A DNA stretch of 64,000 nucleotides, taken from positions 1 to 64,000 of the IMG/VR virus record IMGVR_UViG_3300032304_000672; one strand, 5' to 3'. Position 1 is the first letter of the stretch; every line of letters begins with the position of its first letter. Below, piece by piece: positions 1-64,000 of the stretch. The position numbers and the translations under genes were made by a program. The notes under the pieces are model-generated. The model saw nothing but the letters and a program-made list of their open reading frames with translations, had not been told where the DNA came from and did no database searches. This DNA comes from a virus.

Positions 1-228
1 GACACAGAGCCTGTGGAAACAGAGCCAATTGACACAGAGCCTGTGGAAACAGAGCCAATTGACACAGAGCCTGTGGAAACAGAACCAGTAGACACAGAGC
101 CTGTGGAAACAGAACCAGTAGACACAGAGCCTGTGGAAACAGAGCCAATTGACACAGAGCCTGTGGAAACAGAGCCAATTGACACAGAGCCTGTGGAAAC
201 AGAACCAGTAGACACAGAGCCTGTGACG
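1..228 (+). repeat. Tandem 30-bp repeats, seven full units plus a partial
   Basis: Units share the core GACACAGAGCCTGTGGAAAC and end either in AGAGCCAATT (type A) or AGAACCAGTA (type B). The visible order is A A B B A A B and a truncated unit, giving a higher-order period near 120 bp. The repeat is in frame (10 codons), so unit gain or loss would change protein length without a frameshift. The array may continue left of the window. Confidence 0.95.
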
Positions 229-864
229 GGATCAGAAGAAGCAGTAGAAGAATCTGTTGATGACGCATTGTCTGATGGTAAAATAGATGCAGAGGAAGCA
301 GAAGATATTTTAAATGAGTTAGCAAGTGATGGTGAAGTAACTGCAGAAGAAGTTCAAAATCTTGCAGATGCTTTATCCGAAGATGGAAAATTAACTAATG
401 CAGAAAAAGAATTAGTGGCAGAGGCTCTTGTAGAGTCTGTTGCTCCTGGAGAATCTTTAACTAAAGAACAAATACAAGAGGCTGGCATTGAGTATAAAGA
501 TTTGCCTGCAGATACACCTGTTGAAGTTCGTCAAGATGAAAACGGTAACGAAGTTGTTATTACTGCAGAGGTAGCAGCATCCTTAGTATTGCTTGAAGAT
601 CCTGCAGAGTTATTATCAACAGCATTTTCAGACCCTGGAGCGGCTATTGAAGCACTAAGCAATATAGGCGCAGATATGTCAGATGAAGAAAGAGAAGAGG
701 CAACAGAAATGGTTGTAGCAACAGTTGTAGCAGCAGGTGCCGCAATTAATGCAGCAGCAGTTGCAACAGGAGGAGCCACTGGAGGTGGCACAGGAGGCGG
801 AGGAAGTTCTGGTGGAGGCTCAGGAGCTAATTCACCAGGTCAAGGAGGAAGAAGAAAATGGTAA
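1..864 (+). CDS. Repeat-rich acidic protein, 5' end outside window
   Basis: The reading frame is open from base 1, so the true start lies upstream. The first 76 residues are a ten-residue repeat of the DTEPVETEPI type encoded by near-identical 30-bp DNA repeats. Next come three short repeats with the pattern D-G-x-hydrophobic-x-x-E (about residues 88-135), which resemble EF-hand or dockerin-like loops. An Ala-rich segment and a Gly/Ser-rich tail follow. The stop overlaps the next start in ATGGTAA. Repeats, acidity and the Gly-rich end suggest a surface or virion-appendage protein, but I do not recognise a family. Confidence 0.7.
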   Translation, partial: DTEPVETEPIDTEPVETEPIDTEPVETEPVDTEPVETEPVDTEPVETEPIDTEPVETEPIDTEPVETEPVDTEPVTGSEEAVEESVDDALSDGKIDAEEAEDILNELASDGEVTAEEVQNLADALSEDGKLTNAEKELVAEALVESVAPGESLTKEQIQEAGIEYKDLPADTPVEVRQDENGNEVVITAEVAASLVLLEDPAELLSTAFSDPGAAIEALSNIGADMSDEEREEATEMVVATVVAAGAAINAAAVATGGATGGGTGGGGSSGGGSGANSPGQGGRRKW

Positions 865-1040
865 GAATACTAAAAAATATCATGAAGGATATGATCGATC
901 AGGCATGGACCCTTCTTGGAATGTTTATTGCCTGGGTAGTTTTGGACGGAAGTGCTAAAACTATAGTTGGTTATGGAATTATAGCTACTACAGCACTTTG
1001 GATAGCTACGAGCCCTATTAGAAATAGAAACTCAGAATAG
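858..1040 (+). CDS. Small two-TM membrane protein, holin candidate
   Basis: This 60-residue protein has a basic, amphipathic N-terminus and two hydrophobic stretches (about residues 17-31 and 36-50) separated by a short DGSAKT turn. Its start overlaps the stop of the upstream gene. Size, two membrane spans and location two genes from a CHAP endolysin fit a holin or accessory lysis protein. No sequence motif proves this; it could be another small membrane protein. Confidence 0.65.
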   Translation: MVRILKNIMKDMIDQAWTLLGMFIAWVVLDGSAKTIVGYGIIATTALWIATSPIRNRNSE

Positions 1041-1054
1041 GGTATAATAGTGGT

Positions 1055-1270
1055 ATGAGGAAATTAATCACTATTGCCCTATCTGGGCTATTAATGCTAT
1101 CATTAACTGGATGCGACTCTTTAAATAGATATCGCTATGAATGCCAAGATCCTAAAAATTGGGAAATTGCAGCATGTAATCCTCCAGAATGTGAAGCCTC
1201 ACAGACTTGCACAAAAGATGTAATAAAAATTACACCTACTACACCAGAACAGGAAATAACAAATGGCTAA
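1055..1270 (+). CDS. Small Cys-rich lipoprotein
   Basis: The 71-residue product begins with a lipoprotein signal peptide ending in the lipobox LTGC at residues 16-19, so the mature protein should be anchored by its N-terminal Cys. Five more Cys follow, including the motif PPECEAS. A TATAAT box at 1043-1048 lies 6 nt before ATG, so the mRNA is probably leaderless. It overlaps the next gene by 8 bp and sits in the lysis gene group, where it could act as a spanin-like or exclusion lipoprotein; function is inferred only from position. Confidence 0.7.
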   Translation: MRKLITIALSGLLMLSLTGCDSLNRYRYECQDPKNWEIAACNPPECEASQTCTKDVIKITPTTPEQEITNG

Positions 1271-1673
1271 AGAAAGATTAACGGCTGCAGACTTAGATGC
1301 TCGTTTAAAGTTTATTCTAGGAATAACTCTTGGAGGCATTTTGTTTCTAACAGCACTTGGAATTATTTATGGACTATTGTTTGTAACACAACCTATCGGA
1401 GCTCAGTCAGAAAATGACAAAATGTTTTTTAATGTTCTAGGAAGTATTGCAACATTTATTACAGGAACCCTCGCAGGAATTTTGATTGGCAACTCAGGTG
1501 CCAAGGATATTATGGCGGCTCAAATACAAAACAAAGAAGTAGATGCAAAGAATACACAGGCGGATAAGAAGCTTGAAGCAGAAATTGATGCAACTGCAGC
1601 ACGTTTAGCGGCAAAACCAGATGGACAGATGCCAGAAGAACAGCCAGTTGATACAGATTGGGACAAAGAATAA
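1263..1673 (+). CDS. Two-TM membrane protein, likely holin or antiholin
   Basis: The 136-residue protein has hydrophobic spans at about residues 17-42 and 59-80 and a long charged C-terminal tail (residues 84-136) rich in Lys, Ala, Asp and Glu, probably helical. It overlaps the endolysin start in TAATG. Topology and tight coupling to the CHAP endolysin make this the strongest holin candidate here. The long tail is more than a minimal holin needs. Confidence 0.65.
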   Translation: MAKERLTAADLDARLKFILGITLGGILFLTALGIIYGLLFVTQPIGAQSENDKMFFNVLGSIATFITGTLAGILIGNSGAKDIMAAQIQNKEVDAKNTQADKKLEAEIDATAARLAAKPDGQMPEEQPVDTDWDKE

Positions 1674-2248
1674 TGGCAGACCAAGGCACAGCAGCACGTT
1701 TAATCGAAGTTGCTACAGCAGAGATTGGGACTATTGAAGGTCCAAAGGATAACGAAACAAAGTATGGTGCCTACACTAAAGCTAATTTCCAACCATGGTG
1801 CGGAAGTTTCGTTAACTGGTGCGGAAATGAAGCTGGCGTAAAGATTCCAAATACTGTTTATACTCCAGCAGGAGTAACAGCATTTAAAAAAGCTGGCGCA
1901 TGGATTGATGGAGACATTGCAGATCCAGAACCAGGAGATATTGCCTATTTTGATTTCCCTTCAGATGGCGTCGATAGAGTGTCTCACGTAGGTATTGTTG
2001 TTAAAGATAACGAAGATGGAACTGTTTGGTGCATTGAAGGAAATACATCTTCAAAGAAGTCTGGAAGCCAAAGAAATGGCGGAGAAGTTTGCAAACAACT
2101 TCGTGCCTATAAGAAAAACAAGGCTGGAGTAATGATTTCTATTGTTGGCTTTGGCCGTCCTAAGTTTAAGGGTGCGGGTACTGCTCCTGCTGCAGCAAAA
2201 AAGACTGTCAAGGCTGAATCAAAAGTTTGCCCAACATGCGGTAAGTAA
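1673..2248 (+). CDS. CHAP-domain endolysin
   Basis: This is a 191-residue peptidoglycan hydrolase of the CHAP (NlpC/P60-like) fold that would cleave amide or peptide bonds of host murein at lysis. The catalytic Cys is in WCGSF (Cys43) and the catalytic His in SHVGIVV (His105), followed by the ECIEGNTS-type motif as IEGNTS. There is no signal peptide, as expected when a holin provides export. The tail carries a KVCPTCGK half zinc ribbon. I chose the ATG that overlaps the upstream stop rather than a TTG 15 bp earlier. Confidence 0.88.
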   Translation: MADQGTAARLIEVATAEIGTIEGPKDNETKYGAYTKANFQPWCGSFVNWCGNEAGVKIPNTVYTPAGVTAFKKAGAWIDGDIADPEPGDIAYFDFPSDGVDRVSHVGIVVKDNEDGTVWCIEGNTSSKKSGSQRNGGEVCKQLRAYKKNKAGVMISIVGFGRPKFKGAGTAPAAAKKTVKAESKVCPTCGK

Positions 2249-2391
2249 TGAATATTTATAGGGTTAAGTTAGAAGTAGAGGCAGAAGTAGAAGCCTTTGA
2301 TCAAGATGACGCTCTAGATTATGCAAATGATATTTTTGGCGTAGATGACGAAATCAAAAACGTTAAAGTAGTTAGTGTTAAGGAGAAATAA
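2248..2391 (+). CDS. Small acidic hypothetical protein
   Basis: A 47-residue protein starting MNIYRVKLEVEAEVEAF, with alternating hydrophobic/charged residues typical of a small beta-alpha domain. It overlaps both neighbours through TAATG junctions, so it belongs to the same operon as the endolysin. Similar short proteins that begin with a strand and contain DxDDALDYA occur in phages, but I cannot assign a function. Confidence 0.65.
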   Translation: MNIYRVKLEVEAEVEAFDQDDALDYANDIFGVDDEIKNVKVVSVKEK

Positions 2392-3161
2392 TGGCAAAAG
2401 AAGGATACAAACCAACTTCTGGTATGCAGTCAGCAGCACGTCGTGCTATTAAATTAAAAGAGCAGGGTAAGGCTAAAGGAGCTGGAACAGCGGTAGGCTG
2501 GACTCGTGCAGGACAGCTTGCTAGAGGAGAGACTCTAAGCCTTTCTACAGTTAAGCGTATGTATTCTTATTTCTCTCGTCATGAAGTAGATAAAAAGGGT
2601 AAAGATTGGGACAATGCAGAAAACCCATCTAATGGTAAGATTATGTGGTTAGCATGGGGTGGAGACGCAGGATTCTCCTGGTCCCGTAAAATAGTAAACA
2701 GGGAGAAGAATATGAAAAAGTCAGTAGAACTAAATGAAATTGTAGAAGAAATTAAAAGCATCCTTGATGATGCAGTTAATCCAATCACTAAGGTAATTGA
2801 AATCGAAGATGATCTAGCAAAAGCTGAAGAAATGACAGACACCAAGGGCTGCAAGTGCAACGGATGCATGGAATGTAAAGCTAATGGCGGATGCGACATG
2901 GAAAAGTGTAAGGGTCACGATAATATGTATAAGTCTGAAAACGAAATGGATGATGAAGATGATTATCAGTCAGACAATGAAGAAGAAGACAAATGGGACA
3001 ATATTGAAAAGGCTTGTTGGTCTGGATATGAGCAAGAAGGTATGAAGGAAAAGGGTGGAAGAATGGTTCCAAACTGTGTCCCAATTGAAAAATCATACGA
3101 TGAAGAAAAGAAAGAAGAGCCAGTTAAAAAGTCCATATGGGATGGAACTTTTATCAAATAG
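2391..3161 (+). CDS. Cys-rich protein with phage structural-type N-terminal domain
   Basis: Residues 1-105 carry a basic domain (ARRAIKLKEQGKAKG, then LSLSTVKRMYSYFSRH and AWGGDAG) that I have seen attached to phage head or protease-linked proteins. The middle has a Cys cluster (KCNGCMEC, then CDMEKC) and an acidic stretch. Near the C-terminus is CWSGYEQEGMKEKGGRMVPN, a motif found in several phage virion proteins, and the protein ends in KSIWDGTF, echoing the end of the prohead protease at 57526. Role is likely virion-related but unproven. Confidence 0.65.
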   Translation: MAKEGYKPTSGMQSAARRAIKLKEQGKAKGAGTAVGWTRAGQLARGETLSLSTVKRMYSYFSRHEVDKKGKDWDNAENPSNGKIMWLAWGGDAGFSWSRKIVNREKNMKKSVELNEIVEEIKSILDDAVNPITKVIEIEDDLAKAEEMTDTKGCKCNGCMECKANGGCDMEKCKGHDNMYKSENEMDDEDDYQSDNEEEDKWDNIEKACWSGYEQEGMKEKGGRMVPNCVPIEKSYDEEKKEEPVKKSIWDGTFIK

Positions 3162-3164
3162 TCA

Positions 3165-3216
3165 TTGACAAGGCCGTAGCATTTCCTGTATAATATATAT
3201 CAGTGGGATGCTACGG
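3165..3216 (+). promoter_or_regulatory. Strong promoter inside an inverted repeat
   Basis: TTGACA (3165-3170) and TATAAT (3189-3194) are 18 nt apart. The promoter is bracketed by perfect 9-bp inverted repeat arms, CCGTAGCAT at 3174-3182 and ATGCTACGG at 3208-3216. It should drive the WhiB operon; the arms could be an operator or fold the RNA 5' end. Confidence 0.75.
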
Positions 3217-3233
3217 TTTATGTTTAGGAAGAT

Positions 3234-3461
3234 ATGTTAAATTTAACAGAACTAGGTGTCGAGGTCTTTATTAAAAAGGCTAAAAATATAACCCCATATT
3301 GGGACAATTACGACCTTATTATTTGGAAAAAAGATCATAACGGTTTTACTAACGTAAAGGGCATGTTCAGAGAGAACGCTTGGGGAATAGCAGATAAAAT
3401 TTCTGTTAACGATAACGGACTATGGAAGTTGCCCACAAAGTATGTCAGAAATTTTAAATGA
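3234..3461 (+). CDS. Hypothetical protein, first gene of WhiB operon
   Basis: A 75-residue protein rich in aromatic residues with no motif I recognise. AGGAAG lies 8 nt before its ATG, and it is the first gene after the strong promoter at 3165. Its 3' end overlaps the WhiB-like gene by 20 bp, so the two are translationally coupled. Confidence 0.6.
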   Translation: MLNLTELGVEVFIKKAKNITPYWDNYDLIIWKKDHNGFTNVKGMFRENAWGIADKISVNDNGLWKLPTKYVRNFK

Positions 3462-3753
3462 TCTAGGTATAGATTCAGAAGATTTAGATTGGTTCCACCT
3501 TGGTATATGTAGAGGAATGGATACCAATTTATTTTATGAAAAGTATGAAGCCGATTCTAATATAGCTAAAAATATAGATGAGATGTGTTTAAGTTGTCCA
3601 GTAATTAGTATGTGCTATGAAACTGGAGCAGAGGGAAACGAGTACGGAGTTTGGGGCGGAGTGTATTTAAGCTCTGGATCAATAGACAAATCGAAGAACT
3701 TGCATAAAACACCAGACACTTGGAAGAGGTTGAAAAAGAAAAATGTTTATTGA
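3442..3753 (+). CDS. WhiB-like iron-sulfur transcription regulator
   Basis: WhiB proteins are actinobacterial Fe-S proteins that bind the main sigma factor and tune transcription. All four cluster ligands are visible: Cys23, Cys49, Cys52 and Cys58 in the pattern C-Xn-C-X2-C-X5-C, followed by the beta-turn GVWGG. The C-terminus is basic (RLKKKN), the usual DNA-contacting tail. At 103 residues it is a normal WhiB length. Being second gene behind a strong promoter suggests early expression, to redirect host RNA polymerase. Confidence 0.92.
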   Translation: MSEILNDLGIDSEDLDWFHLGICRGMDTNLFYEKYEADSNIAKNIDEMCLSCPVISMCYETGAEGNEYGVWGGVYLSSGSIDKSKNLHKTPDTWKRLKKKNVY

Positions 3754-4069
3754 TAAATCAGCAGATAAGCAAAGAGAACATTTTAAATATGGGATCAATC
3801 ACTGGACAGGTGAACCAAATAAGCCAGTATTTTACACAGAAGAAATGAAAAAGGCAGTTCATAATCTCAAGAAGCCATCGATGCTTCTTATGGATATTGT
3901 AATGTATCCAGACTTCTTAGCATTAAGACTATATGAAGATAATTTTTTACAGTTTGAAGGAACCAAGAAAGAAATGGTTATTGATTACGTAGGAAAGGTC
4001 AAGCGCCTGCTTGAGTCATATGGAGTAAGATGCGAGTTGGAGGGAAGACCTAGTGATAGAGTACTATGA
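3743..4069 (+). CDS. Hypothetical protein
   Basis: A 108-residue protein starting 11 bp inside the end of the WhiB-like gene. The second half has an alternating pattern (LALRLYEDNFLQFEG, then VKRLLESYG) compatible with a small alpha/beta fold. No family recognised; operon position makes it an early gene. Confidence 0.6.
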   Translation: MFIDKSADKQREHFKYGINHWTGEPNKPVFYTEEMKKAVHNLKKPSMLLMDIVMYPDFLALRLYEDNFLQFEGTKKEMVIDYVGKVKRLLESYGVRCELEGRPSDRVL

Positions 4070-4250
4070 TACAACACATATTGTATATATCTATTCTGAA
4101 GAGTGCTATGGCACTGTAGAAAAACTTGGTGCATGGGCATCAACTGTAAAATATACTGTGGATGGAACAGAGTATAATGAGCTTATGGAAAATGACGAAT
4201 TTACTATAGTAGACGAAATAGTATTTAAACATATTGAGGAATCAAACTAA
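4053..4250 (+). CDS. Hypothetical protein, GTG start
   Basis: A 65-residue acidic protein. I place the start at GTG 4053 because GGAGGG lies about 10 nt upstream, in the end of the preceding gene. The core VYIYSEECYGTVEKLGAWAS followed by VKYTVDG suggests a small beta-rich fold. It overlaps the next gene by one base. Confidence 0.6.
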   Translation: MIEYYDTTHIVYIYSEECYGTVEKLGAWASTVKYTVDGTEYNELMENDEFTIVDEIVFKHIEESN

Positions 4251-4486
4251 TGGAAAAGATTTTATGCTACAGCTGTAACAAATCAAAGAATAAACTTGAT
4301 GTTCGTAAGTCATCTCTTATGCCAATTAATTTATTAATTTGCGAGACATGTAATTCTGCTAAACTAGAACCTAGATGGGTTGTAATTTTGGCTGGAAGAT
4401 CAAATGGTCCAGATCATGTTAAAGAGTTTATTATAAAAAGAAGGTATATCGGAAGCGAGATAACTGCTTCTGAGCTGTTAATTTAG
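4250..4486 (+). CDS. Small zinc-ribbon protein
   Basis: A 78-residue protein with two CxxC knuckles, CYSC near residue 6 and CETC near residue 32, which would bind one zinc ion. The rest (WVVILAGRSNG, then IKRRYIGSEITASELL) looks like a conserved tail of a phage family. It starts at the stop of the upstream gene and could bind nucleic acid or a host protein. Confidence 0.65.
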   Translation: MEKILCYSCNKSKNKLDVRKSSLMPINLLICETCNSAKLEPRWVVILAGRSNGPDHVKEFIIKRRYIGSEITASELLI

Positions 4487-4514
4487 GTTAATTCTAATGT
4501 ATAATTAGTTTATC

Positions 4515-4844
4515 ATGGATATAAACTACACCTCTATTGTTATTGCTATTTCCGCTGCAATTCTAAGCGGAATGGGAACTGCAATTATAGCGGCAATTAA
4601 AGACAATAAAAAAGAAAAAAGAAGACAGTATGAGCGTGAGCAAGACCATCTAAAGTTAGAGATAAAAGACCTCAAAATCTCATTATATAAGATTGAGAGG
4701 GAGCTAACTGAATGGAAAGACAAGTACTATAATGCTATTCAAGAGCTCATATCCGTTAAATCTGAGCTTGAAGAAACACTACTTAAACTATCATTTATAG
4801 ACCATCATATAGAAGATTTAGAGGCATTGGACAGAGAATTTTAA
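4515..4844 (+). CDS. Membrane-anchored coiled-coil protein
   Basis: The 109-residue product has one N-terminal transmembrane helix (about residues 7-27) followed by a basic turn (KDNKKEKRR) and a long heptad-like coiled coil to residue 105. TATAAT at 4500-4505 lies 9 nt before ATG. It is probably displayed on the cytoplasmic side of the membrane; function unknown. Confidence 0.65.
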   Translation: MDINYTSIVIAISAAILSGMGTAIIAAIKDNKKEKRRQYEREQDHLKLEIKDLKISLYKIERELTEWKDKYYNAIQELISVKSELEETLLKLSFIDHHIEDLEALDREF

Positions 4845-4862
4845 AAATAGTATACTGTTAGC

Positions 4863-5429
4863 ATGACCTGTATAGTAGCGCTAATTCATGAAAACAAGGT
4901 ATACCTTGGTGGAGATGCCGCTGCCTCTGATGACAAGACTGGACTAATTGTCCAAAGAACAGATCCAAAAGTATTTAAAGTTGGACAATTTGGCATAGGG
5001 TTTACAGACAGCTTTAGGATGGGCCAGATCCTTCAATATAACTGGAAGCCACCTATTTATAAGCCAACAGTTGGAAATAAGAATTTAGACAAGTTCATGA
5101 GAACAACATTTGTTGACTCAATAAAAGAATGTTATAAGGATCATGGATACGGCAACTTTGGATCTTCAACAGAGGATGGCGATGAAGGCGGAATCTTTTT
5201 AGTAGCAGTTGCTGGAACTGGAAGACTCTTTACTATGGATGTAGACTTTCATATAGGAGAAGCAGACGTTATGTATATGGCAGAAGGAAGCGGACAGCAG
5301 GTAGCCCTTGGTTCTTTATACTCTACAGCACAAATTAAAACTCCACGTAAGCGTATCAGAATGGCTTTAGAAGCCTCTGCTAAATTTATTATGAGCGTAA
5401 GAGGCCCCTTTACAATTATTGAGCTCTAG
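4863..5429 (+). CDS. Proteasome-beta/HslV-like Ntn hydrolase
   Basis: The N-terminus MTCIVALIHENKVYLGGD aligns by eye with HslV and proteasome beta subunits: Thr after the initiator Met is the nucleophile, Asp18 in GGDAA is the conserved Asp, and Lys36 in DPKVFKVG matches the catalytic Lys. A GFTDSFRMGQIL segment matches the following helix, and GSGQQVALGS resembles the late SGS-type loop. At 188 residues it has subunit size. No ATPase partner (HslU, Mpa, ClpX) is nearby. TATACT ends 6 nt before ATG, so the mRNA is probably leaderless. It could be a self-assembling peptidase or a decoy subunit for the host proteasome. Confidence 0.82.
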   Translation: MTCIVALIHENKVYLGGDAAASDDKTGLIVQRTDPKVFKVGQFGIGFTDSFRMGQILQYNWKPPIYKPTVGNKNLDKFMRTTFVDSIKECYKDHGYGNFGSSTEDGDEGGIFLVAVAGTGRLFTMDVDFHIGEADVMYMAEGSGQQVALGSLYSTAQIKTPRKRIRMALEASAKFIMSVRGPFTIIEL

Positions 5430-5443
5430 AGTATAATAGATTT

Positions 5444-5761
5444 ATGACATGGGTAAACCGATTAGCTTTAGCCTTAACTGGATTGATAAGTATTGGTGTT
5501 GCACGAAATTTCTTTAGTAAGTACGACCTACTTATTTTTGACAAAAACGATGTAGAGCAAGCTCGTCAAGACCAAATGGTTTCTGGAATGGATCTTCGTG
5601 GCACTCCAACACATGAGTGTATTTGTGGATCACAGATTTTTAATATTAGAGCCGTGTTTGATAACTACGAAATTGCAACATATTTCTTAGATATGGAATG
5701 CGTTGAGTGTGGAAACCTAGCAACAGCACCCACTCCACTAGACAGAGAGAGCCAAGAATGA
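5444..5761 (+). CDS. Hypothetical protein with zinc ribbon
   Basis: A 105-residue protein with a hydrophobic N-terminus (residues 6-20) and two Cys pairs, CIC near residue 59 and CVEC near residue 85, suitable for zinc. TATAAT at 5432-5437 is 6 nt before ATG, predicting a leaderless mRNA. It overlaps the next gene by 4 bp. Confidence 0.6.
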   Translation: MTWVNRLALALTGLISIGVARNFFSKYDLLIFDKNDVEQARQDQMVSGMDLRGTPTHECICGSQIFNIRAVFDNYEIATYFLDMECVECGNLATAPTPLDRESQE

Positions 5762-5928
5762 GAAAGTCAGAACGTATAAGATTGCTTGAAATGGAAATGC
5801 TTAGAATGCAATTTCAGATTGAATATTTAAATACCGCAGTTAAATTGCTGCTTGATGAAAACAAGGTAACTGGTCCAGATATGGACGCTGGTAAATGGTA
5901 CGACGCTAAGCTAAATAAGAATAAGTAG
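5758..5928 (+). CDS. Small coiled-coil protein
   Basis: A 56-residue protein whose first 40 residues form one amphipathic helix rich in Glu, Met and Leu, ending in GKWYDAKLNKNK. I chose ATG 5758, which overlaps the upstream stop (ATGA), instead of an earlier in-frame start inside that gene. Function unknown. Confidence 0.6.
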   Translation: MRKSERIRLLEMEMLRMQFQIEYLNTAVKLLLDENKVTGPDMDAGKWYDAKLNKNK

Positions 5929-5932
5929 GGTA

Positions 5933-5961
5933 TTGACAAGACTTTCAGAATTTAGTATTAT
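5933..5961 (+). promoter_or_regulatory. Promoter of the subtilase gene
   Basis: TTGACA (5933-5938), 17-nt spacer, TATTAT (5956-5961). The ATG of the subtilase follows 7 nt later, so the transcript is probably leaderless. Confidence 0.75.
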
Positions 5962-5968
5962 TACTACT

Positions 5969-6904
5969 ATGAATAAAAAAATAACAGGGGCTATGCTAGC
6001 CCTAACACTACTTATACCTGCAACCGCTAATGCGGCAAATTTGTCCAACAAAACAGTTGGAACACCAACCATTGCTATTTTAGATACAGCATTGGATACA
6101 TCACTTCCTATTTTTAAAGACAAGATTCTTTTTGAAGCATGCGTAACTCAATGGTCATCATGTCCTAATGGTTTATCTGAAATGGAAGGAACTGGATCTT
6201 CTGTTATGAAGCCAGAATGGATTTCAAAAAATGGATTTGATCATGGAACACAAATGGCTTCTATTGCAGTTGCAACTAATCCAAATGTAAAGATTGTTTT
6301 TGTTAGGATTATTGGAGCTAATGAAAGTGGACTAAGACAGTCAACTTCAGAGTCTACAGTGTTTAATGCTTTAGATTGGGTAATTAAAAACAAAGATAGA
6401 TTTAATATTCAGGCGGTATCAATGTCTCAGGGTCACACTGCTGGAAGAAGTTCTTCTGCTGATTACTGTCCTAAGACTCCCATTACAGAAGGAAAAATTA
6501 AAGCCTTGGCAAATGCTGGGGTTCCAGTGTTTTTCCCAACAGGTAACGAAAGAGACTACTCACGCATTAATTGGCCAGCATGCATTCCTTCATCAATTGC
6601 TATAGGTGCGACAATGCCAGCAGAAACAATTGCAATTTATTCAAACCATGACCCGCTACTTACAGACTTCTTTGCCCTTGGACAGGTAAAGGCAACTGTT
6701 CCAGGAGGTAGAATTATAAATGTAGGTGGAACATCTGCTTCATCAGTAATTGCTGCTACTCATTGGGCAACTATTAAATCTGCAAAGCCTAACCTAAAAT
6801 ACTCTGAAATCTATGAATTGATTTCTAAAACATCTAAGCCTACCTTTAACTCAAAAATTACAGGTGGTAAGCTTATTAATCTACAAGGAGCACTAAATGG
6901 ATAA
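5969..6904 (+). CDS. Secreted subtilisin-like serine protease (S8)
   Basis: The 311-residue protein has a signal peptide (MNKKITGAMLALTLLIPA, cleavage predicted after ANA at residue 22) and then a compact subtilase domain. The triad is visible as Asp39 in AILDTALD, His92 in DHGTQMAS and Ser256 in GGTSASS, with the oxyanion Asn in FPTGN. There is no long propeptide. A TTG at 5933 in the same frame is part of the -35 box, so ATG 5969 is the start. A phage-coded exported protease could process surface proteins, envelope factors or virion proteins; the substrate is unknown. Confidence 0.88.
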   Translation: MNKKITGAMLALTLLIPATANAANLSNKTVGTPTIAILDTALDTSLPIFKDKILFEACVTQWSSCPNGLSEMEGTGSSVMKPEWISKNGFDHGTQMASIAVATNPNVKIVFVRIIGANESGLRQSTSESTVFNALDWVIKNKDRFNIQAVSMSQGHTAGRSSSADYCPKTPITEGKIKALANAGVPVFFPTGNERDYSRINWPACIPSSIAIGATMPAETIAIYSNHDPLLTDFFALGQVKATVPGGRIINVGGTSASSVIAATHWATIKSAKPNLKYSEIYELISKTSKPTFNSKITGGKLINLQGALNG

Positions 6905-7130
6905 TAATGAAAAGAGAATTTCTGTTCTAGAATCAATTATTCAAGATGTTGCAAAGGCCCTATTTCAAAAGTGGGCAAATGCTCTTCCTGAAGATCAACG
7001 ATCAGAAGAAAATTTAGCCAACCTAAACAAGAATGCAACTGAGTCTACTTACTTTGTTGTAAAAATGTTTATGGATCAATTCAATGCAGCAGCAGATGAA
7101 TTGAAGGCTCAACCAGACGAAGACCAATGA
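6897..7130 (+). CDS. Hypothetical helical protein
   Basis: A 77-residue acidic, mostly helical protein between the subtilase and thioredoxin genes, overlapping both by a few bases. It begins MDNNEKRISVLESII and lacks signal peptide or metal motifs. The tight coupling suggests shared expression, not a proven shared role. Confidence 0.6.
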   Translation: MDNNEKRISVLESIIQDVAKALFQKWANALPEDQRSEENLANLNKNATESTYFVVKMFMDQFNAAADELKAQPDEDQ

Positions 7131-7429
7131 TAGTAACTGACTCAAATTTTCAAGAGGCGCTGGATAAAAATAATCTTATCCTTATTGATTTTTGGGCAGA
7201 TTGGTGCGGTCCTTGTAAAAAGGTATCTCCAATACTAGATGAAATATCAAAGGACAAGGGCCTACTCGTTGGTAAGTTAAATATTGATGAGAATCCTGAG
7301 AAAACTCTGGAATACTCTATACATTCAATACCAACTATGGTACTATTTAGAGATGGAAAACCAGTCCACACCGTGCATGGCGCAAAGCCCAAGCACATTC
7401 TATTAAAAGAATTAGCGGAGTGGTTATGA
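7127..7429 (+). CDS. Thioredoxin
   Basis: A 100-residue cytoplasmic thioredoxin. The redox motif WCGPC is at residues 26-30 in DFWADWCGPCKK, and the cis-Pro loop is SIPTMVLF. Length and layout are complete. It could reduce the phage ribonucleotide reductase at 30254-32200, which needs a dithiol donor, or act on other phage proteins. It overlaps both neighbours. Confidence 0.95.
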   Translation: MIVTDSNFQEALDKNNLILIDFWADWCGPCKKVSPILDEISKDKGLLVGKLNIDENPEKTLEYSIHSIPTMVLFRDGKPVHTVHGAKPKHILLKELAEWL

Positions 7430-7653
7430 CATTTGATGAATGGATTGCATACGGAATAGAAAAAGGTTGGTGCGGACCTCCAGTATGTTATACACATGAC
7501 GGACTACCAATGTCTGAACAAGAAGATGTAGAATTTGGCGAAGGCCAAGATCCCTGCATTCATGTTGTTCGAATGTACGAAGACATTGATACGAAAAAAG
7601 AAATAGAAGATAATCACTCTCCGTCTCAATGGCGGAACTCGTACACAAACTAG
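7426..7653 (+). CDS. Conserved small phage protein with Cys motifs
   Basis: A 75-residue protein with the pattern MTFDEWIAYGIEKGWCGPPV, then HDGLPM and DPCIHVVRMY. I recognise this layout as a widespread small actinophage family of unknown function. ATG 7426 overlaps the thioredoxin stop (ATGA) and is preferred over an in-frame GTG 6 bp earlier. Confidence 0.72.
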   Translation: MTFDEWIAYGIEKGWCGPPVCYTHDGLPMSEQEDVEFGEGQDPCIHVVRMYEDIDTKKEIEDNHSPSQWRNSYTN

Positions 7654-7700
7654 AATTCCATGCTCATCAAGAGGTGGATAAATTAAGGAGAATAAATTAA
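7629..7700 (+). CDS. Possible 23-residue peptide
   Basis: An ATG inside the end of the previous gene opens a 23-codon frame (MAELVHKLEFHAHQ...) that stops directly before the next ATG. Its 3' end contains the ribosome binding site of the next gene. It may be a coupling leader rather than a functional protein. Confidence 0.3.
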   Translation: MAELVHKLEFHAHQEVDKLRRIN

Positions 7701-8735
7701 ATGAACTCATTTAAGAAAGTATCGCTAATCATCGCTGCAGCCCTGACTAGCACAATGCTTGTATCGCCAGCAGCTAACGCTAACGCTGGAACTGTCACCC
7801 TAACGGTGGCGGGAACTGCAGCAACAGGTGGAACAGTAGTAACAACTCCTGTATCACTACCAGTACCAGCAGATAACAGTGTAGATGCAGCAGATGCATT
7901 GAAGATTGCCGTAACAGGCGTAGACACTGGAACAGTAGTAACAGCAGTTGCAGTAAATGCAACACTTGTTCCTGCTCTATCAGCAACTGGTGCAGCAGTA
8001 ACAGCAACATCTGGAACCTCAACGCTATCAATTGCAACAGGAACTGGAACATCAGCAGACTTTTATGTATATACTAAAAGTACAGCAGTAGGATCAGTAT
8101 CGATTACTCGTGCTGGAACTACAACAATTTATTACGTACAAGGTACCGCAGGTGCTTTGAACTCAATTACGCTAACTGCCCCTGCATCAGCAGCAGCAGG
8201 CACATCACAGGTACTTAAGGTATCTGGATTTGACGTGTTCGGTAATCCAAAGGGTGGGGCCACAATTAATACTTTGGTTTCAAGCTCTGGAGTAGCACTA
8301 TCAACAGCGCTAACAACAGACACAGCCGTTGCAACTCTTGGAACAAAAGAGCAGACAGTAACAGTTCCTGCAACTGGTTCAATCACAGTAGTTGCGTATG
8401 CAACAGTAGCAACAGCCGTAACAGGCTTAGCAGCACCAGTCGGTTCTGTAAGCGCTACAATTGTAGTACGTGATATTGCAGCAGAACTTGCAGCAAAGAA
8501 TGCAGAACTTGCAGCAGCAAACCAAGCACTTGCAACAGCTAATGCAGCACTAGCAGCAGAGAAGGCAGGACGTGCAGCCGATAAGGCAGCATCAGATTCT
8601 GCAACAGTTACCGCTAAGGTGGCATCTGATCTAGCAGCAGCAACAGCAGCAGCAAAGTACAAGGCGGAATACAACGCTCTTGCTACAAAGTGGAACAAGA
8701 AGTTCCCTAAGCTAAAGGTTGCACTAAAGAAGTAA
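7701..8735 (+). CDS. Secreted Ala/Thr-rich surface-like protein
   Basis: The 344-residue protein has a signal peptide (residues 1-28, ending SPAANANA) and a low-complexity, beta-rich body of Thr, Ala, Val and Gly. Residues 250-320 form a coiled coil (repeats of AELAAKNAELAAANQA type) and the end is Lys-rich (WNKKFPKLKVALKK). I associate this architecture with abundant surface proteins of acI freshwater actinobacteria, so it may be captured from the host. A good AAGGAG site precedes ATG and a terminator follows, so it is well expressed and ends its operon. Confidence 0.75.
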   Translation: MNSFKKVSLIIAAALTSTMLVSPAANANAGTVTLTVAGTAATGGTVVTTPVSLPVPADNSVDAADALKIAVTGVDTGTVVTAVAVNATLVPALSATGAAVTATSGTSTLSIATGTGTSADFYVYTKSTAVGSVSITRAGTTTIYYVQGTAGALNSITLTAPASAAAGTSQVLKVSGFDVFGNPKGGATINTLVSSSGVALSTALTTDTAVATLGTKEQTVTVPATGSITVVAYATVATAVTGLAAPVGSVSATIVVRDIAAELAAKNAELAAANQALATANAALAAEKAGRAADKAASDSATVTAKVASDLAAATAAAKYKAEYNALATKWNKKFPKLKVALKK

Positions 8736-8747
8736 TTCTTTATACAA

Positions 8748-8775
8748 AGGGGCAGGGCTCAAGGGTCTTGCCCCT
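8748..8775 (+). terminator. Hairpin terminator after the surface-like gene
   Basis: AGGGGCA (8748-8754) pairs perfectly with TGCCCCT (8769-8775) across a 14-nt loop. The U-tract is weak (TTCGG follows). Confidence 0.6.
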
Positions 8776-8802
8776 TCGGTATATAAATGATAGAATATAC
8801 TC

Positions 8803-8955
8803 ATGGTACAAGATAATATCTATGACTTAGAAGGATATTTTGAAAAAAAATATACTAAGCTGATAGTAGATCAAATAAAGAACTTTGAGTTTCCAGACGA
8901 CTGGACACCAAAACAAGTAATAGATTATATTACTTATAAAATAGATAGGAAATAA
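8803..8955 (+). CDS. Small hypothetical protein
   Basis: A 50-residue charged protein (MVQDNIYDLEGYFEKKY...) with the segment DWTPKQVIDYIT. It follows the terminator at 8775 and a TATACT-like box just upstream, so it starts a new unit. Function unknown. Confidence 0.5.
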   Translation: MVQDNIYDLEGYFEKKYTKLIVDQIKNFEFPDDWTPKQVIDYITYKIDRK

Positions 8956-9123
8956 ATGTTTAATAGATTAAAGTTATGGTTGCTAGAGCAACAGGTTAAA
9001 GCAATGATTGAACAGGATCAGTCTAGCCAAAAGCCAAAGAAGGCGGTAGCAAAGAAGAAGGCTCCAGTTAAGAAGGCTCCAGTTAAGAAGACTGCCCCTA
9101 AGAAGACTACAAAAAAGAAGTAA
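8956..9123 (+). CDS. Lysine-rich histone-H1-like small protein
   Basis: A 55-residue protein: a helical N-terminus (MFNRLKLWLLEQQVKAMIEQ) and then a tail of KKAPVKK-type repeats (residues 25-55) that are almost only Lys, Ala, Pro and Thr. Such tails bind DNA non-specifically, as in histone H1-like and mycobacterial HupB tails. It may compact phage or host DNA. It starts right after the upstream stop. Confidence 0.65.
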   Translation: MFNRLKLWLLEQQVKAMIEQDQSSQKPKKAVAKKKAPVKKAPVKKTAPKKTTKKK

Positions 9124-9245
9124 TGCCAAAAGAAGAGTTATGTGAAATGGCGGGGTGCAAGAATACAGCATCCCGCCTAACCACCACAGAAACCAAATAT
9201 ATTACTATTTGCGAAGACTGCTGGCATACAAGATACAGAAACTGA
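9123..9245 (+). CDS. Tiny zinc-finger protein
   Basis: A 40-residue protein with Cys7, Cys12, Cys30 and Cys33 (CEMAGC and CEDC), a plausible Zn site. It overlaps the upstream stop in TAATG. Function unknown. Confidence 0.55.
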   Translation: MPKEELCEMAGCKNTASRLTTTETKYITICEDCWHTRYRN

Positions 9246-9312
9246 TAAATGCTATAATAGGTATATAGGTGGCATTCTAGACCCACCTAAATACAACCTA
9301 TAGGAGATTAAA

Positions 9313-9426
9313 ATGGATAAGAACAACGTTCCAGCAGCAAATTACACAGAGGCTCCAAAGCCAGCTTTCCCAGCAACAGACAAGTCATCGCAAGATGGCG
9401 CAGGTCTTGGCAACGGCGGTAAGTAA
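9313..9426 (+). CDS. Small hypothetical protein behind a hairpin leader
   Basis: A 37-residue Ala/Pro/Gly-rich protein ending GAGLGNGGK. TAGGAG lies 7 nt before ATG. The leader from TATAAT (9253-9258) contains a 7-bp inverted repeat, TAGGTGG (9266-9272) and CCACCTA (9283-9289), which could form a 5' hairpin. Similar Gly-ended short proteins precede virion genes in some phages; role unknown. Confidence 0.5.
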   Translation: MDKNNVPAANYTEAPKPAFPATDKSSQDGAGLGNGGK

Positions 9427-9428
9427 TA

Positions 9429-9581
9429 ATGTGCGTTGAATGCGGATGTGAAGCATTCGGTAGCGAAACAGGAATTGCTTCAGTTGCTATCAATGATGTT
9501 TCAAGAGATGGAGAGTCAGGCCTAACTCTAGACATGACTTCAACACCAGAGCAGACAAGACAATTTATTAATGAGCGATAA
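9429..9581 (+). CDS. Conserved small Cys protein
   Basis: A 50-residue protein starting MCVECGCEAFGS and continuing with NDVSRDGESGLTLDMTSTP. Three Cys in CVECGC could bind metal. I recall this pattern as a recurrent short phage protein of unknown role. It is coupled to the next gene by an 11-bp overlap. Confidence 0.6.
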   Translation: MCVECGCEAFGSETGIASVAINDVSRDGESGLTLDMTSTPEQTRQFINER

Positions 9582-9786
9582 CGGTACAGGAATGTCAACT
9601 CCGCCAAACAATCAACCGTCTGGCGCAGTAACTTCACAAGAAGCAGCAAGAAAGAATCCTTCGCAGGGTAAGTTTAAGTCTGGGTTTTCTAGCCCAAGAC
9701 CACCAACTAAGATTGATACAAACAAGCATGGTATTCGTAGAGAGACCGTACTTGGACAAAAGAAATCTAAGCCAAAGAAGGTTTAA
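9571..9786 (+). CDS. Hypothetical Pro/Lys-rich protein
   Basis: A 71-residue, low-complexity and probably disordered protein with many Pro, Ser and Lys residues, ending KKSKPKKV. It begins inside the end of the preceding gene and is followed by a strong terminator. Confidence 0.55.
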   Translation: MSDNGTGMSTPPNNQPSGAVTSQEAARKNPSQGKFKSGFSSPRPPTKIDTNKHGIRRETVLGQKKSKPKKV

Positions 9787-9794
9787 TTAAGTAT

Positions 9795-9829
9795 TCCCCA
9801 CTAAGCCCTACTTATAGGGCTGGTGGGGA
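9795..9829 (+). terminator. Strong hairpin terminator
   Basis: A long imperfect stem: TCCCCAC (9795-9801) with GTGGGGA (9823-9829), and an inner AGCCCT/AGGGCT stem, followed by TCTTTA. Confidence 0.75.
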
Positions 9830-9845
9830 TCTTTATTGGAGATAT

Positions 9846-9932
9846 ATGTGCAAAGAATGCGGAAGCTGTGATAAAGAACACAGCAAGACAATAGACGATG
9901 CTATTGACAAAACCCTAGACTCTCCTATATAA
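9846..9932 (+). CDS. Tiny Cys-knuckle protein
   Basis: A 28-residue peptide with MCKECGSCDKEHSK at its start (CxxCxxC plus His) and an acidic tail. GGAG lies 6 nt before ATG, which supports translation despite its size. It resembles the start of the protein at 9429. Confidence 0.45.
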   Translation: MCKECGSCDKEHSKTIDDAIDKTLDSPI

Positions 9933-9957
9933 TTAATAGATATAGAAAGAGGCGGAA

Positions 9958-10155
9958 ATGCTAGAAACATTTTTTATAGTACTGTCATTTGCGGCAGGCA
10001 GATGGTTAGGTATAGAACAGTCTAAGAAGGTAGCGGATACATCTAATACAGATGAATTAGAAGCTCAGCTTTTAGATGCGGAACTAAGAGCAGAAACATG
10101 GAAGCGCAGATACAACAATCTACTTCCAACTACACAAACATCATTTGAGGAATAG
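9958..10155 (+). CDS. Small membrane-anchored coiled-coil protein
   Basis: A 65-residue protein with an N-terminal hydrophobic helix (MLETFFIVLSFAAGRWLG) and then a charged helix. AGGCGG lies just upstream of ATG. It is two bases from the next membrane-protein gene. Confidence 0.55.
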   Translation: MLETFFIVLSFAAGRWLGIEQSKKVADTSNTDELEAQLLDAELRAETWKRRYNNLLPTTQTSFEE

Positions 10156-10157
10156 TA

Positions 10158-10388
10158 ATGGCATGGTCTTGGGTATTAGCGGCAATTGGGGTAACAGGAA
10201 TATTTTTTGTAGGACGCAAGGTCATATGGGCCTGGCTCCTATTGCTATTTAATGAGTGCCTATGGATCATATATGCTGTAACAACTAAGCAGTACGGTTT
10301 TATAGTCGCAGCCCTTGCATATGGGGTTGTATATATTAGATCTTACATACATTGGTCTAAAGATAAGGTGAATGATATATCACTATGA
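10158..10388 (+). CDS. Small polytopic membrane protein
   Basis: A 76-residue protein with about three hydrophobic spans and many Trp and Tyr residues. The pattern (AIGVTGIFFVGRKVIWAW, then YGFIVAALAYGVVY) resembles short PnuC-like membrane proteins of phages, which would concern nicotinamide riboside uptake, but the match is by memory and half-length. The stop overlaps the next start (ATGA). Confidence 0.55.
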   Translation: MAWSWVLAAIGVTGIFFVGRKVIWAWLLLLFNECLWIIYAVTTKQYGFIVAALAYGVVYIRSYIHWSKDKVNDISL

Positions 10389-10522
10389 ACAAGAAAACAA
10401 TTACATTGATTGGGCTCCTGATAGCCCTTGCTGCGGTTGCGCTTGCAGTATACAACAGCTTTAGTCAACTAAAGGATGTTGATTACGACCTATTTGGAAC
10501 GGAAGATGATGAAGACTATTAA
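10385..10522 (+). CDS. Single-pass membrane peptide
   Basis: A 45-residue protein with one TM helix (about residues 6-23) and an acidic tail ending EDDEDY. It overlaps the GroES gene and the upstream membrane protein. Confidence 0.5.
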   Translation: MNKKTITLIGLLIALAAVALAVYNSFSQLKDVDYDLFGTEDDEDY

Positions 10523-10817
10523 GCCTATTGGCGGAATGCTATTGGTCACAAAGACACAGGACTCTGATAAGACTACTAAGTCTGGCTTAGTTATTTCAGC
10601 AGCATTTAATGATTCTGGACCTAAGTCTGGAACTATTGTAGATATGGGCGCTGGTGAGGTCAACTACAAAGGCGACTTGATGCCTATCCCAGAGCTTGAG
10701 GTAGGGGATGTAGTTTATTTCCCAGACCACACGGGCACTGAGATTGAGGATGATCAATCTAATAAATATCTTCTTATTAATCATAAACATATTATGGCTA
10801 AATTGCATCGCAATTAG
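10506..10817 (+). CDS. GroES/Cpn10-like co-chaperonin
   Basis: This 103-residue protein begins MMKTIKPIGGMLLVTKTQ and has the GroES beta-barrel pattern: KSGLVIS mobile loop region, GTIVDMGAG, LEVGDVVYF and a KYLLINHKHIMAKL end. GroES caps the chaperonin GroEL. No GroEL gene is in the window, so it should pair with the host chaperonin, as T4 gp31 does to fold a large capsid protein. ATG 10506 or 10509 are both possible starts. Confidence 0.85.
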   Translation: MMKTIKPIGGMLLVTKTQDSDKTTKSGLVISAAFNDSGPKSGTIVDMGAGEVNYKGDLMPIPELEVGDVVYFPDHTGTEIEDDQSNKYLLINHKHIMAKLHRN

Positions 10818-10851
10818 TGAAGCGAAAAGTGCGGCGAAAGTAGAGACCCCA

Positions 10852-10880
10852 TTGACGGTACCCGTCAGATATAGTATACT
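10852..10880 (+). promoter_or_regulatory. Promoter, leaderless
   Basis: TTGACG (10852-10857), 17-nt spacer, TATACT (10875-10880), then 6 nt to the ATG at 10887. Confidence 0.75.
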
Positions 10881-10886
10881 CTTCAT

Positions 10887-11072
10887 ATGAATGAACCTAA
10901 GATTATGCGTATGGATTGGCGGGCATTAGGGTACTGGCCTGTATATAAAGATGGAAAGCTGACTTGGGAGGCGGACGGAATGTGCAATAAATGCGGGATG
11001 GATAAGGAAAACATAGAGTACTGGGATAATCACCAGACTATGTCTGACTATAAGGTATGGTGTGCTAAATGA
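10887..11072 (+). CDS. Hypothetical protein with CxxC
   Basis: A 61-residue, Trp-rich protein (DWRALGYWPVYKDGKLTWEA) with CNKCG near residue 33 and a Cys at the end. It opens a new transcription unit behind the promoter at 10852. Function unknown. Confidence 0.6.
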   Translation: MNEPKIMRMDWRALGYWPVYKDGKLTWEADGMCNKCGMDKENIEYWDNHQTMSDYKVWCAK

Positions 11073-11335
11073 TTGATTGGTTAGTAAATAAGCTATTTTG
11101 GTATACTCCACTCAGAGAGGCCTTGATTTCAGAGGCTACACTCTACAACTCATTAACTAGAACTATGAAGGATCCAGAGTCTATGAAGACTGCTTCGGCA
11201 TTCTGGGATGAAGGAGATGGCTGGAGAGGCTGGAGTATCGAAGGGGATAAGTATTACTTTAACGATGTACCAGAGCATGACCTTATGGGTATAATCCTAG
11301 CAATTGAAGAGATGCATGAGCAGAGACCACTTTAA
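11069..11335 (+). CDS. Hypothetical protein
   Basis: An 88-residue protein with an aromatic N-terminus (MIDWLVNKLFWYTPL) and a GDGWRGWSIEGDKYYF core. It overlaps the upstream gene by 4 bp. No family recognised. Confidence 0.55.
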   Translation: MIDWLVNKLFWYTPLREALISEATLYNSLTRTMKDPESMKTASAFWDEGDGWRGWSIEGDKYYFNDVPEHDLMGIILAIEEMHEQRPL

Positions 11336-11810
11336 AAAGCTGTGGTCAACTATCCTATCGAACGGTGTACGCCAGGATTCTGAGGGAAACTGGACAGTCA
11401 TTAACTCTTCCACTAATAAGAGGAGAATGCTAAAGACTGGTTCCTCAGTAGGTGGAGCATCAGGTCCGTCTTCTCAGGAATGGATCCCTGCTAAAATATA
11501 TGTAACCCCAGAAGAGTTGGCGGAGATCTGGGATAAACAGGGCGGGAAGTGTTATTGGTTTAATATCCCATTAGATCTAACACTACTATATAAAGACCAT
11601 AAAGATTGGATGCCTAAACATCCATTAGCTCCATCCATTGATAAGATAGATGTAAATGGAGACTACACAAAAGAGAATATTGTTATCTGCACAAGGTTTG
11701 CTAACTTTGGAAGAAATGTATGTGAGTTTGATAAGTTCCATGAAATTGTCGACATATTACAAGGAAAGCAGTCAACTAGAATTATAGAACAATTATCTCT
11801 ATTTAACTAA
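11316..11810 (+). CDS. HNH-like endonuclease
   Basis: The 164-residue protein has a GGKCYWFN knuckle and then HPLAPSIDKIDVNGDYTKEN followed by IVICTRFANFGRN, the layout of small phage HNH nucleases with the PS(I/L)D(K/R)ID signature. A single Cys replaces the usual CxxC, so metal binding may be reduced. I chose ATG 11316; a TTG at 11304 is possible. It may be a homing or packaging-related nuclease. Confidence 0.7.
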   Translation: MSRDHFKKLWSTILSNGVRQDSEGNWTVINSSTNKRRMLKTGSSVGGASGPSSQEWIPAKIYVTPEELAEIWDKQGGKCYWFNIPLDLTLLYKDHKDWMPKHPLAPSIDKIDVNGDYTKENIVICTRFANFGRNVCEFDKFHEIVDILQGKQSTRIIEQLSLFN

Positions 11811-11821
11811 GGAGACATATT

Positions 11822-11974
11822 ATGGGAATACTAGATAATTTAGAAGCATGGCTAGATTTTGAAGAAGAGATCGACAAGGATCCAGAGATAGTGTCAGGAT
11901 ATTCAACAGGCAAATGGTCAGATGATGATGATGCACATCCTACAATTACTCCATTCTTTGGACCAAATAAATAA
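11822..11974 (+). CDS. Small acidic protein
   Basis: A 50-residue acidic protein (MGILDNLEAWLDFEEEID..., then KWSDDDDAHPTI). GGAG lies 8 nt before its ATG. Function unknown; acidity would allow DNA mimicry but nothing proves it. Confidence 0.55.
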   Translation: MGILDNLEAWLDFEEEIDKDPEIVSGYSTGKWSDDDDAHPTITPFFGPNK

Positions 11975-11992
11975 AGGCGGGGAGGCCGAATA

Positions 11993-12184
11993 ATGTTAGA
12001 ACTACTACTAATAGCCATTACATGGTATATAACCAAGTACTACTATACAAGGTCATTTACCCTTGATGTAGACGATATGGAAGATAATGGTCTAACCCAG
12101 GTAATTTGCAGCAAATGTGCAAGATCAGGATATATAAGCCAAGATAACCTACGTGTTCCCTATTACTGCATGTCCTGCAAATAG
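11993..12184 (+). CDS. Membrane-anchored zinc ribbon
   Basis: A 63-residue protein with an N-terminal TM helix (about residues 2-16) and a C-terminal zinc ribbon, CSKC and CMSC. GGGGAGG lies close upstream of ATG. It is the last plus-strand gene before the convergent intergenic region. Confidence 0.6.
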   Translation: MLELLLIAITWYITKYYYTRSFTLDVDDMEDNGLTQVICSKCARSGYISQDNLRVPYYCMSCK

Positions 12185-12344
12185 ACCAAATTAGCTTCAT
12201 ACCCTAGATTCCCCCCTCCAATAAACACCTCTCTAATAGCCTCCTAGAGCCTTATTTGGCATATTCTAGAGATGATCTACCATAAAATATACTACTAATT
12301 CTTGATCAATTACTACTGATATATGTATAGTTAGATATACATGT

Positions 12345-12391
12345 AATTGAGCCCTCCCTTTTACTCCACCGTAATCCATTTTGCTCCACAT
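12345..12391 (+). repeat. Degenerate iteron copy
   Basis: CGTAA at 12370 is followed by TTTTGCTCCACAT, similar to the other three iterons, but the AGGG block is AGCC. Confidence 0.4.
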
Positions 12392-12410
12392 AGATCCATA
12401 TGTGTGGCAT

Positions 12411-12460
12411 ATTTGAGGGATTTTGTCAATAGCCTCGTAAATGGCATATTTTGCCCACAT
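12411..12460 (+). repeat. Iteron 1 of the origin region
   Basis: AGGG (12416), 16 nt, CGTAA (12436), 12 nt, GCCCACA (12453). ATTTG precedes AGGG. Confidence 0.75.
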
Positions 12461-12467
12461 TGTCAAG

Positions 12468-12517
12468 GCTTCAGGGGCATTTAATATGTCTCCGTAAACG
12501 GAGAAATTCGCCCACAT
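12468..12517 (+). repeat. Iteron 2 of the origin region
   Basis: AGGG (12473), 16 nt, CGTAA (12493), 12 nt, GCCCACA (12510), the same spacing as iteron 1. Confidence 0.75.
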
Positions 12518-12589
12518 TTTGACAGATATGGATCTCATTATCTGAGATTCTATATATGTTTCTTTAGATTAATATACATTCTTCTAGAA

Positions 12590-12639
12590 ATTTGAGGGAT
12601 TTTTTATAGCTTGCCGTAAAGGGGAAATTTGGCCCACAT
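12590..12639 (+). repeat. Iteron 3 of the origin region
   Basis: AGGG (12595), 16 nt, CGTAA (12615), 12 nt, GCCCACA (12632), the same spacing as iterons 1 and 2. Confidence 0.75.
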
Positions 12640-12640
12640 T

Positions 12641-12685
12641 TTTTCCACAAAAATATCCACAGGCTGTGGATAAACCTGTGGATAA
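12641..12685. promoter_or_regulatory. Cluster of DnaA-box-like 9-mers
   Basis: TTTTCCACA (12641-12649), TATCCACAG (12654-12662) and two copies of CTGTGGATAA (12664-12673, 12676-12685), the reverse complement of TTATCCACAG. These match the bacterial DnaA consensus TTATCCACA in both orientations. Confidence 0.7.
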
Positions 12686-12708
12686 GTTTGGGCTATATAT
12701 TAGATTAG

Positions 12709-13125
12709 TTAGATGATTCCCTGGTTCATATGATTTATATTAGATCCATTATTGGTCTCATGTAGCCAAGAGTATCTATAGTTTTGTTCTTGTGTTTGAG
12801 GAAGGGACTTTACGAATTCCCCCCGTTCTTTTGGAGTGATAGGTAGTTGAACTGATTTAAGGTCATTAGATACCTTTATTTTATCAATCACCTTGTCTAG
12901 ATGATTAGCAATGATTAATCCTTCACAGACTGTGCCTTCATTGGCTACTTCTCGTCTGTATCGTTCCGCCTGCTTTTCTACTATCCACGCCACAACTTCG
13001 ATAATGCGGTCTATGGTGTAGATAGGTTGTTCTGCTAGATACCTGCCTAAAGCAGCAGGGTTGAAGAAATGGTCTTCTACTGAGTTTGCTAGTAGTTCTC
13101 CGATTTGCTGTTCTTTGGTTTTCAT
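12709..13125 (-). CDS. Hypothetical helical protein
   Basis: A 138-residue protein, mostly helical and charged (MKTKEQQIGELLANSVEDHF...). It ends at the origin region and has its own phage-type promoter at 13146-13168 with an AGGCGG ribosome binding site. Proximity to the candidate origin suggests looking at it as a replication accessory protein, but no motif supports this. Confidence 0.65.
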   Translation of the reverse strand: MKTKEQQIGELLANSVEDHFFNPAALGRYLAEQPIYTIDRIIEVVAWIVEKQAERYRREVANEGTVCEGLIIANHLDKVIDKIKVSNDLKSVQLPITPKERGEFVKSLPQTQEQNYRYSWLHETNNGSNINHMNQGII

Positions 13126-13145
13126 AGTCCGCCTTTCGTCTATAG

Positions 13146-13168
13146 ATTATAGCAGAAGGGACTGACAA
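13146..13168 (-). promoter_or_regulatory. Phage-type promoter (TTGTCAG-N10-TATAAT)
   Basis: Minus-strand TTGTCA and TATAAT separated by exactly 11 nt; drives the gene ending at 12709. Confidence 0.8.
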
Positions 13169-13191
13169 GCGCCAGCCCCTCCTGTACACAA

Positions 13192-13338
13192 TTACTTCTT
13201 TGGTGTTGGCTTTTCTGCTTCGAACGTCACGCCTTGGCTAGCTGCGTCCTCCAGAGCTTTGTTTGCTGCTGATGAGAAACGACCACGGGCCCCTACAGTA
13301 ATTCCCTTTGACTTTAAATATTCACGCTTTGTTGCCAT
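13192..13338 (-). CDS. Lsr2-like mini DNA-binding protein
   Basis: This 48-residue basic protein reads like only the C-terminal DNA-binding half of actinobacterial Lsr2: REYLKSKGITVGARGRF then SSAANKALEDA. Lsr2 has the same helix, an xRGR minor-groove hook and a second helix, and it silences AT-rich foreign DNA. The oligomerisation half is missing. It could compete with host Lsr2 on the AT-rich phage genome or act as a small regulator. It has its own canonical promoter. Confidence 0.72.
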   Translation of the reverse strand: MATKREYLKSKGITVGARGRFSSAANKALEDAASQGVTFEAEKPTPKK

Positions 13339-13374
13339 TTGATAATCCCCTTTCAAGAGATAGATGTTTTATTT

Positions 13375-13403
13375 ATTATATCGGATACCCACGATTTTGT
13401 AAA
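13375..13403 (-). promoter_or_regulatory. Canonical promoter of the Lsr2-like gene
   Basis: Minus-strand TTTACA (13403-13398), 17-nt spacer, TATAAT (13380-13375). This spacing is the normal sigma-70 type, unlike the neighbouring phage-type promoters. Confidence 0.7.
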
Positions 13404-13442
13404 TACCCCCGTAAGAGCTAAGATCAGCCCCTATGTTCCGCC

Positions 13443-13643
13443 TTAGATATTAAGTTGTAGATCTTCTGATGTATCTTCATCTAAGAATACATCTGTAGCT
13501 TCGATCTCATCATCTGTTGGGATCTCATCCCAATCGGTTGACGGACGAAGGTTCGCAATCTCCGCTGCTTGATATTCGTCGGCAGCGGAAACAATGGTGT
13601 AATAGTTTGTATACTTGGTACCAAAGACTCTATAGATTGGCAA
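13443..13643 (-). CDS. Conserved small acidic protein
   Basis: A 66-residue protein (MPIYRVFGTKYTNYYTIVSA, then a DEYQAAEIA helix and an acidic tail). The start resembles a widespread small phage family with a beta-beta-alpha core. Last gene of the operon running from 16092. Confidence 0.6.
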   Translation of the reverse strand: MPIYRVFGTKYTNYYTIVSAADEYQAAEIANLRPSTDWDEIPTDDEIEATDVFLDEDTSEDLQLNI

Positions 13644-13866
13644 GCATTTCCCTCATTTCCCATTCGGCATATGTACGGACAATAAAGTCCTTATCTAGAT
13701 TATAACAATACAGGACAGCTTTTGTCAAGGAATCCGTCTCATATATTGGCATGTCCATTATGACCTCATTGTCCCCTTTGTCATATACCTCAAAGGTTCT
13801 AATTCCTCCAGGTGAACAATCATATGCAACTTCCAGGATTTCTAAGCTAGGCTCATAATGAGTCAT
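13630..13866 (-). CDS. Hypothetical protein
   Basis: A 78-residue protein starting MTHYEPSLEILEVAYD. I chose this ATG because GAGGGA lies 5-6 nt upstream; longer in-frame starts would overlap the upstream gene deeply. It overlaps both operon neighbours by about 14 bp. Confidence 0.55.
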   Translation of the reverse strand: MTHYEPSLEILEVAYDCSPGGIRTFEVYDKGDNEVIMDMPIYETDSLTKAVLYCYNLDKDFIVRTYAEWEMREMLANL

Positions 13867-14005
13867 TTGTTCCCTCATCCCCAGACATACGATCTTTGAT
13901 AAGTTTGCTAATGATATTATGTGCTTCGATATTTTCTGTTTCAGACCCACCCCACAAAAGCTTTTGGGCTTTGTTTAATTGATCATTGATATAGATATCA
14001 CTCAT
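13853..14005 (-). CDS. Small hypothetical protein
   Basis: A 50-residue helical protein (MSDIYINDQLNKAQKLLWGG...). Its ATG overlaps the stop of the upstream gene, which argues against a longer version. Function unknown. Confidence 0.55.
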   Translation of the reverse strand: MSDIYINDQLNKAQKLLWGGSETENIEAHNIISKLIKDRMSGDEGTNDSL

Positions 14006-14318
14006 CTTCATCTTCTTCCTCCTCTTCGTCTTCTTCAAACATTGTATCCACAATGTACTCACGATTCATCATCCATTCAAGTACGTCATCGTTGTGCTGT
14101 TCCGCCCCGTACTCCAGAGAGAAGCCCTGGCCCGCCTCTACAGCCTCACAGAGGTGGTCCCACATCTCATCTATGGTGCAGTTCTGCTTGTAGGTCTCAT
14201 CCTCAAAGATGTTGTTAATGGTAGACCAAGTCCATAGCCAAACTAAGGATAGACCTAGGTCCGTTGTATCTAGAATCTTTAAACATTCATTTAGTTTATC
14301 TTTATCTTCAGGCTTCAT
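13998..14318 (-). CDS. Acidic hypothetical protein
   Basis: A 106-residue acidic, Trp-containing protein ending in a run of Asp and Glu (residues 94-106). The start MKPEDKDKLNEC overlaps the upstream stop. The poly-acidic tail could bind basic proteins. Confidence 0.55.
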   Translation of the reverse strand: MKPEDKDKLNECLKILDTTDLGLSLVWLWTWSTINNIFEDETYKQNCTIDEMWDHLCEAVEAGQGFSLEYGAEQHNDDVLEWMMNREYIVDTMFEEDEEEEEDEDE

Positions 14319-14574
14319 CCCGTGCTCCTTTCGCAAAAGCAATGTCATATGTCAATTTGTACAAATCTCCTAGAGCGTCAAGGTACCCTTCTAGGTGTAA
14401 GCGGTCCACGGTTTGGTCATACTGTTCGTCATCTTGATTTGTATATTCAGATAACTTCTTTTCTGTTTCAACCATTAGGACCTTTAGTTCCCCGTGCATT
14501 ATGTCAGCCCCGTCCATTCCGATGTTTATCATACGTTGCAAATGGGGCGGGAGCCCAATGTCTTCATTATTCAT
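14308..14574 (-). CDS. Hypothetical helical protein
   Basis: An 88-residue helical protein (LPPHLQRMINIG, then EKKLSEYTNQ). A phage-type promoter lies 27 nt upstream, inside the preceding gene, so part of the operon can be expressed separately. Confidence 0.6.
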   Translation of the reverse strand: MNNEDIGLPPHLQRMINIGMDGADIMHGELKVLMVETEKKLSEYTNQDDEQYDQTVDRLHLEGYLDALGDLYKLTYDIAFAKGARDEA

Positions 14575-14764
14575 TAATATACCTTTCGTTAGAGTTATTC
14601 ATTATATCAGTAGCCACTGACAATAAATGTTCGGTTGCCATAATTTGTCCCTGGATATTAATCTTAGATTGAACATTGTAATCACCCTCTAAGTCCTGGT
14701 TAAGACTAATTAGATGTAACTTCATATACTCCAGGAAGTATGATGATTTAGTTTGTGTAGTCAA
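14567..14764 (-). CDS. Hypothetical helical protein
   Basis: A 65-residue, mostly helical protein (YFLEYMKLHLISLNQDLEGD). Its coding sequence contains the phage-type promoter of the next gene. Overlaps neighbours on both sides. Confidence 0.55.
   Translation of the reverse strand: MTTQTKSSYFLEYMKLHLISLNQDLEGDYNVQSKINIQGQIMATEHLLSVATDIMNNSNERYINE
14601..14623 (-). promoter_or_regulatory. Phage-type promoter inside a gene
   Basis: Minus-strand TTGTCAG and TATAAT with 11-nt spacing; reads toward the gene 14308-14574. Confidence 0.75.
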
Positions 14765-14930
14765 AGTAACCCTCCGCCCACAGACCTTGCAAGAAACTAA
14801 CAGCGTCTTCCAAGTCTTTCCTCAAAGGCTCCTTGTTCATTAAATCGGACGGGGTCCTAAGATAAAAAAGCTTTGAATCGTGTACAGCATTAATCATTCT
14901 ATTTAGATCAGACTCAGTGTAACCTAGCAT
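14748..14930 (-). CDS. Hypothetical protein
   Basis: A 60-residue protein (MLGYTESDLNRMINAVHDSK, later FLQGLWAEGYFDY) in the seven-gene overlapping operon. No family recognised. Confidence 0.55.
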   Translation of the reverse strand: MLGYTESDLNRMINAVHDSKLFYLRTPSDLMNKEPLRKDLEDAVSFLQGLWAEGYFDYTN

Positions 14931-15109
14931 AGGTCATACTCCATATCCCAAGATACATCAGGCCAATTTAAATCATATCTTGCGCTATCAACTTCACCTA
15001 AATCGTTTAGGTGTAGATTAATTTTCTCGTGTGCTTCTTTCTCATTATTGGCCATTACTGCACCTTCTAATTTAATTACAAATCCATACTTATTCAAAGT
15101 AGTCCTCAT
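14924..15109 (-). CDS. Hypothetical protein
   Basis: A 61-residue protein with beta-alpha-beta character (KYGFVIKLEGAVMANNEKEA), similar in style to the small protein at 2248-2391. Overlaps neighbours by a few bases. Confidence 0.55.
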   Translation of the reverse strand: MRTTLNKYGFVIKLEGAVMANNEKEAHEKINLHLNDLGEVDSARYDLNWPDVSWDMEYDLC

Positions 15110-15308
15110 CTCCTTCTGTTAGGTTATAGAATTTATTAAATTCAGATTGAATAAACTCATCTCCTGACATTTCAGCAAATTGTTTATCTGCATAATATTG
15201 CCCTTCGTCAAGATTACTATTAATCCAATCTTCAAGTAATTGTTCTGCTATATCTTGGTAGCAAGCGTCAATTACCATTTGATTTACATCTTCTAAGAAA
15301 CTAGCCAT
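15090..15308 (-). CDS. Acidic hypothetical protein
   Basis: A 72-residue acidic helical protein (MASFLEDVNQMVIDACYQDI) that starts within the end of the Api92-like gene. Function unknown. Confidence 0.55.
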   Translation of the reverse strand: MASFLEDVNQMVIDACYQDIAEQLLEDWINSNLDEGQYYADKQFAEMSGDEFIQSEFNKFYNLTEGDEDYFE

Positions 15309-16092
15309 TTAGCGCTTCCTCCTGTGTGTAGGTTTTCAAAGGTAATAATACACTATGGGTCTGACATTCTTTCATAGCCACCTCATCCTGCCAAGAGCCT
15401 TCATTACATTCTGAGCAGAATTCACCGCAGTCATCTTCACAATAACTTAATGTATCGTAAGACTGGCAAGCATAGCAACGATTCTCATATTCAACTAATT
15501 CTTTTACTTCACCACGGACAATCTCATATTCCCCACCCCAACCTGTTTCTTCCTCAAACTCTAATGTAAGCAGGCAGTTAGGAACAAGATTACTTAGTTT
15601 AGTTAAGATAGTTACAGCAGGTGACCAAGCCGTCTCATACTTATAGACAACCCAGTTGTCATCACCTTCTGATTTATATTCAAGCAATTCCGTATTTGGA
15701 TATTTATCACCGTCACGGACGGCTACATCCCATTTAGTTCCCCAGTTGGAGTTATTCCACGAATACCAATCCTTCTGTGTCTTAGCAAACTCAACAGATT
15801 TGCGGAACCAATCAGGGTCATTCTGAATATCTATACCACCACGAGAAGGCTGGCAGGCATACTCTTCATCAGTAATACCTTCATCTTTATATGAGTGAAT
15901 ATTGAAGAAAGCAAAGACAGGATTAGAATAACTTACCTGTTCAATTTTGGTGGGGAATCCTGAAAGACTAATATCACCCATACCATAAGTCTCTTGTGCT
16001 AATGTAAATGGACTATTCAGTCTATCCTTGATATAATCAACTTCTGACTTTGGTCCTTGAATTGTTAACGTATTGTAACACCAATTTGGCAT
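15301..16092 (-). CDS. Api92-like (DUF1281/YubB) ferredoxin-fold protein
   Basis: The 263-residue protein starts MPNWCYNTLTIQGPKSEVDY and contains NSNWGTKWDV, the two hallmarks of the Api92-like/YubB family found on phages and plasmids (function unknown). Residues 205-238 add a Cys-rich zinc-ribbon-like end (CYACQSYD, CEDDCGEFCSEC). It is first gene of the seven-gene operon down to 13443, behind a phage-type promoter. Confidence 0.85.
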   Translation of the reverse strand: MPNWCYNTLTIQGPKSEVDYIKDRLNSPFTLAQETYGMGDISLSGFPTKIEQVSYSNPVFAFFNIHSYKDEGITDEEYACQPSRGGIDIQNDPDWFRKSVEFAKTQKDWYSWNNSNWGTKWDVAVRDGDKYPNTELLEYKSEGDDNWVVYKYETAWSPAVTILTKLSNLVPNCLLTLEFEEETGWGGEYEIVRGEVKELVEYENRCYACQSYDTLSYCEDDCGEFCSECNEGSWQDEVAMKECQTHSVLLPLKTYTQEEALNG

Positions 16093-16117
16093 TTTATTTC
16101 CTTTCGCTAATAACCCA

Positions 16118-16140
16118 ATTATATACTAGACCACTGACAT
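16118..16140 (-). promoter_or_regulatory. Phage-type promoter
   Basis: Minus-strand ATGTCAGT and TATAAT with 11-nt spacing; leader carries CGAAAGGAAATAAA before ATG 16092. Confidence 0.85.
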
Positions 16141-16185
16141 TTGGAATACCTTTTGGGTGTGTTCCACACCACATTTTCCAAGCTA

Positions 16186-16264
16186 TGTGGTCAAGATCAC
16201 AAAATTTCAGGGGAATTATATTGACTTCCGTAAAAGAGATATGATACCCTCACCTGTTGCGGGC
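16186..16264 (-). promoter_or_regulatory. Composite upstream element E1
   Basis: Plus-strand reading: TGTGG-N6-TCACA (16186-16201), AGGG (16209), 16 nt, CGTAA (16229), then TGCGGGC (16258; one base longer than in most copies). It lies upstream of the promoter at 16118. The remainder of the gap 16093-16441 holds only this element, the promoter and hairpins. Confidence 0.75.
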
Positions 16265-16272
16265 AAACAAAA

Positions 16273-16296
16273 ATCCCCCAGGGCAAGCTGGGGGAT
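16273..16296. terminator. Hairpin terminator
   Basis: ATCCCCCAG pairs perfectly with CTGGGGGAT across a 6-nt loop; on the minus strand TTTTTGTTTG follows. A second hairpin GGTCC/GGACC lies near 16402-16415, closer to the end of the gene at 16442. Confidence 0.75.
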
Positions 16297-16441
16297 CAGA
16301 TAAGTAAGGCTGCTAGCAGAACGAAAGGAATTTAGTAAACGCTGCTTTATTTAACGACTTGGGGAAAACCCTAGTAGCCGCACCATACTTTAATGAAAAG
16401 GTCCGCTAGGACCTATTCATATTATAGCATATCTTAGTTAA

Positions 16442-16846
16442 CTAAACTGGGACAACAACATCTGCGTACTTCTCAACGAAGTTACTCAGGTCCATAGTAA
16501 AGAGCGCTTCATTGCTCATCCCATTAACCTTGTTATCCAAATCATTCCTTGGCGCCTCTTCGTGAAGACTGAATGTCTGCTGCTGGAAATCGACAATAGC
16601 AATCTTGTGCTCGTTATCGCCAATCTCATTTACGTGCAAGCCCCATCCAGTTTCCATATTCCACTGGTCCGCAATCATATTACTGATTGTGATACGTGTT
16701 GCATATGAAGGGTCATTCCAACGAGGACGTGCTTTAAACACTGCCTCTGCTAGATTCGCTAGCATTTTATGGCCTGCCCAGTGACCGTATAGTACAATTG
16801 TATTTCCGTTAGGTTGGACGAATCCAAAGTTTGCTCTATCTCCCAT
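16442..16846 (-). CDS. Conserved phage protein (MGDRANF family)
   Basis: A 134-residue protein starting MGDRANFGFVQPNG and continuing IVLYGHWAG, an opening shared by many phage and some plasmid proteins of unknown function. It is complete and ends VVVPV. Last gene of the operon from 17414, overlapping the upstream stop by one base. Confidence 0.8.
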   Translation of the reverse strand: MGDRANFGFVQPNGNTIVLYGHWAGHKMLANLAEAVFKARPRWNDPSYATRITISNMIADQWNMETGWGLHVNEIGDNEHKIAIVDFQQQTFSLHEEAPRNDLDNKVNGMSNEALFTMDLSNFVEKYADVVVPV

Positions 16847-17055
16847 TACATTTCCGCCTTTTCTAGTTGAGGTACTTCTTCGGTTTTATTCAATTCTATC
16901 ATTTCAAAGGAGACCTTGTCAAGGGCCTCTTTGTTTTTATTATAGTGGTGGTGGCAAAAGAAAAGCTCACCATCTACTAGTTTAATTAGATACATAGCCT
17001 GAGCTGTACCGCATTGATCACAGCCGATCCATCTAGTTAGATCCTCAGAGGTCAT
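16846..17055 (-). CDS. DUF7455-like zinc protein
   Basis: The 69-residue protein has CDQCGTAQAMYLIKL then GELFFCHHHYNKNK, the C-x2-C...C-x-H-H layout of the actinobacterial DUF7455 family (known from Streptomyces and actinophages, function unknown). I chose ATG 17055, which overlaps the end of the upstream 51-residue gene, over a longer in-frame start. Confidence 0.75.
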   Translation of the reverse strand: MTSEDLTRWIGCDQCGTAQAMYLIKLVDGELFFCHHHYNKNKEALDKVSFEMIELNKTEEVPQLEKAEM

Positions 17056-17200
17056 AGTCAACGGTTCCAAATTCAATACGGTCTGCAATGTCATCGTATA
17101 CTTGGCCATCATCCTCAGACTCAGCCCACACACGAATGTTTGCGACAATTACTTCACGAGCAAATTTGACGCCGTCTTCAAAACCATCTTGGTAATCCAT
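17045..17200 (-). CDS. Conserved 51-residue phage protein
   Basis: The protein reads MDYQDGFEDGVKFAREVIVA... and ends DRIEFGTVDYDL. I recall this short family in several actinophages; the role is unknown. AAGGAGATAAA precedes ATG. It overlaps the DUF7455-like gene by 11 bp. Confidence 0.7.
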   Translation of the reverse strand: MDYQDGFEDGVKFAREVIVANIRVWAESEDDGQVYDDIADRIEFGTVDYDL

Positions 17201-17201
17201 T

Positions 17202-17414
17202 TTATCTCCTTGTATATCCTGTCGGTTCGTAGTCTGATGTATAACTCTCTGTGAGATTATACTTATCTCGAATCCGACTTACTTTCTCAATGCTACCAGT
17301 TCCGATGTTGAATGTCAACGGTGATAATGCAGTTGGGTCCAGCCCAATCATCTGAGCATCCCAATAGGCCATCTCCATAGATAGCCTATCGGGAGCAGTC
17401 AACTCAAAATACAT
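17202..17414 (-). CDS. Conserved small phage protein
   Basis: A 70-residue protein (MYFELTAPDRLSMEMAYWDA, later SRIRDKYNLTESY). The tail is basic. It overlaps the upstream gene by one base and belongs to the same operon. Function unknown. Confidence 0.6.
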   Translation of the reverse strand: MYFELTAPDRLSMEMAYWDAQMIGLDPTALSPLTFNIGTGSIEKVSRIRDKYNLTESYTSDYEPTGYTRR

Positions 17415-17869
17415 TATGCTTCCCTCACATTACAAACTTCTTGGTCACCAATTTCAATGTTACCATTGTTTGATTCAGCAAAGATAGCATCTGTAATTTC
17501 TGACTCAAGGTCTAAGTCATAATCATTTTCAAGAATGTTGTAAGAATATGTTCCGCTAACTTCGATAGATGCGGTCCACTCAACTTCCTTAATTAATTCA
17601 ATTGATAGCGCTTCAGCAATTTCACGCAATGTGTCTTGGTCTTGTGAGTCTGCATATGCCTCGCAGATAATTTCCTTAACTGCATCAATCTTGCCATTTA
17701 GAACGCCGTTAGTCTTCTGTGCTTGACGGGCATTGTGCAGGTCCCATTCAATTGATGTAACCTTATCAGTTGCATATTCTGCATCTGAATATCCACGGAT
17801 AACTTTATAGGTTACCAATAGATTAGGGTTATATGTATCAGGCACCGTTACTGTGTTTGTCTCTTCCAT
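17414..17869 (-). CDS. Acidic hypothetical protein, short form
   Basis: The 151-residue product MEETNTVTVPDTYN... is acidic with an alternating beta/helix pattern. ATG 17869 has a strong site (GGAAGGAAATAAA) and a dedicated phage-type promoter at 17898-17920. The same frame continues upstream without a stop to ATG 18049, so a longer form can also exist. The main product is more likely the short one because of the promoter and ribosome site. Confidence 0.7.
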   Translation of the reverse strand: MEETNTVTVPDTYNPNLLVTYKVIRGYSDAEYATDKVTSIEWDLHNARQAQKTNGVLNGKIDAVKEIICEAYADSQDQDTLREIAEALSIELIKEVEWTASIEVSGTYSYNILENDYDLDLESEITDAIFAESNNGNIEIGDQEVCNVREA

Positions 17870-18049
17870 TTTATTTCCTTCCGTTTCTGTTGGTTGTATT
17901 GTAGCATCTTCGACTGACAATAACACTGTACTATTGTTACACGGGCATGTGATATTAGTCACAGGCTGAAATGCATCGGGACATGTAAATTCAATTAAAG
18001 AATCACATGTACTGCACACGTATGTATATTTACTCCAGGTTTGTGTCAT
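17414..18049 (-). CDS. Long form of the same frame with N-terminal zinc ribbon
   Basis: From ATG 18049 the frame adds 60 residues with a Cys4 zinc ribbon: VCSTCDS and TCPD, then TCPCNN. A second phage-type promoter at 18056-18078 ends 6 nt before this ATG, so this mRNA would be leaderless. Alternatively the 60-residue part was once a separate gene whose stop was lost. The spacer and internal promoter are translated as VEDATIQPTETEGNK. Confidence 0.5.
   Translation of the reverse strand: MTQTWSKYTYVCSTCDSLIEFTCPDAFQPVTNITCPCNNSTVLLSVEDATIQPTETEGNKMEETNTVTVPDTYNPNLLVTYKVIRGYSDAEYATDKVTSIEWDLHNARQAQKTNGVLNGKIDAVKEIICEAYADSQDQDTLREIAEALSIELIKEVEWTASIEVSGTYSYNILENDYDLDLESEITDAIFAESNNGNIEIGDQEVCNVREA
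17898..17920 (-). promoter_or_regulatory. Phage-type promoter inside the long frame
   Basis: Minus-strand TTGTCAGT and TACAAT with 11-nt spacing. Confidence 0.8.
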
Positions 18050-18055
18050 GCGAGT

Positions 18056-18078
18056 ATTGTACAGGACCCCACTGACAT
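18056..18078 (-). promoter_or_regulatory. Phage-type promoter, leaderless
   Basis: Minus-strand ATGTCAGT and TACAAT with 11-nt spacing; 6 nt from -10 to ATG 18049. Confidence 0.8.
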
Positions 18079-18087
18079 TTACAATAG

Positions 18088-18147
18088 AATTCAGGGCTTT
18101 TTTTATGTGATCCGTAACACAGAAATCCTGCCTTCAATGTTGCGGGC
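18088..18147 (-). promoter_or_regulatory. Composite upstream element E2
   Basis: Plus-strand reading: GAATTC, AGGG (18093), 16 nt, CGTAA (18113), 23 nt, TGCGGGC (18141). It lacks the Crp-like palindrome and lies directly upstream of the promoter at 18056. Confidence 0.75.
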
Positions 18148-18175
18148 GTCTCATATATTGAGAATCAAATCTTAG

Positions 18176-18249
18176 CGATCCATATCGGACTTGAACCGAC
18201 GGCCTCTACCGTGACAGGGTAGCGCTCTAACCAACTGAGCTAATGGACC
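18176..18249 (-). tRNA. tRNA-Asp (GTC)
   Basis: The minus strand folds into a full cloverleaf: acceptor GGTCCAT with ATGGATC (one G-U pair), anticodon loop CTGTCAC giving GTC, and T-arm with GGTTCAAGTCC. No CCA is encoded. It sits alone, 9 kb from the other tRNAs, between two phage-type units. Confidence 0.92.
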
Positions 18250-18290
18250 TAATGGTGAGCAGTTTTAAATCTTGCTCAGGATTTTTTTAT

Positions 18291-19295
18291 TTAGAAAGTT
18301 GCAACCATTCGATACAACTTATTTTTTTCTGCGGTTAGAATTGGGTCAAACCCTGATGCACCCGCCATAAGAGTTTCACCATTGCCACGACCTGAACGAT
18401 AGTAATCAAGGCGCTCAGTTAGTGCATTGAACGCACCCCACTTTGTTCCCTTGATTGTAGCGTTAGTTGGTGAGTTGTGATACAAATCGTCAATGAGAAC
18501 AACTTTGTTTTCCCATTTCTTCAATGAACCCTTCAAATCCTTGTCAGGCTTAGGATAGATTGTCTGAATCAACTTAGAGAATTCAGCATCGGTGATTGCT
18601 TGTGAGTAAAGTGCCTTTGCTTGAACTTCGAATTCATCAAAGTATCCAAGAGCAAGCCCAAGAGTTTCACGAGCAACTTGAATGCGACCTTCAACAGATT
18701 GCGTGTGGCGAATCTTGAAAGATTGCTTAGCATTCTTCATTGCAAGGTTTAGCGTGTTTTGGCATACAACACGAACAGGTGTAACGGCTGCTTGAACAGC
18801 AACAGAACCATCGTGTGAAGTCCAGACAATGAGATAAAGTTTTGTCTCATCGTTGGCGCCTTGTGGGTCAAGAACCATTGTGCGTGGAATGTCCACAGTT
18901 CCGAACACAACTTTGCCCTTCTTTAGTGAGCCAGCAGATTCCCAACGGCAATCAGCATTGGCATCGTGAATTGCATCAGCGAATGCAAACAGTTCTTCAT
19001 TCTGAACTGGCTTGTAACGTTTTCCAACAGTTGCGAGAACATCAGTTCCGCCGTTGAATGGATTGTCACGAATGACAAGAGATGCTTCTGAAACATCATT
19101 CCAAGATTCTGAAATGTGGTCAGTTAGTGGAGACAAGCGAACATTCCAATTTGCTAACTTTGCTTCTTCAAGCATTGTTGCAGTTGTAACTTCCTCATCT
19201 TTTGTGAAGATACGATTTGCAAGGTTGTGCCAAGCAGGTGCGCCACGAAGAGCAAATGCAACTTCGCCGTTTTCGACTTCGAGATTGTGAGCCAT
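18291..19295 (-). CDS. DUF932 / phage-plasmid-like protein
   Basis: The 334-residue protein has the DUF932 layout: GAPAWHNLANRIF near the start, VGKRYKPVQNEELF, and VTPVRVVCQNTLNLAM in the middle. The family is common on phages and plasmids and its role is unknown. It is complete, has a phage-type promoter and is monocistronic. Codon choice seems richer in G/C-ending codons than its tiny neighbours. Confidence 0.9.
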   Translation of the reverse strand: MAHNLEVENGEVAFALRGAPAWHNLANRIFTKDEEVTTATMLEEAKLANWNVRLSPLTDHISESWNDVSEASLVIRDNPFNGGTDVLATVGKRYKPVQNEELFAFADAIHDANADCRWESAGSLKKGKVVFGTVDIPRTMVLDPQGANDETKLYLIVWTSHDGSVAVQAAVTPVRVVCQNTLNLAMKNAKQSFKIRHTQSVEGRIQVARETLGLALGYFDEFEVQAKALYSQAITDAEFSKLIQTIYPKPDKDLKGSLKKWENKVVLIDDLYHNSPTNATIKGTKWGAFNALTERLDYYRSGRGNGETLMAGASGFDPILTAEKNKLYRMVATF

Positions 19296-19325
19296 TTATT
19301 TCCTTTCGATTAGTTGTTGATTGCA

Positions 19326-19348
19326 ATTATAACAGGTGGCACTGACAT
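19326..19348 (-). promoter_or_regulatory. Phage-type promoter of DUF932 gene
   Basis: Minus-strand ATGTCAGT and TATAAT with 11-nt spacing. Here a TAGACA also sits 17 nt from the -10 and could act as a normal -35. Confidence 0.85.
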
Positions 19349-19385
19349 TGTCTAGATTAGTTAGTCATTTGTCCGAATTGTCTGG

Positions 19386-19463
19386 GGTGATCATTATCAC
19401 AAATTTTTGGGGGTTTTCCACAGGTAGTCGTAAGGCTGTGGATAACCCCGCAGCTCTGCGGGC
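19386..19463 (-). promoter_or_regulatory. Composite upstream element E3
   Basis: Plus-strand reading: GGTGA-N6-TCACA (19386-19401), GGGG (19409), CGTAA (19429), TGCGGGC (19457). TTTTCCACAG (19414-19423) and CTGTGGATAA (19436-19445) form an inverted DnaA-box-like pair around CGTAA. Confidence 0.78.
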
Positions 19464-19475
19464 AGCTGGGGAAAT

Positions 19476-19499
19476 AGGGCGGGAATAAGATCCCGCCCT
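19476..19499. terminator. Hairpin terminator
   Basis: AGGGCGGGA pairs perfectly with TCCCGCCCT across 6 nt, just after the gene at 19506-19745. Confidence 0.75.
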
Positions 19500-19505
19500 A
19501 AGTCT

Positions 19506-19745
19506 TTAGATTAGTTTAGTTAATTCAGTTTTCTTAGGAAGAACGTCCATTGGTAAAAACAAAGCAGTTGTTTTCTTTTTCTTTATGTTGTCATAAACAA
19601 ACGCTTTAATGTTTCCTTGAAATCTGCGTAGATTAGAAAATACCATTTCAGTTAAGTATTCTTTATCTACACCTTGCTCAGAGTAAAGAGTTAAATCGTT
19701 AGCCTTTACTTCATCATAGATTTCAATTCTATAACGATTTTTCAT
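19506..19745 (-). CDS. Hypothetical protein
   Basis: A 79-residue basic protein (MKNRYRIEIYDEVKANDLTL, later NIKKKKTTALFLPMD). It has a normally spaced promoter at 19773-19802 rather than the phage type. Function unknown. Confidence 0.6.
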   Translation of the reverse strand: MKNRYRIEIYDEVKANDLTLYSEQGVDKEYLTEMVFSNLRRFQGNIKAFVYDNIKKKKTTALFLPMDVLPKKTELTKLI

Positions 19746-19772
19746 TTTGTTCCTTTGTTAGTAGGGATACGA

Positions 19773-19802
19773 ATTATAGCATTGGGACGTATAGTTTGTC
19801 TA
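19773..19802 (-). promoter_or_regulatory. Canonical-spacing promoter
   Basis: Minus-strand TAGACA, 18-nt spacer, TATAAT (19778-19773). Confidence 0.6.
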
Positions 19803-19890
19803 GCCCCGTAGGGTTGAGCAGTTTTGCGACTTACTCAGGTCGTTTGGGTTTAGGTGTCTAGACTTTGTGTGCTAACCCCCCAAAACCTAT

Positions 19891-20307
19891 TTAGAGATAC
19901 TTAGCAATCTGCTTCATTGTAGAAGCATTTACTGTTTCCTCATCTGTCATTTTGAGAATTGTTAGGGCATTTGTAATGTCCTCTTTCATCTCACGATAAC
20001 TGTGCTGATGGATTTGCTCAAAATCCTTTTCAGGTTCAGCAGGGAAGTTGCCTTCCTTTGTGATAATGTCAAAATCAACATTGAGAGTGTTGTTCCATTG
20101 ACGATAGTTTGTGCGAAGGTTCTCAGCCTTTGAGAAGTTAGCAATAGCCCACTTACCAATTTCCTTTTTCCACGCTTCTACTGCTTTCTGAAACTTTGCT
20201 TCTTTTTCTGATTGTGAAGCATAGTCTTTCTCTAGTGTTGCTAGACGAGTTTCTAGTGCCTTGATTACTTTGGTAGTTGCTACCTTTACTGTGATTTGTC
20301 TTGACAT
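19891..20307 (-). CDS. Hypothetical coiled-coil protein
   Basis: A 138-residue protein starting MSRQITVKVATTKVIKALET, with a long charged coiled coil (residues 14-55) and a C-terminal helix ending STMKQIAKYL. I chose ATG 20307, directly behind the CGAAAGGGAA site, rather than an in-frame ATG that would place the promoter inside the gene. Function unknown. Confidence 0.65.
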   Translation of the reverse strand: MSRQITVKVATTKVIKALETRLATLEKDYASQSEKEAKFQKAVEAWKKEIGKWAIANFSKAENLRTNYRQWNNTLNVDFDIITKEGNFPAEPEKDFEQIHQHSYREMKEDITNALTILKMTDEETVNASTMKQIAKYL

Positions 20308-20338
20308 TTTTTCCCTTTCGTTTAGTTTGTTTGGTTGT

Positions 20339-20361
20339 ATTGTATCAGGTGCTACTGACAT
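20339..20361 (-). promoter_or_regulatory. Phage-type promoter
   Basis: Minus-strand ATGTCAGT and TACAAT with 11-nt spacing. A TCCACC/GGTGGA hairpin follows at 20363-20378. Confidence 0.8.
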
Positions 20362-20439
20362 TTCCACCCGAAGGTGGAGAGTTCTTACTTACGACATTGG
20401 ACTAGAACACTCTCTAAACTGTCCCTGTTTCGATTTTAT

Positions 20440-20595
20440 TTAGTTGTTAGGTGCGCTAGTCCAGCGTTCCTTGCCATTTACATCAAGCAGGATACGATTT
20501 GTTCCGCTAGGGTGATTATCAACCGCCTTGATAACTCCTGTGATACCGCTTGTTGTTGTTGTGTAGGTCTGACCTACTTCTAGTGTTGTTGTCAT
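20440..20595 (-). CDS. Conserved small beta-rich protein
   Basis: A 51-residue protein MTTTLEVGQTYTTTTSGITG... ending GKERWTSAPNN, a pattern of an SH3-like beta barrel. I chose the ATG behind CGAAAGGAAAC; a longer frame would include the promoter. Function unknown. Confidence 0.65.
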   Translation of the reverse strand: MTTTLEVGQTYTTTTSGITGVIKAVDNHPSGTNRILLDVNGKERWTSAPNN

Positions 20596-20620
20596 TTTGT
20601 TTCCTTTCGCTAGGGTTGTT

Positions 20621-20643
20621 ATTATACAGGGTGGGTCTGACAT
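20621..20643 (-). promoter_or_regulatory. Phage-type promoter
   Basis: Minus-strand ATGTCAG and TATAAT with 11-nt spacing. Confidence 0.82.
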
Positions 20644-20678
20644 TTTCCACCCCAATCTTATTATTTGAGATGATAAGC

Positions 20679-20696
20679 GTGTGAGTAATCTCACAC
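20679..20696. promoter_or_regulatory. Crp-like palindrome or terminator
   Basis: CGTGTGAGTAATCTCACACG is a perfect palindrome with arms around TGTGA-N6-TCACA. It sits both upstream of the promoter at 20621 and just after the gene at 20711, so it may be an operator, a hairpin terminator, or both. Confidence 0.55.
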
Positions 20697-20710
20697 GCCT
20701 ATCTTGATCC

Positions 20711-20980
20711 CTAGTCCTCGTATTGAGGGAGCCACGCTTCTAGGTGGTGAGCATCTACTATTGCAGACGCAGGGCAGGAAGTCTGACCTCGCCAAGTGAT
20801 ACCTTCAGGAAGATTAATCTCTCGACTATACTCCTCATCATAGAACGCATCAATAGCGTCTATGCAAGGTTGCACCATTGAGACGGGAACGGGTGGGTAA
20901 TGATTACCTTGTAAGTGATAGGCAAGTCCTGCCTCTAGTCCTAATTCTTCTTCTAGTGCTAACGCTGTTGTGTATCCCAT
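20711..20980 (-). CDS. Hypothetical protein
   Basis: An 89-residue acidic protein starting MGYTTALALEEELGLEAGLA, later PEGITWRGQTSCPASA. The start overlaps the upstream stop in TAATG, so the longer in-frame start was not used. Function unknown. Confidence 0.62.
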   Translation of the reverse strand: MGYTTALALEEELGLEAGLAYHLQGNHYPPVPVSMVQPCIDAIDAFYDEEYSREINLPEGITWRGQTSCPASAIVDAHHLEAWLPQYED

Positions 20981-21204
20981 TAGATAGTTTCCTTTACTGT
21001 TAATTCTGCCCAAGTGTTATTTTCATTTGCTACTGTTAGTGTGTTAGACATAGCAAGAGCGTTAATTGTTGCATCCTTACACATTTGCTGAATTGCAGTT
21101 TCATCAAGAGCAATTAGCGCAGGCAATAAGTTTGCAGGGATTTTATCCAAGTCAATAATTGCCTCGAATACTACTGTGTGTGGAACTTTCATTAGGTTAG
21201 ACAT
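20980..21204 (-). CDS. Hypothetical protein
   Basis: A 74-residue protein (MSNLMKVPHTVVFEAIIDLD, then a helical middle and TWAELTVKETI). First gene of a two-gene unit with a phage-type promoter and CGAAAGGTAAC site. A second ATG four codons later is also possible. Confidence 0.62.
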   Translation of the reverse strand: MSNLMKVPHTVVFEAIIDLDKIPANLLPALIALDETAIQQMCKDATINALAMSNTLTVANENNTWAELTVKETI

Positions 21205-21233
21205 TTGTTACCTTTCGTTGTTGGAATAATGGT

Positions 21234-21256
21234 ATTTTACACTAAGCCACTGACAT
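21234..21256 (-). promoter_or_regulatory. Phage-type promoter
   Basis: Minus-strand ATGTCAGT and TAAAAT with 11-nt spacing. Confidence 0.8.
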
Positions 21257-21288
21257 TACCTAATCCATTATGGGCGTGTCGCAGCTTT

Positions 21289-21366
21289 TGTGAGATTAAT
21301 CACAAAATTTCAGGGTTATCCACAACTAGTCCGTAAGCCTGTGGATAAACCCGCAGTATTGCGGGC
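21289..21366 (-). promoter_or_regulatory. Composite upstream element E4
   Basis: The most complete copy. Plus-strand reading: TGTGA-N6-TCACA (21289-21304), AGGG (21312), CGTAA (21332), TGCGGGC (21360), with inverted TTATCCACAA (21316-21325) and CTGTGGATAA (21339-21348) flanking CGTAA. Confidence 0.82.
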
Positions 21367-21369
21367 CCT

Positions 21370-21483
21370 TTACTCTTCTTCGGACCAGATATCAGGATCC
21401 TTTTCTTTTAAATATTCTAGTGCAGCTTTTCTCTGATCATCAGTTCCCATTACCGTGGCCATTAATGCATTGAAGTATTCCAT
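21370..21483 (-). CDS. Tiny acidic protein
   Basis: A 37-residue protein (MEYFNALMATVMGTDDQRKA... ending DIWSEEE). AAGGAGAAATAAA precedes ATG and it follows the GP88-like gene in the same unit. Function unknown. Confidence 0.55.
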   Translation of the reverse strand: MEYFNALMATVMGTDDQRKAALEYLKEKDPDIWSEEE

Positions 21484-21495
21484 TTTTATTTCTCC

Positions 21496-22245
21496 TTATT
21501 TTTTAGTTGCGCTAAATCGAATGTCTGCTTTACCGTAAACACATAATCCACAAGATACACAAGCAGAACCAGCATTGCTAATTAGTGGAATTGATTTCAT
21601 ATTCTCAGGACACTTAGCGCCAGGCTTGCCCGTCAATTCTTTCATTGTGCTTTCGGTTACGGCGAATGTCTTCCCTAAGTATGCAAGGCGAATACCTTCA
21701 TTTGCTTTTAGTTCGTGACCGATTTCTTTATTATCATCGTCGGTAGAATAGTAAAGAGATAGGTTAGATACATCCTTAAGAATAAGCGCTGCAGACTTTA
21801 CACGTGTGTAAACCCAGAATTGAACATCGGTGTGCTCATTGATTACATTCTTCCAGGCATAAGTATAGAAATCATTAAAGAAATCCCCGTCCCAGTGGAT
21901 ACGGAATAACTTAGGAGCGTCTTTCTTATCACAATCAGATTTAAATTCAATAATCATTTCATTTAGCAATTGATACATTGTTTCCATATCAGCATTGCGT
22001 AGCAATTCCCAATTGTGTAGAAGATTAGTTTTTACTCCCTTGAAGAGTTTTTCCAATTTTCCTGCGTAGCAAACACTCTCACAAATACTAGTGGCACCAG
22101 GGCACGAGTAATCCTTTCCAGCGGGGAGACCGAACGTGTTAGCAATTGCGGCTTGCTTTCCATTTTTTGTGACAAGGTTAGCCACCTTTCTATCATTAGA
22201 ACGTTTTAGTTTCATAGGCGTAATTATAGCGGTTAGGTCCGACAT
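21496..22245 (-). CDS. GP88-domain protein with Cys clusters
   Basis: The 249-residue protein matches the layout I know as phage gene product 88 (GP88): FGLPAGKDYSCPG, then CYAGKLEKLFKGV, LFRIHWDGDFFN and FWVYTRVK. Cys residues lie in two groups, CPGATSICESVC and CPENMK plus CVSCGLC, which suggests an iron-sulfur or zinc site. The role of the family is unknown. ATG 22245 sits one base after the upstream stop and is preferred to a longer frame. Confidence 0.8.
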   Translation of the reverse strand: MSDLTAIITPMKLKRSNDRKVANLVTKNGKQAAIANTFGLPAGKDYSCPGATSICESVCYAGKLEKLFKGVKTNLLHNWELLRNADMETMYQLLNEMIIEFKSDCDKKDAPKLFRIHWDGDFFNDFYTYAWKNVINEHTDVQFWVYTRVKSAALILKDVSNLSLYYSTDDDNKEIGHELKANEGIRLAYLGKTFAVTESTMKELTGKPGAKCPENMKSIPLISNAGSACVSCGLCVYGKADIRFSATKK

Positions 22246-22246
22246 A

Positions 22247-22456
22247 TTAGTAATCTTCATCCATACCAAAACCAGCGGAAGCAAGAGCATCGGAATCAGC
22301 CCAGCCAGTTAATTCATAGAATTCCATTTCTTCAGCATCATAGCATTCAGCGCAGATATAGTCATCACCATAGATTTCATATTCTTCAATTGAATCGAAA
22401 GTTTCTTGAGCACCACAAATTTCATAGTTCAAGCAAGCGACAGTAAATAGTTCCAT
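22247..22456 (-). CDS. Acidic zinc-ribbon protein
   Basis: A 69-residue, very acidic protein with two Cys pairs (CLNYEIC and CAEC) and an aromatic tail. It is first gene of the GP88 unit. Function unknown. Confidence 0.62.
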   Translation of the reverse strand: MELFTVACLNYEICGAQETFDSIEEYEIYGDDYICAECYDAEEMEFYELTGWADSDALASAGFGMDEDY

Positions 22457-22486
22457 TATGGACCTCTTTCGTTAGTAGATAGTGGA

Positions 22487-22509
22487 ATTATAGCAGACTA
22501 GACTGACAT
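22487..22509 (-). promoter_or_regulatory. Phage-type promoter of GP88 unit
   Basis: Minus-strand ATGTCAGT and TATAAT with 11-nt spacing, preceded by an A-tract. Confidence 0.85.
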
Positions 22510-22524
22510 TTTTTGCAACTCGCT

Positions 22525-22588
22525 CAAAATTCTAGGGTGTTTTAGATCACACCCGTAACGACACGCCCGACTCCGCAGCTCTGCGGGC
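22525..22588 (-). promoter_or_regulatory. Composite upstream element E5
   Basis: Plus-strand reading: AGGG (22534), CGTAA (22554), TGCGGGC (22582), exact standard spacing. A weak Crp-like site, GGTGT-N6-TCACA (22536-22551), is shifted inside the N16. Confidence 0.75.
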
Positions 22589-22620
22589 ATCCCGCTTGTT
22601 TGTCAAGCGGGGCACACCAT

Positions 22621-22818
22621 TTATTTAACGCTAACCTTTTTCTTTTTTATTAGCGCTTTAATTTGTCTTTCTGTTACTCGTGTTCGTTCTGTTGAATACT
22701 TATAAATTGTTCCCGCCTTCTTTGCTTCCTTTACATAGATGCGGTCAAACTCTGCACGATGCTTTTTAATTAACTGCTTTACTGCTTCGTTTCTAATTGC
22801 TGTTGCTGGTGGTGTCAT
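22621..22818 (-). CDS. Basic hypothetical protein
   Basis: A 65-residue, strongly basic helical protein (AVKQLIKKHRAEFDRIYVKE, ending IKKKKVSVK) that may bind nucleic acid. Last gene of the operon from 23485. Function unknown. Confidence 0.6.
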   Translation of the reverse strand: MTPPATAIRNEAVKQLIKKHRAEFDRIYVKEAKKAGTIYKYSTERTRVTERQIKALIKKKKVSVK

Positions 22819-22820
22819 TT

Positions 22821-22955
22821 TTATTCCCTTTCGTTTTTGTTTTTGTGTTTTGTTTTGCGTGTGTATTTCTTTTTATTCCTAACAGGTTGCGCCGCATTAC
22901 TGCGACGCAATTCCTGAATGCGTTTTACCTTATCAAGAACGGAACTGCGGAACAT
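22821..22955 (-). CDS. Small basic protein
   Basis: A 44-residue protein, MFRSSVLDKVKRIQELRRSN then a Lys/Arg/Asn-rich tail. It overlaps the upstream gene by 23 bp and its stop is 2 bp from the next ATG. Likely nucleic-acid binding by charge only. Confidence 0.5.
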   Translation of the reverse strand: MFRSSVLDKVKRIQELRRSNAAQPVRNKKKYTRKTKHKNKNERE

Positions 22956-23121
22956 TATACCCACTCGCTTCGTGAAATCGTTTTACATCAAATCGCTCAT
23001 TATCTTTTGCGAACATCTCCGCAAAATCATTTACCATTTTAGAAAATACAGCAGGGTGAGTTTTATTGCTGACATACTTTAGAATTTCTGCCGTTGCGAT
23101 GTAATCTTTTCTAGTCATCAT
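22933..23121 (-). CDS. Hypothetical protein
   Basis: A 62-residue helical protein (MMTRKDYIATAEILKYVSNK, later FDVKRFHEASGY). I recognise the style of a common small phage protein (TRKDY...A..L) without function. Overlaps neighbours. Confidence 0.65.
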   Translation of the reverse strand: MMTRKDYIATAEILKYVSNKTHPAVFSKMVNDFAEMFAKDNERFDVKRFHEASGYNVPQFRS

Positions 23122-23321
23122 TTTACTGCCACCATTCCGCTACGATAGAAAACTTTTGTATAGCATTTGCCTGCTGGCGTGTAGAGATTAACTGTAGAGT
23201 ATTCGTTAGCCATTCCCCAGTCGGTGAATAAGAAAAAGTTTTCCCACGCACCAAATTCGCTTTCGTATTCTGCTGACCAATGCGGAGCATTTGAGTCATA
23301 GGCGCAAGTTAGTTTATACAT
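23118..23321 (-). CDS. Hypothetical protein
   Basis: A 67-residue aromatic protein (MYKLTCAYDSNAPHWSAEYE..., later WGMANEYSTVNLY). ATG 23321 overlaps the upstream stop in TAATG and is preferred to a start five codons earlier. Confidence 0.6.
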   Translation of the reverse strand: MYKLTCAYDSNAPHWSAEYESEFGAWENFFLFTDWGMANEYSTVNLYTPAGKCYTKVFYRSGMVAVK

Positions 23322-23485
23322 TATCCATTTACCCAATCTACTGTTAATTCATCTGCTACATCTGCGATACAATCGCAAGGCTCGCAATCATAATTATTTT
23401 CATTTCCCCAAAATACAAATCCTGCGCCACCGCATTCATCACAATTCGCTGCGATTATTTCTATGTATTCTTTCATTTTAGCCAT
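23321..23485 (-). CDS. DnaJ-type zinc-ribbon mini-protein
   Basis: A 54-residue protein with CDECGGAGF and later CEPCDC, the CxxCGGxG pattern of DnaJ-like zinc fingers. It opens the operon behind the phage-type promoter at 23518. It could bind unfolded protein or just be a zinc mini-protein. Confidence 0.6.
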   Translation of the reverse strand: MAKMKEYIEIIAANCDECGGAGFVFWGNENNYDCEPCDCIADVADELTVDWVNG

Positions 23486-23517
23486 TTAGGTTTTCCCTTT
23501 CGTTTGTTTGTTTAGTT

Positions 23518-23540
23518 ATTGTATCAGGTAGCACTGACAA
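23518..23540 (-). promoter_or_regulatory. Phage-type promoter
   Basis: Minus-strand TTGTCAGT and TACAAT with 11-nt spacing. Confidence 0.82.
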
Positions 23541-23541
23541 A

Positions 23542-23664
23542 TTAGATAGCGCCCTCTTGAAATAATCCAATTTCAAGAGTTAGCATTTCATCGGGTGTTG
23601 CTTCGGATAAATCTACCCAGCCAGCACCCTCGTTGTCCATTCGGAAAATTTCGATGTATCCCAT
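23542..23664 (-). CDS. Small acidic protein
   Basis: A 40-residue protein, MGYIEIFRMDNEGAGWVDLS then EATPDEML. It follows the gene 23667-23873 in the same unit; its stop is one base from the next promoter. Function unknown. Confidence 0.5.
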   Translation of the reverse strand: MGYIEIFRMDNEGAGWVDLSEATPDEMLTLEIGLFQEGAI

Positions 23665-23666
23665 TA

Positions 23667-23873
23667 TTATTCACCAACCTTTACTGCGATTGTTGCGAAT
23701 TTATTTCGCAGACCGCCAGCACGAACCTCGATTAGATAGGCTTCAGTTTTTTCGCCATACCAAATTTCTGGGCGGTGTTCCGCTGAAACGATTTCGCCAG
23801 AAAAATGGCGATTTCGTGAGCGATAGTTTTTCCCTACAAGTAGGCTTTCGATTGTGTATAGTTTGGTAGCCAT
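23667..23873 (-). CDS. Hypothetical beta-rich protein
   Basis: A 68-residue protein (MATKLYTIESLLVGKNYRSR, later RHFSGEIVSAEHRPEIWYGE) with beta character. It is behind a phage-type promoter. Function unknown. Confidence 0.6.
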   Translation of the reverse strand: MATKLYTIESLLVGKNYRSRNRHFSGEIVSAEHRPEIWYGEKTEAYLIEVRAGGLRNKFATIAVKVGE

Positions 23874-23908
23874 TGGCAGACCTTCTTTCGTTTGTTGTTA
23901 TGTATGGA

Positions 23909-23931
23909 ATTATACACGAACGGACTGACAT
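23909..23931 (-). promoter_or_regulatory. Phage-type promoter
   Basis: Minus-strand ATGTCAGT and TATAAT with 11-nt spacing. Confidence 0.85.
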
Positions 23932-23978
23932 TTTCACATTACTAGCCAGTAAATCCAAATAGTGAGACGCTCAAGCCG

Positions 23979-23994
23979 TGTGATACTAATCACA
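23979..23994. promoter_or_regulatory. Crp/GlxR-like palindrome
   Basis: TGTGA-TACTAA-TCACA, a perfect match to the half-site pair, about 80 nt upstream of the predicted start of the promoter at 23909. Confidence 0.7.
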
Positions 23995-24033
23995 TAAAAA
24001 TGTCCGATTTGTCTGTCAAATCGACACGCCGTA

Positions 24034-24094
24034 GAATTCAGGGAATTTTATAACAAATCCGTAACGACACGCCCGACCCCGTGCCTTTGCGGGC
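24034..24094 (-). promoter_or_regulatory. Composite upstream element E6
   Basis: Plus-strand reading: GAATTC, AGGG (24040), CGTAA (24060), TGCGGGC (24088), standard spacing. It is next to two hairpin repeats that end in CGACACGCCG (near 24005-24031 and 24098-24122). Confidence 0.75.
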
Positions 24095-24127
24095 CAGCTT
24101 GAGTTTGTCAAGCCGACACGCCGTTAG

Positions 24128-24223
24128 TTATTCAAAATCTTCAAATATTTTTTCTAGTTGAAGAATTTGCTCATCGGTAAGATGATCTAATTCGATTGCG
24201 TGTTCGAATCCATAAAATTCCAT
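24128..24223 (-). CDS. Tiny acidic protein
   Basis: A 31-residue protein, MEFYGFEHAIELDHLTDEQI..., last gene of a three-gene unit. AGGAAAAATAAAA precedes ATG. Function unknown. Confidence 0.48.
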   Translation of the reverse strand: MEFYGFEHAIELDHLTDEQILQLEKIFEDFE

Positions 24224-24225
24224 TT

Positions 24226-24357
24226 TTATTTTTCCTCTTCTTCTAAATTAAAAGTGTTTTCTAAAACGGAATTTGCTTTAGTTAAAGCGGATAACGCATT
24301 CGCAAGACTTTCCTTGCGTTGTGTTTCAACGTGATTTTTAAATTCTTCTAAATTCAT
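24226..24357 (-). CDS. Small helical protein
   Basis: A 43-residue helical acidic protein, MNLEEFKNHVETQRKESLAN..., overlapping the upstream stop in TAATG. Function unknown. Confidence 0.5.
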   Translation of the reverse strand: MNLEEFKNHVETQRKESLANALSALTKANSVLENTFNLEEEEK

Positions 24358-24527
24358 TAGTTAGACTCCTTATCTAAACAGTTAATACAATTACAATTTT
24401 TACTAGAGAATAAAAACTTTAACAACTCTTTACGAGTGTAAGTATCTAAACCATAAGAGGATTTTACTCCGCCGTTATGGTAATCGTGAACGATAGTAGA
24501 GAATAGAGTTTCATTTAGTGTAGTCAT
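24357..24527 (-). CDS. Small protein with Cys knuckle
   Basis: A 56-residue protein with SSYGLDTYTRKELLKFLF and then CNCINC near the end. First gene of its unit behind a phage-type promoter. Function unknown. Confidence 0.55.
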   Translation of the reverse strand: MTTLNETLFSTIVHDYHNGGVKSSYGLDTYTRKELLKFLFSSKNCNCINCLDKESN

Positions 24528-24580
24528 TTGAGACCACCTTTCTTTTAACGATTAAAACCTTATTTAATCTTGATACTAGT

Positions 24581-24603
24581 ATCCTATCATAGACCACTGA
24601 CAT
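24581..24603 (-). promoter_or_regulatory. Phage-type promoter, weak -10
   Basis: Minus-strand ATGTCAGT and TAGGAT with 11-nt spacing. Confidence 0.7.
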
Positions 24604-24640
24604 TTTGACCCCTTTTTCGGGCGTGTCGGAAAACTATTTT

Positions 24641-24737
24641 TGTGATTTAGGTCATGTGGATAACTTACGCTCAAATTTTGGGGGATTTCCACACCTGTGC
24701 ATAAAGCTGTGGATAACGCCCGCAAAAGACTGCGGGC
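24641..24737 (-). promoter_or_regulatory. Composite upstream element E7, variant
   Basis: Plus-strand reading: TGTGA-N6-TCATG (24641-24656), a DnaA-like GTGGATAA (24656-24663), GGGG (24680), CATAA in place of CGTAA (24700), TGCGGGC (24731, 3 nt longer). ATTTCCACAC (24685-24694) and CTGTGGATAA (24707-24716) form the inverted pair. Confidence 0.65.
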
Positions 24738-24771
24738 CGAATCGCCTTTGTCAAGGCGACACGCCGTTAGG

Positions 24772-24897
24772 CTAGTGTGATTTATCCCACTCTCTAAAGT
24801 CTGCGACGATCTCCCGCCACATTAGGCGGAGCATTAGCAGGGTAGGTATTCCGATACCTAATTGGACGGCGGTAGTTAGTAAGCGATTAGTAGTCAT
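24772..24897 (-). CDS. Small membrane-type protein
   Basis: A 41-residue protein with a short hydrophobic segment (VQLGIGIPTLLMLRLMW) and a charged end. Last gene of a four-gene unit; overlaps the upstream stop in TAATG. Confidence 0.5.
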   Translation of the reverse strand: MTTNRLLTTAVQLGIGIPTLLMLRLMWREIVADFREWDKSH

Positions 24898-25052
24898 TAC
24901 TTATTCTTCTTTCTCTTATAAATCTTATAAGCGATTAGTGCTAGGGCGGTGATAATAATAGTGTGCCAAGGTAAGTAGATAGAGCCTAAGAAACTATCAA
25001 ACTCTAATCCGTATTCGCTTGTTATGTATAAATCAAATCCGTTAGGTATCAT
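24897..25052 (-). CDS. Single-pass membrane protein
   Basis: A 51-residue protein with one TM helix (about residues 29-43) followed by a basic tail (YKIYKRKKNK), consistent with N-out topology. Overlaps neighbours by 1-4 bp. Confidence 0.52.
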   Translation of the reverse strand: MIPNGFDLYITSEYGLEFDSFLGSIYLPWHTIIITALALIAYKIYKRKKNK

Positions 25053-25225
25053 TCGTATGCCTCCCAATCTAATGTTAATGATTTAGATAATTCATCTTCA
25101 TCGTATTCGGTAGAGCCTAACTCTATTAAGCCCTCTTCTAGAGCCTTGTTATACATTTCTTCTTCATCAAGATAGACATAAGCGTCTGCTACATCTGCCT
25201 GAATAGTATCCCATTTAGTCATCAT
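25049..25225 (-). CDS. Acidic hypothetical protein
   Basis: A 58-residue acidic protein, MMTKWDTIQADVADAYVYLD, later EYDEDELSKSLTLDWEAYE. Overlaps both neighbours. Function unknown. Confidence 0.52.
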   Translation of the reverse strand: MMTKWDTIQADVADAYVYLDEEEMYNKALEEGLIELGSTEYDEDELSKSLTLDWEAYE

Positions 25226-25377
25226 TACTTTACCTCTACTTCTCTAATGTTATAAGTGAAACCCTTACCGAGTTTATTTAGTTCAGCAATTACCGCTAAG
25301 ATTTCTTCAGGCTTACTAGCCTTTTGATTTACGGCTAATAGTTGAGAGCCTTGCCATAGTGTGTAGGTTATTGTCAT
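25225..25377 (-). CDS. Small hypothetical protein
   Basis: A 50-residue protein MTITYTLWQGSQLLAVNQKA... with a beta-alpha-beta pattern. First gene of the four-gene unit ending at 24772. Function unknown. Confidence 0.55.
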   Translation of the reverse strand: MTITYTLWQGSQLLAVNQKASKPEEILAVIAELNKLGKGFTYNIREVEVK

Positions 25378-25493
25378 TTTATTTTCTATCCTTTTCGTTA
25401 GTTGTTAGTTGGTTGTTGAGCGATTATTTGCTAGGCTCACCTTTCGGATTATTTGCTAGGCTCACGCTCTAATTCTTATTTAGTTATGGTGTA

Positions 25494-25516
25494 ACCTTAT
25501 CACGGGCTACTGACAT
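25494..25516 (-). promoter_or_regulatory. Phage-type promoter, weak -10
   Basis: Minus-strand ATGTCAGT and TAAGGT with 11-nt spacing; the leader to ATG 25377 is long and contains a direct repeat GATTATTTGCTAGGCTCAC-like around 25420-25465. Confidence 0.65.
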
Positions 25517-25526
25517 TTAGTCGGAT

Positions 25527-25637
25527 TTAGCCGATAGTGTCGGTGTGATTATGCTCACACTTAGACTCTATCTCGTGTCCGTATTCCTCTACGAGTTCCT
25601 CGTAGATTTCGTCCATATAGTCAAGATAATCGTTCAT
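25527..25637 (-). CDS. Tiny acidic protein
   Basis: A 36-residue protein, MNDYLDYMDEIYEELVEEYG..., with CEHNHT near the end. Its 3' part contains the Crp-like site TGTGA-N6-TCACA at 25544-25559, so that site is inside a gene here. Function unknown. Confidence 0.45.
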   Translation of the reverse strand: MNDYLDYMDEIYEELVEEYGHEIESKCEHNHTDTIG

Positions 25638-25795
25638 TAGTTATTCTCCTTTCCAAGAGTGTTGTGTGTAGCGTAGTTACCGCCACACATTACGCAGAGT
25701 GTCCAAGCGGTTACTCTACCGCACCCTGCTGAGCAAGATACATAGTCGTTATTAGTAAGGTAGTCGTTACGACTTTCCCAAATTCTGTTTGTCAT
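25637..25795 (-). CDS. Small zinc-ribbon protein
   Basis: A 52-residue protein with CSAGCGR and CVMCGG, a Cys4 zinc site. First gene of the outermost minus-strand unit. Overlaps the next gene in TAATG. Confidence 0.55.
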   Translation of the reverse strand: MTNRIWESRNDYLTNNDYVSCSAGCGRVTAWTLCVMCGGNYATHNTLGKENN

Positions 25796-25848
25796 TTTAT
25801 TGACCTTTCTTTTTAAGTATTAAGTATTTCTTAACTTCTTATACTATA

Positions 25849-25871
25849 AGCCTAACAGGGGGGACTGACAA
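25849..25871 (-). promoter_or_regulatory. Phage-type promoter, weak -10
   Basis: Minus-strand TTGTCAGT and TAGGCT with 11-nt spacing; the outermost member of the array. Confidence 0.65.
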
Positions 25872-25908
25872 ATAGGGGGGTTACTGGCAAGTATTGTTAA
25901 ACTATTTT

Positions 25909-25924
25909 TGTGATTAGCATCACA
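25909..25924. promoter_or_regulatory. Crp/GlxR-like palindrome
   Basis: TGTGA-TTAGCA-TCACA in the divergent spacer between minus and plus units, about 77 nt upstream of the predicted minus start. Confidence 0.7.
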
Positions 25925-26011
25925 TCTACGCTCAAAGTTAATAATCTATGGGCGCACTATATAGACAAAACGGACATTTTAAAACTCTGGATCATACAAA
26001 ATAAATGGCTA

Positions 26012-26046
26012 TTAACATTTTGATAAATCTGATATTGCAGTTGACT
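26012..26046 (+). repeat. 35-bp promoter repeat, copy 1
   Basis: Starts TTAACATTTTGATAAATCTG and ends AGTTGACT; 31 of 35 bases match copy 2 at 26652-26686. Both lie just before tiny genes. Confidence 0.65.
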
Positions 26047-26067
26047 GAAACAATGCTACAATAAGCT

Positions 26068-26145
26068 ATGAACTTAATTCAAGCGGCAGTGATATTTGGT
26101 CCAGTTATTATTCTCTTGATCGCATTTCGCAAAGATATTTTTTAA
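26068..26145 (+). CDS. Possible 25-residue membrane peptide
   Basis: MNLIQAAVIFGPVIILLIAF followed by a short basic end: one TM helix. TACAAT at 26057-26062 is 5 nt before ATG, fitting a leaderless message. Size makes it uncertain. Confidence 0.35.
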   Translation: MNLIQAAVIFGPVIILLIAFRKDIF

Positions 26146-26151
26146 AAACTC

Positions 26152-26180
26152 TTGACCTAGCAAAATCTGCCATGTTATAC
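26152..26180 (+). promoter_or_regulatory. Promoter of an apparently non-coding segment
   Basis: TTGACC (26152-26157), 17-nt spacer, TTATAC (26175-26180). The next 200 bp have no convincing frame but can form a GCTTACAC/GTGTAGC stem (about 26199-26243), so a small RNA is possible. Confidence 0.4.
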
Positions 26181-26345
26181 TTAAGGCTGGTTTGTGGGGG
26201 CTTACACTGAAACTCATAATGACGGAAATGTGTAGCTTCTCTATCTTACAAAATTGATTTCAAATTTTGGGGGGTAGGGGGGCTTTCCTAAAATCTAAAA
26301 ATCTGGAAATGTAATTAAAAGAAATATATATCATATATATCTTAG

Positions 26346-26374
26346 TTGACTAGAATATAGATAGAGTATACAAT
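26346..26374 (+). promoter_or_regulatory. Promoter, leaderless
   Basis: TTGACT (26346-26351), 17-nt spacer, TACAAT (26369-26374), 6 nt to ATG 26381. Confidence 0.65.
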
Positions 26375-26380
26375 AAAACA

Positions 26381-26488
26381 ATGGCATCAACCCGATTAGT
26401 AACTTGTGATAAATGTGGGCGGGAAATCGAAGTGAGATCTGGATTTGCCCATATGACACTAATGAATCACCAAAAGATATGTAAGTGA
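26381..26488 (+). CDS. Tiny zinc-finger protein
   Basis: A 35-residue protein with CDKCGREIEV, then H24, H30 and C34, a C2-H-C type zinc site. The promoter at 26346 predicts a leaderless mRNA. Function unknown. Confidence 0.5.
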   Translation: MASTRLVTCDKCGREIEVRSGFAHMTLMNHQKICK

Positions 26489-26500
26489 TATAATTAGACT

Positions 26501-26647
26501 ATGCATGATCACAATAATATAACTTTAGCTACTGGTTCAGGAATAACTGAAATGCAACTCATGTGGTTCATAATGGGTGTAATGGCAATACATCACACTT
26601 GGATGTGGTGGAAAATGCGTTCAAAGAAATGTACTTGCAAAAAATAA
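26501..26647 (+). CDS. Small His/Met-rich membrane protein
   Basis: A 48-residue protein with a hydrophobic Met-rich helix (MQLMWFIMGVMAIHHTWMWW) and a basic Cys-containing tail (SKKCTCKK). His, Met and Cys could bind metal. TATAAT at 26489-26494 is 6 nt before ATG. Confidence 0.45.
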   Translation: MHDHNNITLATGSGITEMQLMWFIMGVMAIHHTWMWWKMRSKKCTCKK

Positions 26648-26651
26648 TTTT

Positions 26652-26686
26652 TTAACATTTTGTTAAATCTGATATTATAGTCGACT
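26652..26686 (+). repeat. 35-bp promoter repeat, copy 2
   Basis: Second copy of the element at 26012; contains TTAACA and a TATTAT-like box. Confidence 0.65.
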
Positions 26687-26695
26687 AGGATTAAT

Positions 26696-26815
26696 ATGAA
26701 TATGAAATGTAATTTCTGTGATAATCAAAAGTATGTTGAAAGATTAAACAACAAAGGTGTACTTGAGAATTACTGTGTACAATGTATTGAAAAATTAAAA
26801 AGGCGGGAAGGCTAG
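26696..26815 (+). CDS. Tiny zinc-ribbon protein
   Basis: A 39-residue protein with CNFC (residues 5-8) and CVQC (residues 27-30) and a basic end. It follows promoter repeat copy 2. Function unknown. Confidence 0.5.
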   Translation: MNMKCNFCDNQKYVERLNNKGVLENYCVQCIEKLKRREG

Positions 26816-26871
26816 AAACTTCTCTTGCTATAATTAAGCTATATGGGACTCTATAAGGGTACAAGGTACCA

Positions 26872-27156
26872 ATGAAGTCTGAAAAGCTCTCTGTAGCCAA
26901 GCAGAAGGCTTATTTGGCTCAGTATATTAGAGACCTTAAGGAAAAATCTCCTTGTGGAGACTGTGGGAAGTTTTATCCATACTATGTCATGGATTTTGAC
27001 CACGTACGTGGAGTAAAGCATGCCAATGTTATGGAACTTATTCCCACTCTGTCTAAAAAGAAAATTGATCTAGAAATCGCTAAATGTGAGATAGTATGTT
27101 CTAATTGTCATCGTATTAGGACTCATATGCGTAAAGTATCTAAAAGGAATAAATAG
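26872..27156 (+). CDS. Small HNH endonuclease-like protein
   Basis: The 94-residue protein has CGDCGKFYPYYVMDFDHVRG and later CEIVCSNCHRIRTH, the usual CxxC, central D-H and CxxCH layout of phage HNH proteins. The first 25 residues are a basic helix. It may be a homing nuclease or packaging-associated HNH; no intron is visible around it. Confidence 0.78.
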   Translation: MKSEKLSVAKQKAYLAQYIRDLKEKSPCGDCGKFYPYYVMDFDHVRGVKHANVMELIPTLSKKKIDLEIAKCEIVCSNCHRIRTHMRKVSKRNK

Positions 27157-27179
27157 ATATCTTCTCTTCCCGCCGCACT

Positions 27180-27311
27180 TTATTTCTTAAATTTAGTCCA
27201 AAGCCAGAATTTAATACCTTGAATAGTCTTATCTATTTTCTGCTCGACTCTAATATCCTTCTTATTAAAACTTTTAGGACTATTGCTTAGATTAAAGAAA
27301 TGTCTGGGCAT
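27180..27311 (-). CDS. Possible small basic protein
   Basis: A 43-residue basic frame starting MPRHFFNLSNSPKSFNKKDI. A minus-strand TATAAT at 27323-27318 is exactly 6 nt before this ATG, the leaderless pattern seen elsewhere. No homolog recognised, and it converges on the HNH gene. Confidence 0.35.
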   Translation of the reverse strand: MPRHFFNLSNSPKSFNKKDIRVEQKIDKTIQGIKFWLWTKFKK

Positions 27312-27412
27312 ATAATAATTATATCTTATATTTGTATGTGGTTCTACTTTCGCCGCACTTTTTTCGGGCGCACTTTTCAATTCGCACTTTATTTAGTATA
27401 CTTATAATATAT

Positions 27413-27485
27413 TGACCCATAGCTCAGTTGGTAGAGCGTCGAACTGTTAATTCGAATGTCCCAGGATCGAGACCTGGTGGGTCAG
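27413..27485 (+). tRNA. tRNA-Asn (GTT)
   Basis: Acceptor TGACCCA pairs with TGGGTCA, D-stem GCTC/GAGC, anticodon loop CTGTTAA giving GTT, T-stem CCAGG/CCTGG. No CCA encoded. Confidence 0.94.
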
Positions 27486-27489
27486 CGAT

Positions 27490-27563
27490 GCGAGTGTTAC
27501 ATAATGGTAGTGTCTCTGCCTTCCAAGCAGATAGTGCCAGTTCGATTCTGGTCACTCGCTCCA
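27490..27563 (+). tRNA. tRNA-Gly (TCC)
   Basis: Acceptor GCGAGTG pairs with CACTCGC, anticodon loop CTTCCAA giving TCC, and the 3' TCCA end means CCA is encoded, unlike its two neighbours. Confidence 0.94.
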
Positions 27564-27564
27564 G

Positions 27565-27637
27565 CTCTTCGTAGCTCAGAGGACAGAGCATTCGGTTTCT
27601 ACCCGACTGGTCGCAGGTTCGACTCCTGCCGAAGAGA
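27565..27637 (+). tRNA. tRNA-Arg (TCT)
   Basis: Acceptor CTCTTCG pairs with CGAAGAG, anticodon loop TTTCTAC giving TCT, T-stem GCAGG/CCTGC. The anticodon stem has one mismatch. It decodes AGA, frequent in this AT-rich genome. Confidence 0.92.
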
Positions 27638-27653
27638 CTTATAAAAAGGACAA

Positions 27654-27683
27654 AACCCAATCAGAGGCGGATCCGATTGGGTT
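27654..27683 (-). terminator. Terminator of the minus operon
   Basis: AACCCAATC and GATTGGGTT form a perfect 9-bp stem. On the minus strand it is followed by TTTTGTCCTTTTT, so it ends the operon 29112-27781. Confidence 0.72.
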
Positions 27684-27780
27684 CTGCTGATCTTGCGATC
27701 ATGTACTGGGAGCAAATTTTGGTGGGATGCTACAACCAGTACTTATAGAGTATAAAATAATCTCTATCTAAAGTCAATGG

Positions 27781-28065
27781 TTAGTCCCAAATGCTTTGTT
27801 GTTTTGGATTAAATTCCCAAGGTACTTCTTTGTATTTATCGTCTTCGGTTAAATCGTATAGAATATCCATAAGGACTTTGCAGTCATCGTGTTTCCATGT
27901 AAGAGTACAATGCCCATTTTCTACATTTAGGCATTTATTTAAGTATGACTCTATTTTTTCTACCATCCACTTTAAAGCTTCAGTGGCTTTTGATACGTCT
28001 TCGTAAACGGTTTTTTCCGCCCGATTCATCCTATACGCTATTTGATCAGCGTGGATTCTCTTCAT
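27781..28065 (-). CDS. Hypothetical helical protein
   Basis: A 94-residue protein starting MKRIHADQIAYRMNRAEKTV, with helices and a CTLTWKHDDC segment. The ATG lies inside the end of the upstream gene; a longer in-frame start was not used. Last gene of the operon. Function unknown. Confidence 0.6.
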   Translation of the reverse strand: MKRIHADQIAYRMNRAEKTVYEDVSKATEALKWMVEKIESYLNKCLNVENGHCTLTWKHDDCKVLMDILYDLTEDDKYKEVPWEFNPKQQSIWD

Positions 28066-28264
28066 CAGCACCTTGTGGAGTAAATGATGGGGTCGGTCCA
28101 AGAAGAAATCCCTGGTTATGATATTCAACCATCTTGGATACATCTTCTGGACCAACTAGCTTATTAGCAATAAGTGTAAGTAGGTCGTATATGCGATGAA
28201 GCATAATGTAGTTGACCATTGGAAGATTATCTTCTAAATTTTGTGGTTGTTCATTTTCCGTCAT
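28046..28264 (-). CDS. Hypothetical protein
   Basis: A 72-residue protein with helix NYIMLHRIYDLLTLIANKLV and a Pro-rich tail, similar in style to small actinophage proteins. Coupled to both neighbours by overlaps. Confidence 0.6.
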   Translation of the reverse strand: MTENEQPQNLEDNLPMVNYIMLHRIYDLLTLIANKLVGPEDVSKMVEYHNQGFLLGPTPSFTPQGADEENPR

Positions 28265-28367
28265 CTGGTCTACCCATATCTTCCCAAAACTTCTCTCGAC
28301 CCATTTGGTCTGTTTCTTTTATTTGTCCACCGTCAGTTTGAATCAACGGCTGATTTAAGTTCTCCAT
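28251..28367 (-). CDS. Tiny hypothetical protein
   Basis: A 38-residue polar protein, MENLNQPLIQTDGGQIKETD... It overlaps the upstream gene by 35 bp and the downstream gene by 14 bp. Confidence 0.45.
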   Translation of the reverse strand: MENLNQPLIQTDGGQIKETDQMGREKFWEDMGRPDDGK

Positions 28368-28539
28368 AGTATTCCAATCCCACAGTTTTCTTGAAGCTGC
28401 ACGATAAGCAGTATAGATAAATTATACCTTCATTTGTTTCGTTGCACATTAAAGGGCCCTGATCCAGTGGACATTCAAGTCTAGGAACAAGGCCCTTCTC
28501 TGCAAGCAAAAGGTACTTAGACACGTACTGTATCTTCAT
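28333..28539 (-). CDS. Zinc-ribbon protein
   Basis: A 68-residue protein with CPLDQGPLMC and later CLSC, a likely zinc ribbon, following a short helix. It sits directly after the lytic transglycosylase-like gene. Function unknown. Confidence 0.6.
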   Translation of the reverse strand: MKIQYVSKYLLLAEKGLVPRLECPLDQGPLMCNETNEGIIYLYCLSCSFKKTVGLEYYGELKSAVDSN

Positions 28540-28551
28540 GTACCTTCCCCT

Positions 28552-29112
28552 CTAATATTTGAATTCCGCTAGGAACTCTTTGTATCTTGCCCCATTCAGG
28601 GAAGACCACGATGACCAATCAGTGCCGCCTTTAGTCATATAATACGTTATCTCTGCGTTTATTACTGGGTCAAACAATAAGATGTTTGACTTTAGATCAA
28701 ATTTTTCTTTACGATCAATGCCGAGTTCACCCAACATATTAATCTGAAAAATTCCGTAGGAACTGTCTCCAGTTTTCCTGTTACCATTGTAAGCCATAGG
28801 CCTTGAATTGGATTCTGACTTAGCAATAGCCCAAGCCTGTTTAAGGGCTTTTCCTTCAAAGCCAACAGCTGATAGGAGTTCTTTTAGTTCTCCGTCTGTT
28901 AGCGTCTCAGAAGGCTTGTACACAGTAGTGCTGTACTTCTCTAAGGTTTCTTTCTTTAGTTGTACTGTTGATTTCACAGGTGCTTCCACCTGCAATGCTT
29001 GACTAGCTGTTGGTCCAGGCTGGACAGTAAATAAAAATAATGTTATCATTCCTATATACGACCAGTTATGAGCAACATCACTCAAACGTTGTTTTACTTT
29101 CTCCATTGGCAT
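28552..29112 (-). CDS. Lytic transglycosylase-like protein with signal anchor
   Basis: The 186-residue protein has an N-terminal hydrophobic segment (about residues 17-30) and a lysozyme-like domain: AIAKSESNSRPMA with the catalytic-type Glu, then SYGIFQIN and a late TDWSSWSS. This is the SLT/Rpf-like pattern of enzymes that cut glycan strands. Export through the signal segment suggests action on host peptidoglycan during infection or lysis, separate from the CHAP endolysin at 1673. Confidence 0.82.
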   Translation of the reverse strand: MPMEKVKQRLSDVAHNWSYIGMITLFLFTVQPGPTASQALQVEAPVKSTVQLKKETLEKYSTTVYKPSETLTDGELKELLSAVGFEGKALKQAWAIAKSESNSRPMAYNGNRKTGDSSYGIFQINMLGELGIDRKEKFDLKSNILLFDPVINAEITYYMTKGGTDWSSWSSLNGARYKEFLAEFKY

Positions 29113-29192
29113 TTCCTCCTTTAGAGATAACGAACTATAATAGTAACATTACTTGGCAGTAGGTGTCAAGCCAGTCAACCAGAAAGATTATC

Positions 29193-30173
29193 ATGGAAAT
29201 ATCATATTCTACCCCTAGATCTAATCTGACAACTAAAAATGGTTATGGTCACGCTGGATTTAAATTTACAGAAGCACTTACTAGAATGGGTCATAGATTA
29301 ACTTATCAGAACCCAAAGGCTAAACTACAAATTAATTTTTCTCAGCCATCATTATACAAAATGCATAAATATCAATATCAGATTGGATATACTCCATGGG
29401 AGTCAACAGTCGTTCCAGAATCCTGGAGAGAAAAGATAGAGGCATGTGATGAGTTTTGGACAACCTCTCAATGGTGCAAAGATGTATATGAAGATAATGG
29501 ATTTAAGGTTTCTAATGTTTTCCCACACGGGATAGATGCAATTTGGTCTCCAAAGAAACGTGAGAAGACAAATGTAATAAAGTTTCTGCATGTTGGAGAG
29601 CCTTCAGCAAGAAAAGGCGGGCAGGATACAGTTAATGCTTTTATAAAAGCATTTGGCAATAACCCTAATTATACATTAACAATAAAGGCTCATAAGACTA
29701 GCACTTTAAGAGTTTATGATTCAATGGGAACTATTATTGGAGTTCCTCACGAAATGTATAGCAATATAAATCTTGACACAAGAGAACTAGAAGATGATGA
29801 GCTAGTTAAGATGTACCACGACCACGATATTATGATTTATCCTAGTTACGGAGAAGGTTTTGGATTCATTCCTTTCCAAGCACTTGCAACTGGTATGCCA
29901 GTTATATCAACACATGATTGGGCTGACTATAAAAAGTATCTAGGTCCTCTAAAGCTTAACTCTACACTTATAGATTCTCCATGGGAAGTCATGCATCCTG
30001 GAAAAATTTATTTTCCGAACAATGATCATTTAGTTAGTTTGCTTGAAGAAGCAGCCATTAACTTTAAAGCATATTCTGGATACTATTATGCTCAGTCAAC
30101 TGAAATACATAAAGAATATAACTGGGATCAGTTGACCAATAAAGCATTTGAAGAAATATTGAAAAAGCTATAA
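29193..30173 (+). CDS. GT-B glycosyltransferase (family 4 type)
   Basis: The 326-residue protein has the late GT-B signature YPSYGEGFGFIPFQALATGM with the E-x7-E like acceptor, and HVGEPSARKGGQDTV in the nucleotide domain. GYGHAGFKF near residue 20 is the N-terminal Gly loop. It would transfer a sugar from a nucleotide donor to phage DNA, virion or host surface. ATG 29193 is preferred over an earlier in-frame start without site. The promoter region is shared divergently with 29112. Confidence 0.85.
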   Translation: MEISYSTPRSNLTTKNGYGHAGFKFTEALTRMGHRLTYQNPKAKLQINFSQPSLYKMHKYQYQIGYTPWESTVVPESWREKIEACDEFWTTSQWCKDVYEDNGFKVSNVFPHGIDAIWSPKKREKTNVIKFLHVGEPSARKGGQDTVNAFIKAFGNNPNYTLTIKAHKTSTLRVYDSMGTIIGVPHEMYSNINLDTRELEDDELVKMYHDHDIMIYPSYGEGFGFIPFQALATGMPVISTHDWADYKKYLGPLKLNSTLIDSPWEVMHPGKIYFPNNDHLVSLLEEAAINFKAYSGYYYAQSTEIHKEYNWDQLTNKAFEEILKKL

Positions 30174-30253
30174 AACCTCTTCCCCTTTAGATTAAAGTTT
30201 GGTAGAATTAGATTTCAACTCAAAAATCATATAAACCGCAAGGCGGAGAAAAG

Positions 30254-32200
30254 GTGTTATTAAAAATGTCAAGAACTATTGAAAACCCGTACGAAAACTT
30301 TATCGCATTATCTAGATATGCAAGATGGATATCTGAAGATAATCGTCGTGAAACATGGGGTGAAACAGTAGATAGATATTTTGACTTTATGCTAAATCAT
30401 CTTTTTCAAAACCATGCATACGAGCCAGATTCTAAGTTGGTTGAAGAACTAAAGGATGCAGTCTATAACCGTAACGTTATGCCATCAATGAGATCTGTAA
30501 TGACTGCAGGAGCTGCATTGGATAGAGATCATGTTGCAGGATACAACTGCTCATTTGTTCCAGTAGATAATCCTCGTTCTTTTGATGAGACTATGTACAT
30601 CCTTATGTGCGGAACAGGTGTTGGTTTCTCTGTTGAGTACAAGTATGTAAATAAACTTCCTTCCGTCCCAGAAACATTTGAGAAGTCAACAACCGTAATT
30701 GTAGTAGAAGACTCTAAGCAAGGCTGGGCAAAAGCTTATCGTGAACTTCTAGCACTTCTTTGGACTGGACAGATTCCAGCAATTGATGTTTCTAAGGTGC
30801 GTCCAGCTGGAGCAAGACTTAAGACTATGGGAGGAAGATCATCTGGGCCACAACCACTTGTAAATCTTTTTGATTTTACTATTGCAAAGTTTAAGAATGC
30901 AGCAGGACGCCAGCTAAAGCCTATTGAAGCGCATGACATTATGTGTAAGATTGGTGAAGTAGTAGTTGTTGGAGGAGTTCGCCGCTCAGCAATGATTTCT
31001 CTTTCTAATATTAACGATATTGAAATGGCATCAGCAAAGTCTGGTAACTGGTGGGAAAACAATACACAACGTGCACTATCAAATAATTCTGTTGCGTACT
31101 CACGCAAGCCAGACATGGAGCAGTTTATTGCAGAATGGAAATCACTGTATGATTCGAAATCAGGAGAACGAGGTATATACAATGTGGCCGCAGCTCAGGC
31201 CCAAGCAGCCAAATACGGTAGAAGAGATCCAGATATTCACTATGGGACTAACCCGTGCTCAGAGATTATCCTACGTCCTTATCAGTTTTGCAACCTTTCA
31301 GAAGTCGTACTACGTGAGCAAGATACAAAAGAGGATATCTCGAATAAAGTACGTCTTGCAACAATACTTGGAACGTGGCAATCAACGCTAACAGATTTTA
31401 AATACCTTCGTAAAATTTGGAAGGACAACACAGAAGAAGAAAGACTGCTTGGTGTTTCATTAACTGGACAATTTGGACATAAGTTTATGTCTGGAAAACA
31501 AGACATTGTTGCTCTAGAAGCTTACCTTATGTCTTTAAGAGAACATGCTCGTGAAATGAATAAAGAAGAGGCTGGAAAAATTGGGATTTCTGAGTCTGCA
31601 GCAATTACTTGCGTAAAGCCTTCAGGTACAGTATCTCAATTGGTCGGGGTGTCTTCAGGAATGCATGCATGGCATTCTCCATATTATATTAGAACAGTTC
31701 GTGGGTCAAAGGGAGATCCAATTTCTGTATTTCTAAAAGAGGTGGGTATTCCAGTAGAAGATGATGTAATGAAGCCAAACGATACCTACGTTTTCTCATT
31801 CCCAGTAAAAGCACCAGAGGGTGCAATTGTAAGAAATGATCTAACAGCTATTGAGCACTTGAATATTTGGTTAGTTTACCAACGTGCATGGTGTGAGCAT
31901 AAACCATCAATTACGGTTTCTGTAAAGGAAGATGAATGGATGGAAGTTGGGGCATGGGTATATAAGCATTTTGATGAGGTATCTGGAATTTCATTCCTTC
32001 CCCACTCAGATCATACATACAAGCAAGCTCCTTATCAGGAAGTTACAAAAGAAGAATATGAAGAGCTTCTTTCAAAGATGCCAAGTAGTATTCGTTGGGA
32101 AGACCTATCTTTTTATGAAACAGAAGACGGAACCTCAACAAACGCTACTCTTGCATGCACATCGGACGGAAATTGCGAGATTGTAGACATTTCCGCATAA
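30254..32200 (+). CDS. nrdJ: Class II (B12-dependent) ribonucleotide reductase
   Basis: The 648-residue enzyme makes deoxyribonucleotides using adenosylcobalamin. Visible signatures are YNCSFVPVDNPRSFDE, GTGVGFSVE, GGVRRSAMISLSN, NPCSEIILRPYQFCNLSE (finger-loop Cys and Glu), PSGTVSQLVGVSSG and the C-terminal redox pair in CTSDGNCEI. The order and NCSFVP start fit monomeric triphosphate reductases. It is shorter than the roughly 740-residue Lactobacillus enzyme. GTG 30254 or ATG 30266 could be the start; GGCGGAGAAAAG favours GTG. No NrdB or NrdG is present, as expected for class II. Confidence 0.93.
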   Translation: MLLKMSRTIENPYENFIALSRYARWISEDNRRETWGETVDRYFDFMLNHLFQNHAYEPDSKLVEELKDAVYNRNVMPSMRSVMTAGAALDRDHVAGYNCSFVPVDNPRSFDETMYILMCGTGVGFSVEYKYVNKLPSVPETFEKSTTVIVVEDSKQGWAKAYRELLALLWTGQIPAIDVSKVRPAGARLKTMGGRSSGPQPLVNLFDFTIAKFKNAAGRQLKPIEAHDIMCKIGEVVVVGGVRRSAMISLSNINDIEMASAKSGNWWENNTQRALSNNSVAYSRKPDMEQFIAEWKSLYDSKSGERGIYNVAAAQAQAAKYGRRDPDIHYGTNPCSEIILRPYQFCNLSEVVLREQDTKEDISNKVRLATILGTWQSTLTDFKYLRKIWKDNTEEERLLGVSLTGQFGHKFMSGKQDIVALEAYLMSLREHAREMNKEEAGKIGISESAAITCVKPSGTVSQLVGVSSGMHAWHSPYYIRTVRGSKGDPISVFLKEVGIPVEDDVMKPNDTYVFSFPVKAPEGAIVRNDLTAIEHLNIWLVYQRAWCEHKPSITVSVKEDEWMEVGAWVYKHFDEVSGISFLPHSDHTYKQAPYQEVTKEEYEELLSKMPSSIRWEDLSFYETEDGTSTNATLACTSDGNCEIVDISA

Positions 32201-32206
32201 AGGGTA

Positions 32207-32255
32207 TATAATAAATATTGGGGTAAGCCCCAAAATTCCTGGGCACAATGCCCAG
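32207..32255 (+). promoter_or_regulatory. Promoter -10 and two leader hairpins
   Basis: TATAAT (32207-32212) is followed by TTGGGG/CCCCAA (32218-32233) and CTGGGC/GCCCAG (32239-32255) hairpins, then AGGAGG before the next ATG. They may end RNR transcription or stabilise the next mRNA. Confidence 0.55.
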
Positions 32256-32270
32256 AAATAGGAGGATCTA

Positions 32271-32495
32271 ATGAAACAAGATCTAAACAATGATGGAAAG
32301 GTAACTATGCAAGAGAAAATTCTAGCAGCGTTAGCAAGCTATGGTCGTCACTTTTTGGGTGCAGCCATTGCTCTTTACATGACTGGAAATACTGACCCAG
32401 GAGACCTAATCAAGGGTGGTATTGCAGCCATTTTGCCAGTAATTCTTAAAGCGCTTAATACTAATGAGCCAGCTTTTGGATTTACTAAGAAGTAA
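32271..32495 (+). CDS. Small membrane protein, holin-like
   Basis: A 74-residue protein: an EF-hand-like loop DLNNDGKVTMQEK, then a hydrophobic region (about residues 26-38 and 48-62) and the end LNTNEPAFGFTKK. I recall similar proteins annotated as holins. It is directly upstream of the tail-fibre locus and far from the endolysin, so an alternative is a virion membrane component. A very good AGGAGG site precedes ATG. Confidence 0.6.
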   Translation: MKQDLNNDGKVTMQEKILAALASYGRHFLGAAIALYMTGNTDPGDLIKGGIAAILPVILKALNTNEPAFGFTKK

Positions 32496-32518
32496 AAATT
32501 AGTAAGTAGTTAGGACGG

Positions 32519-32550
32519 CTCCTATGCTAAAATGAGCATAGGAGTTTTCC
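32519..32550 (+). terminator. Hairpin terminator
   Basis: CTCCTATGCT pairs perfectly with AGCATAGGAG over a 6-nt loop, followed by TTTTCC. The loop region contains TAAAAT, which may also serve as a -10 for 32570. Confidence 0.8.
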
Positions 32551-32569
32551 TATTTAGGAGATTTAGCAA

Positions 32570-32917
32570 ATGGCAGGACAAAAGAATTTCGAAGTAGATC
32601 AAAATACTACTTTTTCATTTATTGTTGAATATAAAGACAATAACGGATTGCCCATTGATTTAACAGGTTCATCAGCAAAGTTGCAAGTTCGTGATACAAA
32701 AGGCGGAAGCAAGTTAGCTTTTACACTAACATCCCCATCAGGCGGAATTACAATAACTCCACTTCTTGGTAAATTGACTATTAAGATGACCCCTACACAA
32801 ACCAGTAAGTTATTCTATCCAAAGTCATCTTATGACATAATGATAACTGACTCAAATACAAATAAAATTAAATTGCTAGAAGGATTTTTAACTCTTAGCA
32901 GATCGGTGACAATCTAA
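32570..32917 (+). CDS. Ig-like tail/baseplate accessory protein
   Basis: The 115-residue protein (FEVDQNTTFSFIVEYKDNNG, LTGSSAKLQVRDTKGG, then a strand-rich end) fits a beta-sandwich like BppU N-terminal domains of phage baseplates. It opens the fibre operon with AGGAG before ATG and overlaps the next gene by one base. Confidence 0.65.
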   Translation: MAGQKNFEVDQNTTFSFIVEYKDNNGLPIDLTGSSAKLQVRDTKGGSKLAFTLTSPSGGITITPLLGKLTIKMTPTQTSKLFYPKSSYDIMITDSNTNKIKLLEGFLTLSRSVTI

Positions 32918-33354
32918 TGGCAGAGACAGTAATAGTAACGGAAGTTGTAAATGATGTAATTGTTTCAACCCCAGGACCACAAGGCCCTAGAGGTAAATCA
33001 ATATTAAATGGTAACGGAGTTCCTGCAGATAACCTAGGACTTGAAGGAGACTTCTACTATGACAAAGCCACAACAAGATTCTATGGGCCAAAGCCAACAG
33101 ATCTGACATGGGCTGGAGCAACAAATTACCTTCTAAGCACAAGCACACTTACATACCCATTCTCAATTGGGCAGGTTCTAAATCAAGGATCCTACTGGTC
33201 GCTTGAAATAACCCATAATATGGGATATAACCCAAATGTAACTGTTAAGAATAGCGCAGGCGATATATTAGAAACTGGAATAGACTATAATAGTATTAAC
33301 AAGATAACACTGACAATGGCTCAACCATTCGGTGGGATAGCGTACCTATCCTAA
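32917..33354 (+). CDS. Tail fibre protein with short collagen-like motif
   Basis: The 145-residue protein has GPQGPRGKS near residue 19, then GDFYYDKATTRFYGPK, a common fibre motif, and a beta-rich C-terminal domain (ITHNMGYNPNVTVKNSAGD) typical of receptor-binding tips. Part of the fibre operon. Confidence 0.7.
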   Translation: MAETVIVTEVVNDVIVSTPGPQGPRGKSILNGNGVPADNLGLEGDFYYDKATTRFYGPKPTDLTWAGATNYLLSTSTLTYPFSIGQVLNQGSYWSLEITHNMGYNPNVTVKNSAGDILETGIDYNSINKITLTMAQPFGGIAYLS

Positions 33355-33367
33355 AGGAGAATAGAAT

Positions 33368-34570
33368 ATGGCAAGATTATTTGTAACTGATATCAATCTT
33401 AACAAGAATGAACTTCAGAACGCAAGAATTCAGGGATTAGCTTCAGCTCCATCAGCCCCTGTAACTGGACAGATTTATTATGACACATCGAATAACACGA
33501 TGTACTACTACAATGGACTAGCATCACCAAACGGTCCATGGGTAGCAATGAATGCTTCTCAAGAAGTAATTCAAGATGTAATTGGTGCTTCTGTATCAGG
33601 CGGAACAGGATTAACAGCAACATATGTTGATTCAACAGGAGTCACAACACTAGATTTAGATAACACAACAGTAACTGCAGGATCTTATGGTTCCTCAACA
33701 GCAATTCCTATCTTTACAGTAGATGCTCAAGGTCGTTTGACTGCAGCATCAACTGCAACAGTAGCAACAAATCTTTCAATTGCTGCAGATACGGGAACAG
33801 CTGACACAGTAAGTCTTTTAACAGACACATTTACAATTAGCGGTGGCGAAGGAATTGACACTGCAGTAACAAACAATACAATTACAATATCTGGAGAAGA
33901 TGCAACTACCACTAATAAGGGTATTGCTTCATTTGCAGATGCAGACTTTACAGTAACAACTGGCGCAGTAACAATCAAGAATGTTAACCTTGCTACACAG
34001 ACAACTGGAAACTATATTGCAACTATTGCTGGAACAGCAAATGAAGTTGAAGTTTCAGGTTCAGGTTCAGAAAACTCTGCAGTAACAATTGGTCTTCCAA
34101 ATGACGTAACAATCACTAATAACCTTACAGTTGGCGGTAACTTAAACGTAACTGGAACAATCAACTCAGTAAACACCACTCAGGTAAATATTGTTGATAA
34201 CAAGATCAATCTTAATACCGACTTTACAGGAGATCCAACAGCTGATGCTGGTATCCGTGTAGAGCGTGGAAATGCCGCAGATGTTGAAATTCTTTGGAAT
34301 GAAACAAACGACAACTGGACCCTTACAAATAACGGTACAAATTATCACGCAATTACACGCAAGTTTACCTCAACAGTTGGTAATGGAACCCTAACACAGA
34401 TTCCAGTAACTCACAATTTAGGATCTAGAGAAGTAGTTGTAAATGTTTACGATTCAGCAACATATGACACCGTAGAGTGTGATGTTGTTAGAACTTCAAC
34501 AACTGTTGTAACACTAGGATTCACAGTAGCACCAGCTTCTGGAGCATATACGGTAGTAATCGTAGGATAA
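33368..34570 (+). CDS. Tail fibre protein
   Basis: A 400-residue Thr/Val/Ala-rich fibre. It starts MARLFVTDINLNKNELQNAR and GQIYYDTSNNTMYYYNG, followed by long beta-repeats and the trimer-type segment TNNLTVGGNLNVTGTINSVN. The C-terminal 60 residues (IPVTHNLGSREVVVNVYDSA) resemble a tip domain also seen at the end of 32917-33354. Confidence 0.8.
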   Translation: MARLFVTDINLNKNELQNARIQGLASAPSAPVTGQIYYDTSNNTMYYYNGLASPNGPWVAMNASQEVIQDVIGASVSGGTGLTATYVDSTGVTTLDLDNTTVTAGSYGSSTAIPIFTVDAQGRLTAASTATVATNLSIAADTGTADTVSLLTDTFTISGGEGIDTAVTNNTITISGEDATTTNKGIASFADADFTVTTGAVTIKNVNLATQTTGNYIATIAGTANEVEVSGSGSENSAVTIGLPNDVTITNNLTVGGNLNVTGTINSVNTTQVNIVDNKINLNTDFTGDPTADAGIRVERGNAADVEILWNETNDNWTLTNNGTNYHAITRKFTSTVGNGTLTQIPVTHNLGSREVVVNVYDSATYDTVECDVVRTSTTVVTLGFTVAPASGAYTVVIVG

Positions 34571-34581
34571 GGGGACATTAA

Positions 34582-34836
34582 ATGTCTGTAAAAAGATTAG
34601 TCCCTTTACATGCAGTAGCACTTGCCACAGATCCTTCTGGAGCCCGCATTGGAGATATTTATTACAATACGGAAGATGAAGAATTAAGATTCTATGACGG
34701 TACCGATTGGAATCCAATTGGCGCAGGAGCAGTTACAGGACTACTAGATCATATTCACACATATGATGGCGATGTATTTTCCGTAGAAGCAACAGAAGTT
34801 CCAGCAGCTGGAACAGTTGACGGCGGAACAGCATAA
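34582..34836 (+). CDS. Small fibre-associated protein
   Basis: An 84-residue protein with ARIGDIYYNTEDEELRFYDG, the same type of motif as in the neighbouring fibre. GGGGAC lies before ATG. It overlaps the next gene by one base, so it is likely a short fibre or adaptor. Confidence 0.65.
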   Translation: MSVKRLVPLHAVALATDPSGARIGDIYYNTEDEELRFYDGTDWNPIGAGAVTGLLDHIHTYDGDVFSVEATEVPAAGTVDGGTA

Positions 34837-36383
34837 TGCCAGTTATAAAAATAAGAAGAGGCACAACTACTCAGTGGAATGCATCTACTAGAGTTTTGCA
34901 AGTTGGCGAACTTGGAATAGATACAACTTTAAATAGAATAAAGGCAGGAAACGGAACTAACGTTTGGTCAGCCCTTCCGTATTTATCTTTATCTTCTACA
35001 GAAATAGAAGAGTTATCTCAAGATGCAGTTTCAACCGCTTTAGCGGCTGGCACACATTCAAATATAACCGTTACATATAGCGATAACGGTAATTCAATAA
35101 GTTTAGCAACTGGCCCAGATGTTATAACACAGACCAGCCTATCAAATACTTTAACAAATCCAACTACTGGCTACGTATCAATTGGAGATGTTGGAGTTGC
35201 AGATGGAGTGGCTTCATTAGGTTCAAATGGCAAGATTCCAGATTCAGAAATTCCAGCAGGTATTGCAAGATTATCTTCCCCTACATTTACAGGTACAGTT
35301 GCTGGTATAACAAAAACTATGGTTGGTCTTGGAAATGTTGATAATACTACAGATGCAAATAAACCAGTTTCAACTGCTACACAGACAGCCCTTGATTTAA
35401 AAGCACCATTATCTTCTCCAGCACTTACTGGAACTCCAACTGCACCATTAGCGGTAACTGGAACAAATACAACTCAAATTGCAACAACAAGCTTTGTCCA
35501 ACAAGAGCTCAGTATTTTAACAACTGGTGCTCCAGCAGCACTCAACACCCTTGATGAACTGGCAGCAGCTCTTGGCGATGATGCCAACTACGCAGCTACA
35601 ATTACGACAGCTCTTGGCAATAAAGCCCCAATTGCAAATCCAACATTTACTGGAACCGTAGGCGGAATTACAAAGTCAATGGTAGGACTTGATAATGTTG
35701 ACAATACAACTGATGCAAATAAGCCAGTTTCTACAGCAACTCAAACAGCATTAGATTTAAAATTAAATTTATCAGATCCTTCGGTTGACTATTATATTAC
35801 AAACTCTGGAACAGGATACTATATAATAAATGGAGTAGCTAGTTCACTTATTACATTTGAAAAAGGAAAAAAATATAGAATTCACATCAATGCCGCAGGC
35901 CACCCATTTTGGATTCAAACAGTTCCTGGAGCCTATAGCTCAGGTAACGTATATTCTACTGGAATAACAAATGGTGGTGCACAGGTAGGTCATATACTAG
36001 TAGAGCTTCCTCAAGATGCACCAGATAACCTTTACTATGCCTGCCAGTTCCATTCATCTATGAGCGGACCAATTTCTGTGCAGTCTGATGATGCAATAAC
36101 AATAAATTCTAAAGCAGGCAACTATACTATACTTCCAATAGATTCGGGAAGACTTATTGAGATAGCTGGAGCTGGAACTGTTACGATAACAGATTCTGCT
36201 TCTTTCCCAGTAGGATTCTCTGTAGATGTATTAAGAACAGGCGATGGTGCTGTATCTATTGCAGGAAATGGTTTTACTCCAAATGCTACCCCTGGATTAA
36301 CTCTACGTACAAAATGGAGTAGCGCAACACTATTAAAGAGGGCGTTAAATAGCTGGGTTGTCCTCGGAGACTTGTCGGCATAA
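34836..36383 (+). CDS. Tail fibre with Mtd-like N-terminus and cupredoxin-like domain
   Basis: The 515-residue protein opens MPVIKIRRGTTTQWNAS, a motif of phage fibres related to the Mtd N-terminus. Two repeats of MVGLGNVDNTTDANKPVSTA form the shaft. Residues about 325-425 (FEKGKKYRIHI, HPFWIQTV, then YYACQFHSSMSGPI) look like a cupredoxin fold with potential Cys/His/Met copper ligands. A short beta tip follows. It precedes a 2OG oxygenase gene. Confidence 0.78.
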   Translation: MPVIKIRRGTTTQWNASTRVLQVGELGIDTTLNRIKAGNGTNVWSALPYLSLSSTEIEELSQDAVSTALAAGTHSNITVTYSDNGNSISLATGPDVITQTSLSNTLTNPTTGYVSIGDVGVADGVASLGSNGKIPDSEIPAGIARLSSPTFTGTVAGITKTMVGLGNVDNTTDANKPVSTATQTALDLKAPLSSPALTGTPTAPLAVTGTNTTQIATTSFVQQELSILTTGAPAALNTLDELAAALGDDANYAATITTALGNKAPIANPTFTGTVGGITKSMVGLDNVDNTTDANKPVSTATQTALDLKLNLSDPSVDYYITNSGTGYYIINGVASSLITFEKGKKYRIHINAAGHPFWIQTVPGAYSSGNVYSTGITNGGAQVGHILVELPQDAPDNLYYACQFHSSMSGPISVQSDDAITINSKAGNYTILPIDSGRLIEIAGAGTVTITDSASFPVGFSVDVLRTGDGAVSIAGNGFTPNATPGLTLRTKWSSATLLKRALNSWVVLGDLSA

Positions 36384-36386
36384 CAA

Positions 36387-37004
36387 ATGGCAAAAGAAGA
36401 TATTACCGTAGTCTATGACTTTATATCAGAAGAAGAGTGCCAAACTCTTTTAGAGTATGAAAAATATTTAACAGAAAATGATTTATGGGATAAAAGCGAT
36501 ATTATAAGCGATCCAAATCAACACTGGTCAAAAAGATTTTTAGGCGCAGCAAATATGGTAGTAAAAGAAAAAGGATTTGGAAATCCAAAAGATCTTGAAA
36601 TAATGAACTTGTGTATAGATATTAGAAAAAGAATTACGCAGCAGATAACCTCTTCTTGGGGATTAAAAGAAAGCATTTATGCTGACTCTCTTAACTTAAT
36701 AAGATGGCCTCTAGGAGAAGAACAGCCACCTCATTCAGATTATGAAAATTTTGGCAGAGAGCCACACGTTTGGAACTGGAGAGATATAGGCGTTGTATTA
36801 TATCTAAATGACGATTTTGTAGGGGGACAAATATACTTCCCTCAGCATGATCACGAGATACAAATCAAAGAAAGAATGCTTGCATTTTTTCCAGGAGATA
36901 AGCACCACGTGCATGGAGTAAAGAAAATAGAAGAAGGGTGTAGGTATACAGTTAATATGTTCTACACTTATTTTGAATCTCATAAGGATAGGTTGCCACA
37001 ATGA
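36387..37004 (+). CDS. 2OG-Fe(II) oxygenase, prolyl-hydroxylase type
   Basis: The 205-residue protein has His116 and Asp118 in PPHSDYENFG, a distal His176 in HHVHGVKK and Arg186 in CRYTVNMF that would bind 2-oxoglutarate. The YLNDDFVGGQIYFPQHD segment is the usual core of P4H-like enzymes. It lies inside the fibre locus, close to a Pro-rich gene (37386), so phage fibre proteins are possible substrates. Cytoplasmic. Confidence 0.87.
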   Translation: MAKEDITVVYDFISEEECQTLLEYEKYLTENDLWDKSDIISDPNQHWSKRFLGAANMVVKEKGFGNPKDLEIMNLCIDIRKRITQQITSSWGLKESIYADSLNLIRWPLGEEQPPHSDYENFGREPHVWNWRDIGVVLYLNDDFVGGQIYFPQHDHEIQIKERMLAFFPGDKHHVHGVKKIEEGCRYTVNMFYTYFESHKDRLPQ

Positions 37005-37393
37005 ACGATCCCTCATTAGTTAGATGGCAAAAAGAGAATATATTTCAATTTCCTCAAACGCACCTATTACTAGAAACAATTAAAACAGCGGCTGGTAAAT
37101 ATCAAACTGCAATATTTGAATGTGACGAAATTGGAAGGCTTAGACACGTAGGCATACAGTATTCAGATTATTATAAAGATGAAAACGAAGCTATCTTAAA
37201 CCATGAAAGAATAATATCTGAATTCAAAAAAATACAGGAAGATACAGAAATTTCATCTATAAGAGATGTTTATTTAAAGATAGATTCTCTAGGAATAATT
37301 CCTCCACATGAAGGCCCAAAGTTTTTCTCGTTTGTTCCTGTTCGTGGCGGTAATGCGGCAATAGGATTTAGAGAGCCTGTGCATCGTGGCTAG
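37001..37393 (+). CDS. Hypothetical protein
   Basis: A 130-residue protein overlapping the oxygenase stop by 4 bp (ATGA). The segment KFFSFVPVRGGNAAIGFREP near its end is distinctive, but I recognise no family. It might be a partner of the oxygenase or the Pro-rich protein. Confidence 0.6.
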   Translation: MNDPSLVRWQKENIFQFPQTHLLLETIKTAAGKYQTAIFECDEIGRLRHVGIQYSDYYKDENEAILNHERIISEFKKIQEDTEISSIRDVYLKIDSLGIIPPHEGPKFFSFVPVRGGNAAIGFREPVHRG

Positions 37394-37922
37394 ATTTAAA
37401 AAAAAATTAAGTAGAGTTAAAAGCTCTCGGTCAGGTCCTAGAAAAGTAGTTGTTCCAAATCTTTCAGGACTTTCTAGATCGGCAGCTCAAAATTCATTAA
37501 CAAGCCTTGGATTAGTATATTCAGAATCATCTACAACAACATCAGTTTCGGGAGAAGATAATACTATTTCTTCTCAGGGTGTTGCTGCTTCTTCAACTGT
37601 AAATATTGGTTCAACTATTAGCTTTGTATATCGGTCTTATGTTGCTCCATATAGCAACCCTCCACCATACGATAATACTTATTATAATCCTTATAGCAAT
37701 CCACCTCCGTATGATAATACATACAGCAATCCTCCACCTTATAGCAATACCTATAGTAACCCACCAGCATCAGATTGTGAAGATGATGATGCAGGATTCT
37801 GTAGTGGATGTGCTTTTTACCAGTATCAAACTAGCCCTAGTGGACAATTCTCATGCTCTCCAAGACTTCTATGCGCTAATGGATGCTGGTACAACTGCGG
37901 AACGGCCTATTCAGGCTGTTAA
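37386..37922 (+). CDS. PASTA-domain, Pro/Tyr-repeat, Cys-rich protein
   Basis: The 178-residue protein starts with a basic stretch, then a PASTA-like domain (VVVPNLSGLSRSAAQNSLTS, later TISSQGVAASSTVNIGS; residues about 21-82), a Pro/Tyr repeat region (units of YSNPPPYDNT, residues 88-129) and a Cys-rich end (9 Cys in 45 residues). PASTA domains bind peptidoglycan or muropeptides, so this could help a fibre hold the wall. GTG 37386 overlaps the upstream stop. Confidence 0.72.
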   Translation: MARFKKKLSRVKSSRSGPRKVVVPNLSGLSRSAAQNSLTSLGLVYSESSTTTSVSGEDNTISSQGVAASSTVNIGSTISFVYRSYVAPYSNPPPYDNTYYNPYSNPPPYDNTYSNPPPYSNTYSNPPASDCEDDDAGFCSGCAFYQYQTSPSGQFSCSPRLLCANGCWYNCGTAYSGC

Positions 37923-37955
37923 CAATATGATATACTTTTATAAAGGAGATAAATT

Positions 37956-38345
37956 ATGGCTACTCAAGTAAGAATATTAGTGGGAGAAGACTATGTGGGT
38001 GATTTTTATATTAAAGAAAATTCAAGAGAGTATTGGCAAAAATATGTAAACGCTGCCAAAGAAAACCCTATTGTAGTTTTAATTGACAAGGATAGTCAGA
38101 CTATTCCTGTGGAGGGCATGATTTATCAAAATGGAAGTTTTATAAGCTCTGAACTTAATGAAAGCTTTATAGCAAACAATATAGCAGTAGACTTTCAAAG
38201 ATTTGCCCTTGTTGTAAATAATATCTACGCTGCAAGCCATGATGTGTCTATATCATCTATGCAAAATGTTATAGCAGCTTATCAAAGTAGCCCAACTTTT
38301 GTTGTAAATACAGTAGAAATTACCCCAGAGGGATTCCATGAGTGA
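37956..38345 (+). CDS. Hypothetical protein of fibre locus
   Basis: A 129-residue protein (MATQVRILVGEDYVGDFYIK, later VVLIDKDSQTIPVEGM). AAGGAG lies before ATG. Beta-alpha mixed; no family recognised. It overlaps the next gene by 8 bp. Confidence 0.6.
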   Translation: MATQVRILVGEDYVGDFYIKENSREYWQKYVNAAKENPIVVLIDKDSQTIPVEGMIYQNGSFISSELNESFIANNIAVDFQRFALVVNNIYAASHDVSISSMQNVIAAYQSSPTFVVNTVEITPEGFHE

Positions 38346-38577
38346 TAGCCTAAGCCCATGGCAAAGATATAAACAGAACCTGGGAGAGGTAAGGCCGTGG
38401 GATCTTTTAAACCCAAACTCAGAATGGGCTTCTGAAGAAAAAGCAGATAATAGATATAGCACCTGCTTGTCTTGCCCAGAACTCATTGATTTAACAAAAA
38501 CCTGCAAAAAATGTGGATGCTTTATGGCAGCAAAAGTAAAGCTTGAAAAGGCCACATGCCCAATAGGTAAGTGGTAA
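38338..38577 (+). CDS. Conserved zinc protein
   Basis: A 79-residue protein with CLSCPELIDLTKTCKKCGCF and a late TCPIGKW, a Cys-rich pattern (C-x2-C...C-x2-C-x-C...C) I know from conserved phage proteins near virion genes. Likely Zn binding; function unknown. Confidence 0.72.
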   Translation: MSDSLSPWQRYKQNLGEVRPWDLLNPNSEWASEEKADNRYSTCLSCPELIDLTKTCKKCGCFMAAKVKLEKATCPIGKW

Positions 38578-38622
38578 TTACTAATAGATATTGATGTATA
38601 ATTAGGGAAGAGGTATACGTAA

Positions 38623-39363
38623 ATGGCAACAAATTTCCCAACTAGTTTGGATAGCTTGACCAATCCGCAAGGAACTGATTCCGTAGCGGCAGTTCCTCAT
38701 GCCGCCCAACACGCAAATGCAAATGATGCAATCGAAGCCCTTGAAGCCAAGGTCGGTGCCAATAATTCTGCTGTCACAACATCATTAGACTATAGAGTTC
38801 GGACACTAGAAAATGCTTCGGTAGATACAGAAGCAATTCAAGATATCGTCGGCGGAATGGTATCCTCTAATACCGAAACAGATATAACAGTTGAATATAA
38901 TGACACTACGGGCAAGCTGAACTTTGCCGCAGGAGCAAATCTTGTAACAACAACATCTCTTACAAATACCCTAACTAATCCAACAACTGGATATGTTCCA
39001 GTTGGAGACCTGGCTCAATCAGATGGAGTGGCTACTCTTGGTCCAGATGGATTTGTTCCAGCCTCTCAATTAAATCTAGATGAAAAAATTCAAGATGTAG
39101 CAGCTCTTATGTTTACATCTGCAACACATAGTAATATAACAGTTGCATATGATGACAATACTGGAAGATTAGCTCTTACTGGAATCCCGCTCACACAAGA
39201 GCAGGTACAAGATTTTATAGCGCCACTTTTTGCTCACGCATTTCACACAAATGTTACAGCAACATATGATGATACAAATAATAGAGTAGTTCTTGAAGGT
39301 TCAGGCGGGGGAGGATCAGGAACAGGCGGAAGCCTAACAAACTCCTGGTTCCTAGGAGCATAA
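38623..39363 (+). CDS. Tail fibre protein
   Basis: A 246-residue fibre. TSLTNTLTNPTTGYVPVGDL is shared with the fibre at 34836. An N-terminal segment (DPQGTDSV-type AAVPHAAQHANANDAIEALE) is a common fibre adaptor. It ends in a Gly-rich linker and NSWFLGA. TATAAT near 38594 starts a new unit. Confidence 0.75.
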   Translation: MATNFPTSLDSLTNPQGTDSVAAVPHAAQHANANDAIEALEAKVGANNSAVTTSLDYRVRTLENASVDTEAIQDIVGGMVSSNTETDITVEYNDTTGKLNFAAGANLVTTTSLTNTLTNPTTGYVPVGDLAQSDGVATLGPDGFVPASQLNLDEKIQDVAALMFTSATHSNITVAYDDNTGRLALTGIPLTQEQVQDFIAPLFAHAFHTNVTATYDDTNNRVVLEGSGGGGSGTGGSLTNSWFLGA

Positions 39364-39364
39364 T

Positions 39365-39823
39365 ATGGCAGTCAGACGTTTAGGCATATCTAATCCAACA
39401 CTTAATACAGATGCTTCTGTATTTACTGCAGTATCTGCCACGTACCTTTGCTCAGTAATTGTTACAAATAAAGATTCTGTCGAAAAGACAGCTAGAGTTT
39501 GGGTAGTACCTTCGGGCGCCACCCTCGCATCTCAATATGGCTATATTGTTTACGATGTTGTAGTTCCTGCAGGGAACTCGATTGAAACTCACAGATTTGC
39601 AATTTCGGACGGGGATGCAGTATGGGTAAGAGGAAATAGCTCAAACCTATCATTCTCTCTTAACGGTATATATGATTCGTCGGCTTCAATAGATGATCAT
39701 ATTATTGATACTACAGGTGTCCATGGAATTGCAGATACATCACAATTAGCCACACTTACTACAACAAATTCCCTAAATACCCGCCTTATCTCAATTGAGC
39801 TAGGCCTAGGGATATTTGATTAA
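39365..39823 (+). CDS. Small fibre-associated protein, type B
   Basis: A 152-residue protein whose first 110 residues (MAVRRLGISNPTLNTDASVF, later ARVWVVPSGA and FAISDGDAVWVRG) form one beta-sandwich domain. The same domain recurs at 43979, 44372 and 50249, so this is one member of a four-copy set in this locus. Probably a head-fibre, collar or fibre decoration. Confidence 0.7.
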   Translation: MAVRRLGISNPTLNTDASVFTAVSATYLCSVIVTNKDSVEKTARVWVVPSGATLASQYGYIVYDVVVPAGNSIETHRFAISDGDAVWVRGNSSNLSFSLNGIYDSSASIDDHIIDTTGVHGIADTSQLATLTTTNSLNTRLISIELGLGIFD

Positions 39824-39859
39824 AACTTACAGAATGCTATAATACATTAGGAGAAAAAA

Positions 39860-41770
39860 ATGCCAAATTATTCAAGTTTATCAACCCAGATCGATGCGAT
39901 CAAGAGCGAAATATCATCCTCTCTCGCAGCATCTGCCTATTCCGCTCAAGATCTAGTATATGTAGCCAAAGCGCTACAAGCGCTAGGTTCAGTAGTTGCA
40001 CCAGATGGTGTATCTAACATTACAATTAACGACAATATTTATCTTGGCACAACAGCAGAAGCGTTTGCAACCACTGCTGCACTAACAAATCCTAATTTAG
40101 TAATTACTGTGAGCAAAGATGACTACGCACAAATAGCATTTTCAAATAGATCTTCAAATGCCAATGCATCAACAGATATCATTCTTTATTCAAATAATGG
40201 TAATGACGCATCTGGTTATATTGATATGGGTATTACATCTTCTAACTTTGCCGACCCAGACTTCACAGTTACTGGAAAGGGCGATGGCTATATATTTATG
40301 GTCGGAGCAGAAGCTGGCACAACAGATAGAGGAAACCTAGTATTTGCAACTTCAAATACTGGAACACAAAACAAAATTATTTTCGCTGCAGGAGGATTGG
40401 CTTCTGATAACGAACAAATGTCGATTACTCCAGATCAGAATGTGCATATCGAAATTGACACTCCGTCTACCTCACCTACAACTGGTGCACTGACTGTAGT
40501 CGGCGGAGTTGGTATTTCTGGTGACGTTAACATCGACGGAACAATTACATTTGGCGGAGCGGGAACCACAGTAGAGACTTCAAACCTTGCAGTTACAGAT
40601 CCTCTTATCTTTACAGGAAATGAAAACCAAGGAGATGCACTTGACCTAGGATTTGTTGGAGAATTTGCAAATCCAATTGCAACAATTACTAAGACGGTTT
40701 CTAACAAGGCCCTTACATCTAACGTAGCAACACTTACTACATCAACAACCCACGGATTCTCCGTCGGAGACATTGCTGTTATCACAGGAGTGGACGCAAC
40801 ATTCAATGGAACTTATTATGTAAAAGCAGTTCCTACAACTACAACATTTACATTTGATAAAACTAATGCTAACGTAACTTCAGCAGCAGCAACAGGCTCA
40901 GTCTCAGTATCAGGTCAACGCAGATTTGCGGCGGTAGCAAGAGATGCCTCTGACGGAGTCATTAAATTCTTAACAAACATTACAACAAAGCCTACAACTA
41001 CAATTAACTTTGCGGAGGCAGGAACAGTATACGCAGACATACTAGTAGATGATATTACAGCAGATGCAATTACTGCAACATCAGCCACAATTGGCGATGT
41101 ATCAAATACAGAGCTACAGTATCTCAATAACGTATCTTCAAATATTCAAACACAGTTAGATGCTAAACTAGCATCAGCAACAGCGGCAACAACATATGCC
41201 CCTATTGCTTCTCCAACATTAACTGGAACACCATTATCAACAACAGCGGCAGTAGATACAAATACAACTCAAATTGCTACAACAGCATATGTAGTTGGAC
41301 AAGGATATCTAAAGTCTGCTACAGCATCTTCAACATATGCACCATTAACAAATGCTAACCTTGTTAGCCCAGTTCTACAGTCTCCAGAAGAAGTAATTAC
41401 AGTAGCTGCAACTGCAGCAACTGGCACAATTAACGTAGATCTCGCAACATCTGCAATTCATTATTACACTGCAAACTCTTCAGCAGACTGGACATTTAAT
41501 TTTAGAGGAAATGGATCAACAACATTAAACTCTATGCTAAATGTTGGCGGAACAATATCAGTAGCATTTATGATTACAAATGGTGCTACTCCATATAAGC
41601 CAGCAGCAACATCAGTTCAAGTAGATGGAGTTACAGTTACTCCTAAATGGAACGGTGGAACGGCACCTTCTACAGGAAATGCTAACTCAATAGACGTTTA
41701 TACATTTACAATTATTAAAACAGCATCAGCAACATATACTGTTCTTGGAACACAATCTAAGTTTGCATAG
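39860..41770 (+). CDS. Large tail fibre, type D
   Basis: The 636-residue fibre has a helical start (MPNYSSLSTQIDAIKSEISS), a shared middle (DYAQIAF..., GYIDMGITSSN, QNVHIEIDTPSTSPTTGALT, residues about 85-245), one copy of a beta-domain with HGFSVGDIAVITGVDATFNG, and a trimerising end. The middle and the beta-domain recur at 44937 and 48757. It is the first of three related shafts. Confidence 0.82.
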   Translation: MPNYSSLSTQIDAIKSEISSSLAASAYSAQDLVYVAKALQALGSVVAPDGVSNITINDNIYLGTTAEAFATTAALTNPNLVITVSKDDYAQIAFSNRSSNANASTDIILYSNNGNDASGYIDMGITSSNFADPDFTVTGKGDGYIFMVGAEAGTTDRGNLVFATSNTGTQNKIIFAAGGLASDNEQMSITPDQNVHIEIDTPSTSPTTGALTVVGGVGISGDVNIDGTITFGGAGTTVETSNLAVTDPLIFTGNENQGDALDLGFVGEFANPIATITKTVSNKALTSNVATLTTSTTHGFSVGDIAVITGVDATFNGTYYVKAVPTTTTFTFDKTNANVTSAAATGSVSVSGQRRFAAVARDASDGVIKFLTNITTKPTTTINFAEAGTVYADILVDDITADAITATSATIGDVSNTELQYLNNVSSNIQTQLDAKLASATAATTYAPIASPTLTGTPLSTTAAVDTNTTQIATTAYVVGQGYLKSATASSTYAPLTNANLVSPVLQSPEEVITVAATAATGTINVDLATSAIHYYTANSSADWTFNFRGNGSTTLNSMLNVGGTISVAFMITNGATPYKPAATSVQVDGVTVTPKWNGGTAPSTGNANSIDVYTFTIIKTASATYTVLGTQSKFA

Positions 41771-41779
41771 GGGGACTAA

Positions 41780-42643
41780 GTGCCAATAATTACAACAATA
41801 CGTGGCAATCTTAGGCCATTCGGTAAAAGAGCTACATTTTTAAGAGATTCAACAGGTGGAGATATTTCTACCGCTGGTTCTTATAGAGTACATACTTTTT
41901 CCAGCATTGGCACTACAACTTTTAATGCAGGCGCAAATGGATCTGTAGAGGTTTTAGTTTTAGCTGGAGGAGGCTCTGGTGGCCCAGGCCAACCAGGATT
42001 TTGGGAAATTGGCGGTGGCGGTGGAGCAGGAGGATTAATTTATAATTCATCTGTTTCTGTTTCAGAAGGACCAATTACGGTTACAGTAGGAGACGGAGGG
42101 CTTGGTAAATCTGGCAATACAGGCGATGACCCAGGACTACCTGGACAAAACTCAGTATTCGGATCACTAACAGCAATTGGAGGCGGCGGAGGAGCAGCTA
42201 ATTATTCAAGTACCAACCCAGCTTATGTTCCTTATATGAATGGAGGCTCAGGTGGTGGAGGACAAGGTAACTTTGCATCAGTCAGAGGATTAGGTACTTC
42301 AGGACAAGGAAACAACGGAGGATTTTCTACAGCAAATGCAGATAACTCTGGCGCAGGCGGAGGAGGCGGAGCAGGAGCCGTTGGCAACAATGCTTCAGGC
42401 AACAGTGGCGGATCAGGTGGATCAGGTTTATCAGTATTTGGTACAACTTACGCAGGCGGAGGAGGAGGTTCACATTCTTCAAGTGGGAGTGGAAGTATGG
42501 GCGGAGGAGGCTCAGGAGGAGGCGGAGCAGGCGGAAACAACAATGGGACAGATGGACTCGGCGGTGGTGGCGGAGGAAATCGTGTTGGAAATAGATCTGG
42601 CGACGGCGGATCTGGAGTAGTTATAGTAAGGTATATACCTTAG
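41780..42643 (+). CDS. Glycine-rich adhesin, type C
   Basis: The 287-residue protein has a short beta start (YRVHTFSSIGTTTFNAG, VEVLVLAGGGSGG) and then more than 150 residues dominated by Gly, Ser and Ala. This matches Gly-rich receptor-binding tips of phage fibres, in which polyglycine helices form the tip. GTG 41780 follows GGGGGAC. Related copies are at 47365, 50597 and 51484. Confidence 0.78.
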   Translation: MPIITTIRGNLRPFGKRATFLRDSTGGDISTAGSYRVHTFSSIGTTTFNAGANGSVEVLVLAGGGSGGPGQPGFWEIGGGGGAGGLIYNSSVSVSEGPITVTVGDGGLGKSGNTGDDPGLPGQNSVFGSLTAIGGGGGAANYSSTNPAYVPYMNGGSGGGGQGNFASVRGLGTSGQGNNGGFSTANADNSGAGGGGGAGAVGNNASGNSGGSGGSGLSVFGTTYAGGGGGSHSSSGSGSMGGGGSGGGGAGGNNNGTDGLGGGGGGNRVGNRSGDGGSGVVIVRYIP

Positions 42644-42646
42644 ATT

Positions 42647-43366
42647 TTAGTTAAATCTTTTTTTAACCCAATGATTTTTTTTATACCCACCCCAAAAATG
42701 TTTTCTTAATTTTTGTACGTAATGGGTTTGAGCATCTTCGTTATACTCATTAGACTCAGATCGCCACTCGTCCCTTTTAAAAGGAATTATTTGATACATA
42801 GGCGTTCCTATTGGAATAATCCCAGTAAAATTATTTTTTAATAAAAACGGAAGATTAGATCCTTCTTGAGATTGATTATAAGTATCACAATCAATAATCC
42901 CAGATAAAGTATAAAAAGGTAAATCTGTTCTATTAAGTGGATGGGTTATAATAGCAGAGTAGCCTTTAGGAAGTTCTGGAATCCATACTGGATGCCACAT
43001 CAATTCAAATTGATAGTACTCTGAAGGTATTGGAAGCTTATGTTTTCCTTGATTTCTAACCCCCATAATATCAGGCTTTGTTGGATATTGATAAGCAAAT
43101 GCTTTCTGCTGATTGCCATTGTCATTTAATGATATATTTATCTCTTGCCAGGTTTCCTGGATATATCCCATAGATAAAGAGTCTAAAAATGGCATACACA
43201 TTTTAATTGTTCTATCTGTGGTTCCAGAGCTATCAAAACTAGGCTTGCCATTTTGAAAAGCTGGTATATCCTTATACCAATCTGGCAAATACTCTCTAGA
43301 TGGCCTAGGAGCTTTTACAGAAAGCTCAGTAAGCTTACTTACCGCATTAAACTTAATAATTTGCAT
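42647..43366 (-). CDS. DUF6065-like cargo protein, opposite strand
   Basis: The 239-residue protein is the only minus-strand gene between 29.2 and 64 kb and meets the plus gene with a 3-bp gap. SAIITHPLNRTDLPFYTLSG and GIIPIGTPMYQIIPFKRDEW are motifs I recall from conserved phage proteins of marine phages (DUF6065-like). The function is unknown; its insertion among fibres suggests a mobile cargo gene. Confidence 0.72.
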   Translation of the reverse strand: MQIIKFNAVSKLTELSVKAPRPSREYLPDWYKDIPAFQNGKPSFDSSGTTDRTIKMCMPFLDSLSMGYIQETWQEINISLNDNGNQQKAFAYQYPTKPDIMGVRNQGKHKLPIPSEYYQFELMWHPVWIPELPKGYSAIITHPLNRTDLPFYTLSGIIDCDTYNQSQEGSNLPFLLKNNFTGIIPIGTPMYQIIPFKRDEWRSESNEYNEDAQTHYVQKLRKHFWGGYKKNHWVKKRFN

Positions 43367-43437
43367 TTTTGCTCTTTTCTGAATAGTATAGTAAACTATA
43401 TCATATAGACCTTATAATTTCAATACCTGGAGGAAGC

Positions 43438-43938
43438 ATGTTAAACGTAACAAAAAATTTTTTATCAGAAAGCCATATTAATATCATATCAAAACATCAA
43501 TCCTTAAATTCATTTTCAGCCACCCAGTCCGAAGATTTTGAAACAATTAAAGAGATAATTAGTCTAATAAAGAATAAAATTAATATAGATTTTTCTACTC
43601 TGGACCTATACCTTGAAAATGTGGGAATTAAAACAAATTTTGCTGGAGAATCTATCCCATTGCACTATGATGCTAGCGGCATCACCCTAGGCAGAAGAGA
43701 ATATGCAGCACATCTTTATTTAAATAATGATTTTACTGGGGGAGAGATTTGCTATCCAAATCAAGAATTTAATGAAAAGCCAGAATGCAACACCCTAATT
43801 ATATTCCCTACTACAGAAGAATACTCTCATGAAATGAAGACAATCCTTTCTGGCGAAAGAAGAGTAATGCTAATTCATTTTACTAGCAATAAAGACCTAG
43901 CCTATACCCACAACATGGCTGGATATAGCTCAATCTAG
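43438..43938 (+). CDS. Second 2OG-Fe(II) oxygenase
   Basis: The 166-residue protein has PLHYDAS with His76 and Asp78, LYLNNDFTGGEICYPN and a late SHEMKTILSGERRVMLIH containing distal His131 and Arg141/142. It is the same general family as 36387 but divergent and shorter. GGAGG lies 5 nt before ATG. Together with the cargo gene it interrupts two fibre cassettes. Confidence 0.8.
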   Translation: MLNVTKNFLSESHINIISKHQSLNSFSATQSEDFETIKEIISLIKNKINIDFSTLDLYLENVGIKTNFAGESIPLHYDASGITLGRREYAAHLYLNNDFTGGEICYPNQEFNEKPECNTLIIFPTTEEYSHEMKTILSGERRVMLIHFTSNKDLAYTHNMAGYSSI

Positions 43939-43978
43939 ACAGATGCAAATTTATCAAATATCGAGTATAATGTAAATT

Positions 43979-44350
43979 ATGGCTATCTCAAGACTAGCAA
44001 CATCTAATCCAGCATCCAATACAGATATACTTTTGTATACTGGATCAAGAACTATTCTATCTTCAGTTATTGCTACAAATAAATCTTCAGATCCCGCCAC
44101 AATTAGAGTATGGGTTGTCCCATTAGATCAGGATGCAACTGCTGCAAATCATGTATTTATTTCTTACAATGTATCAATTGGCGGAAACAACAGTCTTGAA
44201 ACTTTTAGATTTCCAGTTTTAACTGGAGATAAAGTTTATGTGCGGGCATCAACAGCAGATATTTCATTTAGCCTTTCAGGTATAGATGATACAACAGTTA
44301 CTGGGCTTGAGTATGCGACCTTAGAGGCGCTTATTCTGGGCTTGGCATAG
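43979..44350 (+). CDS. Small fibre-associated protein, type B
   Basis: A 123-residue paralog of 39365: MAISRLATSNPASNTDILLY, then IRVWVVPLDQDA and LTGDKVYVRAS. TATAAT at 43966-43971 is 7 nt before ATG, so the mRNA is probably leaderless. Confidence 0.68.
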   Translation: MAISRLATSNPASNTDILLYTGSRTILSSVIATNKSSDPATIRVWVVPLDQDATAANHVFISYNVSIGGNNSLETFRFPVLTGDKVYVRASTADISFSLSGIDDTTVTGLEYATLEALILGLA

Positions 44351-44371
44351 GAGATATAGTATAATAACAAT

Positions 44372-44686
44372 ATGGCAAATTTCGGGAATGTAAAGTCAAC
44401 TTCAGTAGGAACCTCGGCGGTAAACCTAAAGGTTGTAACTACCCCTACTCTTGTAACAGGATGTAATATTCTAAACAAGACTGGATCAACTGCCTCAATA
44501 TCTCTTTATGTAACAAACACCTCAGTAGATTACTACATATTTAAAAACAAACAGATTGACGGAAATACAAATATAGAGGCAATAACAGGAAACAAGATTG
44601 TCCTAGTAAGTGGCGATACATTAAAGGCAATATCAGATGTTTCAGCCGCCTTTGATATAATTGTTTCTACATTGGACGGATTCTAA
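44372..44686 (+). CDS. Small fibre-associated protein, type B
   Basis: A 104-residue protein with the same strand pattern as the type B set (VVTTPTLVTGCNILNKTGST, VSGDTLKAISD). TATAAT at 44360-44365 is 6 nt before ATG, predicting a leaderless mRNA. Ends one base into the next gene. Confidence 0.62.
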   Translation: MANFGNVKSTSVGTSAVNLKVVTTPTLVTGCNILNKTGSTASISLYVTNTSVDYYIFKNKQIDGNTNIEAITGNKIVLVSGDTLKAISDVSAAFDIIVSTLDGF

Positions 44687-44937
44687 TGGCCACAATATCT
44701 AACCCAAATGAGGTCTCAGACCTCAGCTTTGCAAATAACACATTTTATGGATTTAAGATTATTGCCAATACAGGCAAGTTCTACGTCCATGTAATAAATG
44801 ACGGGTCAACCGTAGAATTACCCGTAGATGACGTACTAAAAGATAATCAGTATAGAACTTGGATTTGGACCAAAAATACTGTACAATTTAGTTGGGACGG
44901 CACAAAGAAGACACACCTTAAGATGGAGATAAAATAA
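44686..44937 (+). CDS. Small beta-rich protein
   Basis: An 83-residue protein (MATISNPNEVSDLSFANNTF, later QYRTWIWTKNTVQFSWDG). It overlaps both neighbours by one base. Probably another short virion or fibre protein. Confidence 0.6.
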   Translation: MATISNPNEVSDLSFANNTFYGFKIIANTGKFYVHVINDGSTVELPVDDVLKDNQYRTWIWTKNTVQFSWDGTKKTHLKMEIK

Positions 44938-47354
44938 TGACACAAATTATAGATTTAGGCAAACTTAGATTTCACTGGGCAGACGCATGGAGTTCTTCCA
45001 CAGAATACGAATTAAACGACGTAGTCAAATACGGTGGAAACGCATATGTTTACACAAACGCAGTAGCCACAACTAGCAACCTCCCAACTAATACCACATA
45101 TTGGAAAACAATGGTGGAAGGAATAAACTTCTTGGGTGCATACTCATCTAACACAGCATATAAGCCAGGAGACTCAGTAACACATGGTGCAAACCTTTAT
45201 CTTTGCGAAAATCCATCAACTAGCAACACTCCCCCAAATGCAACATATTGGTCAAAGCTTGCAAGCGGAATTCAATATGAAGGATCATATAATGGAGGAA
45301 CTCAATATGAAAAAGACGATATTGTGTCTTACGGCGGAAGCGTATATATTAGATTGCAAGATGGCGCAGGAAACCTTCCAACAGATGCTACACATTGGGC
45401 AAAATTAGTAGACGGTACATATCCAGCACAAGCTGGCTTAACAAATTATATTTTAAAGACAGACGGTACAAACGTATCATGGACAAATGCCCCAACATTA
45501 GATGATGCAACAATTGTTGACGATTTAATTGTAGGAGGAACAACATATGCTGGAAATGCTGCAGATAATTTTGATACTGACGCAGTATTAACTGGAGCAC
45601 GAGCAGTATTTGATATGGACTCATCTCCATATGGACAGATTGCAGTACACAACTCAAACACAACTTCATCAACAGATGTTATTGCATATTCCGCAAATGG
45701 AGTAGATGCATCTGGTTGGATTGATATGGGTATCACTGGAGAAGATTTTAACCAGGCAACATTTGGAATTACAGGACCAAATGATGGATATATCTTTATG
45801 CAAGCCCCTGAAACATTTACAGAAACTGTAACAAACAAAGCATTAACAAACAACGTAGCGACACTAACTATTGGAGCAAACGACTTTAGAGTTGGAATGC
45901 CAGTAACCGTAACAGGCGTTGACGCAACATTTAACGGCACATATACAATTACAGCCAGAACATCTACAACATTTAGTTATGCAAAAACAGCATCTAACGT
46001 AACATCAACAGCGGCTTCAGGTACAGCAGTTGCTGGTAAAACAGGAGCAGGTAATTTAGTTCTTGCAACTGGCGCAAACGGTACAGATAATAAGATTATA
46101 TTTGCAGCAGGTGGATATGATTCTGGTAATGAGCAAATGAGCATTACCCCTGATGAAAACGTACATATTGAAATTGATACCCCTTCAACATCTGCTTCAA
46201 CTGGAGCACTAACCGTAGTCGGAGGTGTCGGTGTACAGGGAGATATGAACGTCGCAGGAGATGTTTCTATCGTAGGTAACCTATCATTTGGCGGAGGATC
46301 AACAAGCGCAGAAAATCTAGCAGTTACAAACCCACTAGTATTCGTAGGAGATCAAAATAACGCAGATACTCAAGACTTAGGTCTTGTAGGAGAATATTCA
46401 GCTACAGTAACAGTTTCTACAGCTACAGTAAATAATAAAGCATTAACAAACAATGTTGCGACATTAACAACTGCAGCGGCACACAATTTCCTAGTAGGAG
46501 ATAGAATAACAGTCGCTGGAGTAGATGCAACCTTCAATGGTACATATGCACTAACAGCAATTCCAACAGCCACAACATTTAGCTATGCCAAAACAGCATC
46601 AAATGTAACTTCAGCAGCAGTATCGCCAACAGGAACAGCAGATGCTGTAACTCGTAGAGAGTTTGCTGGAGCAGTAAGAGATGCCTCAGATGGAGTATTT
46701 AAATTTTTCCAGGATGCAGTCACAAAGCCATCATCCACAGTTAACTTTGCAGAGGCAGGATTAACATATGCTCCTATTAGAGTAAAAGACATTACTGCAG
46801 ATCAAATTACTGGCTCAGGAAACCTTGCAGTCGGCACAGATAAGCTAACAGTAAATGCTTCAACAGGTGCAGTTGGAATGGCTGGAGCTCTAACTACAAC
46901 AGGACTAATCACAGCAAATGGTGGACTAACTACATCAGGAGCATTAACAGTATCAGGTGGAGCAACATTTACTGGAACAACAGATGTTCAAGAACTTCGT
47001 GAAAATGTAGTTGATGTAACATTATCTTCAAATGCAGGAACATTAGATTGGACTGCAGGAAATATTTATTATATTGCAACAGCACCAACTGGAAACATGA
47101 CTTATAACCTAACAAATCTTCCTGCAACTAATTCAAAGATTATGACCATAAACGTACTTGTTACACAAGGTGCAACTGGTTATATTCCATCTACCTTCCA
47201 AATTGGTGGAGCATCACAAACAATTCGCTGGGCTGGTGGAAGTGCACCAACCCCAACATCTTCAGCAGGAAAGATTGATATATTTAACTTTACCCTACAA
47301 AGAACTACTGCTGGGGCATGGATAGTATACGCAACATCATCCCTAAATTTCTAA
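44937..47354 (+). CDS. Giant tail fibre, type D, with carbohydrate-binding-like repeats
   Basis: The 805-residue fibre begins with three repeats (about residues 10-145) of the pattern W-x4-Y-x2-(G/N)D-x-V-x-(Y/H)GG-x-(Y/L)-x-Y/L, ending in W-K/A-x-L/M, like CBM5/12 chitin-binding modules. The shared type D middle follows (QNVHIEIDTPSTS-type as ENVHIEIDTPSTSASTGALT). The VGVDATFNG beta-domain occurs twice (about 45831-46029 and 46432-46640). The end is a beta tip. Confidence 0.82.
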   Translation: MTQIIDLGKLRFHWADAWSSSTEYELNDVVKYGGNAYVYTNAVATTSNLPTNTTYWKTMVEGINFLGAYSSNTAYKPGDSVTHGANLYLCENPSTSNTPPNATYWSKLASGIQYEGSYNGGTQYEKDDIVSYGGSVYIRLQDGAGNLPTDATHWAKLVDGTYPAQAGLTNYILKTDGTNVSWTNAPTLDDATIVDDLIVGGTTYAGNAADNFDTDAVLTGARAVFDMDSSPYGQIAVHNSNTTSSTDVIAYSANGVDASGWIDMGITGEDFNQATFGITGPNDGYIFMQAPETFTETVTNKALTNNVATLTIGANDFRVGMPVTVTGVDATFNGTYTITARTSTTFSYAKTASNVTSTAASGTAVAGKTGAGNLVLATGANGTDNKIIFAAGGYDSGNEQMSITPDENVHIEIDTPSTSASTGALTVVGGVGVQGDMNVAGDVSIVGNLSFGGGSTSAENLAVTNPLVFVGDQNNADTQDLGLVGEYSATVTVSTATVNNKALTNNVATLTTAAAHNFLVGDRITVAGVDATFNGTYALTAIPTATTFSYAKTASNVTSAAVSPTGTADAVTRREFAGAVRDASDGVFKFFQDAVTKPSSTVNFAEAGLTYAPIRVKDITADQITGSGNLAVGTDKLTVNASTGAVGMAGALTTTGLITANGGLTTSGALTVSGGATFTGTTDVQELRENVVDVTLSSNAGTLDWTAGNIYYIATAPTGNMTYNLTNLPATNSKIMTINVLVTQGATGYIPSTFQIGGASQTIRWAGGSAPTPTSSAGKIDIFNFTLQRTTAGAWIVYATSSLNF

Positions 47355-47364
47355 GGAGAAATAA

Positions 47365-48159
47365 ATGCCATTTATTAGCAGCGTAAGAGGTTCACATGGT
47401 GCACAAAGTAGACTGCGTGGATTTATCCCAACAATTTCAAATTCTACTGGCGGAACAATTACAAATTCTGGTGCATATAGAATACATACATTTACTACAA
47501 TTGGAAACTCAACACTTACTTTATCAGGAGCTGGAACTGTTGAGTATTTAATTCTCGCAGGCGGCGGTGGCGGCGGATCTGACGGAGATGTTGGCGGCGG
47601 AGGAGGAGCAGGAGGTCTTCTTTCTGGAAGCGTATCTCTTTCTGCAGCAAACTACACTATAACTGTAGGAGATGGAGGAATAGCAGGCAGCACTACCGCT
47701 TGGGGTGGTTCAGATTTTTCTGGCACAGGTGCTGGAACTAATGGAACTCAAGGAAACAATTCTATTTTTAATGGTTTAACTGCAATTGGCGGAGGTTACG
47801 GAGGTACTCGTGAGGCGGCTGGAGGTAACGGTGGCTCGGGAGGCGGCGGTGGAGACAACTCTAAGCCTGGAGGCTCAGGAACAGCGGGTCAGGGAAATCG
47901 TGGTGGAGATGGACCAGGAATGAATACCCAAGGTGGGCAAGACTCAGGTGGTGGTGGTGGTGCGGGAAGCGCAGCCTCATTTAATAATCCAGGATCAGGA
48001 CTTGCAAATTCAATTTCTGGAAACTCAGTTACTTACGCTGCAGGCGGCAGAGGAATTCAGCTAAATACGGCGCAGGCTGCTGCAAACAACACTGGAAATG
48101 GTGGCCCTGGAGTTCGTAAAGGTGGATCTGGTGTAGTAATAGTTCGTTACACAATATAA
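47365..48159 (+). CDS. Glycine-rich adhesin, type C
   Basis: A 264-residue paralog of 41780 with AYRIHTFTTIGNSTLTL and VEYLILAGGG, then a Gly-rich body and a conserved end GGSGVVIVRYTI. AAGGAG lies before ATG. Pairs with the fibre at 44937. Confidence 0.78.
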   Translation: MPFISSVRGSHGAQSRLRGFIPTISNSTGGTITNSGAYRIHTFTTIGNSTLTLSGAGTVEYLILAGGGGGGSDGDVGGGGGAGGLLSGSVSLSAANYTITVGDGGIAGSTTAWGGSDFSGTGAGTNGTQGNNSIFNGLTAIGGGYGGTREAAGGNGGSGGGGGDNSKPGGSGTAGQGNRGGDGPGMNTQGGQDSGGGGGAGSAASFNNPGSGLANSISGNSVTYAAGGRGIQLNTAQAAANNTGNGGPGVRKGGSGVVIVRYTI

Positions 48160-48175
48160 CAGAAAAGAATTAACA

Positions 48176-48559
48176 TTGAGATTTAAATCAACACAAAATA
48201 TATTTAAAGATTTTGGCGAAGTGTTTGAACAATCATGGATGGACTCTAACAAAGTTGGTATGCCACCAAAAACAGAATGGGATTATTCTCGCCAACTACA
48301 AATTGAAGATGTAGATATTTGGGAAGTTATTTATGAACAAGGCGGAGCAGTAGGAGTATATGCTGCATGGTCTCCATATGCTGAATTCTATATGGTAAGA
48401 GTTGGCTGGCAAAAAGAAGCTGAAGGTTATGGAGTTGAAACATATTATGGTCCAGGGGCACAAAAACAAGTACAGAATAGAATGCGTGAAATGAACATTC
48501 CTTTTAGCGTTAATCAAACATGGGTAGAGCCAGAAGATATGTGGTTATATACAAATTGA
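48176..48559 (+). CDS. Conserved phage protein, TTG start
   Basis: The 127-residue protein has NIFKDFGEVFEQSWMDSNKV, WEVIYEQGGAVGVYAAWSPY and YGPGAQKQVQNRMRE. The AAW-PYaEFYmv core is known to me from other phages without function. I use TTG 48176 because the conserved N-terminal part would be lost from the first ATG (48239). No clear ribosome site is visible. Confidence 0.65.
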   Translation: MRFKSTQNIFKDFGEVFEQSWMDSNKVGMPPKTEWDYSRQLQIEDVDIWEVIYEQGGAVGVYAAWSPYAEFYMVRVGWQKEAEGYGVETYYGPGAQKQVQNRMREMNIPFSVNQTWVEPEDMWLYTN

Positions 48560-48573
48560 GGTATAATTAAACC

Positions 48574-48720
48574 ATGCCTGGATACTTGACTAATAGATAT
48601 ATTACCTTGAACCCCGCCGCCGATGTTCAGACGGTAACAACAAGCGTAACAACCCTTGCCTCAAGAGTAACTGAGGCGGAAGCAAGCATAGATGATCTTA
48701 GCCTTAATATAGGCGTTTAA
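48574..48720 (+). CDS. Small helical fibre-locus protein
   Basis: A 48-residue protein MPGYLTNRYITLNPAADVQT... with a C-terminal coiled-coil-like helix. TATAAT at 48562-48567 is 6 nt before ATG. Possibly a short fibre adaptor. Confidence 0.5.
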   Translation: MPGYLTNRYITLNPAADVQTVTTSVTTLASRVTEAEASIDDLSLNIGV

Positions 48721-48756
48721 ACCTACTTAATGCTATAATTTCAGAAGGAGATACAC

Positions 48757-50247
48757 ATGGCACTTACAACAGAAATTGGTTTAGTTAAAACGGAAATAGC
48801 TTCATCGCTAGCCGCTTCTCTATATACCGCAAAAGATTTAGTATACGTAGCAAAGGCGATTGAAGCCCTAGCAAATGCAGAGACAACAACTGGAGTCTTT
48901 GAGACAGTCGATGTAAACTCTCTTCTATATGTTGGCCCAAATGCAGACACATTTAATACAGCGGCGGGACTAACAAATCCTGTAATCGTTGCACAGATAT
49001 CAAATAATGATTATGCTCAAATAGCATTTAAGAATACCAGCTCAGGCACAAACGCCTCAACAGACTTTATTGCATACTCAAACAATGGAACAGACTCAGA
49101 TGGATACATTGATATGGGTATTACTTCACAAAACTTTTCAGACCCAGATTTTACTATTACAGGAGCTGGCGATGGATATATATTTATGGTCGGTGCCGCA
49201 GGCGGAGCAGATAAGGGTAACTTAGTACTTGCTACATCCGATACAGGTTCACAAAACAAAATTATTTTCGCAGCAGGTGGCTTAGCATCTGATGATACTC
49301 AAATGGTTATTACTCCAAATCAGAATGTACATATTGAAATTCCAACCCCCTCAACATCACCAACTACTGGTGCATTAACAGTTGTCGGTGGCGTAGGTAT
49401 ATCTGGCGATATTAATATTGCTGGTAACGTAACATTTGGTGGAACAGGAACTACTCTTGAAACATCTACTCTTGCAGTAGCAGATCCACTAATATTCGTA
49501 GGTAATGATAATATTACAGATGCCGTAGACCTAGGACTAATTACAGAATATGGCACAGCATTAGCTTCAACACTAACAGGAACAATTACAAATAAAGCAT
49601 TGACTTCAAATGTAGCAACACTTACAACTGGAGCAACTCATGGATTTGCAATCGGAGACATTGTAGTAGTAGCTTCAGTAGATGCAACATTTAACGGAAC
49701 ACATGTAGTTAAAGCAGTTCCAACAACAACAACTTTCACATTTGATAAGACAAACGCTAACGTAACTTCAGCGGCAGTTAGCCCAGCAGGAACATTCTCA
49801 GCGTCAACAAAACGCAGATTCGCAGGAGCAGTAAGAGATGCCTCAGATGGAGTAATTAAAGTATTTAAAGATGCTACAACTAAACCATCTGGCACAGTTA
49901 ACTTCTCAGAAAGCGGACTTGCATTTGCAGATATGAGAATGGCAGGACTAACAGCATCTTCAATTACAGTCGGAGATGTATCAAACACAGAATTTGGATA
50001 TTTGAACGGTGTTACAAGTGCCATTCAAACACAGCTAGATGCTAAAGCCGTATATCCATCACAAACTTCTAACAGTGGTAAATATCTTACTACTGACGGA
50101 AGCGCAACATCTTGGGCAACGGTAGATGCCCTTCCAGCACAAGCAAATAATTCTGGATATTATCTAACCACAAATGGTACAGCGGCATCATGGGCAGCAC
50201 TTGTCACTGATCCGAATCCACAAATATTCATGATGATGGGAGCATAA
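48757..50247 (+). CDS. Tail fibre, type D
   Basis: The 496-residue fibre has the helical start MALTTEIGLVKTEIASSLAA, parallel to 39860, then the shared type D middle and one copy of the beta-domain (GFAIGDIVVVASVDATFNG). It ends in a short shaft and QIFMMMGA. AAGGAG lies before ATG. Confidence 0.82.
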   Translation: MALTTEIGLVKTEIASSLAASLYTAKDLVYVAKAIEALANAETTTGVFETVDVNSLLYVGPNADTFNTAAGLTNPVIVAQISNNDYAQIAFKNTSSGTNASTDFIAYSNNGTDSDGYIDMGITSQNFSDPDFTITGAGDGYIFMVGAAGGADKGNLVLATSDTGSQNKIIFAAGGLASDDTQMVITPNQNVHIEIPTPSTSPTTGALTVVGGVGISGDINIAGNVTFGGTGTTLETSTLAVADPLIFVGNDNITDAVDLGLITEYGTALASTLTGTITNKALTSNVATLTTGATHGFAIGDIVVVASVDATFNGTHVVKAVPTTTTFTFDKTNANVTSAAVSPAGTFSASTKRRFAGAVRDASDGVIKVFKDATTKPSGTVNFSESGLAFADMRMAGLTASSITVGDVSNTEFGYLNGVTSAIQTQLDAKAVYPSQTSNSGKYLTTDGSATSWATVDALPAQANNSGYYLTTNGTAASWAALVTDPNPQIFMMMGA

Positions 50248-50248
50248 C

Positions 50249-50581
50249 ATGCCAACAACTTATAAGGTACTAGGAAGAAAAGCTTCAGCGGCTACAACAA
50301 TGGAAGAACTCTATGCAGTTCCTTCATCTACTTCAGCAGTAATTTCAACAATTACAGTATGCAATAGAGCGGCGGCAGCAAGAACATACAGAATTGCAAT
50401 CAAGCCAGCAACAGGAACAACATTAGCAAACGAACACTATGTAGCTTATGATGTAACAATTGCAGCAAATGACACAACTGCTTTGACACTTGGTCTAACA
50501 CTTGCAACAGGTAATTCAATTCAAGTATACGCATCTGCAGCAGATTTAACTTTCCAGGCTTTCGGCTCAGAGATATCGTAA
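50249..50581 (+). CDS. Small fibre-associated protein, type B
   Basis: A 110-residue member of the type B set (MPTTYKVLGRKASAATTMEE, later TYRIAIKPATG and LATGNSIQVYASA). It directly follows the type D fibre, one base after its stop. Confidence 0.66.
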   Translation: MPTTYKVLGRKASAATTMEELYAVPSSTSAVISTITVCNRAAAARTYRIAIKPATGTTLANEHYVAYDVTIAANDTTALTLGLTLATGNSIQVYASAADLTFQAFGSEIS

Positions 50582-50596
50582 TAGGAGGAATAGTTA

Positions 50597-51484
50597 ATGA
50601 CTGTTTCTCGTTTTAATAAATCAACAGTTAAAACTGGTAATCCAAAATATAATACTTTTAATGATAGTGTTATTCCTGCAAATGGAGTAGAGGTATTAAT
50701 CGTCGGCGGCGGAGGCGGCGGAGGATTTGCAGCAGGCGGAGGCGGCGGAGGCGGCGGGGTCGTATATCTTCCTTTATATCAGGTAGCTTTAGGACAAACA
50801 TATAGCGTAATTGTTGGCGGTGGACAAGCGGGCGCAACTACCTATCCACAAACACTTAGCAATGGGCAAAATAGTTCATTTGATAACATAATTGCATATG
50901 GTGGTGGAAGCGGTGCAGGGTACACGGGAAATGGTAACTCATCCGCAACAGGCGGAGGATCAGGAGGATCTGGAAGCGGAACGAACGGATCTAGCAGTTA
51001 TCAAAATCAAGGATTCGATGGAGGTTTTGGAAGAAACGTTGGCGGCGGCGGAGGCGGCGGCGCAGGAGGACCTGGGCAAAGCCCCTTGGTAACTACTGGA
51101 ATGGCAAATATGGCAGGATCTGGTGGTCCTGGAGTTTTATTTTATGAAAATTATTATGGCGGCGGAGGCGGCGGTGGTGGATTTAATCCTGCAACCTATC
51201 CAGCAAATGGCGGAGTTGGAGGCGGTGGCGCAGGAGGAGTTGCAACAGATTCTGGCGCAGAATCACCTGCACCAACTCCTGGGACAAATGGACTAGGCGG
51301 CGGAGGCGGCGGTGGTGGAGGATCGAAAAATGGAGCAGCAGGTGGTAATGGAACCGTGATAATAGTTTATCCTATTTCACAACGTGCAGCGATTGCTACA
51401 ACAGGAACAGTTAACATCACAACATATAGCGGTGGAACAAAACGTGCATATATATTTACATCAACTGGGAGTATAACTTTCTAA
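50597..51484 (+). CDS. Glycine-rich adhesin, type C
   Basis: A 295-residue Gly-rich protein with many GGGGGGG-type runs. It starts with a short beta segment and ends ITTYSGGTKRAYIFTSTGSI. AGGAGG lies before ATG. Overlaps the next Gly-rich gene by one base. Confidence 0.78.
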   Translation: MTVSRFNKSTVKTGNPKYNTFNDSVIPANGVEVLIVGGGGGGGFAAGGGGGGGGVVYLPLYQVALGQTYSVIVGGGQAGATTYPQTLSNGQNSSFDNIIAYGGGSGAGYTGNGNSSATGGGSGGSGSGTNGSSSYQNQGFDGGFGRNVGGGGGGGAGGPGQSPLVTTGMANMAGSGGPGVLFYENYYGGGGGGGGFNPATYPANGGVGGGGAGGVATDSGAESPAPTPGTNGLGGGGGGGGGSKNGAAGGNGTVIIVYPISQRAAIATTGTVNITTYSGGTKRAYIFTSTGSITF

Positions 51485-52404
51485 TGACAAAATCATTTTC
51501 TACATCATCAATTAATTCTTTAATAAATCTTTCTTCTTTTAAAGATAAAATTTACGCAACTGGCGGTAATCAAGTTATTGATATTAATAATTTTAGATAT
51601 CATGTATTTACAAGCGTAGGTTTGAATTCTTTTCAAGTTTTGTCTGGAAAACAAAGCGTGGAAGTAATGATGTGTGGCGGTGGTGGTGCTGGAGGATACA
51701 GAATCGGCGGCGGTGGCGGTGGCGGAGAGTTAAAGTTATTCACAGCAACAACATTAAATCAAGGAGTATATCAAGTTATTGTAGGATACGGAGGTTTAAG
51801 AGGCACTGGTAGTAACGGGATAAAAAATAATGGTGGATCTTCCAGGCTTATAAAAGATTCAACAATTATTTTGTCGGCTTTAGGAGGCGGCGCTGGTGGC
51901 ACACAAGGAAATGGTGATGGAAACACTGGAGGCTCTGGCGGCGGAGCGAACGAATGGTCGCTTACTGGAACTGGTGGAAAACCAGGCCTTGCTGTTGGAT
52001 CTAATACAAATGCTGGTGGAGATTCAAGGACTAATCCCTGGGCAGGCGGTGGCGGTGGCGGAGTAACTGCTTCTGGTTCTTCAGCTTTTCCACTAGGAGG
52101 AAACGGCGGCGGAGGCGGCTCGGGAATTGTGTTAACAAATGTAGATTCAAATTTTACATCAGGAAATTTTTCAACATTTTCTGGAATGACAGTAATTTGT
52201 TCTGGAGGTGGCGGAGGTTCTTATAATTCAGGCACAACTGGTGGACCTGGTGGCACTGGTGCAGGATCTGGAGGAACCCCTAGCGTTGTCGCTACAAGCG
52301 CAACTTCTTTTGGCTCTGGCGGCGGTGGCGGCGGCGGAGATCAAGGTGGAGCACTTGGTTCAAGTGGGTACCAAGGTATTGTAGTTATTAAATATTCTTT
52401 ATAG
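51484..52404 (+). CDS. Glycine-rich adhesin, type C
   Basis: A 306-residue paralog with FRYHVFTSVGLNSFQVL, VEVMMCGGGG, a Gly-rich body and the end GYQGIVVIKYSL. The first 50 residues differ most from the other copies, so fibre attachment may differ. Confidence 0.78.
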   Translation: MTKSFSTSSINSLINLSSFKDKIYATGGNQVIDINNFRYHVFTSVGLNSFQVLSGKQSVEVMMCGGGGAGGYRIGGGGGGGELKLFTATTLNQGVYQVIVGYGGLRGTGSNGIKNNGGSSRLIKDSTIILSALGGGAGGTQGNGDGNTGGSGGGANEWSLTGTGGKPGLAVGSNTNAGGDSRTNPWAGGGGGGVTASGSSAFPLGGNGGGGGSGIVLTNVDSNFTSGNFSTFSGMTVICSGGGGGSYNSGTTGGPGGTGAGSGGTPSVVATSATSFGSGGGGGGGDQGGALGSSGYQGIVVIKYSL

Positions 52405-52419
52405 TAGTATAATAATATT

Positions 52420-54165
52420 ATGAGTTATCAACTGAAGGTAATTAAAGATTATCCGATTGGCTTTTGGCCGTTGGATGAATCTTCGGGTACCACCGCTTCT
52501 GATATTTCAGGATGTGGAAATAACGCTACTTATGTAGGATCACCTGCATCAAACATGTTACCAATTATTCCAGGCGGCGGATCAGGAACTAAGATAACCA
52601 ATACTGCTTATATAACAGTACCAACATCAAAAGACTTTTATGGCTCATCCGTTTCAAACGGACTAGGCAATAAATACTCTTCAGACAACGACTTCACACT
52701 AGAATTATGGGTAAGCCCATCTATTCAGTCATCCACCCTAACCACACTGTTTGCAGACACTACAGACAAGATCGGTTTATATTGGGAAAAAGGCGATGTT
52801 CTATTTAAGGTTACAGATACAGAACAAATTAGGTGGGCTGTAACATATAGCAAAAAGGCAATGCACATTGTAGGAATATATTCCGTAAACTCTATTTCTT
52901 TATATATTGATGGAACTCAAGTAGCAACTAAAACTATAGACTCTAATTTTAAATTTACTAACACATCTTTAGACTTACAGATAGGACCAACATCAGATGC
53001 TGGAGATTCTTTTGTAGTAGATGCACCAGCAGTATATCGATATGGATTAAATGCGGCATCTATTAATAGACACTACAACGATGCCAATTATTACATTCAG
53101 CCAATACATGTTGTTAACCCAGAAGAGGGAGTGTTATTTTCCTGCTCTGATAGAACAAATAAAATAGATTTTAGCTACACCTATGGAGTAGATGCAACAT
53201 GGGATAGCTTTTTAGATTCAAATACTTACTATGACGATAAGGGAAAGTATATTGGATTTATTCCAACTGCCACCTCTGAATCAAAGTCATCGGTAATTAC
53301 TGATTTCTTGTTTATTCCAATGGAGTCGGGCTTTGTAGATTCTAAAATTGAATGGCGTAATGAATTAGGGATAACAGTAGAAACTAGCGTAGATGGAACT
53401 ACTTACTCAACTTGCGTAAATGGAGAATCAATTCCACAATATAAAAAGGGCAGCTTCGGTACAAGCGGACTCCTATATATTAAAATTACTATGGCTACTA
53501 CAGATGCCAGCAAGTTCTTGCCAAGATTATCATATTTCTCAATTAGATTTTATAGTCAGTCTAGAGTTTATGCAGATAACTTTAATAGTTATATTGAATC
53601 TAACAATCAATTCGCAATAGGATCTCTAAATTATTCCCCACTTCTAAGACATTACAATAATGGAATTAGACCAAATTCAGGATATGGATTTAATATCAAT
53701 ACTGGATTAAATATAAATACAGTAGAGATGTTTTTTACTCCTAAAACAACTGGAGCAAATACTTTATTTAGCCATGCAGCATCAGGCACTAAGTATGCCT
53801 GGAATGGGTCTGGCGTGGTCTCTAAGGCCTCTATAAGCAAAGTTTATATCAATGGGGTAGATAAGACCTCACAGACCAATATAAGCAATTTCCTGGTGGC
53901 TGGAGAGCCTCATCATATAGTCCTTGTATTTACTTCAGCAATAACTGGAGTCCTTCGGTTTAATTATGAAACTTCAGGCGGGCCAGATAATCTATACAAT
54001 AACATAGCAATATATAATAGAACGCTTACTCAGGCAGATGTTACCGCCCACTTTGATTTATATTGTGGCAGACCAACCTCTACAATCACTGATCCTGTAA
54101 TTGACCTGACAGAATTATCTCCTGAATATTACGATAATGACTGGGTCGTTATCCAAAGCGTCTAA
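52420..54165 (+). CDS. LamG/concanavalin-like fibre protein
   Basis: The 581-residue protein starts YPIGFWPLDESSGTTASDIS, the classic LamG-3 opening, and continues FTLELWVSPSI, VGIYSVNSISLYIDGTQVA. A second lectin-like domain lies at about residues 400-560 (NTVEMFFTP, HHIVLVFTSAI, IYNRTLTQADVTAHF). It is the last fibre gene. TATAAT at 52408-52413 is 6 nt before ATG, predicting a leaderless mRNA. Carbohydrate binding is likely. Confidence 0.82.
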   Translation: MSYQLKVIKDYPIGFWPLDESSGTTASDISGCGNNATYVGSPASNMLPIIPGGGSGTKITNTAYITVPTSKDFYGSSVSNGLGNKYSSDNDFTLELWVSPSIQSSTLTTLFADTTDKIGLYWEKGDVLFKVTDTEQIRWAVTYSKKAMHIVGIYSVNSISLYIDGTQVATKTIDSNFKFTNTSLDLQIGPTSDAGDSFVVDAPAVYRYGLNAASINRHYNDANYYIQPIHVVNPEEGVLFSCSDRTNKIDFSYTYGVDATWDSFLDSNTYYDDKGKYIGFIPTATSESKSSVITDFLFIPMESGFVDSKIEWRNELGITVETSVDGTTYSTCVNGESIPQYKKGSFGTSGLLYIKITMATTDASKFLPRLSYFSIRFYSQSRVYADNFNSYIESNNQFAIGSLNYSPLLRHYNNGIRPNSGYGFNINTGLNINTVEMFFTPKTTGANTLFSHAASGTKYAWNGSGVVSKASISKVYINGVDKTSQTNISNFLVAGEPHHIVLVFTSAITGVLRFNYETSGGPDNLYNNIAIYNRTLTQADVTAHFDLYCGRPTSTITDPVIDLTELSPEYYDNDWVVIQSV

Positions 54166-54228
54166 ATTTGTCATCTTCCGTGACAAAAAGCTGGACTTAA
54201 ACCATAAAGAGTGGTAAAATAAAATACT

Positions 54229-54573
54229 ATGGATATCAATAAAATAAATAGTCAAGTTATGGACGAAGAGTCTACCCTTGGGATCTATGTTTGGGAAATG
54301 CCAGACGGAAGATGGATTGGCGATGATGAGGGAAACTACTTGTCTATTACTTCTAAAAAGAATAATAAATCAAGAATTGAAGCCCTTGCTAAAGAGGTTA
54401 GAGGATTTGGTATCTATGAAGGGCAGCCTAAGTTTCTTAGCGCCCGTCGAAAAGTTACAGATGAAGAATTTGAAGAACAGCAATCAAGACTTAAGTGGGG
54501 CCTAGTTCCAGATCCTTTAGATATTGGTAACTACAAGGACGAAGTTAAAAAGTACGGTAATCTAAGGGGATAA
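54229..54573 (+). CDS. Conserved protein upstream of portal
   Basis: The 114-residue protein reads GIYVWEMPDGRWIGDDEGNY, then KEVRGFGIYEGQPKFLSARR. Similar proteins lie next to portal genes in several actinophages; function unknown. TAAAAT lies 8 nt before ATG. Confidence 0.68.
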   Translation: MDINKINSQVMDEESTLGIYVWEMPDGRWIGDDEGNYLSITSKKNNKSRIEALAKEVRGFGIYEGQPKFLSARRKVTDEEFEEQQSRLKWGLVPDPLDIGNYKDEVKKYGNLRG

Positions 54574-54575
54574 AG

Positions 54576-56156
54576 ATGCAATTTATGGAAGACGACGACT
54601 CAGCAGATATTTCAATTTCTAACATGGCGGATTGGATGAAGTTTAATACTCCAACACAATCAACAAGCAATGATCCTTTCAAGATTGAAGGAGAAGAGCT
54701 AACTAAAGTCTCAGGACTTGGTGCAACATTCCGTCGTAAAATGAATCGTGATCTTCAAAAGAGATTTCAAGGAATTGAAGGAACAGAGACTCAGCAGAAC
54801 CTGCTTGCACAGGCAATTACAGGCTATGCAATGTTCGATCTTATTGAACCTCCATATAACTTAGATTATCTTTCTCGTATTTATGAAATTTCTCCATATA
54901 ACTATGCAGCAATTAATGCTAAAGTTTCTAATATCGTAGGCCTAGGCCACGACTTTGTAGAAACAAGAAAAACAAATGAAGCTTTCGATAATATTACAGA
55001 TGACAAGTCTTTAGAACGTGCACGACGTAAACTTAATAGACTACGTCAAGATCTATATGAGTGGTTAGAGCAGTGCAACGAAGAAGAAACATTTACAGAA
55101 ACATTAATAAAAGCTTACACAGATGTTGAATCTACAGGAAATGGCTATATCGAAATTGGCAGAACATCTGCTGGAAAGATTGGCTATATCGGACATATTC
55201 CAGCAAAGACAATGCGTGTGCGTCGCCTACGTGATGGCTTTATTCAATTGCTTTACGGCAAGGCAGTTTACTTCCGTAACTTTGGAGATCAAGATACACC
55301 GAATCCGATTGATGGCGGACTAGAGAGACCAAATGAGATTATTCATTTAAAGAAGTACACTCCAACAAATAACTATTATGGTATTCCAGATATCGTAGCG
55401 TCTTCAAATGCTATGGCTGGAAACGAGTTTGCTGGCAAGTACAACCTTGATTACTTTGAGAATAAGGCGGTCCCAAGATACATTATCACAGTAAAGGGAG
55501 CTAAATTATCTACAGAGTCAGAGCGTAAGCTCCTTGAATTTTTCCAGGTTGGCCTAAGAGGAAAGAATCACAGATCCCTATATATTCCGCTTCCACCAGA
55601 TTCACCAGACTCAAAGGTTGAATTTAAGATGGAGCCAATTGAGGCAGGAACTCAGGAGTCCTCATTTAACGTGTATCGTAAATCTAATAGAGATGAAATC
55701 CTATTATCTCACCGTGTCCCAATTAATAAAATTGGAACTCCAGAAGGAGTTAATTTAGCGGTAGCAAGAGATGCCGATAAAACATTTAGAGAGCAAGTAT
55801 GTCGTCCAGCTCAAATGAATTTAGAAAAGAAATTAAATAAAATTATTGAAGAGATGACCGATGCCCTATTACTTAAATTTAATGAGCTTACTTTGACCGA
55901 TGAGGATACTCAATCCAAGATCGATGAGCGATATTTGAGAATGCAGGTAATTACCCCTAATGAAGTTAGAATTAGAATGGGTATGGTTCCAATTGATGGT
56001 GGAGATAAAGTCGTAGAATTAAAGCCACAAGCTGCAGCAGAACAAAGAGCCCAAGCAGGGCAGACCAGAACCAGAGATTCTGAAAGGTCTGCAAATTCAC
56101 CAGATATTTCTGGAGAGGGCAGAAATGCTCAGGGCGACGGAAGACAAGTCAACTGA
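54576..56156 (+). CDS. Portal protein
   Basis: The 526-residue protein forms the dodecameric ring at the capsid vertex through which DNA passes. It has the HK97/PBSX-type portal layout: YNYAAINAKVSNIVGLGHDF, VESTGNGYIEIGR, IHLKKYTPTNNYYGIPDIVA, and the wing/stem-like RDEILLSHRVPINKIG with VARDADKTFREQVC. AAGGGG lies before ATG 54576; ATG 54585 is an alternative. No terminase gene precedes it, which is unusual. Confidence 0.9.
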   Translation: MQFMEDDDSADISISNMADWMKFNTPTQSTSNDPFKIEGEELTKVSGLGATFRRKMNRDLQKRFQGIEGTETQQNLLAQAITGYAMFDLIEPPYNLDYLSRIYEISPYNYAAINAKVSNIVGLGHDFVETRKTNEAFDNITDDKSLERARRKLNRLRQDLYEWLEQCNEEETFTETLIKAYTDVESTGNGYIEIGRTSAGKIGYIGHIPAKTMRVRRLRDGFIQLLYGKAVYFRNFGDQDTPNPIDGGLERPNEIIHLKKYTPTNNYYGIPDIVASSNAMAGNEFAGKYNLDYFENKAVPRYIITVKGAKLSTESERKLLEFFQVGLRGKNHRSLYIPLPPDSPDSKVEFKMEPIEAGTQESSFNVYRKSNRDEILLSHRVPINKIGTPEGVNLAVARDADKTFREQVCRPAQMNLEKKLNKIIEEMTDALLLKFNELTLTDEDTQSKIDERYLRMQVITPNEVRIRMGMVPIDGGDKVVELKPQAAAEQRAQAGQTRTRDSERSANSPDISGEGRNAQGDGRQVN

Positions 56157-56209
56157 CCCTACTCGACCAGTATTTGCCTTATATACAATAACGTTATAAA
56201 ATTAAGCAT

Positions 56210-57526
56210 ATGAACATTGAAAAATCACTTTGGTCTTCGCATGGCGACAACATTACGTTGTCCGTGCCATTCACCAAAGTTAACCGTGAAAAAAGAACAG
56301 TCTCAGGATTTGCAACTCTAGATAATCTTGATCAGACTGGTGATGTTGTTACAGCAGAAGCAAGCCTAAAAGCATTTGAAAGTTTTCGTGGAAACATTCG
56401 TGAGATGCACGGGTCAAACGCAGTTGGTAAAATGGTTTCATTTAAACCAGAAACATTTTATGATCCAACAACAAAAGAATTTTACAATGGAGTTTATGTT
56501 GACGCATACATCTCAAAGGGCGCACAAGATACTTGGGAAAAGATTCTTGATGGCACATTAGCAGGATTTTCAATTGGCGGAAAGATTGTAGATTCAGAAA
56601 ACGAAGTTAACAAGTCTACAGGTAAGCCAGTTAGATTTATTAAAGAATACTCATTGATGGAGTTGTCAGTAGTTGACTCACCAGCAAACGAGCTATGCAA
56701 CATCTTGTCTGTTCAGAAAATGAATGGTCAGCTAGTATTTAAAGGAATGGCAACAGAAGTTGTAGCAGAAAATATTTTTTATTGTGAAGATAGCGATTCA
56801 GTATTTGTATCAACAGAGTCATCATATGATTCACCAGTTACAGGTAAGCCTGCAACATTGATCGGATGGGTAGAATCAAACGATGTTAACAAAGCAAAAG
56901 AAATAGATAAGATTCTTGATTTACATAAAAGATCAAGATTGTCCTTGCCTGAAACACAAATTGCAAAACAGGCAGACATAGAAGGAGGTAATGAAGTGTC
57001 AGAAAATACAGAAACAGTATCAGTCGAAGAGACTGTAGTAGAAACTCCTGTTGAAGAAGCACCAGTTGTTGCTGAAGAAGCACCAGCAGTTGTAGACGCA
57101 CCAGCAGAATCAACAGACGCTTCTGCCGAAACTCTAGAAAAAGCAGCCGACGTATCAGAAGTTATGGTTGATGAACCTGATTTTGCAAAGATGCTTGGCG
57201 ATCTTAAGGGATTTTTCTCAGAGACATTGAATAAGGCTTCAGAAGCAAATGCTGCTCAAGTTACAACTATTAAAGATACAGTTGAAACTTTCAGCAAGAG
57301 CGTAGATGGTCGAATTTCAGAATTGGCAGAACAGCATGCAGCACTTTCAAAGGCTGTAGAAAATATCAAGAGCACGATTGATGGCGTAGAGAAGCGTGTC
57401 GATGCAGTAGAATCAGAGACTGCAATTAAGAAGTCCTCGGACCTTGGCGGGTCTCAGGAAGTAACAATCAAAAAATCAAAGTGGAACGGTTCTTTCCTCG
57501 GTTCCGTAAATGAAATTTTTAACTAA
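56210..57526 (+). CDS. Prohead protease fused to scaffold-like domain
   Basis: The 438-residue protein has an XkdF/U35-type protease domain in residues 1-170: TGDVVTAEASLKAFE, IREMHGSNAVGKM (His), AGFSIGGKI and LMELSVVDSPANE (Ser). Residues 260-300 are Glu/Val/Pro-rich and disordered, followed by a long coiled coil (residues 320-410) typical of scaffolds. The end is KKSKWNGSFLGSVNEIFN. The scaffold would be cleaved away after assembly. Confidence 0.87.
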   Translation: MNIEKSLWSSHGDNITLSVPFTKVNREKRTVSGFATLDNLDQTGDVVTAEASLKAFESFRGNIREMHGSNAVGKMVSFKPETFYDPTTKEFYNGVYVDAYISKGAQDTWEKILDGTLAGFSIGGKIVDSENEVNKSTGKPVRFIKEYSLMELSVVDSPANELCNILSVQKMNGQLVFKGMATEVVAENIFYCEDSDSVFVSTESSYDSPVTGKPATLIGWVESNDVNKAKEIDKILDLHKRSRLSLPETQIAKQADIEGGNEVSENTETVSVEETVVETPVEEAPVVAEEAPAVVDAPAESTDASAETLEKAADVSEVMVDEPDFAKMLGDLKGFFSETLNKASEANAAQVTTIKDTVETFSKSVDGRISELAEQHAALSKAVENIKSTIDGVEKRVDAVESETAIKKSSDLGGSQEVTIKKSKWNGSFLGSVNEIFN

Positions 57527-57548
57527 AAAAGGTAGGTGAAAATATAAA

Positions 57549-58613
57549 ATGAGTAATGAACTATTAGCGAAGACAATCGCAGCAGGTACAACTGCTACAG
57601 GCACATTCACTTCCATTGCTGACACAGGTTCTAACGTAACTGGTGTTCATCAGGGCAGCGAAGCAGGCAACGGCGGTCTTCTAAACGCAGAACAATCAGC
57701 TCGCTTCCTGGACTACATGTTCGACGCTACCGTAATCGGTAAGGTCGCACGTACTGTCCGAATGAGAGCAGACACAACTGAGATTGATCGTATGTCAGTA
57801 GGCGAGAAGCTTATGAAGCTCGCAACTGAAGGAGATGACACAGCAGCAAACAGCGCTGTAACTTTCTCAAAGATCTCTCTCACAACAAAGAAACTTCGTC
57901 TAGATTGGGAACTTTCAACTGAGTCTCTAGAAGACAATATTGAAGGTCCAGACCTAGAAGATCACATTGCACGTATGATGGCAACACAGGCAGGTAACGA
58001 TATTGAAGACGTAGTCCTCAATGGAAATACAGCTCTTTCATCAGACGCACTATACAAGTCATTTGACGGTGTAGTAAAGAAGGCTAAGGCCTATGGACAC
58101 GTTGTAGACGCAGGTGGAGCTGCAGTAAGCCGTGCTGTATTTAACAGCGCTCTTAAGGCTCTTCCACGTAAGTACAAGCAACGTCGTGCAGACCTTCGTT
58201 TCTTGGCAGGATCAAACCTAATCCAAGACTTCCTATATGCTAACAGCATTGGAACAAACAACACAATTCCACAGGATATCGCTTCAAGCGTAATCCGTGG
58301 TCAAGGTGTACAGCCACTAGGTGGCCCAGCAGGATATGTGGCACCATTCGCATTCGGTATTCCGATTGTTGAAGTTCCACTTCTTCCAGAGGCACAGGAT
58401 GGCGATTATTCAGGAGAGACTGGTAATCACGGAGATATCCACTTGACATTCCCAAATAACGTAGTTATTGGTATCAAGCGTGATGTAACTGTTTATCGCT
58501 TCTTCTGGCCACGTAAGGACTCAATTGAGTACACAATGTATACTCGTGTTGGCGTCCAGATCGAGCAAGCAGACGCTTGGGTCGTTGTTAAGAACGTTAA
58601 GGTAGCATCATAA
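57549..58613 (+). CDS. Major capsid protein (HK97 fold)
   Basis: The 354-residue protein follows the protease, starts MSNELLAKTIAAG, and shows the HK97-type pattern: LDYMFDATVIGKVARTVRMR, LTTKKLRLDWELSTESLEDN, IPQDIASSVIRGQGVQP and FPNNVVIGIKRDVTVYRFFW. Strong, G/C-ending codon choice suggests high expression. A terminator follows. Confidence 0.9.
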   Translation: MSNELLAKTIAAGTTATGTFTSIADTGSNVTGVHQGSEAGNGGLLNAEQSARFLDYMFDATVIGKVARTVRMRADTTEIDRMSVGEKLMKLATEGDDTAANSAVTFSKISLTTKKLRLDWELSTESLEDNIEGPDLEDHIARMMATQAGNDIEDVVLNGNTALSSDALYKSFDGVVKKAKAYGHVVDAGGAAVSRAVFNSALKALPRKYKQRRADLRFLAGSNLIQDFLYANSIGTNNTIPQDIASSVIRGQGVQPLGGPAGYVAPFAFGIPIVEVPLLPEAQDGDYSGETGNHGDIHLTFPNNVVIGIKRDVTVYRFFWPRKDSIEYTMYTRVGVQIEQADAWVVVKNVKVAS

Positions 58614-58638
58614 TTTAATTATTGCTAACCAGCTGGAA

Positions 58639-58668
58639 AGGCCCCCGAATTAATTTTTGGGGGCTTTT
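58639..58668 (+). terminator. Terminator after the capsid gene
   Basis: GCCCCC (58641-58646) pairs with GGGGGC (58659-58664), followed by TTTTCATTTT. Confidence 0.82.
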
Positions 58669-58720
58669 CATTTTAATTTAGTAATGCTATAATTGTTTAG
58701 AGTAGAAATAGGAGATTTAC

Positions 58721-59122
58721 ATGTCATTTGAGACATTGAAGGTTTCAGAAATAAAGAAAATTGCAGAAGATTTTGCAGTTGATACAGACGGCTTAAAAAA
58801 TAAAGCCGATATTATTGCGGCCCTTGCAGAAGAAGGCGTAACCTGGTCTGTATATAACAAGACCATTGAAAAGATGGAAGAAGACGAAGAAGATATGGCA
58901 GTAGAGGTATTACCTAAGTTCGATCCAAAGGCGGAACATCCAGAGGATACAGTGCTAGTAAGAATGACCAGAGCTAATTTTAGATATGATATTATGGGGT
59001 ATACGTTCACAAAAGAGCACCCATTTGTAGCAATGCATAAAGAAGATGCTCAAGAAATTTTTGACAGGGAGGAAGGGTTTAGATTAGCAACTCCAAAGGA
59101 AGTTCAGGAGTATTACAACTAA
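58721..59122 (+). CDS. Head protein with SAP/Rho-N-like N-terminus
   Basis: The 133-residue protein begins FETLKVSEIKKIAEDFAVDT, a helix-extended-helix as in SAP or Rho N-terminal domains, followed by an acidic linker and a C-terminal beta domain (DTVLVRMTRANFRYDIMGYT). Such proteins often follow the capsid gene. It may be a head decoration or connector. TATAAT near 58689 starts its unit. Confidence 0.68.
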   Translation: MSFETLKVSEIKKIAEDFAVDTDGLKNKADIIAALAEEGVTWSVYNKTIEKMEEDEEDMAVEVLPKFDPKAEHPEDTVLVRMTRANFRYDIMGYTFTKEHPFVAMHKEDAQEIFDREEGFRLATPKEVQEYYN

Positions 59123-59135
59123 CTAAACCTACACT

Positions 59136-60110
59136 ATGGAAATTTATGTAGGATCAACTAACCCAGTAAAACACAAAGTGTTTTGGAGGGGCGAACCAAC
59201 AGACGCAGACTCTAACCCAACAGTTACAGTTTATGATATTACCAACGATCCAGAAACAAACATAAATCCAAACACTGCTTTGTACTCAAATCTGGCTACC
59301 GAGAAAGCAGAAACTGACATTGGTGTTTATAATTTAAATCTACCAGTAAATGCAACATATAAGTCTAGAGAATTAAAACTTGTATGGTCTTATGTCGTTC
59401 AAGGCAGCTCTCAGTCTAAAGAACATAAACTATTCGTGGTTGTTCCTTACGTAGACCTTGCTCAGGCCTCTGATAGTTTAGGTGTTGGAAATGATCCATC
59501 GGATCCGAATTATAAAACATTTAATGAAATATCTGCAGCTGAAAGATATGCTCGTAAAGTAATAGAAAATCACACAGGCCAAAAGTTTTACACATATTCA
59601 GAGACATGTTCTGTTTACGGCGTAGATTCAGACACTCTTGTGTTACCTTCTAGAATAGAGTCCTTATATAAGTTATATTCAAATGACATACTTTTAGAAG
59701 ACAATTTAAATAATATTGATAATTGGAATTATAAGGTAGATGTTACTGAGAGCGGATTTGGTTTGCGTATAAATAGAGCCAACATGCTCGATAATACAGT
59801 TTACACTGCAAATGGCATGGTTCCTCCAACAATTCATGATTACTCTGGTATTTTTAAAAGAGGAGTAAGATATAAAGTATTTGGAAAATTTGGATGGGAC
59901 GAAGTTCCAGATGAAGTAGAGCTAGCAACAATAGAATTAATGAAAGATTATTTTTCTAAAGATAATCTATGGAGAAATAAGTACATCAATAAGATCTCAA
60001 CATTTGACTGGGATTTTGAGTACGGAAGCGGATCAACTTCAGGAACTGGAAATCTGTATGCAGATCAATTGCTTTCAGACTATGTAGTTTCTAAAGTTAT
60101 ACTTATCTAA
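59136..60110 (+). CDS. Head-tail connector (adaptor-like) protein
   Basis: The 324-residue protein has an N-terminal Ig-like region (VGSTNPVKHKVFWRGEPTDA) and, from about residue 125, a helical gp6-like adaptor region (ISAAERYARKVIENHTGQKF). Position after capsid and before the next small connectors supports this. It overlaps the next gene by one base. Confidence 0.68.
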   Translation: MEIYVGSTNPVKHKVFWRGEPTDADSNPTVTVYDITNDPETNINPNTALYSNLATEKAETDIGVYNLNLPVNATYKSRELKLVWSYVVQGSSQSKEHKLFVVVPYVDLAQASDSLGVGNDPSDPNYKTFNEISAAERYARKVIENHTGQKFYTYSETCSVYGVDSDTLVLPSRIESLYKLYSNDILLEDNLNNIDNWNYKVDVTESGFGLRINRANMLDNTVYTANGMVPPTIHDYSGIFKRGVRYKVFGKFGWDEVPDEVELATIELMKDYFSKDNLWRNKYINKISTFDWDFEYGSGSTSGTGNLYADQLLSDYVVSKVILI

Positions 60111-60538
60111 TGAATGGAATTATAGACTCAGTCCTGTCTATGAATTTAGATGTTTACAAACAATTTGAAGTTCAAGACACTGATACAGGAGCAATCGTTA
60201 GAGAGTGGAACTATTACAGAACCGTTCCCTGCCACGTAAAAGGAGTTATTAGCAACTCTGCTACTACTAGGTCTAGCGACAAGCAACTATTTTCAAACAA
60301 ATATATAAACGATCAGGTTATTCAAGTACGAACAATAGAAAAGTTAACTATTAGAGAAAAAGTTACAAACATTAGAGACTCTCAGGGGAACGCCATTTGG
60401 ACAGAAATTAATTATCCTAATGATACCCCTACAGTTTTTGAAGTAATGGGAACTACTCCAGTCACAGATCCTTTTGGAAGAGTAATAGGATACAACTCAG
60501 CAATGAAGAGATCGGAGAATCAGCAAATTGGACAATAG
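60110..60538 (+). CDS. Head-closure (stopper-like) protein
   Basis: The 142-residue protein has the beta-rich style of stoppers (WNYYRTVPCHVKGVISN, later VFEVMGTTPVTDPFGRVIG). The assignment rests on size and order in the module. Confidence 0.58.
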   Translation: MNGIIDSVLSMNLDVYKQFEVQDTDTGAIVREWNYYRTVPCHVKGVISNSATTRSSDKQLFSNKYINDQVIQVRTIEKLTIREKVTNIRDSQGNAIWTEINYPNDTPTVFEVMGTTPVTDPFGRVIGYNSAMKRSENQQIGQ

Positions 60539-60542
60539 CGGA

Positions 60543-61310
60543 ATGCTGATTCAAGCGGCAAGCGGACTTGAAAGAATGATGTACGCAAATCAAAACGGAC
60601 CACTGAAAGATAGTACAGTTGCACAGATATCAGCTTATGTATATTATGAGGCAGCCGTAATATCTAAGCTTACAACAAATGCTAAATTTAAAGCAGCATT
60701 TACAAAGATAATGTTTGACCAGATAGATACAGATTTTGGCAACTATATTGATGCACTGGCAAGATCAAAACCTAAATCACTACATCATGTTTATGAATGG
60801 AAAAAGTCAGGAAACAAGTCTTCAAGACTTTTTAAGCTTAATAAGATTTCAGATGATGGATTATCATTTAGAGTAAACTACACACTACTTCCCTCAAAGT
60901 CTATGGTGCCTACAACAAACGGTAAAAGAAGACACGTATTTGTAAACAAAGCTTCTATAATGGAAGAAGGAAAGCCTTTAGTAATTAGGCCAAAAAATTC
61001 AGATAGACTTGTTTTTCAAGTTGACGGAGAAACAGTATTTATGCCAAAGGGCAAATCAGTTACAGTAAAAAGACCTGGTGGATCAGCAGCAACAAATCAA
61101 TTTAGCTTAGCTCATTCAAGATTTTTTAGCGGAAGATTGGTAAACGAATCAATAAAAAGATCTGGTTTTCAAAAGATATTTAACTCAAGCCTTACTAAAG
61201 CCTTAAGCGTTCCTGCTGATATTAAAAAGGTTCAGTATTCATTTTCACCAAATACAATTAAGTCTCAGGCAGATGCAGCATTAACTGCGTCATTTGGAGG
61301 TGCAATGTGA
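60543..61310 (+). CDS. Putative tail-completion or minor virion protein
   Basis: The 255-residue protein is basic (MLIQAASGLERMMYANQNGP, later SRFFSGRLVNESIKRSGF). It sits between the stopper and the terminator positions, typical of a neck protein. TTG 60528 in the same frame is an alternative start. The assignment is by position. Confidence 0.55.
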   Translation: MLIQAASGLERMMYANQNGPLKDSTVAQISAYVYYEAAVISKLTTNAKFKAAFTKIMFDQIDTDFGNYIDALARSKPKSLHHVYEWKKSGNKSSRLFKLNKISDDGLSFRVNYTLLPSKSMVPTTNGKRRHVFVNKASIMEEGKPLVIRPKNSDRLVFQVDGETVFMPKGKSVTVKRPGGSAATNQFSLAHSRFFSGRLVNESIKRSGFQKIFNSSLTKALSVPADIKKVQYSFSPNTIKSQADAALTASFGGAM

Positions 61311-61819
61311 CGGCTAACTATAAATTAGATGCGATGCTTGAACTAAGAAAGTATCTATGGAAAGAGCTATATACAAGAAATATATTTGACGAGGATGATT
61401 ACTGGTCAGACAATCTAAATGAAAATATAGTTCCAATTATTCCAGTTCAACAGTCTGCCGAAATGAATCAATTCTTGAGCGGAAAGAAGCATATAGTCTA
61501 TGATAAGATTGGAATGTCATATGATGACAACTGGCTAATATGCTGCGAGCAGATCTTGTTTACTCTATATTCAACTTCAGTAGCAGAGATTAATGAGATT
61601 AGAAACTATATGACTGATGAGTTTAGAAGAATGGATGAGTCAGCTAGAGACATAAATCAATGGTCAGGGCTTTCAGATAAGTTTAAATTTCATACTATTT
61701 GGGTTGCCGATATCTCCCCTACAGCCCCATCAGAAGAGCTTCAGGGATTTTTCTCTGCTGAGGTTATCTTAGAAATAAAGTATTCAAGAATTACAGACGG
61801 TCAGGGCAGGTTCCTTTAG
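61307..61819 (+). CDS. Tail terminator-like protein
   Basis: The 170-residue protein has helix YKLDAMLELRKYLWKELYTR, IIPVQQSAEMNQFLSGKKHI, and late YSTSVAEINEIRNYMTDEFR, the alpha/beta order of tail terminators. It lies just before the tail tube gene. GTG 61307 is used because GGAGG lies 7 nt upstream. Confidence 0.65.
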   Translation: MTANYKLDAMLELRKYLWKELYTRNIFDEDDYWSDNLNENIVPIIPVQQSAEMNQFLSGKKHIVYDKIGMSYDDNWLICCEQILFTLYSTSVAEINEIRNYMTDEFRRMDESARDINQWSGLSDKFKFHTIWVADISPTAPSEELQGFFSAEVILEIKYSRITDGQGRFL

Positions 61820-61943
61820 GGTTTGCCTTTTTACCCTTAATGCAATAGAATTATACCAAGAGGGAAGAGGCCTAGCCAGCCAAGATTTAAAATTTGATTT
61901 TACAATTTAATAACCAAAGAATTCCAGGAGGTGGAAACACAAT

Positions 61944-62696
61944 ATGGCACAAAATACAGGTAATGCTAGAAACATTCTCGTAGGTGCATCCCCATTGTTT
62001 ATTTCGAATATCGATTCAACATCAGCAGGATATGCAACATACGAAAACTCAGAACCAGGATCAGCCAACGCAGGTGCGCTTGTACCAGGAACATCCTATA
62101 CAGACACACTTAACGGCATTGATTCAGGTACATTCTACTACAGAAACGTAGGATTTACTAACAATGGTTTGCAAATTACTTACAACCCAACATATGATTC
62201 AGTAACAGTGGATCAGCTTCTTGATACAGCTAAGCTGTTCAAGTCTGCTATGGAGGTCATGATCGCAACTGAAATGTCAGAAGGTACACTAGAAAACGTT
62301 CTAGTAGTATTCGGACAGCCAGACGATCCAACAAACAACTCTGCAATTACTCAGGATAATACAATTATCAAGAGTGGCGCAGGAACATCACACAAGACTA
62401 CACTAGGACTTGCAGCAGGAGCTCTCGGTATTGCACCAACAGAGCGTCAGCTTATTGCAGTTGGTCAAGCACCAACAAGACTAGCTTCAGGAGTTTCTCT
62501 TGCAGAAACTAACGTGGCAAAATCAGAGCGTGTATACTATGGGCGTCGTGTCCTTTCAGTACAGCAATCAGCTTTCACACTAGCTAGATCAGCCCCAACT
62601 ACATTCCCAGTAACATTCCGTCTTCTTCCAACCGCTACTAGCGGATACGAAGGACAAGAGTACGGTAAGATTATTGACCGTGTACTAACAGTATAA
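61944..62696 (+). CDS. Major tail tube protein
   Basis: The 250-residue protein starts NARNILVGASPLFISNIDST and continues SVTVDQLLDTAKLFKSAMEV, typical of siphovirus tail tube proteins, with a late SAPTTFPVTFRLLPTATSG. The Ala/Thr-rich sequence and terminator behind it fit high expression. GGAGGTGG precedes ATG. Confidence 0.82.
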   Translation: MAQNTGNARNILVGASPLFISNIDSTSAGYATYENSEPGSANAGALVPGTSYTDTLNGIDSGTFYYRNVGFTNNGLQITYNPTYDSVTVDQLLDTAKLFKSAMEVMIATEMSEGTLENVLVVFGQPDDPTNNSAITQDNTIIKSGAGTSHKTTLGLAAGALGIAPTERQLIAVGQAPTRLASGVSLAETNVAKSERVYYGRRVLSVQQSAFTLARSAPTTFPVTFRLLPTATSGYEGQEYGKIIDRVLTV

Positions 62697-62719
62697 TAAT
62701 TTATTAATTATTCTACAGG

Positions 62720-62743
62720 GCCCCCAAGAAATTGGGGGCTTTT
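62720..62743 (+). terminator. Terminator after the tail tube gene
   Basis: GCCCCCAA pairs with TTGGGGGC around a 4-nt loop, followed by TTTTG. Confidence 0.85.
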
Positions 62744-62805
62744 GTGGTTGTATTAGTATATTTCTTTTAGTATAATGAATATGACTAGATCCTAGGAGGA
62801 TTAAA

Positions 62806-63138
62806 TTGGCAACAACAGTATATGACGTAGAAGAGGTTCAGCTACAAAACGGGCAGACCGTAAAGCTAAAGCCTTTATCAATTAAAGAACTTCGTAAGTT
62901 CATGATAGCAATTAAGAAGACAGCAGAATCTCAAACAGAAGATGACACTCTAAACATCCTAATTGATGCATGTGCAATTGCACTAGAAAAGCAGCTTCCA
63001 GAATTGGTCGCAGACAGAGAAGCATTTGAAGATGCTATCGATGTACCAACAATGAATCGCATACTTGAAGTTTGCGGAGGAATTAAACTTGACGACCCAA
63101 ACCTACTAGCGGCAGCGGTTCTGGCTGGTCAGAACTAG
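62806..63138 (+). CDS. Tail assembly chaperone (G form)
   Basis: The 110-residue acidic protein (VQLQNGQTVKLKPLSIKELR, later EVCGGIKLDDPN) is the short chaperone that holds the tape measure during tail assembly. TTG 62806 is the start because AGGAGGA lies 5 nt upstream. The gene carries a frameshift site at 63096. Confidence 0.85.
   Translation: MATTVYDVEEVQLQNGQTVKLKPLSIKELRKFMIAIKKTAESQTEDDTLNILIDACAIALEKQLPELVADREAFEDAIDVPTMNRILEVCGGIKLDDPNLLAAAVLAGQN
63096..63102 (+). other. Programmed -1 frameshift site CCCAAAC
   Basis: The heptamer reads C CCA AAC in the chaperone frame, a classic X-XXY-YYZ slippery site, 34 bp before the frame-0 stop. The -1 frame is open from here to 63470. Confidence 0.85.
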
Positions 63139-63470
63139 ATTTAGCCGCTTTAGAAGGAGAAGTTTTCGTACTTGGACATTGGAAGAATTACGAAGAACTT
63201 GAAGAAAATTTATCAATGCCAGAACTTATAAATACTCTGCAGGCTTTAAAGAAAAAGGATTACGAAGATAAAAAATTCTTTGCATCTTTAAAGGGAATAG
63301 ATATAGGTGATAATCAAAATGATAAAAATGGAGGTCCTACTTTCGAAGACATGGAGTTAAGGGCAGCAGGAATAAATGCAGCAGGTAACGATGTGGTTTC
63401 TTTACAAGGAAGATTCGCAGCTCAGGCTGGTTTTGGAATTGGTGAAGGATTAGGATACTCAAGGGAGTAG
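63096..63470 (+). CDS. Tail assembly chaperone extension (T part of GT)
   Basis: After slipping at 63096-63102, translation continues PTSGSGSGWSELDLAALEGE and on through FVLGHWKNYEELE and KDYEDKKFFASLKGIDIGD to the stop at 63470. The joint protein runs 62806-63470. The T part would bind the tape measure. The ATG at 63216 is probably not used. This is the standard lambda G/GT layout. Confidence 0.85.
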   Translation, partial: PKPTSGSGSGWSELDLAALEGEVFVLGHWKNYEELEENLSMPELINTLQALKKKDYEDKKFFASLKGIDIGDNQNDKNGGPTFEDMELRAAGINAAGNDVVSLQGRFAAQAGFGIGEGLGYSRE

Positions 63471-63481
63471 TTTGAATATAA

Positions 63482-64000
63482 ATGGCTGACGAAACAATCA
63501 GTACCCGAATAGTCGCTAATGCCGACTTCTCATCCCTTATTGCCGATGTGCATAAGGTTACTGCCAGCCTATCCAAATTACAGGAACAATTAGCTAACTC
63601 CAATAAAATGATGGCAAATCAAATTGCTGTCATGAATAGATCTTTTTCAGATACACTAAGAAGCACTGGCCAGTTCTCGACACACTTTGTAAGTCTTCAG
63701 TCAGATGTAGAAAAGTTTGGTAAAAATCTTGATGGTGGAAAGCTAAAGCTAAATCAATATTTTAATACTTTTAGAGATCAAGCTAGAACATCTGGCGGAC
63801 TTATAAGAGATCTGGCAAAACAACAAGTAGCCCTACAAAATTCAGTATTACAACCGCTAGGCAGAAACGCACAAGGATTAATGCAATTCAATGTGCATGT
63901 TCCAAGAGGGCTAGATGAAGTAAAGAATAAGACTGCAATTGCAAGACAAGAATTGCAGATTATGAATAAAGTTATTCAAGATGGTGCAACTGGACTTATT
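63482..64000 (+). CDS. Tape measure protein, 5' part
   Basis: From ATG 63482 the frame is open to the window end (173 codons seen). It begins MADETISTRIVANADFSSLI, with long coiled-coil helices (LSKLQEQLANSNKMM, TAIARQELQIMNKV), as expected for the tape measure that follows the GT gene. The rest lies outside the window. Confidence 0.85.
   Translation, partial: MADETISTRIVANADFSSLIADVHKVTASLSKLQEQLANSNKMMANQIAVMNRSFSDTLRSTGQFSTHFVSLQSDVEKFGKNLDGGKLKLNQYFNTFRDQARTSGGLIRDLAKQQVALQNSVLQPLGRNAQGLMQFNVHVPRGLDEVKNKTAIARQELQIMNKVIQDGATGLI

Follow-up and report, generated by a model that had tools for sequence, protein, structure and literature searches.

A candidate iteron-type replication origin that shares its repeat motif with promoter-linked gene spacers in an uncultured phage

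Architecture of the locus

The window considered here is the 64-kb stretch (positions 1–64,000) of the 103,695-bp IMG/VR record IMGVR_UViG_3300032304_000672, hereafter the study phage. The genes between 1 and 12184 are read rightward, and those between 12709 and 29112 mainly leftward, so that the two blocks converge on a noncoding site that contains a group of direct repeats (Table 1). These repeats share the core AGGG-N16-CGTAA, which is present in eight exact copies in the window, against 0.16 expected from shuffled sequences, and in no further exact copy elsewhere in the whole record. Three of the eight lie at the convergence site, at 12416, 12473, and 12595, and the other five in gene spacers.

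Table 1. Features of the candidate origin and of the gene spacers that carry the same motif (window coordinates).
Feature	Coordinates	Strand	Remarks
Unstable AT-rich stretch, possible unwinding element	12280..12345	.	left of the iterons; top 0.2% of window near 12308
Candidate origin iteron O1	12416..12459	+	box A AGGG, box B CGTAA (12436), box C CCCACA (12454)
Candidate origin iteron O2	12473..12516	+	three-box motif match
Candidate origin iteron O3	12595..12638	+	70 bp ahead of DnaA-box pair
DnaA-type box cluster	12641..12685	.	TTTTCCACA (12641), ATATCCACA (12653), TGTGGATAA twice (12665, 12677), the two 12 bp apart
First minus-strand ORF beside the site	12709..13125	-	138 aa, no assigned function
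Spacer element	16209..16264	+	minus-strand promoter-like TGTCAGT at 16139, before ORF 15301-16092
Spacer element	18093..18147	+	promoter-like TGTCAGT at 18077, before ORF 17414-18049
Spacer element, GGGG variant	19409..19463	+	DnaA-type boxes flank CGTAA; promoter-like site 19347 before DUF932 gene 18291-19295
Spacer element	21312..21366	+	TTATCCACA and TGTGGATAA flank CGTAA; promoter-like site 21255
Spacer element	22534..22588	+	promoter-like site 22508
Spacer element	24040..24094	+	promoter-like site 23930
Diverged spacer element (GGGG, CATAA)	24680..24737	+	with DnaA-type boxes; promoter-like site 24602

The three clustered copies, read as AGGG-N16-CGTAA-N12-GCCCACA, are exact, have the same internal spacing, and lie 57 and 122 bp apart, as given in a preliminary description of this DNA. 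The interpretation of these distances as about one and two units of 60 was not borne out by the relatives, in which adjacent copies are separated by 47–50, 56–57, 122, 133, 156–158, 168, or 178 bp. Helical phasing of the iterons was likewise rejected, given that these spacing classes do not have one common phase. A degenerate iteron proposed at 12350 has AGCC in place of AGGG, lacks the CCC box, and goes undetected at up to two mismatches, and is not retained here. An extra three-box match with one mismatch is found outside the main cluster, at 27982–28022.

The direct repeats, DnaA boxes, and AT-rich DNA of theta origins of the iteron/DnaA-box type all have counterparts at this site. The repeats are represented by the three exact copies on the plus strand, the strand on which all eight cores of the window are found. 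The DnaA-type boxes form a cluster at 12641–12685, which had been overlooked in the preliminary description, and in related contigs the distance from the last iteron to the DnaA-box pair stays within 69–77 bp across 29 distinct arrays. The AT-rich component is represented by a predicted stability minimum at 12308, with a comparable predicted AT-rich dip approximately 350 bp ahead of the boxes in 28 loci, and a second unstable stretch is found at about 12540–12590. Given these features, and the conservation of the noncoding locus in the relatives, the region near 12.5 kb resembles a replication origin, in support of the preliminary reading.

The same motif in the gene spacers

The preliminary description had also reported that the core is common to the iterons and to seven spacer elements, and this was recovered as five exact and two diverged spacer copies, with one core mismatch at 19409 and two at 24680. 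The spacer copies had been thought to differ from the iterons in their right half, although the CCC of box C begins at +38 from the AGGG in both classes, which means that the right half is common to the two. Among the exact-core copies of the relatives, neither set of which was chosen for the presence of this CCC, it is found at +38 in 51 of the 51 copies near a DnaA-box pair and in 57 of the 75 elsewhere. The spacer copies contain an extra box, TGCGGGC (or TGGGGGC), at about +48. An interpretation of the spacer elements as hairpins or RNA structures, assessed by visual inspection, was not adopted.

All seven spacer elements are followed, 16–110 bp downstream, by a TGTCAGT..TANNNT promoter-like site on the minus strand. 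The window contains 19 such sites on the minus strand and none on the plus strand, and 17 of these lie within 13–26 kb, where the class TGTC(A/G)G-N-TANNNT extends across 13167–25870. Seven of the 17 bear an element, and the other ten do not, a point against the mechanism proposed below. The window also contains ten CRP-like TGTGA-N6-TCACA sites, against 2.8 expected (for example, at 16186, 19386, 21289, and 23979), several of which sit between a spacer element and its promoter.

The two types of site also meet within single elements. In a search of the related contigs with a variable gap, the inverted DnaA-box pair was found approximately once at the locus and, in most contigs, once more in a spacer element, where the two boxes flank CGTAA.

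Conservation of the locus in related phages

The terminase and the DUF932 protein of the study phage resemble those of the Stanwilliamsviridae phages of Streptomyces (up to 63% and about 51%, respectively), and these relatives suggest that the host is an actinobacterium. Repeats of TCGTAAA on one strand, near DnaA-type boxes, were found in all six of the related Streptomyces phages examined. Five of these are assigned to the Stanwilliamsviridae, and the sixth, Riptide, has a record with no family label. NootNoot, Riptide, MulchMansion, and MindFlayer each have 5–7 of these repeats less than 1 kb from the boxes, while Annadreamy and BillNye each have two bipartite copies near their own boxes. 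The bipartite count was matched in 0–8 of 500 shuffles per 2-kb region, with the count of four in NootNoot including one overlapping double. The core is concentrated in this region in 16 long related contigs, three of which have a lone match elsewhere. Five palindromes similar to GTTGAA-NN-TTCAAC lie between the iterons and the DnaA-type boxes of Annadreamy, at 12846–13107 (L096 coordinates). In genome coordinates, the locus is placed at about 118.4–118.9 kb in Annadreamy and about 120.2–121 kb in NootNoot.

The order of the components varies between subfamilies, with the array preceding the boxes in Annadreamy, BillNye, and the study phage, and the boxes preceding an array that opens the terminal repeat in NootNoot and Riptide. 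Both this variation and the position beside the genome end in the latter two count against an origin. The satellites MulchRoom and MiniFlayer, which have no primase genes (PMC10690885), were predicted to bear the origin signal of their helper, although the array is absent from both, and this also counts against an origin. The convergence of the genes and the local maximum of the cumulative GC skew at the site are atypical of an origin and more usual for a terminus, and the skew, which had been proposed as a check on the origin, was unhelpful in this respect.

Candidate factors at the origin and the spacers

The iterons and the spacer elements share one rigidly spaced motif, as would be required if a single protein bound both. 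This is supported by the genome of Annadreamy, where TCTGGG-N12-CATCGTAA occurs exactly four times in 125.7 kb, twice at the locus and twice in nearby spacers. Its left box and spacing are unlike those of the study phage, but within Annadreamy the copies at the origin agree with those in the spacers, which indicates that both classes of copy changed together. A co-evolving phage protein would yield this pattern, which strengthens the case for one factor encoded by the phage, and the near constancy of the DnaA-type boxes across the group is what binding by a conserved host protein would predict.

A protein of 160 aa, similar to HTH_17/MerR, is a candidate for the iteron binder. Its gene lies close to those for the DnaB helicase and primase in the study phage, Annadreamy (where the protein is gp49), Braelyn, and Weasels2. 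It matches 127 Streptomyces and 9 Rhodococcus phage records, while its HTH_17 match scores below the Pfam cut-off, its structure model is poor (mean pLDDT of 53.8), and no relative was found among the PDB sequences. A diverged version is present in the Rhodococcus phage Weasels2, where no such repeat cluster was found in the genome parts examined, which counts against this candidate. No initiator of the Rep family was found among the proteins scanned.

Proposed mechanism

The identity of the motif, its fixed spacing, its orientation on one strand, its conservation, and its linkage to both DnaA-type boxes and promoter-like sites suggest that the region at 12.28–12.69 kb is the replication origin of the phage, of the iteron/DnaA type known from plasmids, and that the protein recognizing the iterons has further binding sites ahead of seven promoters (probability of roughly 0.6). 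In this process, a protein encoded by the phage would bind the oriented three-box iterons (TTTCAGGG..TTT, CGTAA, and CCCnCA), and DnaA would bind the TTATCCACA-type cluster. This DnaA is presumed to be that of the host, given that no DnaA C-terminal domain (PF08299) was found in four phage genomes searched. The AT-rich DNA adjoining the boxes would then open, allowing the DnaB-like helicase and primase of the phage to load. The iteron-binding protein would bind the identical motif upstream of the seven minus-strand promoters, and its level could thus set both replication and the expression of the gene block.

A broader version of this reading, put forward tentatively and with considerable doubt, is that the locus is the origin of the whole phage group, that the initiator acts as a transcription factor for an entire regulon, and that host DnaA and this initiator jointly time replication and the expression of the adjoining block. 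In this version, such joint timing would follow from the presence of identical three-box sites both at the origin and upstream of many promoters, with DnaA boxes built around the CGTAA core in some of them.

Alternative explanations

The locus may instead be a genome terminus, where the repeats would serve packaging in a region recognized and cleaved by the terminase at the boundary of a long direct terminal repeat. The ends of the BE1 phages, mapped from read starts (PMC5764925), favor this possibility, as does NootNoot, in which the terminal repeat starts at 120300, less than 100 bp from the DnaA-type boxes, and is opened by the CGTAAA array, with a similar arrangement in Riptide. In Annadreamy and BillNye, however, the array and boxes are 5–6 kb from the starts of the terminal repeats (124938 and 124823), so that the array goes with the boxes and not with the end, and the locus is not simply a terminus. 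We also know of no packaging role for either DnaA-type boxes or spacer copies linked to promoters, and a terminus is considered unlikely overall. Among the long contigs checked in the clade of the study phage, two self-overlap by 123–127 bp, and a third (L088/L105) closes with 3,269 bp that exactly repeat its beginning, which makes its unique length shorter than recorded. Collapsed assemblies hide the boundary of a terminal repeat in this clade.

It is also improbable that all the copies are purely transcriptional sites, bound by a repressor or activator of the phage, with those at 12.4 kb blocking or insulating the converging units. The single orientation of the seven copies upstream of promoter-like sites would fit such a role, as would the position of the 12.4-kb copies between converging gene blocks, but no promoter of this class was found within 12.2–12.7 kb. 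A transcriptional role would also leave the DnaA-type cluster at its fixed distance unexplained, together with the conservation of the locus in Annadreamy and BillNye, where the arrangement of the flanking genes differs. Binding by a protein that bridges, partitions, or condenses DNA, similar to Lsr2 or ParB, rather than by an initiator, is very unlikely. A minus-strand ORF of 48 aa beside the locus (13192–13338) is similar to Lsr2 over its DNA-binding portion only (PHROG 6269, E of 5e-8), and the annotations of Riptide and MindFlayer include ParB-like proteins. Lsr2, however, prefers AT-rich DNA, in contrast with the three boxes, rigid spacing, and sequence-specific site observed here, and no ParA was found among the proteins scanned.

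Comparison with known systems

A search of a literature library recovered no paper in which an origin is described for phages of this family. The origin proposed here is a single candidate locus, conserved from uncultured to cultured Streptomyces phages, and is thus directly testable in the latter. If one protein does act at both the origin and the promoters, this would be a clear phage case of the coupling of genome copying to expression through shared DNA sites.

Repeated spacer motifs of approximately 50 bp that are tied to promoters are also known from the Gordonia phage Vardy, although its intergenic motif itself contains the -10 hexamer, and no link to an origin is reported there (PMC9671010). 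The ends of the cluster BE1 Streptomyces phages, with terminal repeats of ~11 kb, have a syntenic position between converging blocks and the same CGTAAA repeats, whereas in Annadreamy and BillNye the array and the ends occupy separate positions. The stoperators of the cluster A mycobacteriophages are similar in being repeated, asymmetric spacer sites with one orientation relative to transcription, but the elements of the study phage precede promoters and are, in addition, arrayed together with DnaA-type boxes. Identity with the stoperators was rejected, given that their consensus, GGTGGMTGTCAAG, has one match at up to two mismatches against 1.83 expected, and is not enriched.

The iteron/DnaA-box origins of P1 oriR, pSC101, and RK2 share with this locus direct repeats on one strand, DnaA boxes at a fixed distance, unstable AT-rich DNA, and the recurrence of the initiator sites as operators. 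In contrast with these systems, no gene for a Rep-type initiator was found in the study phage, and its elements are few, widely spaced, and approximately 45 bp long, with three boxes, and are found upstream of seven promoters rather than at one rep operator.

Follow-up and report, generated by a model that had tools for sequence, protein, structure and literature searches.

A recurrent two-box element of fixed spacing and orientation in the predicted direct terminal repeat of freshwater relatives of Streptomyces phages

Promoters read by ECF sigma factors, such as Bacillus SigW and Streptomyces SigE, have, by the motifs usually given for them, two unlike boxes with a spacer of about 16 bp, a T-rich tract after the upstream box and a downstream box of the CGTA type. 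The element reported here is alike in these respects, but it has AGGG rather than (GG)AAC, an extra CCC box, and neither a phage sigma gene nor a downstream gene to go with it. Phage T7 carries gene-less rightward promoters at its genome ends, phiOL and phiOR, which are linked to replication or packaging and are recognised by a polymerase that the phage itself encodes. Here too there are gene-less rightward sites at genome ends, although the sequences are unrelated and we identified no phage polymerase for the element. The stoperators of cluster A mycobacteriophages and the SAS/ESAS of cluster K are short intergenic repeats whose orientation is constant relative to transcription; as generally described, they are dissimilar in sequence, consist of single boxes placed at start codons or at repressor sites, and are not restricted to a direct terminal repeat (DTR). 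The terminal repeat of phage T5, which carries the first-entering genes, contains repeats, palindromes and DnaA boxes (PMC13250531). The element resembles the T5 injection stop signal in lying in a DTR with repeats and DnaA boxes, with the qualification that the DTR of the freshwater phages is predicted by homology and that one of seven genomes has no DnaA boxes there; the T5 signal is one region, however, whereas the element is a defined two-box unit recurring along the whole DTR. The earlier note knew of no described element with such a grammar, and our literature search, whose coverage lacked most subscription journals, found none either; as far as that search shows, the element is undescribed.

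The window, by which we mean the whole stretch of DNA analysed, is the initial 64 kb of a 103,695 bp IMG/VR virus record (39% GC), with genes called mechanically. Since proteins of phage EGole are matched along a common gene order (TerL 58%, DNA polymerase 56%, portal 57%, capsid 61% and ribonucleotide reductase 66%), the virus is, to judge from its predicted proteins, a freshwater relative of Stanwilliamsviridae, a family of Streptomyces phages. The freshwater habitat is suggested by a lake MAG with a close terminase, and the predicted product of a WhiB family gene (3391–3750) is an indication of an actinobacterial host. A terminase search for the host returned only two MAG contigs, with an implausible host label, and a search of genome contigs with the DNA pattern of the element gave no match.

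The EGole record has an exact DTR of 11,341 bp whose internal right end is TGTAT^CGTACA, and four further Streptomyces phages have the same end point (GTAT^CATACA). The homologous motif occurs once per genome in seven freshwater genomes and lies at 25985–26020 in the window, the cut presumably falling in ...GGAT^CATACA... From this homologue, kept in the 7 freshwater genomes and 5 Streptomyces phages, and from a weak clustering of the contig ends of related records near the tandem array described below, the DTR of the window is predicted at about 12.1–25.99 kb (12116–25991, the left limit being approximate). The right-end motif GTGTATCRTACAAANTAAAAATATATTAACATTT was also located at 105487 in G001, 29035 in G002, 66634 in G003 and 29841 in G010; the Streptomyces phage records end exactly within its homologue, and it could serve to locate DTR ends in uncultured relatives.

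The earlier note had described seven copies of a composite element in the window. All seven exist, but the total is ten, three tandem copies having been missed, or eleven with a weak coding match. The pattern AGGG-N16-CGTAA-N20..28-TGCGGGC has five exact matches, all on the plus strand (16209, 18093, 21312, 22534 and 24040), against 0 expected from 100 shuffles, and when the entire genome was scanned with a profile, the strong hits were all on the plus strand, between 12.4 and 24.1 kb. An extra profile match at 27982 (score 21), inside a coding region, is probably due to chance. All ten copies lie within the predicted DTR. The three tandem ones, none of which has TGCGGGC, are at 12416–12457 (AGGG-N16-CGTAA-N13-CCC; profile score 42.8), 12473–12514, 57 nt past the first (37.3), and 12595–12636 (49.9), each on the plus strand, and a cluster of DnaA-type boxes (TTATCCACA/TTTTCCACA; 12641–12685) lies immediately past this array. 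The other seven, also on the plus strand, are E1 (16209–16264; exact match, 43.7), with a CRP/GlxR-like site TGTGGTCAAGATCACA at 16186–16201; E2 (18093–18147; exact, 45.6), which adjoins a tRNA-Asp gene and whose CGTAA is flanked by CRP-like half sites; E3 (19410–19463; 38.9) and E4 (21312–21366; exact, 37.8), both with a DnaA box within each spacer, E4 being preceded in addition by a CRP/GlxR-like site TGTGAGATTAATCACA at 21289–21304; E5 (22534–22588) and E6 (24040–24094), both exact matches of the CGACACGCC class with a score of 33.0; and E7 (24681–24737), a degenerate copy ending in TGCGGGC that was read from the sequence and falls under the profile threshold.

The AGGG and CGTAA boxes that the earlier note gave for all seven are exact in five; E3 reads GGGG-N15-CGTAA and E7 GGGG-N15-CATAA. 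Its distances from CGTAA to TGCGGGC (28 nt in five copies, 29 in E1 and 31 in E7) were confirmed, and its placing of a spacing-constrained composite element, after the 3′ end of one leftward gene and before the promoter of the gene that follows, is supported. A CRP-like site at fixed distance from AGGG is present 7 bp ahead of it in E1 and E4, but the one also claimed for E3 is weaker (GGTGATCATTATCACA). The fillers, said to differ, are indeed locus-specific, but in many cases recognisable DnaA boxes or CRP/GlxR-like sites occur in them. That the copies are confined to the predicted DTR had been missed, as had the left-end tandem array common to the Streptomyces phages.

A lack of conserved spacing in related phages had been named beforehand as grounds for rejecting the element, as had hits no more common than in shuffled spacers; neither was observed. 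Eighty-one related loci were fetched via homology to one protein, and hence were not picked for the motif. In these the gap between AGGG and CGTAA is 15 nt in 119 and 16 nt in 133 distinct contexts, counted after de-duplication, with copies from related phages not being independent; the other gaps tried, from 8 to 25, gave 0–5 each. Profile hits number about 0–1 per shuffled genome and 8–10 per real genome, and within each of the seven freshwater genomes the 8–10 copies are on a single strand, all 65 of 65 hits pointing the same way. Sequence logos give a common core of AAwTTYCAGGG-n(n)-TTTT...YCGTAA, in which the T-tract holds 14 nt from CGTAA at either gap. TGCGGGC had been taken as the defining third word, but it is missing from the tandem copies, and the fixed third box is instead CCC, 13 nt past CGTAA. 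In the intergenic copies CCCnCA pairs with TGnGGGC, and the array copies keep CCC at 13 nt without TGnGGGC, which rules out TGCGGGC as an obligatory box; it is secondary, being the distal arm of a hairpin based on CCC.

Between the array and the predicted right end of the DTR lie 64 of the 65 profile hits in the seven freshwater genomes, although the left limit of the DTR was itself derived from the array, so the stronger statement is that the remaining 85–90% of the genome holds no hit but the one weak coding match. DnaA boxes and CRP/GlxR-like sites are concentrated in the predicted DTR as well. With the DTR taken as about a tenth of the genome, exact CRP-like sites number 36 inside and 0 outside it, DnaA boxes 39 and 13, and leftward TGTCAGT promoters 69 and 2 in the same seven genomes; the DTR of G002 has no DnaA box, so the DnaA association is not universal. 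In many copies a CRP/GlxR-like site lies 5–7 bp ahead of AGGG, and the fillers fall into classes with DnaA boxes in either orientation in both spacers, with CRP-like half sites around CGTAA, or with CGACACGCC. By their sequence these DnaA and CRP/GlxR-like sites would be bound by host proteins.

In the leftward early promoters (minus strand, window 12116–25985) TGTCAGT sits about 10 nt ahead of TATAAT, and most intergenic copies of the element lie 14 to 130 bp from such a promoter and upstream of it (219 cases). The elements might then be operators of the leftward early genes, at which a host or phage regulator, together with CRP/GlxR and DnaA, times expression. That the promoters share the restriction to the DTR, and that the element mostly keeps one orientation with respect to the genes, would suit such a role, but the distance to the promoter is not fixed, no leftward gene lies to the left of the array, and in the Streptomyces phages the array stands at the genome end itself; we consider this explanation unlikely. 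An upstream activator site at fixed distance from the leftward promoters was ruled out by the varying distances. The upstream CRP-like site belongs to the element, since its distance to AGGG is fixed at 5–7 bp while the distance to the leftward promoter varies from 14 to more than 110 bp. An array at the very genome end cannot serve a leftward gene, which makes gene control less likely for the array copies than a role at the level of the DTR (entry, replication, duplication or packaging).

The explanation we tentatively prefer, at a probability of about 0.4, is that the element is a rightward, inward-pointing promoter-like site that has the geometry of ECF promoters, serves no gene of its own and is confined to the DTR. 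AGGG, preceded by AAwTTYC and followed by a T-tract, would act as the −35 box and CGTAA, 15–16 bp away, as the −10 box. Two unlike boxes at a hard 15/16-nt spacing suggest a pair of recognition domains such as a sigma holoenzyme has, and this feature, the fixed upstream regulator site and the single orientation bring the element closer to an ECF-type promoter than to a repeated site for a single protein. The rightward ECF-like resemblance that the earlier note had remarked on holds on hundreds of copies, in the 15/16-nt spacing, the T-tract and the CGTAA box, and the distance matches the ECF range of 15–17 bp in 252 distinct copies. The sequence, the spacing and the orientation of the element, together with its restriction to the predicted DTR and the sites associated with it, are observed; its reading by RNA polymerase, the sigma factor involved and its purpose are inferred. 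The AAC-type −35 word is missing, AGGG or CCGGG standing in its place, and AGGG is not known as an ECF −35 word. The CCC box 13 nt past CGTAA has no sigma-factor explanation and counts against a promoter. A gene for sigma region 2 (PF04542) gave no match in 18 phage genomes, and helix-turn-helix domains like region 4 (PF08281, PF04545) gave matches below threshold only, so no phage-encoded sigma factor was found; a promoter would consequently require a host or unknown factor, and the hosts differ. Behind most freshwater copies no rightward gene starts directly, the sites lying mostly between leftward genes.

The box pair is kept across phages of ~39% GC (TTYCAGGGnTTTT) and phage ends of ~55% GC (TTCCGGGAATTTT). 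Eight Streptomyces phages, of three genera and one unclassified, have 4–6 copies of CGTAA on the plus strand in their first 760 nt, and TTACG occurs just twice in the first 1,100 nt of the eight; the consensus of this form is TTCCGGGAATTTT...CATTCGTAAAG, with GG beginning 17–19 nt ahead of CGTAA in most copies, and the CCC box at 13 nt is not common to it. In five Streptomyces phage genomes every copy scored within the first 760 nt is on the plus strand. A profile built without EGole and run on that genome found five left-end copies, present in both DTR copies, a CGTAC variant 0.92 kb ahead of the DTR right end, again in both, and one weaker minus-strand match, strong hits being confined to the two DTR copies. 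The CGTAC variant, the only form to precede a rightward gene, is well conserved and also found in four other phages, about 270–330 nt upstream of an HNH endonuclease gene, the sole rightward gene of the DTR in the Streptomyces phages, which appears, as read by eye, to have a sigma70-like promoter of its own. The rest of the Streptomyces DTR has no clear intergenic copies. Near the right end of the EGole DTR (L006, 10422–10700) a conserved CCTATCGTACACGCGCGGGGG site is followed by a stretch rich in ATGTCCG/TATGTACC repeats.

In the main rival explanation, a phage-encoded DNA-binding protein with a function in the DTR (a replication initiator, or one in DTR duplication or packaging) would bind the boxes as direct repeats, the array being primary and the freshwater lineage having added copies along the DTR. 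Such a protein would account for the confinement seen in both the freshwater genomes and EGole, and for tandem copies of one orientation at the DTR left end, followed in the freshwater phages by a DnaA-box cluster; it needs no downstream gene, a motif kept across hosts makes a phage factor likely, and the family has a conserved 48-aa helix-turn-helix protein. The tandem copies (3 in the window, 4–6 in the Streptomyces phages) are, however, irregularly spaced, 28 to 212 nt apart, which would set them apart from classical iterons; 6–7 copies are solitary, lie in spacers between genes and are associated with CRP-like sites; and no candidate protein is linked to the motif. We regard this explanation as possible, though short of probable. 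The 48-aa protein (L009, 11694–11786, or 95694–95786 of the whole record) is kept in freshwater and Streptomyces members and is a candidate binder; its similarity to Sigma70_r4, HTH_23 and others is below cut-off.

In several filler classes inverted repeats surround CGTAA (e.g. AGGGTTATCCACA...TGTGGATAACCC), and the pairing of left and right fillers gives a pooled permutation z of −4.4, as might be expected of a structured RNA or cruciform with CGTAA in its loop. Permuting the right arms within classes nevertheless removes the signal, no class consistently beats its permutations, and the Streptomyces set gives p = 0.20, so that a universal hairpin or cruciform with covarying arms is ruled out and a structural role in general seems most improbable; the pooled signal arises from class-specific DnaA or CRP palindromes. 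An Rfam search gave no match above threshold besides tRNAs.

If the element is a promoter, host regulators could tune it, through CRP/GlxR-like sites 5–7 bp upstream or centred on CGTAA and through DnaA boxes within the spacers, and short rightward RNAs would run into the GC hairpin or terminator of the preceding leftward gene. Rather than protein expression, its use would most plausibly be in processes that act on DTR DNA which has just entered or is being replicated, such as entry assisted by transcription, priming by RNA, or DTR duplication. The fullest version, in which gene-less inward promoters throughout the family are tuned by host CRP and DnaA and transcription itself, not its product, moves or copies the DTR in entry or RNA-primed duplication, is speculative, and we think it distinctly unlikely as a whole.

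The finding supplies a cis-element, precisely defined and open to testing, for freshwater actinophages, a large group, and for the Streptomyces phages related to them, which can be cultured. The terminal repeats of these phages are about 11–14 kb long and crowded with genes whose function is unknown. The finding also allows the DTR end to be predicted in phages not yet cultured, it would link global regulators of the host (CRP/GlxR-like, DnaA) to a single compartment of the genome, and entry, replication and end duplication of long-DTR phages become testable in Streptomyces laboratory systems. Two minor features of the window may be added: CGACACGCC occurs 7 times within the element region of this genome and 0 times elsewhere, and short repeats of the form GTCAA..CGACACGCCGT surround E6 and E7 (24011–24127 and 24746–24767).
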